A stretch of DNA of 64,000 bases from Liolophura sinensis (taxonomy: Eukaryota; Mollusca; Polyplacophora; Chitonida; Chitonidae): assembly GCF_032854445.1 (NCBI RefSeq), contig NC_088297.1:8357375-8421374 (forward strand), read 5' to 3'. The notes under the pieces were generated by a model. The model did not search any database, was not told the origin of the DNA, and saw nothing but the letters and a program-made list of their open reading frames with translations. Every line of letters begins with the position of its first letter. Position 1 is the stretch's first letter. Both the position numbers and the translations under genes were made by a program. Below, piece by piece: positions 1 to 64,000 of this stretch.

Positions 1-14
1 TGTGCCACCAAACG

Positions 15-225
15 CTTCGCCCAAGGTCACGTAACTCTATATTAATACTCACTATAAACCCAAGGTCATGTAAAAATATTGATACCCTATACTTTTCTAC
101 AAAATACTTTGCACAAGGGTATGTAACTATACTGATATCCACCTTAGACCATCCACAAACCACTGCCCCCAAGGTCATTTGTGTGTGAGTCTATATTAAC
201 ACTCACCTTGAACACTCTCACACAA
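15..225. repeat. Degenerate tandem repeat (CCAAGGTCA units)
   Basis: About four diverged units of roughly 50-60 bp. Most begin CCAAGGTCAYGTAA (one reads CAAGGGTATGTAA) and are followed by variants of CTATATTAATACTCA. No coding potential was recognised in 1-800 outside this. Confidence 0.4.
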
Positions 226-735
226 TGCCTTGCCCCGCGCCATGTAGCAAGGTTTGGTACTTAAAAATCCTTCCTCATCAAGGAAAGAGTCGCCTAGGAC
301 ACAACTCTTGAACTCTGGAGATCTGAGAGTCATCCACGGCTGATAGCTTCCCAGAAGTGCGCATGACGAGTGCCACCGAAACTCACCAGAGACGTAATGT
401 AGTCCGGTCCAAAAATCATCCCTAAAATGGTTCAGTGAAGCAGATGCTTAAATGAAATGAACAGTTCCCAGTTTGGATGCTAATTTGTTTCCTTCGCCTA
501 AAACATTCATTTTGCCTTTCCATCATCACTGGAGACTACTAACATCTGTTCTTTGCATGAATCCGTCCTAGTTTCCTACGATATATACGTCCACATAGAT
601 TGGCAACTGACATAGGAATAACTGCTTTGACGCCTACATTTAGATGTAATTTATTGAGTGATTGACTGATGAGAGGTTCATTCACATTACCTAATGGCCT
701 ACGAGTTTATGCAACAATAAATAATAAATTACTCA

Positions 736-754
736 ATATATATATATATATATA
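736..754. repeat. (TA)n microsatellite
   Basis: Uninterrupted TA run just 3' of the lectin-domain exon. Confidence 0.9.
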
Positions 755-810
755 AGCTACCATAAAAGATCGTGTTATCGCCGTACCATCGGAAAGGCTG
801 CTGTACGTAC

Positions 811-967
811 CAGACCGCTGCAAAGCTTGATACAGATGAATCTATGAGGAAGTTGTAGATGTCTTCACCGTCAATTGTCACCAGCCTGGCGTTTAGGGAT
901 TCACATAACTGCACGGCATGGTTCCACGTCACTTGTCCCGATCCGTACATTGTTAGCACGCGGTTAA
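811..967 (-). CDS. C-type lectin domain exon
   Basis: 157 bases, 51 full codons plus two partial ones. The WNHAVQLCESLNARLVTID stretch is the family's helix-2 region with its conserved cysteine, and the exon ends at the VW| position before the expected IGL. Acceptor CCAACAG and donor GTACGT are both good. A TA microsatellite follows in the intron. Confidence 0.6.
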
Positions 968-2001
968 CTGTTGGGGACGGTGATACTTCACCTATAGCAC
1001 ACGTGTATAGAATTTAAATACACATAACAACAGGAAAGCTAACTCAAGGAACAGTAGAAAAAATAAAGGTATATTGACTGACTGATTGATTTCTTGATTG
1101 ATTGATTTCTTGATGGACTGATTGGCTGACCAAGTAACTGACGCTATCCATTGGTGGTTAACTTGCAAGCGCACGGCCATGACCCAGATGCCCATCACCA
1201 ATGCCATTCCTACGCAGTTGTGCGTGGGCAGGTCCGCCAACAACCGGCAGATTGTCGTGGGTTTCACCAGTCTCTGTCCCGTTTCATTCCATTATAATGC
1301 TAGCCCCCTACGCATAAGTTAAATATTCTTGAGTACGGCGTAAAACACAAATAAACAAATAAATAAATATTCCACAGTGCACTGTTTCCTTCACGACCAA
1401 GGAGCGTTGTTGAACGGCTTCTTCACCCAAAACCCCGGGATAATTGGATGTAGGGGGAAATCTTGCAAAATTCCTGATTGAACCTGCATTTTGCGCCTTC
1501 GACGATTCGAAAACAAGTAGCTTATCTGGAACAACACACGATTTGCCTCCCAACAATACAATGAAGCTAAGTAGAAGTTTTAGACTAGTTGGTCATAAAT
1601 AAAATCAATTTAGACAACTTTAATGAAATAGTGCACAGCCTGTCATATCTGTCACGCGGTGTAAGTGACAGCCTCTTTTTCGTGTAGTAGTAATTTGTCT
1701 GATAAGGAACAATCAAATAACCATTTTGGAACTCTGCGGAGTTTGGTTTTGTGCATAAACCCAGCATGTCGAAGGCAGATTTTAAAAAAAGTGTGTGAAG
1801 TTAATACTGTATAATGCCCATGCGTGCGGAATTCTAAGGTATCCGAGCCTGCAATTCACCGGGCAAGTTAAAAGTCATACATACATACATACATACATAC
1901 AGACAGACATACAGACATATATACATTCCTTTATCGTTAGGTAACATATTTTGCTTACCTGGAGCTAACAGCACCAACGAAAGGACACAAATGACGATCA
2001 T
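811..2001 (-). CDS. Partial secreted C-type lectin-like gene (two recognisable exons)
   Basis: Two minus-strand exons suggest a secreted lectin-domain protein. The upstream exon (1959-2001) encodes a hydrophobic leader, MIVICVLSLVLLAP, and ends in a GTAAGC donor in phase 1. The downstream exon (811-967) follows a CCCCAACAG acceptor, also phase 1, and encodes the middle of a C-type lectin domain: TWNHAVQLCESLNARLVTID, then a residue stretch ending in VW at a GTACGT donor, where family members continue with IGL. I could not find the exon that should carry the first lectin cysteine, nor the 3' exon with the WxDG and final cysteine motifs. The latter may lie to the left of the window. The gene could be intact but only partly visible, or a broken copy. 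Ligand and function cannot be inferred. Confidence 0.5.
1115..1372 (+). repeat. tRNA-derived SINE, family A (diverged)
   Basis: Carries the family A body (GATTGTCGTGGGTTTC, CATTATAATGCTAG) and the 3' tail AATATTCTTGAGTACGGCG followed by AATAAATAAATA. The head is diverged. Lies in the putative lectin intron. Confidence 0.7.
1878..1904. repeat. (ATAC)n microsatellite
   Basis: Tandem CATA/ATAC units, followed by imperfect CAGA units. Confidence 0.8.
1959..2001 (-). CDS. Putative signal-peptide exon of the lectin-like gene
   Basis: Short exon from an ATG at 2001 giving a typical hydrophobic leader (MIVICVLSLVLLAP) and then CAG|GTAAGC. An upstream in-frame ATG near 2050 would add about 17 mostly polar residues, and the inner start gives the better leader. 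Phase 1 matches the start of the lectin exon. The link between the two exons is inference. Confidence 0.4.
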
Positions 2002-3437
2002 TATATAACGGGACTTCAGTGACGTCAGTGGTGGAGTTGGTTGGATCATCAACTGAGCTGATTATTCTGTTTTTACGAGGGCTTTTGGCTGAATTGGAAA
2101 TCTGCAACTTCCTGTTGACATTAAAGGCATGTGAAAATGTAGATGTTGTATTTCAACTTGGAAATTTGCTTATCGTCTCACCTGATTCAGGTAATGTTGA
2201 TGAAAAGGTGTAATCACTGGCACAATTCAGGGAAACACTAAGTTGCTCAAATTGCTTTGAGGAAGCGTACTCAAAAAGTGACAGTTAAACACGTATCCAA
2301 TAAATAAATTTATTTTTTAACGCCCATGACGGCGGTCTTTGGTATTGGTGAGGGAAGCCATGGTTCCCGAACAGACCATAGAACTCCGCCTACCTGACAA
2401 AACTTCTGACTTAAAGCCAGAGCCAAAGCGAACTGCTACAGCGAGCAAGCATTTTAACCGCCTGGGCTAAAAGAATAAATACTCAACAATTAGAAGTTGT
2501 TACCACACGTAATATCGCAAAGAAACTTGAACACTAGCATCCAAGGTGCATTCAACGCAGAGTATAGACATAAAATATTCTGTAACTTGTCACATTCCAA
2601 TAAATCAGCTCTGATTCTCTTTCTTTAGAAACGCTGTACTTACACGGAGTACACAGAAATGAAACCGGTTCTTCAACGACGTCCCAAAAACTCATATCTT
2701 GTAGAAGGTATATGACGGGTCAACTAAATCGTACTTGAATGTCGTTTATAACTGTCTCTAACGATCCGTATGTAACAATTTCGTGTTCTTAAATCCACAG
2801 CACATCATGCACGGGATTTGTTTTTTATCAAAATCGATTCTGAGTTCTTGGAAACAGTTTGGTAGTGTAGCCTTTAAGCAAAAAATGTAACTATGATCGT
2901 ATACAAGACATGCTGACGTGTGAATCAAAAGATTGCCTTTGTGACATATGTCACATTAGAATAGCGTTTCACCATATAGGCTGAGATTTTCACTGAGATG
3001 TATTTTATTAGAACTAAACGTAATCTAAAATGTGGCACGCCCATGCGACAAGTCAACGAGTGGTTCTGGCTAAATGGGAGAAATTGTCATGGCCTGTCCC
3101 ATACATATGAAAGATGCCATTAAGTTTAGCTGGAGTATCGATTGCGAACAGTATAGGAAATTGGCATATAATAGCTAGAACTGAACACTCAAGACTGATC
3201 AAAAGAGATTTTCCTTTCATCGCTTAAAGTCTGACAGTTAGGATTCAATTTACATTTAGCAGAAAAGCAAGCCGGACATTGACGTTTTCCTTTTTGTTTA
3301 CCGGTCATCGGTAGTCAGGGACAGAAGACTAAACAATGGGAATGTTGTCATTCTTGGAGATCTCACTCATGCCATTCATTTCACAGCGGTTAACAAAAAC
3401 ACACTTACATGTGCAGATATGTACTAACAGCCGACTG

Positions 3438-3565
3438 ATGTACTTATTTATTTGTCTGGTGTTTTACTTATATTTACTTATACCACGGTGAAAAGCACTA
3501 TGGTGGGAGGAAACCGGACAGAGCCGAGGGGAAACCAACGAACATTCGCTGGCTGCTGACAGACA
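3438..3565 (-). repeat. SINE family A fragment (3' part)
   Basis: Starts with TTATTTATTTGTCTGGTGTTTTA and holds TATGGTGGGAGGAAACCGG, the reverse of the family A tail and body. Truncated before the tRNA-like head. Confidence 0.65.
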
Positions 3566-3625
3566 ACAGTCAACTAAAGTTACACACATCTCTAACTGTA
3601 CCAGGGACATCCTCTTAATGCTGAC

Positions 3626-3627
<2 letters not shown>

Positions 3628-3688
<61 letters not shown>
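3628..3688. repeat. (TA)n microsatellite, about 30 units
   Basis: 61-base uninterrupted alternating TA tract. Confidence 0.95.
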
Positions 3689-3691
<3 letters not shown>

Positions 3692-4249
3692 CGAGAATGT
3701 ACCGAGAATTCATGAGACTAAGGTAACGAATTGCCATCTATAAAACAGTTGAAATGTTATCGACAAGGTTGGATAGATGGCTTTGTATAGACGTTTCATT
3801 TGTCGACTGGAATGGCCCGCTCTTTGTCGAGAGTGTCTCACTTTTTGTCTGGCTCGCCGGGTAAAATATGTCGCTCATCGTCTTCCGCCTTGGTTAGAAT
3901 GTAAGGTTCCTGGTCTGGAATGACACTTCCATCGCTTGGAATGTCTCGCTCTTCATCTGAAATGTCTTGTTTGTCTGCATTGCCTGCAGGAAATGTCTAT
4001 TTCATCGATTGATATGTCTCACTTATCATCTGCAATGTGCATGTACCACATGCCACCATGAAAGTCTCGCTCGTCCTCTAAAATGTCTCAATCTCCAGTT
4101 GGAATGAAATTAAAATTTTGACCAGCTCATAAATGCTGTCTTAGGATAAATGTGTCAAACCCTGAACTTCCATTGCGAAACGCCAAAGGTAGGATTAAAT
4201 TTTTAATTTGGACATAAGCTGAGCTGCGGAATTCTCAGAAGATTGTTGA

Positions 4250-4438
4250 AGACAAATCTCGGCTGTGCCCTCTCCGACAGTACGTGGAAATGTCTGCCAG
4301 CAACCTGCGGATGGTTGTGGGTTTCCCCCGGGCTCTGTCCGGTTTCCACCCACCATAATGCTGGCCGCCGTCGTATAAGTGAAATATCCTTGAGTACGGA
4401 GTAAAATACCAATCAAATAAATAAGTAAATAAATAAAT
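4250..4438 (+). repeat. SINE family A, head-truncated
   Basis: Body from GTACGTGGAAATGTCTGCCA through CACCATAATGCTGGCCG to the tail GAGTACGGAGTAAAATACC and AATAAATAAATA. The tRNA-like head is absent. Confidence 0.8.
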
Positions 4439-4554
4439 TATTCGGCTGCTGCTTTAAGCCAGGATGTTCGGCAGTTTCCTAACGAAGGGTTTACTCATTT
4501 TTGTTCACACCCTTAAACCTTACTATGTCCAGTAAGTGACAAAACTCTTGAACT

Positions 4555-4695
4555 GGGAATGAGTGGAGGAAGCTAGAGTATTCCGAGTCAACCGCCAGCC
4601 TTCCGGAACCTGCTTAACCTCCTGAATTAAACCACAGATGAGACTGCCTTAACCGATAGTCAAGAGTTCGAATCCAGCTTTCGCTATATCAATTT
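4555..4695 (+). repeat. tRNA-like box (possible other SINE)
   Basis: Contains GAGTTCGAATCC (about 4665), an exact pol III B-box, preceded by CCTTAACCGATAGTC. No tRNA cloverleaf could be drawn, so this is more likely a diverged SINE head than a tRNA gene. Confidence 0.35.
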
Positions 4696-4939
4696 CGACG
4701 TTTTCTCAAAACTGATCAGATATTCGTCCATGTGTTTGACATCAAGGCTAATTAAGCCCGAGGTGACAAAAAAATCCACGAATTACATGGAAAGTATGTA
4801 TTTGTAAAACTGGTCATGAGGTTAGGTTTCAGATCGGGACTTGGGAAAGGCAGCTTGTGGATCCCATGGCTCTCACTGTTCGTAAGGCCTTAATAACAAT
4901 AGCACTGTTCGTTGAAGATCGCTTGCCTTCTACAAATTA

Positions 4940-5310
4940 TGAGTTTGGCCACCATCGTATAAGTGAAATATTCTTGAGTACGGCTTAATACAACAGCCAC
5001 ATCAATTAATACTACACCCGCATCAATTAATACTACACCCGCATCAATTAATACGAATATGATGGGAAAGTTCGTCAGTAACTTGTTCAATCTATTCACT
5101 TATTTATTTATGCATTATGGTGGGAGGAAACCGGGCAGAGCTCAGGAGAAACCCACGGCCATCCGCAGGTTGCTGCCAAATCAACCTATACCACAAAAGG
5201 GCCTACATGTAGGAATGCTTAGGATTTTACTTCCGGGTATAGCACATAGATTTCTGCGTATGGTGTTCAATAAGAATCAAGTAAACAAATAAATAAATAA
5301 ATCTCCATGC
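4940..5310. repeat. SINE family A fragments in both orientations
   Basis: A plus-strand tail piece (CGTATAAGTGAAATATTCTT, about 4960) is followed by three near-identical 21-bp CATCAATTAATACTACACC units. A minus-strand body piece (CATTATGGTGGGAGGAAACC, about 5113) then ends in AATAAATAAATAAATC near 5305. Probably nested insertions. Confidence 0.55.
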
Positions 5311-6339
5311 TTGGGAGTTTTAGAGTGTTCAGAGGCTAAAAAAAAAAACAAAAAAAAAAAAACGGCTAAAATGTATAGCGTTAAACACGACTAAAATGTA
5401 AAATTCGGAAGCAGTCAAAACAAAGACACAATGCTCTGTTATGTATATTAACTGTATTTAACCTGTGACGGAATTTAACATGTGTATACAAATATCTCCT
5501 GATAATGAACGTTTGTCTAACATGGTATAACACAATACGGAACCTGTGTAACGTATGGAACACCAAAAGGACCACAAAGACTAGACTACTGCATGTCCTG
5601 CAGCTGTTGTGTCCCAAGTAGGTTACCAATACATCCGGCTTCATATATACATGTAGATGTAGATGTAAATATACAAGTATACATGAGCAGAATTCCATTT
5701 ATTGAAAATCAAAACAAACAAAACACATACATATAACAAAATATATAAGTTATTCCGACCAACTTAACACTTTCATGTCGTTGTTTGTCTCATATGAAAG
5801 TTCGTATAGTATACCCAACACCAAGATATTATGTAGTTTATATATAGTGCAAGTGTAGTTGCGTACTTTTTTTACCTGGTATATGACACGTGTTAGGACA
5901 TTTGCACCATGTTTGGTTCAGACACTTACGGGATTAGTTGAATACCACTGCAATTAGACAAGTGTAAACAGTAGTCTTCACAGTGACCCCAGCGCGTAGC
6001 CAAAGATATTTAAATGTATTTTATGAACAACGAGTGAACAACGTACCAGTAACAAGACAAAATGCAGGAGAGCAAATGTTCACCAAAAAAACGAAGCAGA
6101 AATTTTTTTTAACGTTACGGCAAGTTTGTATAGGAACGGTAATTTCCTAGGCATTGTACTTCTTGGTAAGTGTCCTGAAGCTTTTAAAAATTTTCGGTCA
6201 GAGAGGCTGTACTCATTAAATCGACAAATGAAAACTAAATTCAAAATATTCAGGCAAAAAACATAACAATCAATGCAGAATGTTCTACCACTGTAATAGT
6301 GTCCAAAAAATCTTTTATAAAGAAAAATCTATATATATA

Positions 6340-6611
6340 TTTATTTTATTTATTTATTTGATTGGTGTTTTATGCCGTACACAAGAATATTTCACTTATG
6401 CGACGGCGGCCAGCATTACGGTGGGAGGAAACCGGGCAGAGCGCAGGGAAAACCCACGACCATCCGCAGGTTGCTGAAGACCTTCCCACTTACGGCCGGA
6501 GAGGAAGCCAGCATGAGAAGGACTTGAACTCACAGTGACCACATTGGTGATAGGCTTCTGGGTCATTACGCTGCGCTACCGAACTAACCAACTGAGCCAC
6601 GGAGGCCCACA
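6340..6611 (-). repeat. SINE family A, near full length
   Basis: Read on the minus strand: tRNA-like head (GTGGCTCAGTTGGTTAG as A-box, GAGTTCAAGTCC as B-box), a body with TGCGGATGGTCGTGGGTTTT, and a tail with AAACACCAATCAAATAAA. A good reference copy for the family. Length about 270 bp. Confidence 0.85.
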
Positions 6612-7689
6612 AGAATCTACATATCATTTTTACCCCCTATATTTACAAGATGTATTATAGTGTGACACAGTTCTAGTTTATGACAAAATTAATTTTAAGC
6701 GTAGAGATTTGAACTCGAATCTAAAAAGGTTGATTACATGTAAGGGGGTATCATGACAGAGTTTACACTTCACTAAAGCATTTAACTGAAAATAACTTCA
6801 GAAAAAAACAACAGCATAAAAATGGTACCTAATAATCCCAAATGCCCTAACTCAATACTAACGCTAATTCTCTTATAAATTATTCTAATGATACACTTGA
6901 AAGCGAACAGTGTGGCATTAGTTCGAATACCTTAAAACAATATTGTGGATATTTTTCCTCACACACTTACCTAAACACAATTAAAACATTTAACAACCTG
7001 AGGTCGATTCCACAAAGTCATTTCTGACTATTATCAAAACTTGAATACGATCTTAAAGCTTGTTTTTCGACTTTATAAATCAAAAATTTCTCCACCTTAT
7101 CAATATTATCTTAAGACAAATTTGCCCAAATTTCAACCTGCAGTACCAAAAACTAAGCACTATGAAAAGGTTTTAAATTTTGACGAAGTCAGAAATGGCT
7201 GTGTGGAATCGGCAACAAAGCTTTAGGTTGGACCTAAGTACAGTCTTTTCAATCAACTATAAAAACATGGGTAACGTAATCTCTTTAATAAACTGAGGTA
7301 AGTTCAGGGAAGAAGCCAAATCTAAACTTAACTGTGCGTTAAAAAGCATTATGGATTTAGAAACCAAAAAGTTCGTACGCATTAGCAGGTTTATTAATTC
7401 TTCCACCGAATGTTTGGGTGGAGCGGCATGCAAGGCGAAATCACGCCTCGGAGCGTGATTTGCTCTTTAACAGATAGATCTGTGTTCATCTGTGCGTCTT
7501 ATCATTTTGATGAACGCTCACGTTGAGATACTTGGTTCCGCACTACATCTGTATTCAAGTCAAAACTTCGTCTTGAAAGAGGTTACCGTTACCCGAGTTC
7601 AAGCGATTCTCAAAAAAAAAAAAAAAAAAAAATCTTACAATTAATGAGCAGACGTTGTCATAAATAACCAGTTTCGCCATCTGAACATT

Positions 7690-7925
7690 CAAGAAATTAT
7701 TCTGTTAATTTTAACCCAAAGTCTGTTGTCTGAGTGATGTAAGAATGTATTCTGTTATTATAACACAATATTGTGTTATATTCAATACAGTATCCTAATA
7801 TCATCTTTATGTTGAAATAATACAATATTTGTGTTATATTTAAGAGAACAGTCTGCTGCAATAACAGGATAGATTCTTCTATCACCCAGACAACAGACTG
7901 TCTCTTAAAGTTAACAGATTAATGT
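7690..7925. mobile_element. MITE-like palindromic element
   Basis: The left end (7694-7745) and the reverse complement of the right end (7872-7922) align over about 50 bases, sharing TCTGTTAA, AGTCTGTTGTCTG and GTGAT...AAGAAT with a few mismatches. The interior is AT-rich with further partial symmetry (ATAACACAATATTGTGTTAT). Flanking TTA or ATTA on both sides may be a target-site duplication. There is no coding capacity, so it would be non-autonomous. Confidence 0.5.
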
Positions 7926-8095
7926 TTTAATGAACTTTTTCAAAACGCCCACCATACCTGTTACATATGTATTAGGTTTTCACCTGACAGTATGCATAAT
8001 CTCTTTAAACACCTTTATGCAGTAAAATCGTGTTACACAATAAAGCCGGGCACCGGTTCCACCATTCAGTTATACGGTTTACAAATCGCAACAAA

Positions 8096-8279
8096 GCCCA
8101 CGTTTATTGTTACGAAAATGTGAGTACAAATTGCAACAAGCATACGTTCACTGTTACCAAAATGTAAACATAAATTGCCACAAAGCATACGTTCAATCTT
8201 ACGAAAATGTAAACACAAATCGCAACAAACCATACGTTCAATCTTACGAAAATGTAAACACAAATCGCAACAAACCATA
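8096..8279. repeat. 45-bp tandem repeat, four copies
   Basis: Units of the form AAATCGCAACAAACCATACG plus TTCAATCTTACGAAAATGTA. The two rightmost are nearly identical and the left ones are diverged. Confidence 0.8.
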
Positions 8280-10380
8280 AGTCATGATTTCCTTCCTTTG
8301 CAAAGTTCCAGGAAACTGACCGATATAAACTTTCCTGCAAGAGCTGGACTGAAATTCACAGCCTGAACCACCACTGACTAAATGGTCGATGAAATCGCAC
8401 AAAAAGCATTAGGCCTACGTGTGTTCACTTAGCAGCCAACTTAAAGGAAATGACAACCATAGTGTACAAGAATGCCTTAATCGAAGATTTTCTTGAATAA
8501 AACAAGGACGGTGTTCACATTTCTAAACGAAGGCATACCACATAGGAGAAACGCGATAAACTTTCAGGACTTAAAAAAGTGCTGGTAGCTACCATTGTGT
8601 GGGTTGTCGCCCATGGGTCGGAACTCTCTAATATTCAGCTAAAATCAAAGTGTCGTATGAAAATCAGAAGCATTACGACTGAACTAGAACATTCAAGCAT
8701 TATGACTAAGCTAAAATAATCAACGGAGGCACGACATACGGCTCCTGGGGGTTGGATGTATATATGAAGTTCTGTATTTCAGAAAATGATTGCAAATTTG
8801 TTACTGATTGCACGAAAACTCTATGTTTCTACGTACAAAATTTTCCTTTTCAATACTATACCGACAGAAAAAAATACTACTTTAAGAAAAAAAAGACATT
8901 TAATACGAGATCGGACAGCTTTAAAAGTCTGTGTTAGCTCTTCATAAAGCAAATGCTATGCGTTTATATCCTGAAGACAAAGAGTACTGTTTTCTGATTG
9001 GCTGATTGTCACATGCAATATTGCAACAAATTTCAATAAAGAACATGTAGGTAAATTTTGAGGAAAAGGGTGATGACCAAAAGGGGCAAAAAAGAAAACG
9101 GACAAAATCATTTCATCCACGTCATTCAAAAAAACTTAAAGTTATCAGCATAACCTGACTGGGGTATATACTATACTAGTACTCAAATAGCACTTAACAA
9201 CAAAAATACATACATTCCTATATAAACAGTGAAACCTTATCCCAAGTACTCGTACATAAATACATGCAAAGAAACAAAAAATGTCCTATACATTGATTAC
9301 AAATTTTAATTAGAATACGATTATCAACTCAAAACGTATAATTTCTGACGACTTATCCATGCAGTTTAAAGCCAAACACCTACTGGTACAAATCAAAATT
9401 ACATGTCAGGGTTCGAAAAATAAAGGCATTCAACTTCTTATGAAACCAGTACTTGTACATGTGTCTTGTACCTCACTTTCGCATTCTGTACTTTGGATGT
9501 TTATCCATTATAAGGACTGTAAAAGTAGTTTTAAGCTCATTTATGGTCTACACTGGTATTACGGCTGGTTTACAACGCACATGGACATATAGTTACGCTG
9601 TACTATTGGTTTTCTTGGCCAGCCAGACCACCTGACTTGAAATTTTTTTGTTCACAGTGTGTGTTAAAACATCACTGATCTAGCGGGACAATGTCAGAAA
9701 AGCTAATCCTGTACCTAGCAAGAACATATACAGAGTGAGCAAGCCATTAAACACCAGAATTCAACAAAATGCTTTCTCGCTATTATGATATTATGAGAAA
9801 GACTAAACAAACAAAAATAACATGTCAAGTCCAAGTTCAAATGTACACGTCGGAAGCATAAGATAATTTCAAACATGCAGTTTTCACATGAAACAGAAAA
9901 TTGCAGCTCATGGTTATTTACAAGTGCAATCCTGTATTACATGTATCACAAAACCGCAAAAGAAATTTAAATTTTACAAAACAACTGGGATCGTATATTG
10001 TGACAACCTCACACTTGTACATATAATTTATATGGGGTTTAGTTCTGTCCTCGAAAACTTTTCAATTACCGTATGCGACAAACATTTGTAGATTGCTTAA
10101 TGGTCTTCAAATTCTTACAAAATTCAAAAACCTGCAAACGAATGCAAGATACATGTAGGTTAATACGGTGCATTCTGAAGGTCGGTGGGAATACCACAGC
10201 ACAGCTGTGGGAATACAACATGACTGTGGGAAGCAGACTGGAGTTCATGGGAGTATGGCAGGTCATGATTCTAGAATGTAGAAACAAAAACCTTGAGGTC
10301 CATATATTAGTTTGAATACAGCATAGTTATGGGAATACAACAGTTTACCTGTGGGTTGTTCATGGGCATATGCTGTGCAT

Positions 10381-10650
10381 GTACTGTGCCTGTGGGAAGC
10401 ATGCCATTATGTATTGTGCCTGTGGGAAGGATGCCAGTATGTACTGTACCTGTGGGAAGCATGCCAGTATGTACTGTGCCTGTGGGAAGCATGCCATTAT
10501 GTATTGTGCCTGTGGGAAGCATGCCATTATGTATAGTGCCTGTGGGAAGGATGCCAGTATGTACTGTACCTGTGGGAAGCATGCCAGTATGTACTGTACC
10601 TGTGGGAAGCATGCCAGTATGTACTGTGCCTGTGGGAAGCATGCCAGTAA
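10381..10650. repeat. 30-bp minisatellite, about nine copies
   Basis: Units of GCCTGTGGGAAGCATGCCA plus GTATGTACTGT, with C/G and A/G variants alternating between copies. Lies 1.1 kb beyond the SNX17 stop codon. The 10-codon period keeps frames open on both strands, but no initiation or splice context was recognised. Confidence 0.9.
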
Positions 10651-11233
10651 TACGGATCATGATCATTTCCGTCTTCAAATGTAAGCTGGTGATCATGATC
10701 AATATACCATGATGGATGGAAAGTGCATAGAACTCCCCACCACCCACCTAGTGGTAAGCAAATTTCTAAATATCAAAATCATTAAGAGTATCTTGTGCAT
10801 CGATCTGCTTTATCAAGACGTGTTTCACTGTCATGTGCCAAGTTCCTGTCAACTCTTTAAGAGGGTTACTGTATAGATCCCTGCTACACTGTCCCTGATT
10901 AAAGTCCTTACCTGTATAAGGTACATCAGTAACTCAAACTTCACAACTCTACAGTTGTATGTGGTCATTGAATGAATTACCTAAAATTGCCGAAAAAATC
11001 CTGCCAACCGAAGTAATGCCTTGTTTGTTTACCTTTCTGGAGACCACAGCTTGATATAATAACAAGCAGTCATTATCTTGAGATCAGGGCTTGCCTATGT
11101 GATGACCATATGTCAAACTTAAATGTCAGATTTTGAGTAATGTACTGGGACATTTGGTTTAATTATTTTAGCAAATACACAAGTAACTGTCACAGGAACA
11201 CAGTGCCCAGTTTCACAAAGTGGTGTACAACAT

Positions 11234-11239
11234 TTTATT
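11234..11239 (-). terminator. Candidate SNX17 polyadenylation signal
   Basis: AATAAA on the minus strand, about 500 bases downstream of the SNX17 stop codon. It is the first canonical hexamer I saw. Use as the true 3' end is inference. Confidence 0.3.
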
Positions 11240-11738
11240 GTCATGCACTTGTGGTACAGTATTTTGTTTGTCACTATTACCGTACCATTGTCCTCTACAA
11301 GCTATTATCATACATGTACACGTATGAGATTTTGTGAAACTTGGTTTCTCTTTTCTCACATAGTTAGTCCAACTAATGAACAACATATATGTATACATAA
11401 CTTTGCTTTTCAAAAAAAAAAAAACAAAAACAAAAAAAAACTGAGCGAGAAATATTTTGCTTTTAGTGCTGGTAATATGTCCTAAAATTAGAATTACAGT
11501 ATACACTGCTCAAACATATGCACAGATTGCTACGCATTAGTGCATGTAACACTGGTAATGGAATCTCAAACATTCCAAAAAATCCATGTATATCTGTCAT
11601 TTCAGACTGTCTTGGTTCTATTCTGTGATAGTTTGCCAGTGTGCCTTGTGACGTGGAAGGGAGATAAATAAAGAGAAAGAAAGAGTGTCCAGAAACTGAA
11701 GATTATCAATATGCAGTAACCCAAAAGACAAACTGGGG

Positions 11739-11834
11739 TCAAAGGTCATCATCACCGATTCCCTCAAAAGCATCATTTTCTGTAATCCCGGTTTCATTGG
11801 CACCTCTCTTCATTGACACATTTGACAACTTATC
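11739..11834 (-). CDS. SNX17: SNX17 exon 16 with stop
   Basis: Residues 443-473 and TGA. Ends AFEGIGDDDL, equivalent to the C-terminal IGDEDL motif by which vertebrate SNX17 binds Retriever. Acceptor CCTTCTAG. Confidence 0.94.
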   Translation of the reverse strand, partial: DKLSNVSMKRGANETGITENDAFEGIGDDDL

Positions 11835-14800
11835 CTAGAAGGAAAAAGAAACAGAGGGTCATATAGTTTTCAGGTCTTCTACATTATGTGCATGAACATT
11901 TTTTTTGTCATTATCAATGTACTCAATTAGTTAATTAATAAGCGCTTAACTCCATACTCACTTATATGTCGACGGTAAGATAGATAAAACCACCGACTTT
12001 CACTAAGTACCTGACCAACCACCGTACATTATAAAGTTATATGTTTCATTTCTGATTTTGATCTGAAATTTTAACCTTCCCACAGTCGTAGAAAATTTGG
12101 CATCATTCCAACGTCTCTTTCACAGCTTGCATAATATTATAATATAAAAATAAACTACAGCATAGAGAGTAATACAAGAGCAGTGACAACAGTGTGGTGG
12201 TTGGCAAATATGGTCACACTATCATAAACACTACACATGCATGTACACATATCTCCTTCAACATTTACATGTAGACAGACTTAATCTTATTACACACGTC
12301 AGTCAGTGAGTGAGTGTGTGAGTGAGTGCTTGGGGTTTAACGTCGTACTTAACAATTTTTCGGTCATATGACGACGAAAGGGTCCTTAAGGTGTATGCAA
12401 TGTGCCTCCTTGTTGCAGGAAAGATTTCCACTGCTCTTTTATCTAGTGCTGCTTCACCGAGACACCTTACCAAAGGCAAGTAAGTCGGCCCACCCAAGCC
12501 ATTATACTCATATGGGTCGACCAGTCATTGCACTACCTCCTTTATGCTGAACGCCAAGCGAAGAAGTTACAACTTCCTCTTTTCAGGTCTTGGGTGTGAC
12601 TGGGATTGACCCGAGATCTACCGCTCCCAAAACGGACACTCTACCAACTGTGCTATCTCGGCCAGTCATTACACGTAACATCTACATGCAATGCTTCCTC
12701 ACTCAAGCATCGTGTCAGTCTTCAAATCCAACTGGCCTCTAAACTAATCATGCTTACAGACTCTCCATGTATGTCAGGAGGTAGCTCTAAGAACATTATT
12801 TTCTTTGCTAAAAATGTCCTTGGGGCCTCCATGACCTGGTGGTTAGCCTGCCAGAGCATAGTGACCCAGCTGCCTCTCACCACTGTGACTGCTGTGAGTT
12901 CAAGTCCACCTCATGCTGGCTTCGTCTCCGATTGTACGTGGTATGGTATGGCAACAACCTGCAAATGGTCGTGGGTATTCCCCATGCTCTGCCAGGTTTC
13001 CTCAAACCATAATGCTGGCTGCCGTCGTACAAGTGAAATATTTTTGAGTACAGCGCAAAACATCAATTAAATAAATAGAAATGTTCCATTCGGCCAAACA
13101 TTTCGACCCCTTGTTGACACATTTAGAGACGGCCTGAATGTGGGCCTATGCATCCGAACAGACTGAGTAAGACAAATGAATATGGGACCAGTCACCACCT
13201 TAATGCTGAATAACAGCAAAATGTGTGTGACTGACTAAAATATTATTATTATTATTATTATTATGTAGAGAGTGTAAGATCTGCTCACTGATATTTTCTT
13301 CATGGAGTCCACGGCTTTGGTGATGGCACTATGATCATCCGACTGTAAAACAGAAAAAAAAAATGAGCTGTATAACAGCAAGGATACAAAACCAAGGAGC
13401 TGTAAAATGAAAACATTTTGCTGCAACAAAGAAACATGAACAACCAAAATATTCCATTTTACCACAAAAACATTCAATTCGGATTGTCCCCACAACGAAG
13501 CTGTTTTGACCGCTATCATCATTCATGTCACCACAACTGGCTGCCTAATTTTCGAAATGACCGCTGAGGCCTTAGGAAAACTGCTGTTTAAAGCTATTTT
13601 TACACCCAAAAAAGAAAGCTGAGAAGCCTTTTTGTACTTCACATCCTAAACTCGATAATAAGAAATAAGAATCAAGTGTTTCATGTATCCATTAACCGCT
13701 CTACAAGGCCCTCTCCCTAGCCTGTTGTATTTATTCCTTTATTTATCTGACTGGTGTTTTACGCTGTACTCAAGAATATTTCACTTATACAACGTCGGCC
13801 AGCATTATGGTGGGAGGAAACCGTGCAGAGCCCGTGGGAAACCCACAACCATTCGCAGGTTGCCAGCAGACCTTCCCACCAATAGCCTGTTGTAGAACGT
13901 TGCTGTTACAGTGTATATAAAGCAGATCAGAATTATCAAACCAGCACTGTCTACTTGTACATCTTCATGTAGGATCACAGAATGGGTGAGAAATACCACA
14001 AGCCGGTTAGAGGTAAGCTAGAGGTGTACCAAGTGGTGCACTAAGAGCATGATTCTCTCAGAACATTTCATTCTGATTTGTACTCTACATTGCCGTTTCT
14101 AAGTCTAATGCTATGATTGGGTAAGAGTCAACACCTTCCACACTTATTCTACATGTAAATTAGTCAAAAGTTACCCTGTAAGTCAGTTTTTTTAGTCTCT
14201 CAGAACCGTGTCTTTCTCGCATTACCTGGTGGCCAGTGAACAGTCTGGTAAGCCCAACCATTACACAGTCTTGAATGCGACAAAGACACTTGGTTGTTCA
14301 AACTGGTAATGTAGTGTAAATGACTTTCAATTTGTCACATGGGTTTCCCACATGTGAGCTTGTTGACACACTGGACAGCACACGTCTAGTCTATATTGCA
14401 GTGAACCAATCAGAGCTCTAGCTCTGATACCATGTGCATGTCACACTCTGAAATTCATCACTCAGGGATGTTACAGGGCTGTTACAGGGCTGTTCGCCAG
14501 GTATCACAGGACTGTACAAGATTTTTCAAGGCTATCCGTCAATGACACAGAACATAAACAGTTATGGACACCATGATATCAAGCTATCCTTCAAGTGCCT
14601 ACCATTAATACTCAAATTCACTACACCATGAGAAACTTGTTGTTAGCTGTCCGCTATTTTTGAAGTTAATCAAACTGTCTATAATTTTCATTCCCTGCTA
14701 CAAGTAGAATGTATTAAAAAAAGACTATACAAAGACGCTCTTTCATCCACTTTTCAAGCGTTTTATTCTATTAGTTGGCAAACCTTCCTGCTTATGGCTG

Positions 14801-17800
14801 GAGAGGAAACCAGCATGAGCTGGACTTGAACTCACAGCGACCGCATTGGTGAGAGGCTCCTGAGTCATTACGCTGCTCTAGTGCGCTTAACAACTGAATT
14901 AATGTTCTAAGAAGTAAACAGAATTTGTCAACTACATGCTCCCCAGTATATAGGCTCCATTAATTAGTCAGACACATACATGTAAGTTGGAAACTAATAT
15001 TACAGACACATAAATAAATAAATGAATAAATTAATGAAATAATTAAACAAATGACAAAAAGTTCCGCAACACCACTTTTGTGAAATACCATTACTAACAC
15101 AATACCAACATGCAGACGAACCTCTACAATGACTACAGTGAGAGTGACTAGGTTTTGACCCATGTACATAGATAAATACCTTGTCCATATGACTTCTTTC
15201 CTGTTGTTCAGGCTTGACAATAAAATATGAAACCCAGTTTTAATTTATTTTACCGATAAATCTGAACATCTGTATAACTTGTGCTCTTACTGCAGCTTGC
15301 AGTCTTGATTCATCAATTTCAAACAATGTAAAACCCTATATTGCAATTCAGCGCAAGTGCCTATACATGTATAAAAATTTCATCTTTTTGTTCTTTCTTT
15401 CTTCATTTATTTGTTAATTTACATGAGTAATGTTTAATAGTGCAGTCAAGAATTTCCACTTGTAAGGTGCTGGGGGTGACGTTTATGGGAAGAGAAAACT
15501 GAGGTACTCTGAATAAACCACTGCCCCTCGTCTACCCCAAGGCAGTAAGTGCAGTGGTCAAACATTCTATCTCCTTGAACATGGGACAACTGGCTGTATT
15601 GAGAACAACAGTTATCAGATTGAGCCAGAAATGCCCCCATGAATTTTGTCTGATGACTGAATCACAGAACGTTCACCTCAAGATGACTTTTTTTCAAGTA
15701 ACACATTTCACATTACTCTGAATGCTTCATCTATTTACTTGATAGGTGTTTTATGCCCTATTCAAGAATGTTTCACTTAAACGATGGTGGCCAGCATTAT
15801 GGTGGGAGGAAACTGGGCAGAGCCCGGGAGGAATCCACGACCATCCGCAGGTTGTTGTCAGACCAAAGAGGAAGCCAGCATGAGCTGGATTTCAACTCAC
15901 GGCGACTGCAATGGTGAGAGGCTCCTGCGTCATTGCACTACGCTGGCACCCTGACCACTCGGTTGTGGACACCCCCGAATGATTCATCTACCTAACTGAG
16001 TCACATGAGTTTTTTGTGAAGTTTGATTGATTTCAACAAAACTTAAGTGTTGGCATCAAAAATATCACTTTAATGCCTTCATGAGCTCCTGGAACACTTT
16101 AACACACAACACTTTAGGGGGGAAAAAAAGTGGCTGTTACTGTTCAGAACTGTCAATACACTGCTTTTGTGCCAGAAGGTCTTTTGCTGAGTTTTATCAC
16201 ATATGTTTTGAACTGAGGCAAAAAAAAGTTTCTAACTAGCCATTAAGGGGAGATAATACCAAAATTTGCCAAGGTTTCATGTACATATGAAGAACCTAGC
16301 AGTCAAAAGTACACCTACATGCAGGTCTTGAAAAACTGTCCAAATGTGAAACATGAAAAAAATAAATGAAACAGAATAAAAATCTGAAGGCAGTGCTTAC
16401 CTCCCCTGACACGGACTGTTTACTGGAATCGGTCTGGTGTGATGAAGCATTCTTTTTCAGGTAACTGTACTTTGACCCTTTCACACGATCCTGAGGCTGA
16501 AAACAGACGAGAATTCAAAATTATTACCAAATCCAAAAATCAGAGGAATTCTTAAATTGTGAGATGTAGTCCCATAGCTAGGATAAGTATCTCTGCCGTC
16601 CACTAATGTCCAAAAACATTCCTCTATTCAAGGGAGAATACTAAGGTAAATCCATCTACATGTGAAGGCGGGCATATCGCTGGGGATTTCCCTATCTGTT
16701 TAATATATCGCCCCTATAGAACCTTTATAATCCTTTCATCTTTTCGCATTTGCAAGGTGTTACTCGCAGCGTATTATGAAGGCAGTATTCTGTGTATACT
16801 GATAAAATAACACTTTCTGTGAAGCCCTGTAATTGGCCAATCCAACCAATGTAATTTAGTGTCCAAAATCACCTTAAAAATGTGCACACACTTGTCATTT
16901 GCACTGAAAGTTGTTCTTTCATATGCGAAAAAGTTGAGGAATAAGGGTATATTCTATTTAGTCTATGACCCACAATACAGCCGCATTCTAACCATGAATC
17001 CTACACCCATTGTGGCAGGACAGTACGCTGACTGTCAGCCCATGGTCAGCGGAGAGTTCACCAGCCCATGGTCAATCCGAACAGGCACCTTGACGCACGA
17101 GCTGTGGTGCGATCCTCTGGCCCTTGTACACGGACTCGGAAAACAGTCAGCCCATGATCATCAAATGTCTTAAATATGGACCGATTTTCTGTAATCTGCC
17201 ATGTCTGTTATGAACACCGTAATGGCTCACAGCATATTTACATGCACACGAATTTCGCACAAAATTCGAGTTTTAATAGCTTACTGTTTGGGATCCCTAC
17301 TGTTTTGATCTGCCAACTGTATACACCGTCCTCTTGAAGACAGGGGATATAAATTACTTTACTAATAATTAAATAACAAGTCTACTTAGAGGCATTTATG
17401 GTAAGAGTTATGTGCCGACAAACAATGCTTTCTCTGAAGCCCGCGCTATACATGACGGCTCTACACAACCACTGTTTATCACTGTTTCATGTTGGATACA
17501 AAATTTAACAGGAGTATTTGACTTTACTGTGTGCTTATATACACTTAAATAAACCTCTGTTGAAAATGTATATGTAATGAGTTGTATCAGTACATGACAC
17601 AAGGCCTACAATTTATAAAATTCGAACCACTGACACGCATAAAGGTCAGCAAGTTAATGTTTTCCCTGTAAGTCCCTAAATTGTATCCCCAATTTCACTA
17701 TTGTGTCCTTTATGAAGTTTTACAAGCTTGAGATGACTGACAGAAGACATGATTAAGACTGTCCCTGAATACATCAATGAAGACTATAAATATAGTCCAC

Positions 17801-20800
17801 CAAGTCAAATTTACAACAGATATCTTTTTAACAAATACATGTTATTCTATGCAAGATATGTTCTAGGAATATATGAAAGCAATTTAGATACCATTTTCAG
17901 ACAAGGGTCTAATGATGGAAACTTACTTTTTTTTTTTTGCATTCTTCAAAGATCTGATATTGAGTTGTGGCATTCTTTCAGCGCTATATTCATTTATTGA
18001 TCTGAGTGCTGTCTAATGGCATACTGGAGAGTGCCGCTGGTTAACCTAATGACCTTTGGGGGATTACTCAAACTTTCCCACATGACTTACAGTTATGTAC
18101 TCCGGCTTGCACTCTGATGGAGTTTAGGCATCAAAGGCCCCTATTTCATACTGAGCTTACCCGTTTGATTCGCTTGCCCTGCTTTTTCATGATCAATTCA
18201 TCCACCATGCTTTGTAAGCACATGCTGATGAGGATAGCCTGTGGAGATATGAAGGAAACAAAAACCTAATTACATCTACAGGATTGATCGAGGTGGGTAA
18301 CACCTCAAACATTAGAAGTGGTAACAAGCACACAGTAGGCAAAGAACTGCACTGTCCCTTGACACCACATGTACTGTACTGCACCTAAAGTTTAGTATTT
18401 TTCAAGTGACACAATGTTCTTGATTCTGATTGATTCATCCACTTTATATGGCCATTTAAATAGTTCTTTGGGACGCAAAGTGATGGCACAAAAAGTCATT
18501 GTAAGGCTTTTATCTGCTTATAAAGGTGCACTTCTACAAAGCAAACTTTAGGTGAAATACAGTCAACTGGGAATAGGATGTCATGACAAGTGTCTCAGGC
18601 ATTGTGTTTCAGTGAAGCAGCACTATAAATTCTGCAAAACTGAATGAGTGAGTAAGTGGGTGCTTAGGGCTTAACATTAGTCATGTGACGACGAAGGAAT
18701 ACTTAAGGTGTATGTAAAGTGCCTCCTCATTGCAGGACGGATTTCCACCGCTCTTTTATCTAGTATTGCTTGACTGAGACGACTTACCAAAGACATGTAA
18801 GCCGCCCCGCCCGAGCCATTATACTGATACAGGTCAACCAGTCATTGCACTATCCTCTTCATGCTGAATGCCAAGCGAGGAAGTTACAACTTCCTCTTTT
18901 AAAGTCAAGTCTTAGGTGTGACTCGACCCAGGATTCATCCTGGACATACCGCTCCTGAAGCGGATGCTCTACCAACTGTGCTATCCGGGCCGGTCAAAAA
19001 TGAATGAGAACTATTAAATCACAAGCAAATTGATAAATTATGCTTACGGAAACTGGCTTGGAAACCTACATGTACATGTACAAGTATTTGTAATAGGCAC
19101 GGTAGGGGAGTTTCAAGTTTGAACTCTTTTATCCCTAAAGGTAAAAATAGTTCTAATGGATCAGGTGACAGAAAATGATGGGCAACTTTTGCTGACAATA
19201 ATTTACCAGTGACCTGTGTCACCCCTTTAAATGACACCTCTTTCCTCCAGAAACTTCAGTTCACAAATGTTCAGTTCTCAATTTTCTTCAGCATTCATCT
19301 ACTTTAAGTAACTTTTTTTTGTGAAACTTTTTTCGGGCACCCACATCGCACTGAAATGTAATGGAAACATCCCTAACAGTTTTGACAGGTCACATGACAC
19401 TGTAGCACTTTATTACCTTTTGTGATAAAAGAGTTTGAACTTGAATGAATTATAACCAAGTCCGATGAATAATAAGCAAATGCTTACAGACAATAACATA
19501 CACACTAAGTACACTATAAAAAGTAACCGTGAACAATTTTGTGTCACAAACCTGGTCACTTTGCACTGTAATCCACTTTAATGTATCCTTGGCAACTAAG
19601 TACTCAAAGGCGATCTCTAATTTTGACAAGCTGTTTGACTGACGTTTGTCAGAATCTCCATTTTCTGGGCCCTAGAAACACATATAGATTACTGAGTATA
19701 AAAAATAAAACATCTACAGTATATAATACAAATTGTGAAAGTAGTTAAAGATATATTTCAACTTGATACATTGCACCTTAAACAAATGGATCTACCCTCT
19801 GCTGTTTTACTAACACTAAATTCATATAAATTTATTTTTTTGATTGGTGTTTAATACTGCGTGCAAAAATTTTTTATTTATACAATAACGTTTAGGATTA
19901 TGGCCAGAAATATTGTATTTCCCACAGAAAACCACCAACATATGAAACATAACTGCCAAACATGTGCCACACAAATTTATATCAGGAAAGCAAGTCAACA
20001 AACTTTATGTAATACCACATAAATGCGCTTAAAAACTGCTGAATTATTGTGGCAATCATGGATCTGAGAGCAGCAGAGAAGGCAATCCTGGTCTCACAAT
20101 TTTTTTTTCACTGCCAGACTGTTGGGAGGACAAAATTAAGGGTGAGGAAAACACTGACAAAAAGTATGTCAGATGAAACACCAATAAACACCACTGATAA
20201 AAGTAATTCAATTTCCCTTTTTTTTTAAAGAATATTTTCAGCCTAATAAACACACCCGAGTCTTTCACTCCATGGTGGCCTTTTCTGACCATATTGGAAC
20301 CACTGAGGTAACATCACGGGTTTGCCAATTAACACCCAGACACTGGTAGATTCCATTCTTAAAAACGGATACACATGTAGATCTATGAACTTCTCTCTTG
20401 AATAGTCCTCAAAACAAAACATTTCATGCCAAACATAGAGATGTGACATCGCTGATATACTGAGGGTCACTACAGACCACTTTAGAATCTGATTTGAATC
20501 TGTTTTCAAACCAAAAAGTAAACTAATCGATTTCAATTTCCAAGACAGACCTCAATGATCATCCGATAATATTTGAATATTTTCTTTGCGTTTAAGCTTA
20601 ACCAATCAGACATTTGGGTTAGTTCCTCTACACCGACTTACAGCTGTAGTAATCCGCCAGCATCTCATTCTGGTTATTCTAAAACTTCCCTCCTTAACCT
20701 GGTCCTGAAAACACAGCAAATGCTTAAGTATTTATTTATTTATTTATTTATTTAATTGGCATTTTAAGCCCTACTCAAGAATATTTCACTTATACAACAG

Positions 20801-23800
20801 TGGCCCCCCATTATGGTGGGAAAACACCAAGCAAAGCCTGGGGGAAACACACAACCATCCGCCGGTTTCTGCCAGACCTTCCCATGTACGGCCGGAGAGG
20901 AAGCCAGCATGAGCTGGACTTGAGCTCACGGCAACTGCATTGGGATTACAGTATACACCCCTTGCTACATTGTCCCTGATTAAGTGCTTACCTGTACTTA
21001 CAGCTGGCGAAGAAGTCAGCATGAGCTGGACTTGAACTCATAGGGAAAATGCTTGTTAAGGCTCTGAATTTGTCTGTTTTCATGACAACCCTCAATCCTC
21101 AACAAACTTGACAACAAGTACTGTAGGGCATGCTTTGGCATACAAGAGAAATGTTACTTGGCCAGGACAAGTTATTTTATCAGAAAAGAACACATTTTTC
21201 TGACTGACTGATTTATTCCTTCACTTCTTATTCACCAGTAAAATACCATACATGTATACCATACAGAGGTGTACTCTTCAAAATCTAATGAATTTGTCTT
21301 CAAACTGCATCTAAAGTTATTCTTTACTGGTCGAAATTGTTGAGAAGCCAAAGTTAAGCAAAAGTTCTTTTAAAGCAATAAATTGCTAAGGAGTATCTCT
21401 GGGGTAACTCTGATTACTTAAATATACAGTTGCTTTTAGAGATGAGAGAGTTTTACTTCTTACTTTGATCATTTTAACACATTCACAAGCAACGTACGGA
21501 CTGGGATATGTAGCGTGGTAAAAATAAACCTGAGTGAATGGTCTGTGTTTCCTTTTAATACCATGAAAACAGATATGTTTTTATATTTTCTTTGATCAAT
21601 TTGAGAAATTGAAATTTCATCATATCATTTTTTATTTCACTTCAGAACATACCGAAGAAATCTGTATGCGAAAGTTCAGCTCCTTGTTTCCAGCAGATAG
21701 GAGAAGCCTTGAATTATGTTCTGGGTAGTCTGTAAGACAGGGCCTGAACTGTATAAACCCGTAGTACTTCAGGGTGCGGGCAAACCTCAAATACTGCAGA
21801 AAACAACAAGTAGTATTACTGGGGAAGTCTGCAGTTATGTTCTGGGTAGTTTGTAAGGCAGGGCCTGTACTGTATCAACCCGTAGTACTTCAGGGTATGG
21901 CCAAACCTCAAATACTGCAGAAAACAACAAGTAGTATTACTGGGGGAGTCTGGAGTTATGTTCTGGGTAGTCTGTAAGACAGGGCCTGAACTGTATCAAC
22001 CCGTAGTACTTCAGGGTGCGGGCAAACCTCAAATACTGCAGAAAACAACAAGTAGTATTACTGGGGGAGTCTGGAGTTATGTTCTGGGTAGTCTGTAAGA
22101 CAGGGCCTGAACTGTATAAACCCGTAGTACTTCAGGGTGCGGGCAAACCTCAAATACTGCAGAAAACAACAAGTAGTATTACTGGGGAAGTCTGCAGTTA
22201 TGTTCTGGGTAGTTTGTAAGGCAGGGCCTGTACTGTATAAACCCGTAGTACTTCAGGGTATGGCCAAACCTCAAATACTGCAGAAAACAACAAGTAGTAT
22301 TACTGGGGGAGTCTGGAGTTATGTTCTGGGTAGTCTGTAAGACAGGGCCTGAACTGTATCAACCCGTAGTACTTCAGGGTGCGGGCAAACCTCAAATACT
22401 GCAGAAAACAACAAGTAGTATTACTGGGGGAGTCTGGAGTTATGTTCTGGGTAGTCTGTAAGACAGGGCCTGAACTGTATAAACCCGTAGTACTTCAGGG
22501 TGCGGGCAAACCTCAAATACTGCAGAAAACAACAAGTAGTATTACTGGGGGAGTCTGGAGTTATGTTCTGGGTAGTCTGTAAGGCAGGGCCTGAACTGTA
22601 TAAACCCGTAGTACTTCAAGGTGCGGGCAAACCTCAAATACTGCAGAAAACAACAAGTAGTATTACTGGGGGAGTCTGGAGTTATGTTCTGGGTAGTCTG
22701 TAAGACAGGGCCTGAACTGTATAAACCCGTAGTACTTCAGGGTGCGGGAAAACCTCAAATACTGCAGAAAACAACAAGTAGTATTATTGGGGAAGTCTGC
22801 AGTTATGTTCTGGGTAGTCTGTAAGACAGGGCCTGAACTGTATCAACCCGTAGTACTTCAGGGTGCGGGCAAACCTCAAATACTGCAGAAAACAACAAGT
22901 AGTATTACTGGGGAAGTCTGCAGTTATGTTCTGGGTAGTCTGTAAGACAGGGCCTGAACTGTATAAACCCGTAGTACTTCAGGGTGCGGGCAAACCTCAA
23001 ATACTGCAGAAAATAACAAGTAGTATTATTGGGGAAGTCTGCAGTTATGTTCTGGGTAGTCTGTAAGACAGGGCCTGAACTGTATAAACCCGTAGTACTT
23101 CAGGGTGCGGGCAAACCTCAAATACTGCAGACAACAACAAGTAGTATTACTGGGGGAGTCTGGAGTTATGTTCTGGGTAGTCTGTAAGACAGGGCCTGAA
23201 CTGTATAAACCCGTAATACTTCAGGGTGCGGGCAAACCTCAAATACTGCAGAAAACAACAAGTAGTATTACTGGGGAAGTCTGCAGTTATGTTCTGGGTA
23301 GTCTGTAAGGCAGGGCCTGAACTGTATAAATCCGTAGTACTTTAGGGTGCGGGCAAACCTCAAATACTGCAGAAAACAACAAGTAGTATTACTGGGGGAG
23401 TCTGCAGTTATGTTCTGGGTAGTCTGTAAGGCAGGGCCTGAACTGTATAAACCCGTAGTACTTCAGGGTGCGGGCAAACCTCAAATACTGCAGAAAACAA
23501 CAAGTAGTATTACTGGGGGAGTCTGGAGTTATGTTCTGGGTAGTCTGTAAGGCAGGGCCTGAACTGTATAAACCCGTAGTACTTCAGGGTGCGGGCAAAC
23601 CTCAAATACTGCAGAAAACAACAAGTAGTATTACTGGGGGAGTCTGGAGTTATGTTCTGGGTAGTCTGTAAGGCAGGGCCTGTACTGTATAAACCCGTAG
23701 TACTTCAGGGTGTGGCCAAACCTCAAATACTGCAGAAAACAAGTAATGTTACTGGCATCATTATTGGACAATTACACGTTACTGATCGAATACCGGCTGA

Positions 23801-26800
23801 TGTGGACCAGTTCTATTTTTGTGTGGCTCCAAAGGGCGAACAAGTTTGCAACAAAAACACAACAATGTAAAATAGATAGGCAGGAAAGTATGTTATAGTA
23901 ACATATTCACACATTTAACTGGTTTTCCTCAACAATTCCAAGCCCTGGAAAGCCATGTGTCACGATTATTTTCTGGGATGCCAGCTGTGACTTTACAGCT
24001 CTACAGCCACTCCCCCCTGGGTGTCTGGATAACAGCCAGCTGGGCATGGCGAGAATGATTATGGCTTAACGCCACATGGGTAACATTTCAGCCATATCAT
24101 GGTGAGTGGGCATCCGGGGAGGCAAATCTCCTCCATACTGCCATACTCAAGATTAGCTTACTAATATAAAGATGGTAATGTTTATGGCTAAAGCTCAAAC
24201 GAACTCCCAAGAAAACCATCGCTCCACTCCAGGTTTCTGACAATCCGCTTTACTAGCTCAGATAAAACCAGCAGGGCTTGGATTTGAAGCTGCGACCTCT
24301 GTGGTAAAGGGCTTATCTATATCTGGCTTCATCAGCAAATGCTTTGAAATCCCAGGCTGTCGATATCTGATTGTCACAACCTTTACAGAACGCAAGGCGT
24401 GTAATTTGAGCTCCTTAATTCAGGAATTTTTTTTTAATGCAACACATGTGTTATTAGCACACCTAGGCCTTGTTTCAGGAGAGCAATGGCATAGGAGTAT
24501 GATAGCACGCCTAAAGTTTGAAGGCCTAAAATAGGCTTGATTGAATAAAGCAGGAGCCATTTATCATGTAAACTCTAGTAAGAAGACTGCTCCTGCAAGA
24601 AAAGGGGTCAAGATAATTGTGACTTAAAGTTCTCCAGAGTGATGATCTGAACAAACATTGAGGTCATCCAATCAGATTTCTTGAAGTGAAAAGTATAAGA
24701 TTTCATTTATATCATAGGAAAACAACTCAGAATGTGTGAGTGAGTGAGTGAGTGAGTGCTTGGGCTTTAGCATTGTACCTAGCAATTTTTCAGTCATATG
24801 AAGACTAAGGAATCCTTAGAGTGCATGTAATGTGCCTCCTTGTTGCAGGGCGGATTTCAACCGCTCTTTTATCTAGTGCTGCTTCACTGAGACAACTTAC
24901 CGAAGGCATGTAAGCCGCCCCTCCCCAGCCATTATACTGATACATGTACAGGTCAACCAGATGTGGCCAAGTGAGGAAGTTACCACTTGTCTTTTAAAGC
25001 CTTAGGTGTGACTTGACCACATGATTGACCCTGAATCTACCACTCCCGAAGCGGACGCTCTACCAGCTGTGCTATCAGGGCCGGTCAACAACACAGAAGT
25101 GCACACTTCACATTACTAATATCTGCATGATACAAAGTCATCTTTGAGATGTTCTGGGCTCTATTTGACGTCACCTGTTATATTTTGAGCTTTTAGAACA
25201 GGAAGAGAAATCTTTGCCATCAAAATCAGCGGACATTTCTTCTACTAGCTGAACTCCATTAAGAAAATGATTAGTTTTGGGTGTTTTGATCAAATATTAA
25301 ATACTCTCAAAATCCTACTTGCGCTTAAAATTAGCTGATATCCACTAATCAGCTGAAAATTCCTCATCCCTGTTAAAAACAAATGAATAGCTGAACAGGT
25401 TAAAGGGGTACATACATAATCTAGTCACATTAAAAACATCCGCTTCGGGAGCGGTAGATCCAGGATCAATCCTTGATTGAGTCACACCTAAGACTTTAAA
25501 AGAGGAAGTTGTAACTTCCTCACTTGGTGTTCGGCATGAAGGGGATAGTGCAATGACTGGTTGACCCCTATCAGTATAATGGCTCGGGCGGGGCTTACTT
25601 GCCTTCGGTAAGTCGTCTCAGTGAAGCAGCACTAAATAAAAGCGCGGTGGAAATCCGTCCTGCAACAAGGAGGCACATTACACGTACATGCACCCTAAGG
25701 ATTCCTTCGTTGTCACATGACTGAAAAATTGTTGAGTACGACGTTAAACCCTAAGCACTCACTCACTCATTAAAACCATCTCTAGGTTTAGCCAATTATA
25801 CATTTATCTTCATAAAGAACATGATGATGAAAGCTGTTTGGAAATGCTCCAATACTGACCAGTGTGTCAAAACTAGCTCAGACAACCTACCTCACGTTTG
25901 GAACCCTTGACTTGTAATGCAGTTAACTGTTTCAGCTGGTCTTTAGTGGCAAACGTCCACTGGCGCTCGATATCACTCACAGCCTAAAATGGAATGAATG
26001 AATGAATGAGTGATTGTGGCTCAACACCACTTCAGCAATATTTTAGTCGTATCATGGGGAGAACAGCCCGCAATGGAAGGTGGAAACAACAACATCACAC
26101 CTCTTCCTCACTGCCAGGCTGCTGTCTACAAACTGTTTTTATTTGTGGACCATCCACAAGTTGCTGACAGACCCTCATAAATACGGCTGTAGAGGAAGCG
26201 GGCTTGAGCTGGGCTTGAACTCACGGCGACCACATTGGTGGGAGGCTCCTGGGTTATTCTGCCGGGCTGGCGTGCTAACCCACTTGGCCACAGAAGCCCC
26301 CCCCCCAGCTACATAAGAGTTTCAATAAACAAGTACTTCACCTTCAAATGCAAATAAAATTCTGAAGGTTTCCTTCTTTGAAACATTTGAAAGTATTTAC
26401 CCTGATGGATGCAAGATGGATGCTTTTATATTCAGATATTTCTAAACTATTCTCCTTTAATGTGCGTTTAAGCCTCGGACAAATGAACATAATTTTAAAA
26501 TGTCACCAAGGCCCCGCAAGCATCCAGAGCTGGGAAATGTACAAATACACTGCCCGAGGAACAAAAAAATACAGTGTATTATGTCATGCACAGGTAAAAA
26601 GTCTTGTTGACTTACCTGTACATAGAGAAGATTCATAGCAATCCTGTCCTCCAAGAGATCATCATCAAAGGCAGGGTCCCAGTAACTGTGTATTGACAAG
26701 AAAGACAAACTCATACACACTAACACATCAAAGGCGGGGTCCCAGTAACTGTGTATTGACAAGGGAGACAAACTCATACACACTAACACATCAAAGGCAG

Positions 26801-29800
26801 GGTCCCAGTAACTGTGTATTGACAAGAAAGACAAACTCATACACACTAACACATCAAAGGCAGGGTCCCAGTAACTGTGTATTGACAAGGGAGACTAACT
26901 CATACACACTAACACATCAAAGGCAGGGTCCCAGTAACTGTGTATTGACAAGGAAGACTAACTCATACACACTAACACATCAAAGGCAGGGTCCCAGTAA
27001 CTGTGTATTGACAAGGGAGACTAACTCATACACACTAACACATCAAAGGCAGGGTCCCAGTAACTGTGTATTGACAAGGAAGACTAACTCATACACACTA
27101 ACACATCAAAGCTGGGGTCCCAGTAACTGTGTATTGACAAGGGAGACAAACTCATACACACTAACACATCAAAGGCAGGGTCCCAGTAACTGTGTATTGA
27201 CAAGGGAGACTAACTCATACACACTAACACATCAAAGGCAGGGTCCCAGTAACTGTGTATTGACAAGGAAGACTAACTCATACACACTAACACATCAAAG
27301 CTGGGGTCCCAGTAACTGTGTATTGACAAGGAAGACTAACTCATACACACTAACACATCAAAGGCAGGGTCCCAGTAACTGTGTATTGACAAGAAAGACA
27401 AACTCATACACACTAACACATCAAAGGCAGGGTCCCAGTAACTGTGTATTGACAAGGAAGACAAACTCATATACACTAACACATCAAAGGCAGGGTCCCA
27501 GTAACTGTGTATTGACAAGAAAGACAAATTCATACACACTAACACATCAAAGGCGGGGTCCCAGTAACTGTGTATTGACAAGGGAGACAAACTCATACAC
27601 ACTAACACATCAAAGGCGGGGTCCCAGTAACTGTGTATTGACAAGAAAGACAAACTCATACACACTAACACATCAAAGCTGGGGTCCCAGTAACTGTGTA
27701 TTGACAAGAAAGACAAACTCATATACACTAACACATCAAAGCTGGGGTCCCAGTAACTGTGTATTGACAAGGAAGACTAACTCATACACACTAACACATC
27801 AAAGGCAGGGTCCCAGTAACTGTGTATTGACAAGAAAGACAAACTCATACACACTAACACATCAAAGGCGGGGTCCCAGTAACTGTGTATTGACAAGAAA
27901 GACAAACTCATACACACTAACACATCAAAGCTGGGGTCCCAGTAACTGTGTATTGACAAGAAAGACTAACTCATACATACTAACACATCAAAGCTGGGGT
28001 CCCAGTAACTGTGTATTGACAAGGAAGACTAACTCATACACACTAACACATCAAAGGCAGGGTCCCAGTAACTGTGTATTGACAAGGAAGACTAACTCAT
28101 ATACACTAACACATCAAAGCTGGGGTCCCAGTAACTGTGTATTGACAAGGAAGACTAACTCATATACACTAACACATCAAAGCTGGGGTCCCAGTAACTG
28201 TGTATTGACAAGGAAGACAAACTCATGCACACTAACACATCAAAGCTGGGGTCCCAGTAACTGTGTATTGACAAGGAAGACAAACTCATGCACACTAACA
28301 CATCAAAGCTGGGGTCCCAGTAACTGTGTATTGACAAGGAAGACTAACTCATACACACTAACACATCAAAGGCGGGGTCCCAGTAACTGTGTATTGACAA
28401 GGAAGACAAACTCATGCACACTAACACATCAAAGCTGGGGTCCCAGTAACTGTGTATTGACAAGGAAGACAAACTCATGCACACTAACACATCAAAGCTG
28501 GGGTCCCAGTAACTGTGTATTGACAAGGAAGACAAACTCATGCACACTAACACATCAAAGCTGGGGTCCCAGTAACTGTGTATTGACAAGGAAGACTAAC
28601 TCATACACACTAACACATCAAAGGCGGGGTCCCAGTAACTGTGTATTGACAAGGAAGACAAACTCATGCACACTAACACATCAAAGCTGGGGTCCCAGTA
28701 ACTGTGTATTGACAAGGAAGACTAACTCATACACACTAACACATCAAAGGCGGGGTCCCAGTAACTGTGTATTGACAAGGAAGACAAACTCATGCACACT
28801 AACACATCAAAGCTGGGGTCCCAGTAACTGTGTATTGACAAGGAAGACTAACTCATACACACTAACACATCAAAGGCGGGGTCCCAGTAACTGTGTATTG
28901 ACAAGAAAGACAAACTCATATACACTAACACATCAAAGCTGGGGCCCCAGTAACTGTGTATTGACAAGGAAGACAAACTCATACACACTAACACATCAAA
29001 GGCAGGGTCCCAGTAACTGTGTATTGACAAGAAAGACAAACTCATACACACTAACACATCAAAGGCAGGGTCCCAGTAACTGTGTATTGACAAGAAAGAC
29101 AAACTCATACACACTAACACATCAAAGCTGGGGTCCCAGTAACTGTGTATTGACAAGGAAGACAAACTCATATACACTAACACATCAAAGCTGGGGTCCC
29201 AGTAACTGTGTATTGACAAGGAAGACTAACTCATACACATTAACATATCAAAGGCGGGGTCCCAGTAACTGTGTATTGACAAGAAAGACAAACTCATACA
29301 CACTAACACATCAAAGGCAGGGTCCCAGTAACTGTGTATTGACAAGGAAGACTAACTCATACACATTAACACATCAAAGGCAGGGTCCCAGTAACGGTGT
29401 ATTGACAAGAGAGACTAACTCATGCACATTAACACGTCAAAGCTGAGGTCCCAGTAACTGTGTATTGACAAGGAAGGCTAACTCATACACATTAACACAT
29501 CAAAGGCAGGGTCTCAGTAACTGTGTATTGACAAGGGAGACTAACCCATGCACATTAACACGTCAAAGCTGGGGTCCCAGTAACTGTGTATTGACAAGGA
29601 AGACTAACTCATACACACTAACTCGTCAAAGGCAGGGTCCCAGTAACTGTGTATTGACAAGGAAGACTAACTCATACACACTAACACTTTTAAACTGTAT
29701 GACCAACAAAAACTTATCATTATTTTGATTAAAATTTACTTTTTTTATTGGAGTTCTGTCTTGCTGGAGTATTTCCAGTTTTTATAGCCAGCAGCAGTCA

Positions 29801-32800
29801 GGTTTATGGAGAGAATAAACCACTACACCTCGTGACAAAATGCCTGACAAATGTCTTCACATAGAAAATCACACCCAAATAAGCCAGAGCCCCTTTAGCC
29901 AGGGAGAGATAAATAGCAGATAAATAGCTGCAAACAAGGACTGTATTTTAACTATAAATAATAAGGCATTTTAGTCAAATATATGAATATCATACAAAAC
30001 ATATGTAATATGATGATTAACAAATGATTATGTCCCTTTGACAACACAGGACAGGTATTTATACAAATGATGAAAACTCGACACAAGACTGAGAAAAACA
30101 CTTATCTTCCCCAACAAGGTTTCCTCCAAACATAATGCTGCAGCCGTCGTTGTATACGTGAAATATTTTTGAATTTTGCAAAAAACTTCAATCAGATATA
30201 AAAAAAAATTTCCCCACATCCTTTCAAAGGAGAATTTTTTTGCTTTTTTTATTTTTTTTTTTTTTTACCTTTTTCTCAGCACAATACGATGGGAGTCCTC
30301 TTTATTAGCAGCCCTCAGTGAAATGTACGGGGATTCAAACTCCTGAAGCTTGCGGACAACTGAAAACAATACCCATACAAAACATGACAGGCTTTAGTTC
30401 ACAATATTTCAGCTGAGACTGTAAGTCAACAGATTTCTCAGGTGCTAAGCAAATATCAACCGTTAAACCTTCAGTCAAAAGATAAAAGGAAACCAATCAA
30501 TCAATCAATCATTCAACCAGTGAATCACTCATTAGTTAGGTACACGTACATGAACCACAAGTGAAAGATGCTTGACAGGTCCCTTACTCTTGACCAGTAA
30601 GGTCTGAGAAATCTGAGGGGCGTGATCAGCCCAACTCTTACCTGGAGCCCAACAACAACAAGCATGGGTATACTTATATGGGTGATCTGCAGGGAATATT
30701 AATCTGGTAAAGGGTAGTAGTGTAAACCAGACACAAGAGACAGACAGGGAAAGATGCTATACTGGATGTATATGCCCTCCATCAACTTTCCTAAAAGAAA
30801 TGGCTTTGTTCATCTTGAACTCTCTGCTCTAAGACTTACTAGAGTTATCTCCCCCATCTTCCTTCTTCACTAAGTAAAGACCAAAATAGTAAACAAAATC
30901 ATCTGCGAGTTCAATGTGGGAAGCCACATTCTGAAAGGCAAAAAAAAAAAAGTAACAGAAACTTCAATTTCTCTCCAGTGATGAAAAAACAACCTACAAA
31001 GAATATTACATTATAACTAATTGCAGATGGCTATTTCTAGCAGAAATATGATATGGTCAATGACCTTTCAACAAAACAGAGAAAGTGACAAAATTTTATT
31101 CATCATAAAATTGTTATTTGTTATCACTAATGTATTTCTAATTATTACACATCTTCACAGAGCTAGTCCAATTCTTTTATAGCTAAATGATAAGAATCGA
31201 GATAATTTGAAGATTGCTTTCCTAAATCATAACCAATATGGAGATCAACAAAACTTTGTTAACAAGCCTTTAACACCGATAGAGAAACAAAGATAACAAA
31301 TACAGCAGAATGCTGGAGTGAAGTTTGATCACACCTCAAGAACATCCTCAGTCTGGTCAGTAGAGAGTATGTTGACACTGATTTTGTGGCCATTCATCAG
31401 GAAAACGTCCAGTGACACAGCCTCTGGGTCTTCTTGAGCCGTTTCCTAGACAACAGCAACAGACAAATAAATAAATGCCTAAAATAAAATCCTTGATGTA
31501 TAAAAAGATTCCAGAACAATTTTCAGTACTTTTGTACACATGTACCACTAAGTTACCTGTCACCATTTCTTTATTTATTTGTTTGACTTGTGTCTTACGC
31601 CGTACTCAAGAATATTTCACTTATACGAAGGCTGCCAACTTTATGGTGGGAGGAATCCTGGCAGAGCCGAGGGGTAAACCCATGATCATCTGCAGGTTGC
31701 TGCAGACGTTCCAACGTACAGCCAGAGTGGAAGCCACGCATTCGCGAGTGGCACCGGAGACACTGTGCTGTGCTAACCATCTTGGCCACAGAAGCTTTCC
31801 TGTTAGTGTGACCAAGAGACAACATTACTGACACCATAATATTTGCATATCCTATCGCTGAGTAGCCAAGTAACTAATAGAATCCTGTAGACCCCATACA
31901 TGTATGTCTCTTTATCCTGCATCTAACAAGATATCCCAGTCTTCACTGGATGACGATGTTCATCTGGAGGACCTGTATGTTCCTGAATCCTGTAGCCGTG
32001 ACATACGTATCTGTTAACTAGGTTATCTCCCTTTGTTCCACTGTGACAACAATGTGCCAATGTGCCAGTACATGTACATCAGCCCTCCGTGCTGAATTGA
32101 TGAGTCTTTTGCAGGTTAAATTTGTTTCACGGCTACTCGGTGACAGAATAAAGAAATATATGAAGATTACAGACACCACATACCCAAAGTGCATTTTTAG
32201 AGGCAAATAAATGTCACACAATATTATTTCTGCTCCTGACATTTACAATTTTCCATTAGAATACCATCCCAAGTTCCAAACAAACCTCAACACACCTTCC
32301 TAAAATCCACAGAACTCTTAGAATCAGGAAAAAAAATGGGCAAGTTAGTCAAGGAAGAAATCTATGATCATTAAGTGTATTTACATCTCCTGACAATGGG
32401 AAACCACGTAAATAACAGCATCCTGCCAATGAGAAACCACATACATAATAGCATCCTGCCAATGAGAAACCACATAAATAACAGCATGCTGCCAATGAGA
32501 AACCACATACATAATAGCATGCTGCCAATGAGAAACCACTTAAATAATAGCACCCTGCCAATGAGAAACCACGTAAATAACAGCATCCTGCCAATGTGAA
32601 ACCACGTAAATAACAGCATTCTGCCAATGAGAAACCACGTAAATAACAGCATCCTGCCAATGAGAAACCACATACATAATAGCATCCTGCCAATGAGAAA
32701 CCACGTAAATAACAGCATTCTGCCAATGTGAAACCACGTAAATAACAGCATTCTGCCAATGAGAAACCACGTAAATAATAGCATCCTGCCAATGAGAAAC

Positions 32801-35800
32801 CACGTAAATAACAGAACCCTGCCAATGAGAAACCACGTAAATAACAGCATCCTGGCAATGAGAAACCACGTGAACAAGAAACCACATAGATAATAGCATC
32901 CTGCCAATGAGAAACCACATAAATAACAGCATCCTGCAACTGAGTAATGTTGTGCTCCACAAGTGTGCAGCACCTGAGCTCAATACATACAGCACTTTGT
33001 TAAAAAACCACTGACAACATTTTGCTCAACACTGCTTTCCTTGTTATTAGACACCAATGCTCAGGTTATGACATATGTGTATTAAACCTTGCCTGTGCTT
33101 TGTACAGGAGGACTAAACAGGAAGTAATACAGAAAGCTTAAATTTTAATTTCAAATTTAATTCAATTCATTTTGAAAATATAAAACGTATTTTTTTCTAT
33201 TATTATTCTCTTTCACACTAACCTGTTGAGCATTCAGCAAGAATCCATTAAATGTATCACTGCTGCATACTGTGGCATCCTGACTGACTGAAAGAAATAA
33301 AAGAGGAAATATCCTTTGTTGGTGAGAGATCAGCATGAGGAAGTACATATGTAGTTTGTAAACTTGTACAAATATCATACTCTAACAGAATAGAAACCTT
33401 ACTACGTTTGAAATTGGGCTGAAGTGTTTTGCCTGTCTCAACTAACTAGTAAGGGTTTTCGTTAAAATCTAGCTCTTGTTGGTGTGGCTGAAATACTTAA
33501 AATGAATGAATGATTATGGTTTTACGCCACATCGGCAATTTTTCGGCCATATCGTGGCGAGATACTTAAAGTGAAAGAAAACTAAAATCTGAAGTAAAGT
33601 ACAGCATACAGAACACTGTTTCGTTTATTTTTTCAGACATTTTTTTTTATGAGCCATTTTGACAGTACCTAGGAACTCACATCACTTTTTTACCTGATGT
33701 TCACCAGAGGGAAGGAATTTTGTGGAATGTTTTATTCCAACATTCAGTGTCATGATTGGAAAACTTCCTGTGATGTCAGAGTTCCTAAACTCTGATAGTA
33801 TGGTCTTTATTATAAAGCCCACCTATAATTTAAATGTTTGCACACCTTTAACTCTCTTCACAAAAATTTAAATAAAATAAAGTATATTTATGCATAGTTT
33901 TAAGCGTTCAGTGATGCCCACTTCGATTTGTAGAGGTCTTTTCCTTTAAGTCAAAAGGTTCATCACTTGTAAGGAACCTCTCTTGGGCAAAGGGAAGTAG
34001 CTCATGCTGCTGATCTGATAGGGTTTAACATTTGACACTACACGGCAGGCTCTGTTTGCTCTTTAGTGCTTACCTGTACATTTACAAACACACTGTATGT
34101 TACAACATAAAATCAACATACTGTAAATCTTCAACAACTTGGACCTATGAAACACCTTTTTTCAGTAAAATTTATGCACATACAATTATTGTGAGACTTA
34201 GGTTATAAATATGACTTGTATGTGTCACTAAAGAAAGCAAGTTTTATAAAACTGCGCAAATTATTTCTCTACGCTCCACAGTTTGCTAAGAATGTTTCAA
34301 AGTATTGGTTGTAGAGGCGGTTGAAAAGGTTAAAGAATTAAGCTCCTCGTTTCGTTTATCCATAAATACTGACAGTGTTACGGTCCCTTGGCTGTCCTCC
34401 ATTACAACATATACATGTGGTACTTACTTATTTGTATGTAGCGTTCAAGCATCACTCTTCTCTCCTCCAACTGTGAAGAGTTCAATGCCAGCAGCTTCTT
34501 TGGTGGGAAAGGGGGGAGAATGCTACTGCCAAACTCTTTCTTTAGCTGCGGAGAAATTTAACATTCATGTACATGTCCAATGGCATTATGCACTTAATTT
34601 ACACCTTTCTTAGACAAAATTAATGAATTTACATGTACTTGTACTTTCACAAATGTGTACATGTGTAACGGCTGAAGGATTTGACTACATGAGTCACAAG
34701 TGGATTCGAACTCGGGTCTCAGTAGCCAAAGTCCAGTGCTCTATCAACTCAGCTAAAGGGAAAGTCCCACCAGCGTCTGCCAGAATAAGCACTGAAAGGC
34801 TACTCCTGTTACGTTCCTCCCCACTTAAATCCTTCCCCTCTCTAAAGACACACCCATGTTCCCAAGCCCAGAGTGCCACACTTCTTAGTCCAGTTATCTA
34901 CCAACTGAGCCAAAGGGAAAATCCCACTAGCCAAAGTTCTGATACTCTAAGCACAGAAAAGATGCTCCTGTTACACATGGAGATACACATGTAATTATGT
35001 GTGTACACATCCATGTGTTGTTGGTACTTAGCATTGGCTTTTAAGACACATATGTACAGGGTTGACATATATCAGCATGCAGTCTTCTTAAAACTAATAT
35101 ACATGGCACATGTCCTGTAATATTTATTATTTATTTATTTATTTGATTGGTGTTTTACACCGTACTCAAGGATATTTCACTTATACAACAGCAGCCAGTA
35201 TTATGGTGGGTGGAAACCGGGCACAGCCCGAGGGAAACCCACAACCATCCGCAGGTTACTGGAAGACCTTCCCACGTACGGCCGGAGTGGAAGCCAGTGT
35301 GAGCTAGACCAGTCTGATCTTTGCACACTGTATTATGACTGCAGCCAATTACACAAGCACAGTATAGAGACATACACAAAACACTGTGTTCTTTGAAAAA
35401 CTTATTTACAACACATATAAAGTATTCTTCACGATGTATATCTGCCTACTGTAATTCTTCAACCTTTTCACATGTTTGCACAGTGTTGTTTATTCAGGCA
35501 TATCCTGAAGGCATAATTCTGTGTAGACTGATAAAATTACACTTTTTCAAATTGGCCAACCCAACCAATTGTCTCAAAAATCAAAGTCAAAAGGTGCATA
35601 AAATCACAATGAAAGTTGCTCTTTCATATACGTAGAGGTTGAGGGTACACTATATATACAGAGTACATGACAGAGAACAAACACAATAATGGAATGGACA
35701 AACAGAACTAATACCTGTTCATGAAAATGGTGAAATTGTCTGTAGCGGACTGAGCAATGGAAGACTCCATTAATGTGAACATTGAAGCACTGAAAATAAA

Positions 35801-38238
35801 TAAGGGAGAAGTGTAGAACATTGTATTTACACGTTAGACTGACAAGAGTGATATTTTCCAAAGTACATGTACATATCATAGTTTTCCTTTGGGTGTATAT
35901 TAAAATATATCATTCATTTACTCCACTGATTTTTAACACAGTGCTCGGAAATGTTTCACTTACGTGGTGGCAATTAGATTTATTTATATGGGTGGAGGAA
36001 GCCAGAGTACCTGGAGAAAAAGTACCTGGTAACTAACGGTATGCGGCAAGTAACAAGTGCCTAATGGCAAGTAACTAATGGCTTGTGGCAAGTAAGGAAT
36101 GACGTGCGGCAAGTAAGGAAGGGCTTGTGGCAAGTAACTAATGGCTTGGTGCCAGTAACTAATGGCTTGTGGCAAGTAACTAATGGCTTGTGGCGAGTTA
36201 CTCACAAACTTTCCCATGTGTGACACACAGATTTTTGCCTACAAAGTGAGCTCATGGTGAAAACTTTGAATACAAGCCAAAAATCTACCACAAACTTTGT
36301 ACATCATCACTTGAAAAGTCTCACATGTAAAAACATTGTCAATGGCTGGTACAAGGCTAGTCAACCACATACTGCAGAAAATGTCCTGAGAAAACTTTAG
36401 GCGGGGAAATCTTGAGGAGTCATTGTCCACCCTTTGGACTGAACCAGCACTTTGCACATCCGAGCAATTGAATTCTTTGAATGTACATGTGCATGTAAAT
36501 TGTTTTGCAAAAAACACGACTTGTCCTTTGTGCAGTATATACATTTTTTATAACATATCTCTCTTTTTTTTTGTTTTTTTGTCATTCAGTTTTGTATGAG
36601 AGACAGATTTTTAACGTAAGTGATACAGTATTCACATCAATGAAGTTGTTTCATACTAAAAACTAATCCAAGTGGCATATACAAATATTCCTCAACCAAC
36701 AGTTAGCGTAATCGGACTAGTTAACAAAAAAACCACCATCAACAAGATACTGATTCAACATGTCACCTCACACATGTACCCACACAAAGGAGTGTTTTCA
36801 TAAATGTCTCACACCTATTTTCAGGTCCAATGTTTTCATCCTGCATCTATGTTTAATGTTTTGAACACTCACTGCAGCATAGTCACAGTGAAGGTCCAGA
36901 ATGTCAGCAGCGCATAGTAAAGCTCTATCTAATATCCTCATTACGCACTCATGGCATCATTTGATTTATTTATCTGATTGTTCCTTAATGCCATAATCAA
37001 CTTTTTTCACTTTTTACACGAATGCTGTCGGTTTTATGGGTAATGTGAAGCAGAGCAAACCAGTAACTGTCCTCTGTCCAGGTACTGACAAACTTTCCCA
37101 CAAGTGACCTACACAAATGCATACCATCATCGATCCAACGCCCCACAAGCAGTAAGAATGGATAAATGTGCCAATTCCCAGTCCGAGGCTAGGTTTGAAC
37201 CCGCACCTTGTGTGTCCTAGTGATACATGCAGATCGATTCTCGATTCTCACAGTTCTCACCCACTGACAATGGTTGTGTAGCCATTTGCATAGTACATAT
37301 GTTGAAGACCATTTCGTCTTGTTCTTTGTCAGTGTGACGTGTGCATACATAAAGTATCTGTTTGTCAGTGTGATGTGTGCATACATAAAGTATCTGTTTG
37401 TCAGTGTGACGTGTGCATACATAAAGTATCTGTTTGTCATATGAGGGATGACAGGGCTTTACTGTTAACGAGAATCTGGGAATCGGATTCTTGCAATGAC
37501 TCCTGTAAACCAAATTTACGGGAATCTGCTTGGATTCCCGTAAGAAAGTCATCAAAATAACTTTCAAATTGACCAAATGGTCTCAAATTTCTAGTTGATA
37601 ACTATACCTCCTCTCAACAAGTGGACATACGACAGTATACATCTCCATAATGCACCTTTCGTTCAATACCTATTTTGCATGGATTTATCATAAAGTAACT
37701 GACAAATAATGAAAATATAGTGATATTTCAGTAACCTGGCATCCCCAAAGCTGTTTAGTTTTGCATACCACATATTATAACTTTCACTTGGAGTAACTGC
37801 ATACTTTGTGGTAATTGATTTCACCTAGTTTTTAGTGGATTCCCGCAAAGCAAACCTATGGGAACCCATTTAGATTCTGGTAAAGAATTACCAAAATAAA
37901 GGCCTGGAAGGTTTGTCAGTATTGATATGATTGGTCAGTTTTTTATGCCGGGCTCTTCTGTTTCCTAAACTCATGAAAGTGACTGTCATCATGTCAGTGG
38001 AAAATTCTTAAGTACGTCTTCAAACAAAATCAAATAAAAAAATCATAGATCTGTACTTGTAAATTGGTTGTAATACTGTCTTTGTGGCATTGAGCCCTAA
38101 TTACTCATCCATTCATATATGTTCTGGGTCTACATGTAATTTTCTAAACATGAGAAATTTGATATAGGCCTAACTTACTGTATAAGTCGTTCCATTTTCA
38201 TCCTTGGATTCCTGTGTATCTGGTATAGAGAAATGCAT
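11739..38238 (-). CDS. SNX17: Sorting nexin 17 (SNX17), 16 exons, complete
   Basis: Endosomal cargo adaptor. SNX17 binds PI3P through its PX domain and NPxY/NxxY tails of receptors and integrins through its FERM-like module, and hands them to Retriever/Commander for recycling (known for the family). Sixteen exons with GT-AG borders and matching phases join to 1422 bases, 473 residues plus stop; human SNX17 has 470. Residues 1-106 are the PX domain, with the phosphoinositide-binding arginine in SVRYRQFHHFHEQ (R35), PPFPPKK at 56-62 and ERRVMLERYIQ. Residues ~107-392 are the FERM-like F1-F3 part, including SYWDPAFDDDLLED, YLRFARTLKYYG, FRITRMRCWRIT and LEIAFEYLVAKDTLKWIT. The tail ends FEGIGDDDL, matching the Retriever-binding end of vertebrate SNX17. 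The gene is divergent from AK2. Oddity: exons 8 and 10 each seeded a large minisatellite that multiplies the acceptor. Confidence 0.96.
12300..12666 (-). repeat. SINE family B, full length
   Basis: On the minus strand a tRNA-like head (GGCCGAGATAGCACAGTTGG, then GTAGAGTGTCC) leads to a body with AAGAGGAAGTTGTAACTTC, and the tail ends in a CACTCACTCACTGACTG run. Box-B-like bases sit near 12605. In SNX17 intron 15. Confidence 0.8.
12820..13078 (+). repeat. SINE family A, full length
   Basis: Head GGGGCCTCCATGACCTGGTG, B-box GAGTTCAAGTCC, the GTCGTGGGTATTCCCC body and the AATATTTTTGAGTACAGCG tail ending in AAATAAATAG. Directly follows a family B copy. Confidence 0.85.
13241..13263. repeat. (ATT)n microsatellite
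   Basis: Seven uninterrupted ATT units just downstream of the exon 15 donor (minus strand). Confidence 0.9.
13289..13342 (-). CDS. SNX17: SNX17 exon 15
   Basis: Residues 425-442: SDDHSAITKAVDSMKKIS. Acceptor TTTTACAG, donor GTGAGC. In phase with exons 14 and 16. Confidence 0.87.
13725..13885 (-). repeat. SINE family A, head-truncated
   Basis: Tail and body in reverse (GACTGGTGTTTTACGCTGTA to CAGACCTTCCCACC). The tRNA-like head is missing here. Confidence 0.8.
14785..14900 (-). repeat. SINE family A, head only
   Basis: Reverse-oriented head with GAACTCACAGCGACCGCATT and GAGAGGCTCCTGAGTCATTA. It could be the other part of the copy at 13.7 kb, split by an insertion. Confidence 0.7.
15728..15978 (-). 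repeat. SINE family A, full length
   Basis: Reverse copy from TGATAGGTGTTTTATGCCC to the head near GACCACTCGG. The SNX17 intron is interrupted only by repeats here. Confidence 0.8.
16401..16496 (-). CDS. SNX17: SNX17 exon 14
   Basis: Residues 393-424, a polar Ser/Lys-rich tail segment (KGSKYSYLKKNASS). Weakly conserved, accepted on phase, splice sites and position. Confidence 0.85.
16755..16950 (+). repeat. Dispersed repeat with CTCAACYTTTT ends, copy 1
   Basis: Shares ATTCTGTGTATACTGATAAA, TTGGCCAATCCAACCAAT and GAAAGTTGTTCTTTCATATG with sequences at 35.45 kb and, inverted, at 48.43 and 60.35 kb. The family is not named. Confidence 0.5.
18161..18238 (-). CDS. SNX17: SNX17 exon 13
   Basis: Residues 367-392: AILISMCLQSMVDELIMKKQ, then basic residues. 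Matches the end of the F3 lobe. Acceptor CTCCACAG, donor GTAAGC. Confidence 0.95.
18640..18998 (-). repeat. SINE family B, full length
   Basis: Reverse copy with TGAGTGAGTAAGTGGGTGCT at the tail, GAAGTTACAACTTCCTCTTT in the body and CTCTACCAACTGTGCTATCC in the head. In SNX17 intron 12. Confidence 0.8.
19552..19671 (-). CDS. SNX17: SNX17 exon 12
   Basis: Residues 327-366: a serine-rich linker, then KLEIAFEYLVAKDTLKWITV. Acceptor TTTCTAG, donor GTTTGT. Confidence 0.95.
20642..20704 (-). CDS. SNX17: SNX17 exon 11
   Basis: Residues 306-326: DQVKEGSFRITRMRCWRITT plus A. This is a highly conserved stretch of the family's F3 lobe. Acceptor TTTTCAG, donor GTAAGT. Confidence 0.95.
20728..20950 (-). 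repeat. SINE family A, nearly full
   Basis: Begins with eight TTTA units. The body reads CCATTATGGTGGGAAAACACC and the head ends at GGCAACTGCATTGG. Lies between SNX17 exons 11 and 10. Confidence 0.8.
21653..21793 (-). CDS. SNX17: SNX17 exon 10
   Basis: Residues 259-305: YLRFARTLKYYGFIQFRP, then TDYPEHN, LLLSAGNKELNF and IQISS before GTATGT. Acceptor TTTTCTGCAG. The acceptor and roughly the first 90 bases recur 16 times upstream at 121-bp spacing. Only this copy runs on into LLLSAGNKELNF. Confidence 0.95.
21712..23752. repeat. 121-bp minisatellite made from SNX17 exon 10 and its acceptor, 17 copies
   Basis: On the minus strand each unit is a 3' splice site (TTGTTTTCTGCAG), about 90 bases of exon 10 (YLRFARTLKYYGFIQFRP, TDYPEHNSRL) and then GTAATACTACTTG. 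Exon edges fall at 21793 and every 121 bases up to 23729. The lowest copy is the real exon and the other 16 stop at an in-frame TAA after about 32 codons. Copies differ by a few bases (GTAAGACAG/GTAAGGCAG, GGGAAGTCTGCAG/GGGGAGTCTGGAG). Confidence 0.97.
24040..24310. repeat. SINE-like repeat, family C
   Basis: TTATGGCTTAACGCCACATG and TTTCAGCCATATCATGGTGA match the family seen at 33.5, 50.45 and 26.0 kb (ATGAATGATTATGG..., ACGCCACATCGGCAA). The right end has GGATTTGAAGCTGCGACCTC, a box-B-like segment in reverse. Confidence 0.55.
24733..25088 (-). repeat. SINE family B, full length
   Basis: GTGAGTGAGTGAGTGAGTGC tail, CTCTTTTATCTAGTGCTGCT body and CGCTCTACCAGCTGTGCTAT head. In SNX17 intron 9. 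Confidence 0.8.
25437..25770 (+). repeat. SINE family B, opposite orientation
   Basis: Head piece CGCTTCGGGAGCGGTAGATC, body GAAGTTGTAACTTCCTCACT, tail ACTCACTCACTCATT. With the copy at 24.7 kb it forms a large inverted pair about 350 bases apart, which could fold in the SNX17 pre-mRNA. Confidence 0.8.
25891..25983 (-). CDS. SNX17: SNX17 exon 9
   Basis: Residues 228-258: AVSDIERQWTFATKDQLKQL, then TALQVKGSKRE. Acceptor ATTTTAG, donor GTAGGT. Confidence 0.94.
25990..26305 (-). repeat. Chimeric SINE (family C tail, family A head)
   Basis: Left part ATGAATGAATGAGTGATTGT and AGCAATATTTTAGTCGTATC belong to family C. The right part (GAACTCACGGCGACCACATT to GGCCACAGAAGCCCC) is the family A head. 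Confidence 0.6.
26616..26685 (-). CDS. SNX17: SNX17 exon 8
   Basis: Residues 204-227: SYWDPAFDDDLLED, then MNLLYVQ. The first 23 bases and the acceptor (CAATACACAG) are repeated 47 more times upstream in the intron. Only this copy continues into the full exon and its GTAAGT donor. Confidence 0.95.
26663..29690. repeat. 63-bp minisatellite made from SNX17 exon 8 and its acceptor, 48 copies
   Basis: On the minus strand each unit holds a pyrimidine tract (TTTGTCTTTCTTGTC), the acceptor AATACACAG and 23 bases of exon 8 (TTACTGGGACCCTGCC...). Exon edges lie at 26685 and every 63 bases to 29646, with no length change in 47 steps. Copies vary at a few sites (GGCAGG/GGCGGG/GCTGGG, AAGAAAGACAAA/AAGGAAGACTAA), in patterns that suggest higher-order blocks. 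The period is 21 codons, so long open frames appear on both strands by default, including one of 917 codons on the plus strand. Confidence 0.98.
30112..30205 (+). repeat. SINE family A tail fragment
   Basis: TTTCCTCCAAACATAATGCT followed by GCCGTCGTTGTATACGTGAA. Diverged. Confidence 0.55.
30269..30359 (-). CDS. SNX17: SNX17 exon 7
   Basis: Residues 174-203 plus two bases: VRKLQEFESPYISL, then HRIVLRK. Donor GTAAAA sits in a long A-rich tract and is followed by the intron that holds the 63-bp array. Confidence 0.93.
30840..30930 (-). CDS. SNX17: SNX17 exon 6
   Basis: Residues 144-173 plus one base: ELADDFVYYFGLYLVKKEDG, the F1 lobe. Acceptor TTTCAG, donor GTAAGT. Confidence 0.94.
31335..31445 (-). 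CDS. SNX17: SNX17 exon 5
   Basis: Residues 107-143, start of the FERM-like F1 lobe: VSLDVFLMNG, then NILSTDQTEDVLE. Acceptor GTCTAG, donor GTGTGA (a weaker site). Confidence 0.94.
31563..31800 (-). repeat. SINE family A, diverged full copy
   Basis: TTTATTTGTTTGACTTGTGT tail, CTTTATGGTGGGAGGAATCC body, head ending CTTGGCCACAGAAGC. In SNX17 intron 4. Confidence 0.75.
32390..32945. repeat. 33-bp minisatellite, about 16 copies
   Basis: Units of CATCCTGCCAATGAGAAACC plus ACGTAAATAACAG with A/G, C/T and one-base variants. Lies in SNX17 intron 4. Unlike the 63- and 121-bp arrays it contains no SNX17 exon sequence. Its 11-codon period explains the long minus-strand open frames here. Confidence 0.93.
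33223..33287 (-). CDS. SNX17: SNX17 exon 4
   Basis: Residues 85-106, ending SSDTFNGFLLNAQQ, which matches the end of the family PX domain. Acceptor CTTTCAG, donor GTTAGT. Confidence 0.95.
33498..33565. repeat. SINE-like family C fragment
   Basis: GAATGAATGATTATGGTTTT and ACGCCACATCGGCAATTTTT, then GCCATATCGTGGCGAG. Confidence 0.6.
34428..34545 (-). CDS. SNX17: SNX17 exon 3
   Basis: Residues 46-84 plus one base. LKKEFG, LPPFPPKKLLAL and LEERRVMLERYIQI cover the PX proline loop and final helix. Acceptor CTCCGCAG, donor GTAAGT. Confidence 0.95.
34640..34975 (-). repeat. Two tRNA-head-like repeats in tandem
   Basis: The minus strand carries GAGTTCGAATCC (about 34710). Two related segments (TCAACTCAGCTAAAGGGAAA and CCAACTGAGCCAAAGGGAAA) are about 160 bases apart. 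Probably a duplicated, diverged tRNA-derived SINE head and not a tRNA gene. Confidence 0.4.
35125..35310 (-). repeat. SINE family A, head-truncated
   Basis: TTTATTTGATTGGTGTTTTA tail, TATTATGGTGGGTGGAAACC body, ending near GGAAGCCAGTGTGAGC. Confidence 0.8.
35455..35645 (+). repeat. Dispersed repeat with CTCAACYTTTT ends, copy 2
   Basis: TTCTTCAACCTTTTCACATG at the left and AGAGGTTGAGGG at the right form weak inverted ends. The interior CTGTGTAGACTGATAAAATT is shared with the 16.8 and 48.4 kb copies. Confidence 0.5.
35715..35789 (-). CDS. SNX17: SNX17 exon 2
   Basis: Residues 21-45, phase 0-0. Contains VHINGVFHCSVRYRQFHHF, the PX core strand with the arginine expected to contact PI3P. Acceptor TTTTCAG, donor GTATTA. 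Confidence 0.95.
36026..36200. repeat. 21-bp tandem repeat, about eight copies
   Basis: Units of TGGCAAGTAACTAATGGCTTG with variants (AAGGAATGACGTGCGG). In SNX17 intron 1. Confidence 0.85.
36960..37225 (-). repeat. SINE-like repeat with tRNA-like head
   Basis: The left end TTTATTTATCTGATTGTTCC resembles a SINE tail. The right end carries GGTTTGAACCCGCACC, a B-box in reverse. The interior is unlike families A and B. Confidence 0.45.
37328..37440. repeat. 36-bp tandem repeat, three copies
   Basis: GTCAGTGTGAYGTGTGCATA plus CATAAAGTATCTGTTT repeated three times with one base change. Confidence 0.9.
38179..38238 (-). CDS. SNX17: SNX17 exon 1 (coding part)
   Basis: Residues 1-20, from MHFSIPDTQESKDENG to TTYT, then GTAAGT. 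MHFSIP is the conserved family start, which fixes the ATG at 38238. Confidence 0.95.
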
Positions 38239-38779
38239 CTTCCCGAATCACAGGATTCTCCTAAATTGTCTGCAACTACAATTAACTTATCATACACAGG
38301 CAATTCTGTCACATTTTTTTTTAAATCAACAGTTTTGCGCTGGTAAGAAAGGTTGATGGCTGAGTGATGTGCAATGTATATTACTGACAGTACACTCCCC
38401 TTTTTTCGAACTGCCTCGTTGACTCCAATTTTCGGAAACTTTCGCAACTTGAATTTCAGCCTTCCTCCTCCTCACTCACGAATGCTTGCTGTCAGCTTCA
38501 CCAACTGAGCTCAGCTGCAAATCAGTATGTTCCTTGACCTCAGCAAAATAATCTCCATAGGCTTTTTTTTTAACAGCATGAACTCTCACACGCCTTACTG
38601 TACAACATGAGATTTTGACATCTTAACCCGGAAGTGAATCCTCAATGACCGGAAAGCTATAACGGTAGGGGAGTTCAGTTCTGCGCATGCCCCATAGGTA
38701 CCTAGTTTCACTGCAACGTGTTTGGCTTCTTTTTCATTTTAACCCGTTTTTACCTTTGAGCTACTTGCATTTTAACATC
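38239..38779. promoter_or_regulatory. Divergent SNX17/AK2 promoter
   Basis: 541 bases separate the two start codons, so both 5' untranslated regions and the promoter(s) lie here. CCGGAAGTG at 38628-38636 is a strong ETS-family (GABP-type) core. TGCGCATGC at 38682-38690 matches most of the NRF-1 palindrome. Both factors are known to drive nuclear genes for mitochondrial proteins, which suits AK2. No TATA box was seen near either expected start. Transcription starts are not visible. Confidence 0.6.
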
Positions 38780-52309
<13,530 letters not shown>

Positions 52310-52560
52310 GAGAAAATGTTGTCATTATTCGAGTAGATATTTTATGGGTGGTTTTTCTGTTTTAAGGAAGTACCATTCTTTTAGCCAATTAGACACGACC
52401 AGACTGAAGTGGAAATCGTAATGAAATTTTAACCTGAGTGATAGCCTTTCACCCCTTTATGTAATGAATAGGTCTCTCACAGATGTAGAAAGGAAGAAGA
52501 TCTGGGCTTGTCCCACTATTATAGAAGAGGGTTGTGCATACTGTATATCATAAGGTGTAA

Positions 52561-52974
52561 AATAAACAAGTACATGGGAGATTTTAGTGGTTGCATTGTA
52601 AATATATGTAAATTAATCAAGAATATATATGCTGAAAATACTGGAAATCTGCAATCAATGCAAGCTATCTCACTAGGCAGATTGATCTGTTTTATGTACA
52701 TTCGCCAGTGTGGGGCTTTGTTTTTTTTTTTTTTTACCCTGAGGCTACAAAAGAAGAAGCAAAATTGTTTTCCAGTATGTAGAACTGTGTGAACCTTTAC
52801 CCGATTCAGTGTAAAGCCCATCAATTAAGATGAACTTGGCATGCCATTTTAAAATTCTGAAAACATATTGGTGTGCTGAGGATAGTGTTTGCTTCAAAAT
52901 CCAACCTAGGTTTACACGTGTCCAATCCAGACTGGCTGCCTCTGTGAGAATTATTTCTATAAAATTCCAATAAA
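52561..52974 (+). terminator. Candidate AK2 polyadenylation signals
   Basis: AATAAA at 52561-52566 and again at 52969-52974, about 250 and 660 bases after the stop. Which one is used is unknown. Confidence 0.4.
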
Positions 52975-53213
52975 ACGTGCCCTTAACTGTATATGTAAAT
53001 GTAGCAACAAGCCCTCTGGGTTAAATTCCACAAATCTCATTTATATTCATGTATTTAACCTATCTGACGATCACGGCTTATGACCTTTTTACCACGGACA
53101 TGCTTCTTAAACTACCGGCAAGATCATGAAAGTGTAGTTCATGATGTACAGTTTATGCTGTTGGCAATGTTGTGATCTAATGTGATCTTTTATCAGGCAT
53201 TATTTAGATCAAG

Positions 53214-53495
53214 GGTGGACTCAGGAGTCTCTCACCAATGCGGTCGCTGTGAGTTCAAGTCCAGCTCATGCTGCTTCCTCTCCGGCCGTAAGTGGGAAGG
53301 TCTGTCAGCCACCTGCGGATGGTCGTGGGTTTCCCCCAGGCTCTGCCTGGTTTCCACCCACCATAATGCTGGCCGCCGTCGTATAAGTGAAATATTCTTG
53401 AGTAACGGCGTAAAACACCAATCCGTCGTATAAGTGAAATATTCTTGAGTACGGCGTAAAAACACCAATCAAATAAATAAACAAATAGATCAAGA
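53214..53495 (+). repeat. SINE family A with duplicated tail
   Basis: Full body followed by two tandem copies of the tail (CGTATAAGTGAAATATTCTT at about 53380 and 53428). Confidence 0.85.
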
Positions 53496-54735
53496 GTGGA
53501 ATGTCTTCAATACGAATGTATATGTGCTGATCCAAATAATGTTCTAATCTTAGGAACTAACACATATTAATTATCCTGTTAGAACTGAAGCCATGACTAA
53601 GTCAGACTAATTTCTTTTTTTCTCTTCTAATTTAATGCATTTAAATGAATCGCATTTCATATTAATCCTTGTTAAGATTAGCATTTATTTTTTCATTGTG
53701 TGATTTACTGTTGAAATTTTGATTTTGGTGCAAACCTTTTTTTTTATATTTTTTTTGTCTTTTAGTTCCTTACAAAAGCATTATCCTCTGTGCCATTTGC
53801 ATATTGGACTCTGAGAAAAATTTCCATGAACACAGCATTTGTCAGTCCTTGTTTCTAATGCTGAATTGTTGTATTGAATTTATCCTTTAGGAGATCATTG
53901 GAAGTATTAAATTTACAGTAAATTATTTTGAAATCAAAAGTTAAAGTGAAAAAAAGTACATGTATGTACGACAGATGTTGGTGGGTGAATTGTTACACAT
54001 GATAATAAATAAATAAATCCATACATGACAGTTGTATGCTGGAGTTGAGCCCTGAATAAAATGCCCCAAAATTTTATTTGGTTTTCTTTTGTTTTGGAGT
54101 CTGTGGCTGAGCGATGTACAATGAACAGTTACTCAGGATGAATCATCAGTATTACACCACATCAGACAAAATACTCGGGTTTTTATTGGACGGCAGCAGT
54201 CAGATGGGGCCAGATGTATTAGTCGTACAATCAAGGTCATGTGTCCGATGACGTTGGTTGTCTCCCTTTATTTGGTTGTGAAAACAGTCACATTACTGAA
54301 GCCCTTTGCCTACATGTCATTCTTCGGTGGTGCTGAATTGATGAGTCTTTTGCGAGGGGATAAATTTGTCAACAGGTGCGTTAATATATGGTGTCAGCAA
54401 CCGATGTATTGGCATACGAGAATAATTGACAGCACACGAATGTATTACCATTGCCTGGCACTGAGTAACCATGTGACAAATGAAGCATTTATACCGTGCT
54501 TTGAAACAGCGTGATCCCCAATGCTCCAAGCAGTGCTTAGCTTGGCCTGATAGAATACGGGCCCACATCAAAGCCTGAGCTTGTTACTCATAGCATTGGA
54601 TTTGCCTGCATGAGACAAGCCAAGGGTTTCAATTCAGAGTCCATGCATACACAGAACTTCAGTTGGTGTCAAACAGCAATCAAAAATATTTGTGCCATAA
54701 GCCATGGGACTTGTTTTTCAATTTCTAAGACACAT

Positions 54736-54852
54736 GACCGGCCCCAACAGCACAGTTGGTAGAGCGTCCGATTCGCGAGTGGTAGATCCAGGCTCAGCCC
54801 TGGGTCGAGTCACACCTAAGACCTTAAAAGAGGAAGTTGTAACTTCCTCGCT
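54736..54852 (+). repeat. SINE family B cut by the assembly gap
   Basis: CCGGCCCCAACAGCACAGTT head and GAAGTTGTAACTTCCTCGCT, then N. The contig end lies inside a dispersed repeat. Confidence 0.85.
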
Positions 54853-55052
54853 NNNNNNNNNNNNNNNNNNNNNNNNNNNNNNNNNNNNNNNNNNNNNNNN
54901 NNNNNNNNNNNNNNNNNNNNNNNNNNNNNNNNNNNNNNNNNNNNNNNNNNNNNNNNNNNNNNNNNNNNNNNNNNNNNNNNNNNNNNNNNNNNNNNNNNNN
55001 NNNNNNNNNNNNNNNNNNNNNNNNNNNNNNNNNNNNNNNNNNNNNNNNNNNN
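54853..55052. other. Assembly gap, 200 N
   Basis: Exactly 200 undetermined bases, a round number typical of a scaffolding placeholder. Sequence to its right repeats the AK2 locus. Confidence 0.99.
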
Positions 55053-55469
55053 AAAACAAAAAAGCTTAAACTTCCGTGAAAACTGGGAAATTTTCATTTT
55101 GCATTTAATGGACATGTACAGAATCTTCAGATTTGCGAGAATTTATGAAGCAAAATACAGATATATGTATTTATATATATATAAATGATCTGATGTAAAA
55201 AATACACGTACAGTACAGGAGATATACATGTTTTTTTTTTTCTGACATGACTGTACAAGCTCTGAATTGTTCATCTTGAGTTTTTCAGAGTAGACAATGT
55301 ATGGGTCTTGTTTTGTTTTATTATACAATGTACTCATGTTTCAGCTGTAAGTATATGTTGTGTGTTTTTTGTCATGATGGATTGAATGATAGATTACATT
55401 ACTATGTTTGAAATTAATTGATTTTCTTTAAATGTGCAGATTCAAAAAAATTTGTTAATTTTTTTACAG

Positions 55470-55515
55470 GCACCAATGCTGGCAGAAAAATACTGTGTCT
55501 GCCATCTGTCCACAG
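55470..55515 (+). CDS. AK2: AK2 exon 2, second copy
   Basis: Same 15 residues as at 43651, with one silent change (TCA to TCC). Acceptor and donor kept. Confidence 0.9.
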
Positions 55516-56679
55516 GTAAGATTTTTTAAAATATTGAATAATTTACCAGTAAAAAAAAAATAGTATAAAATAAGTTTATAAATACTTTTTCTTTACACCG
55601 TGTGCACACAATTGTTTTGAAACTAATGTTGGATGACTAGCCATCCTTTATATATACAGGTGAAAATGACACAAAATCCCCAACAGTAAAGCATTGTTTG
55701 TTAGGGTGAGGGGGATGTGTGTCATGACTGTCAGAATTCCAACATGGGGAAACTTTCCAGTTGGGTAAAAAGATTTGTCATCTACATGTATGTCCGGTAC
55801 AACAGTTAGCTGAAATTCTTTTTTTTTTCAACAGGAAAAAGAAAAAAAAAATTCGATGTAATAGAAAAGAAAAACAATGAATAAAAAATCAGGAAACTTA
55901 GTGTTCAAGAAATTAAGTGGCTTAAAGCGTGTAGTAGGAAATAAGTATCGCAAAGGCTCAGCGATACATGTTGATTTTGCTACAGAAATATATGTGTACA
56001 TGTATTTTCTACATTTTTACTCCGTTTATATCAAATTAAACTATTGTGCTGCTTACATTACATTTTTTCTTTGGTATCATTTGAGAATATACTCATTACT
56101 GTGCATGCAGTACCAACTGTCAGCATAATAATGATGGCTTTAGGGGTTTCCCGTGACATCATCACCTTGGCAGAACAATAGCCAGGTAGCATGTTGGAGG
56201 TCTGTTAACATGGACTGGTATAGCCATAGTACTCCAATATGACTATCAAAAGTAGGTCACACAACCCCTCTATGTACATAATTTAACACACCAGAAAGGG
56301 AACATATGCTTATGTGCCATGTGACTGATTTATGACAAAATAGGTATGTCAGCACTTATGGTGCTAAATATTTACATACATACAGGTGGACAAACATCTC
56401 TGACTTTTTTAAAAACTGAAACAAGGCTAGAGTGCTGCATAAGGACATAAACATTGTAGTACACACACATGTACATGTGTAAAATGGATGTACAGTATCT
56501 TGACACTGTTTACACAGATGTTTTCCACTTACCTGTAACTTTGCGGTTGCTCCCAGCCTCTTAAACATTGTGTACAGTATGCTAATACAAGCTCTATTCC
56601 CCCAGCCGGTTTTGGCATAACAAGGGACATACATGTAAAACATTTGTTGTGTTGATGTTTACTTGTACAAGCTTATTTT

Positions 56680-56850
56680 ATCTGTTTATTTGACTGGTGT
56701 TTTATGCTGTACTCAAGAATATTTCACTTTTACAACGGCGGCCAGCATTATGGTGGGAGGAAACTGGGCAGAGCCCGGGAGAAACCCACAACCATCCGCA
56801 GGTTAGTGACAGACCTTCACACTTGTACGGCCGGATGTACAAGTTTGGGC
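56680..56850 (-). repeat. SINE family A, second copy of the one at 44.9 kb
   Basis: Same insertion as at 44862 but with a single GACAGACCTTCACAC segment in place of four. Confidence 0.85.
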
Positions 56851-57482
56851 CTGCTCAACATTTTTTTGGCCATATCAAAATGGCTCCTAACATAATGCAG
56901 ATAATTTGTGTAAATTTATTGAAACCCGACTGATACAAGTGACAAGTATAGTATGTACACTGTACTTGGCCTCTTTTTTTAGATTCAGTCAGTTTATAGT
57001 CAAGATTTTTTTAAAAGTCAGACTTATCTGAGGATTGAACCAAGGTCATCCAGTTACAATGTACATCCGATTAGATACCATACATAGGAATACATGTAAA
57101 GCCATCGACTTCAAGTTTGTCAGATGGGGCACTATCAGTCAGGTGTGCTTGATGAAGGTTGGTGGTTTATTCCAGGCAATAAGGTTTCCTCCAGGCACTA
57201 CGGTTTCCTCAATCCACAATCTTGAACACAGTCCTATAAATATACATGCATGTAAGTGAAAAATTCAAGTTTAAGTTTTTTGGAAGAGGAAAAATAGTGC
57301 CCACAGTAAAGTAACAAACTTTGCTAGGTATACATGCAGACCTCTGTGTTAAGCAACAGTCATAGGACAAGTGCACATGCATGTAGCGAGATTGTGAGTC
57401 TAACCTACGTGTACAATCCAACGTGACGGGCATCTCATTGGATACGGTTTACTCAGCGGCTTTAGCCACATGATTGAGCTAA

Positions 57483-59900
<2,418 letters not shown>

Positions 59901-60042
59901 TTAACCTCAGGGACAGGGATCTTAGTCTGGGTATATCTCCCCACCCCCACACCCTAGCCCTGTGGATGTGGATGAAGACCTAAAAATTCAACCACATAAA
60001 CAGCATTTTTGGAGGCAAATAAATAAGGTGAGAGGGGACTCT

Positions 60043-60150
60043 GTGACCGAGAGGGCTAGTACACCAGCGTGGCATAATGACCAAGGAGCCTCTCAATAAT
60101 GCGGACTTGTGAGCTCAAGTCCAGCCCATGCTGGCTTCCTCTCAAACAAG
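60043..60150 (+). repeat. SINE family A head fragment (second copy)
   Basis: Counterpart of 47860-47965. Confidence 0.65.
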
Positions 60151-60354
60151 ACAGGTAAAAGTCTTCTTAACAAGGAGAGGTCATTATCCCAGTAAAGACA
60201 AACTCAGCCTGTATTTCCCCCAGGGAAATTTGTGTCAGCACACAAACTGGTGGGGAGTCCTGCACCCCACCAGAGCTTGTTAAGAGTTAAGGCCATCATG
60301 AAAAACATGTTTGTTGAGGGTAACCCTCAAATCACTTTAGCATGACTACTTTAG

Positions 60355-60520
60355 TTCCTCAACCTTTTCACATATTAAAAAGCAAGTTTCCGTGACATTT
60401 TAGGACTTTCTTAATTTGATTTTGCAGACAGAATTGCATCAAATGGGTTGGTCAACTTCAGGGCTTGACAAAACGTATAATTTTATCAGTCTACAGAGGA
60501 GCATGCCCTCAGAATAAGTT
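60355..60520 (-). repeat. Dispersed repeat with CTCAACYTTTT ends (second copy)
   Basis: Counterpart of 48430-48600. Confidence 0.5.
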
Positions 60521-60699
60521 TAAATAAACACCTTGCACAAACCTGTAAACAGTTTTTAAGTTGAACTACATAAATGACAGACTATACACTTTTTTTTACT
60601 TTACTTCAAAAGTTAAAATATTTTTTATGTGGTAGTTTTGTCCAGTACCATACAATAGGCCCCCTGTCAAAGCCTATTTGGTGCAGGCAGTTATTCTTT

Positions 60700-61072
60700 T
60701 CCTGTTGCTCAATGCGGTCCGCCGTGAGTTCAAGTCCAGGTGGCTTCCTCTCCTGCCATAGTTGGAAAGGTCTTTCAGCAACCTGCAGATGGTTGTGGGT
60801 TTCAACAAGTTCGCTCGGTGTCTTCCCACCATAATACTGGCCACTGCCATATAAGTGAGTACAAAGATGACACAAATCAAATAAATGTGTTCAAGTCCAT
60901 CTCATACTGTCTTCATCTTCGGCCATATGTGGGAAGGTCTGCCAGCAACCTGTAGATGGTTGTGAGTTTCCCCCGGGCTCTGCCTGGTTTTCCTCCCACC
61001 ATAATGTTGGCTGCCATTGTATGAGTGAAATATTCTTGGGTACGATGGAGAACACCAATCAAATAAATAAAT
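60700..61072 (+). repeat. Two adjacent SINE family A copies (second copy)
   Basis: Counterpart of 48786-49155, with small indels. Confidence 0.8.
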
Positions 61073-61318
61073 ATGAGATACTACTTCTGGTGCTAAAGTT
61101 ACCCGACCATCTAAACACCGCTTAAACCAACAGAACTCCCAGAAGCTGGAAAAATGAACTTATCATGGAGGAAATGTTAGGTCATGTAGATCAGCTCACT
61201 TTCACTATTTATGGTATACATTCTATAATTATATGTGTATGTATAAGGTACCGAAAGGTTTGGTAACTTTCCCACAGTAATTTGCCGTACCATTCATCAT
61301 TGTGATTTTTCTCATCAG

Positions 61319-61485
61319 CTGGATAACTGTTAGAGAGGCGTAAACCCCGCTGGATGCTGTCATAGAGTTTGCCCTTGACGATTCACTGCTGACCAATCGT
61401 ATCACGGGACGGAGAATCCACGTTCCCTAGCGGTCGCTCATACCACATTGAATTCAACCCTCCTAAAGTTGAAGGCATGGATGAT
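61319..61485 (+). pseudogene. AK2: AK2 exon 4, second copy, frame broken
   Basis: 167 instead of 168 bases: AACTGTTAG for AACTTGTTAG, CGTAAACCCC for CGTAAAACCCC, and GTTCCCTAGC for GTTCCTAGC. All three are in or beside short runs, as expected from sequencing error. Confidence 0.85.
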
Positions 61486-61529
61486 GTAAGTCAGCAGTAA
61501 TGTGCTATTACCTTCAGTTACAAGCTAGG

Positions 61530-61770
61530 CCTCTGTGTTTAGCGTACCAGCGTGGCACATTGACCCAGGAGCCTCCCACCAATGCGGTCGCTGAGATCGT
61601 CCACCTTATGCTGGCTTCCGCTCCGGCTGTGTATGGGAAGGTCTGTCAGCAACCTGTGAATGGTGTTTCCTACTTGGTCTGCCTGGTTCCCTCCCATCAC
61701 AATGCTGGACGCCGTCATATATGTGAGATATTCTTAAGCACAGTGTAAAACACCAATCGAATAAACAAAT
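61530..61770 (+). repeat. SINE family A (second copy)
   Basis: Counterpart of 49608-49830, but the tail is longer (AGTGTAAAACACCAATCGAA), so the first copy has lost about 20 bases here. Confidence 0.75.
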
Positions 61771-62354
61771 CATTTACCACCTGCATGGTGTGGCCTGTAT
61801 TATAGATGCTTCACCTGTCACGTATAGCTTTATGTCTTACACTACAGCGATCATCACCTCAGTCAGAGGGAAAGTTCTACAAACCAAAAATGGTGCCTCA
61901 GAATCAGAAAAAAGTGGACGCACAGAAATTTCTGCGTGCAAAAATGGTATATCGCCATTAGTCATTTGAATGTTAACTTCCTTAAAACAAACATATGAAA
62001 ATGAGCATTTTAGTGTTTATACTGTGAAGGTCCAGGGTTGAATACAGGGTAATGGTGTCTGGTCCCAAAATAGAAAAATGGTCAAACGATTTTGTGGCAA
62101 AATCAAGTCATTTTTATTAACGCTGTACTTCAAGATTGGCCTTTATCATAAGATATAATTTATTAATATATAAATATTTATCGATAAAGTTATATATACA
62201 TTTCTTGATATATTATTTTTAAAATATGAGGGTTTTCGAGTCTTAACTGTTTTTGGTTATTCTAATCTGGTTTTAAACATGTCCAAACATTTGTTTCATT
62301 TTTGATGTTCTCACCTCCATATCAGAAACCTCAACTGCCTCGTGTTTTCACCTT

Positions 62355-62430
62355 GCTCTCGCCACGATATGGCTGAAATATTGCCCTGGCGATAATAAGT
62401 GGCGTTAAACCATAACCATTCATTCATTCA
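62355..62430. repeat. SINE-like family C fragment (second copy)
   Basis: Counterpart of 50445-50520. Confidence 0.6.
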
Positions 62431-63334
62431 ACAATACCCAGAGTCTTTTACTACTGAGGCCGTCAACAGCAGGATCATCAGAGAAGCAAAACATTCTTTG
62501 TGTTTCGAGTGGCAGCCGTGTTGACGTGAAAGTCACATTTGTGTACACACGCGCAGTGCGACCAGTTCGGTGTATTGCTTGGCAACATGTCTTGTGCGCA
62601 TGTGCATCTATTAAGCACTGGTGTTTTACATCATACGGAATCAGCAATAAGAACCAAGTAAATTCTATCCGAATATTAGCTTTTCTACCAAAAAATGCTG
62701 CCTTGTGTTTGCCTTGAAGTCAGCTGACGTTTGTAATCTCATTTGTAACGACCAGTATTGCATTAAACTGCATGAACTTTACGGTTACAAAATCGCAAAA
62801 GATGGTGAAGAGTTACCTCCCTTGCAGTGGTTTGTTGATTTGAGCTAGTGATTTTTAGGTAATATGAGTGTTAACGGCCTTTATTTAGTATAAAAACACA
62901 ACAGTATTGCTGGATTGTCATGTACAGAGGGACAATTTTAATTCAAAAGGCTCAGTATATTAGCTTCAAACAAACTCGGTATGAATTTGTGCCTGTATTT
63001 ACCACTGACTTACCAACATGGAAGCAAGCATAGCCTCTGATCTTTAAGCAATGTTTATTTAAGGTGTATGGGACCTAGGATTAACAAAAAAAAAAAAAAC
63101 AAATCATTGGCTGATAATGTTTATCATGATCTGGGATTTATTTGCAAACAATGCACTATAAAGGCTCAAGCAATTCACCTCCAAAGCCTTTAAAATTTGT
63201 TTTATTAAATTAAGGCAAGACACCCATTAACCATTTTGTGGTGTATGGGTTTCCATGGTTTCAAGTAATTATTGCGAAGGAAAACTCCCAAGTAATCAGT
63301 CAGATTATAACAACATCCTTGCTATATGGTGTGA

Positions 63335-63440
63335 ATGGTCCCCTGGGCTCTGTCCGGTGTCCACCCACCATAATGCTGGCTGCCATCGTGTAAGTGAAAT
63401 ATTAATGAGTACAGCGTAAAACACCAATCATAGAAATAAA
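63335..63440 (+). repeat. SINE family A 3' fragment (second copy)
   Basis: Counterpart of 51425-51535. Confidence 0.8.
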
Positions 63441-63679
63441 TATGGTGTGAATATCATTAATATATTCCTTTCATAATATGTGCACAGAAACAGATTAAAA
63501 CTGGCTAAATGCATTTTAGAGCATCAAGAAAATACAGCAGCTGAGAGTCGCAGGCCCCCAGACCCCCGGCTATTTTTGATCAGAATTTCTAAACAATCAA
63601 ATAAGGCCTGGATCCAACCCTGAGGTCATTAGGTCATTTTTTTTTTTACAATTCCAAGCTAAAACTTCATACAATTTTA

Positions 63680-63850
63680 CATGCTGGCTTCTTCTCCAGC
63701 CGTACGTGGGAAGGTCTGCCAGCAATCTGCGGATAGTCGTGGGTTTTCCCTGGGCTCTGCCCGGTTTCCTCCCACCATAATGCTGGCCGCCATCGTATAA
63801 GTGAAATATTCATGAGTACGGCATAAAACATCAATCAAATAAATAAATAA
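63680..63850 (+). repeat. SINE family A (second copy)
   Basis: Counterpart of 51768-51945. Confidence 0.85.
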
Positions 63851-63997
63851 ACTTATACATTTATATTTATAAAATTATAAAATAAATATAATAAACTTAA
63901 ACTTATACTTGAATATGTCATTGAAACATAACCAAATAAATACATGCAAGATCAAGTGACTTCAGCGAAGTCTTCATCCATGCCCACTTCTTTGCAG

Positions 63998-64000
63998 ATA
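63998..64000 (+). CDS. AK2: AK2 exon 5, second copy, start only
   Basis: TTTGCAG|ATA at the window edge. The rest lies outside. Confidence 0.8.

Follow-up and report, generated by a model that had tools for sequence, protein, structure and literature searches.

Minisatellites spanning exon/intron boundaries in SNX17 and other genes of the chiton Liolophura

In the chiton Liolophura, the acceptor of exon 8 of the sorting nexin gene SNX17 is repeated, together with the start of the exon, in an uninterrupted minisatellite of 48 copies, and arrays of the same anatomy are found at another SNX17 exon, at an exon of the neighbouring gene and at exon edges sampled elsewhere in the genome, which suggests that such boundary arrays are common in this animal and not a one-off. 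They quite probably represent minisatellites seeded across an exon edge and tolerated because exon definition favours the splice site nearest to its partner on the other side of the exon. The window analysed here is a stretch of 64,000 nucleotides; its minus-strand gene is SNX17 and its plus-strand neighbour is taken by us to be AK2 (adenylate kinase 2). The features under discussion are the following (a slash marks an exon/intron boundary):

21653..21793, minus strand: SNX17 exon 10, true acceptor CTGCAG/TATTTGAGG
21714..23742, minus strand: array 2, at the exon 10 acceptor, 121-bp unit x 16.8 (TRF)
26616..26685, minus strand: SNX17 exon 8, 70 nt long, with its true acceptor before 26685 and the donor CAG/GTAAGT
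26663..29687, minus strand: array 1, in which 47 decoy sites, 46 with AG, lie upstream of the true acceptor
30269..30359, minus strand: SNX17 exon 7, donor AAG/GTAAAA
45753..45947, plus strand: presumed AK2 exon, ending ...FPRTVAQAE, donor GCG/GTAAGT; its start is that of a tblastn match, not a mapped acceptor
45877..47782, plus strand: array 3, 134-bp then 142-bp units made of the AK2 exon end and donor, downstream of the true donor
57510..59956, plus strand: the AK2 exon with donor-side arrays for a second time, within the tandem segmental duplicate

The identity of the minus-strand gene, proposed in a preliminary description of this DNA, is borne out by its hand-joined exon peptides, which match the PDB entries 4tkn, 4gxb and 3lui, all carrying the name Sorting nexin-17, with a best E of 3.7e-92. 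Exon 7 ends AAAAAG/GTAAAA at 30269 and its joining to exon 8 yields the conserved LRKSYWD, the alignment with the PDB chains running gapless through the junction; the intervening intron 7 measures 3,583 nt, about 3.0 kb of which is array 1. TRF reports 26663-29687 as a single array of period 63 with 48.0 copies, 94% matches, 0% indels and a score of 5091, and on the gene strand 48 of 48 units are exactly 63 bp long with zero length change, each composed of 40 nt of intron end and 23 nt of exon 8 start, so that the unit, copy number and constancy of length first described all hold. The intron part ends AATACACAG in 47 of the 48 units, copy 44 reading CACCG; the 47 look-alike acceptors of the preliminary description thus comprise 46 that keep AG and one that does not. 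The exon part begins TTACTGGGACCC in most copies. Chance is not an issue for this array because its 48 copies are equal in length, and a query made from it had no match in the genome DNA outside array 1 among the best-scoring candidates. The TRF copy number of 48.0 also implies that the founding duplication probably had about 1 bp of common sequence at its ends. Across the array runs a 935-aa open frame on the plus strand (26639-29446), which could mislead gene prediction; it was rejected as evidence of a gene, as a 63-bp unit free of stops explains the frame.

Array 1 contains 26 distinct units among its 48, with a mean pairwise identity of 93.7%; with regard to homogenisation by tandem-repeat turnover, units two steps apart resemble each other more than in shuffled order (a likeness reached in 1 of 2000 shuffles), while at lags 1 and 3 the likeness is weak (reached in 81 and 79 of 2000 shuffles), these figures coming from one haplotype. 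This diversity bears on the possibility that the assembler over-expanded a few tandem copies. The depth of the Liolophura japonica assembly, built from PacBio HiFi reads, is only 14x, which speaks for an artefact of this kind; set against this are the differences between units, the presence of arrays at unrelated exons and a mean read length of 8,347 bp, well above the 3 kb of the array (passages covered of PMC11068029). An invented 3-kb array is unlikely given HiFi assembly, and over-expansion as the explanation is considered extremely improbable.

The preliminary description did not mention the arrays at exon 10 and in AK2, which lie in the same window, and its interpretation is supported in part. 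Array 2 comprises 17 acceptors counting the true one, all with AG; the true exon 10 and the decoys can still be aligned by eye where the repeated stretch of exon reaches its far end, and the first four differences between exon 10 and the commonest unit type fall, again by eye, at third codon positions. Between exons 4 and 5 of SNX17, 33-bp arrays (14.7 and 2.1 copies by TRF, 32388-32944) are confined to the intron as far as seen. SNX17 and AK2 lie head to head at 38235-38783, their starts about 0.5 kb apart, an arrangement that suggests a common promoter, and a 199-aa open frame at 40667-41266 resembles, by eye, a Tc1/mariner-type transposase. The AK2 region from exon 2 onward is present as a tandem segmental duplication (43648-52306 and 55467-64000, offset 11.7-11.9 kb), the second duplicate extending past the end of the window and each copy carrying donor-side arrays; two long stretches are 92% and 95% identical, a divergence beyond the 1.24% heterozygosity given in the passages covered of PMC11068029.

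The frequency of such arrays was estimated on exon loci drawn from the genome (609,464,459 bases in 632 contigs), in which, as a separate matter, eight molluscan haemocyanin domains stand in a row. The sample consists of 142 exon loci with Ras or mitochondrial-carrier (Mito_carr) matches, 103 for Ras (25 + 78) among the 150 matches listed and 39 for Mito_carr among the 80 listed, both lists being confined to candidates that received a score; loci were taken in score order, some long matches, same-frame neighbours and the lowest-scoring matches being left out, and Pkinase and AAA matches stand outside this sample. Three loci of 145 (L050, L103 and L107) had been dropped before the count for having two matches in one stretch, and six of the 142, with two stops in the match, were kept. 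An edge was testable only where it interrupted the domain, and a boundary array was defined by a period of at least 20, a score of at least 80 and an array end inside the exon. Boundary arrays occur at 7 of 185 testable edges, or 3.8% (95% interval 1.5-7.6), in 6 of the 142 loci; 34 of the 185 edges rest on weak splice calls (score <5), and flanks of 400 bp mean that arrays further out are under-counted. All seven were read by eye, two among 104 acceptors (L120, L115) and five among 81 donors (L133, L056, L064, L023, L115). In longer cuts, 26 units were aligned at the L064 array (L147) and 22 at the L120 array (L148). Locus L115 (G000:C10:4936705-4937729) is a mitochondrial-carrier exon with both an acceptor array (56 bp) and a donor array (74 bp); in its longer cut, L149, AG has been lost from 6 of the 15 acceptor copies that aligned (4 AT, 2 AC). 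Several candidates were not counted: L022, a divergent array beside a weakly called acceptor; L110/L151, in which the intron end is repeated and the exon is not; and L100, L077 and L098, whose arrays begin 12-40 nt inside the intron. No array lay wholly inside a sampled match at the same thresholds (period of at least 20, score of at least 80). If other genes carry boundary arrays at an equal rate and intron numbers are typical of animals, the genome would hold thousands of them.

As to how the arrays arise, one proposal is that tandem duplication is triggered by the splice sites, with RNA-DNA hybrids or a fixed motif as conceivable causes, which would turn exon edges into hotspots. Three separate edges are struck within one 64-kb window, and L115 carries arrays at both edges of one sampled exon, as expected of hotspots; yet the interior of the exon has no greater density of array ends than the adjoining intron: the first 102 bp of the exon hold 8 (the doubtful L022 among them), the first 100 bp of the intron another 8 and the stretch from 100 to 200 bp again 8, a comparison made on few arrays. 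Four more ends lie at 200-300 bp and one beyond, a drop-off due at least partly to the 400-bp flanks. Exon edges thus look neither preferred nor avoided by array ends, provided that the copies lie in the intron, and a hotspot is regarded as improbable. In the seeding model favoured here, short tandem duplications would be about as dense in introns as over their edges, and the founding duplication would be one that happens to straddle an exon/intron boundary; the array would then expand through slippage or unequal exchange. With a duplicated segment that spans an acceptor, every extra copy would fall on the intron side, so that the coding sequence would be left intact.

What such an array confronts the splicing machinery with can be gauged from the scores of its sites. 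The decoy acceptors of array 1 score 5.2-6.6, save for one without AG, and the true acceptor 6.6; the choice among them therefore hardly rests on the site itself. By comparison, the true exon 8 donor scores 12.8 and the two best donors within array 1 score 4.9 and 3.4; the best donor in array 2 scores 3.4 against 5.8 for the true one. The decoy acceptors of SNX17 are thus without an adequate donor of their own, and those of array 1 could define an exon only via the real exon 8 donor, which is nearest to the true acceptor. A lack of partners does not serve as a general rule, however, as the AK2 array contains acceptor-like sites scoring 6.6.

Nor is there any general constraint on decoy splice sites. 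In 11 pooled arrays, 33 of 135 splice-core columns are variable against 206 of 860 other columns (p 0.91), the two AK2 arrays in this pool (AK2a and AK2b) being duplicates of each other and L023 being read one base out of phase (dinucleotides GG). AG is kept in 94 of 101 aligned copies of four acceptor arrays and GT in 54 of 61 copies of six donor arrays, true copies included where aligned; L023 is absent from the latter count, its GT being readable in 5 of 5 units. Constraint seemed present in array 1 when taken by itself, its core varying less than the remainder (1 of 18 columns against 16 of 45), and is absent from the pool.

These figures also weigh on the proposal that the decoys are functional, serving as a splicing switch through which acceptors 2-4 would insert 21 aa into SNX17 isoforms, or as a source of unproductive transcripts that would tune the level of the gene. 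The nearly invariant acceptor core of array 1 and decoy scores close to that of the true site speak for it, and so does a 63-bp unit that is a multiple of three: use of acceptors 2, 3 and 4, the nearest to exon 8, would lengthen the protein in frame and without a stop by 21, 42 and 63 aa. However, stops would be brought in by 44 of the 47 decoys, the pooled cores are without constraint and the alignment with the PDB chains of SNX17 crosses the exon 7-8 junction without a gap. Exon 10 is moreover organised alike although its 121-bp unit is no multiple of three, and a frame-preserving unit was for this reason rejected as a sign of function. A function of the decoys is accordingly held to be quite improbable.

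Tolerance of the arrays would instead follow from exon definition, the splicing machinery picking the copy nearest to the other splice site of the real exon, and the wrong products of most decoys, which carry stops, would be removed by nonsense-mediated decay. In SNX17 an exon-proximal choice of acceptor is likely, and the conserved protein points to the last acceptor as the one that the spliceosome would use. Human data show a preference for the sites closest to each other across the exon where flanking introns are large; between acceptors of equal strength, an upstream preference is significantly reduced under exon definition and, in the figures described, not reversed (passages covered of PMC9225289). 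Exon definition as known from human would therefore not fully explain how one site prevails over 46 intact competitors. A bolder reading, which we advance only tentatively and consider rather doubtful, is that near-identical splice sites compete naturally at thousands of places in the genome, that these contests obey a strict exon-proximal rule, acceptors included, stronger than human data indicate, and that boundary minisatellites then spread at nearly no cost, continuing to lengthen introns and to provide raw material for new exons.

Minisatellites that duplicate an exon/intron boundary have a name, contrary to the statement of the preliminary description that no standard feature class exists for them: such "mirages" are known from the Adh3, TnC, globin and PGBD5 genes of amphioxus (PMC3087553, PMC3902484, in the passages covered). 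Array 1 displays two of their marks, a unit that spans the boundary in 48 copies and an AG kept in 47 of 48, and the chiton arrays can be classed as mirages on their defining anatomy. In the papers found, as far as their covered passages go, reports of mirages have so far concerned individual lancelet genes; should several percent of exon edges in a chiton carry them, they would be what minisatellite turnover generally leads to in some animal genomes. They constitute natural large-scale tests of spliceosome choice among near-identical sites as well as a pitfall for gene prediction and for the mapping of reads.

Other systems bear a partial resemblance to the chiton arrays. Human IFI6 (6-16) reportedly contains a minisatellite that repeats the splice site at an exon end and creates multiple donor sites; its unit is short and concerns donors only, unlike the chiton arrays. 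A study in C. elegans is said to have linked intronic minisatellites to alternative splicing. In Rogers-type models (cited in the covered part of PMC3087553), introns are gained via tandem duplication of segments with splice signals; the duplicate there creates a new intron, whereas a chiton array merely lengthens an existing one. Earthworm genes carry first-intron repeats, boundary duplication being unmentioned in the passages covered of PMC12783039.

The closest likeness thus lies with amphioxus, as described in the covered parts of PMC3087553 and PMC3902484. In both animals a minisatellite-like tandem duplication extends over the exon/intron boundary, on acceptor and donor sides, and AG or GT is kept in many copies; amphioxus units, those of the globins BflGb6 and BflGb9 among them, range from 10 to about 160 bp. 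Splicing has been examined in amphioxus, where mirages seem to leave it undisturbed according to data on Adh3 and RT-PCR of globins (PMC3087553). Copy number reaches 48 in the chiton, by comparison with 6 and 3 in BflGb6 haplotypes, and recurrence was measured at 7 of 185 sampled edges in the chiton, whereas amphioxus mirages are reported gene by gene. In the open literature searched, the only boundary minisatellites recognised are those of amphioxus (PMC3087553, PMC3902484). The chiton being a mollusc and hence of another phylum, the present arrays bring mirages, as far as that literature goes, to a new phylum, in higher copy number than in the globins and at a frequency that has been measured.
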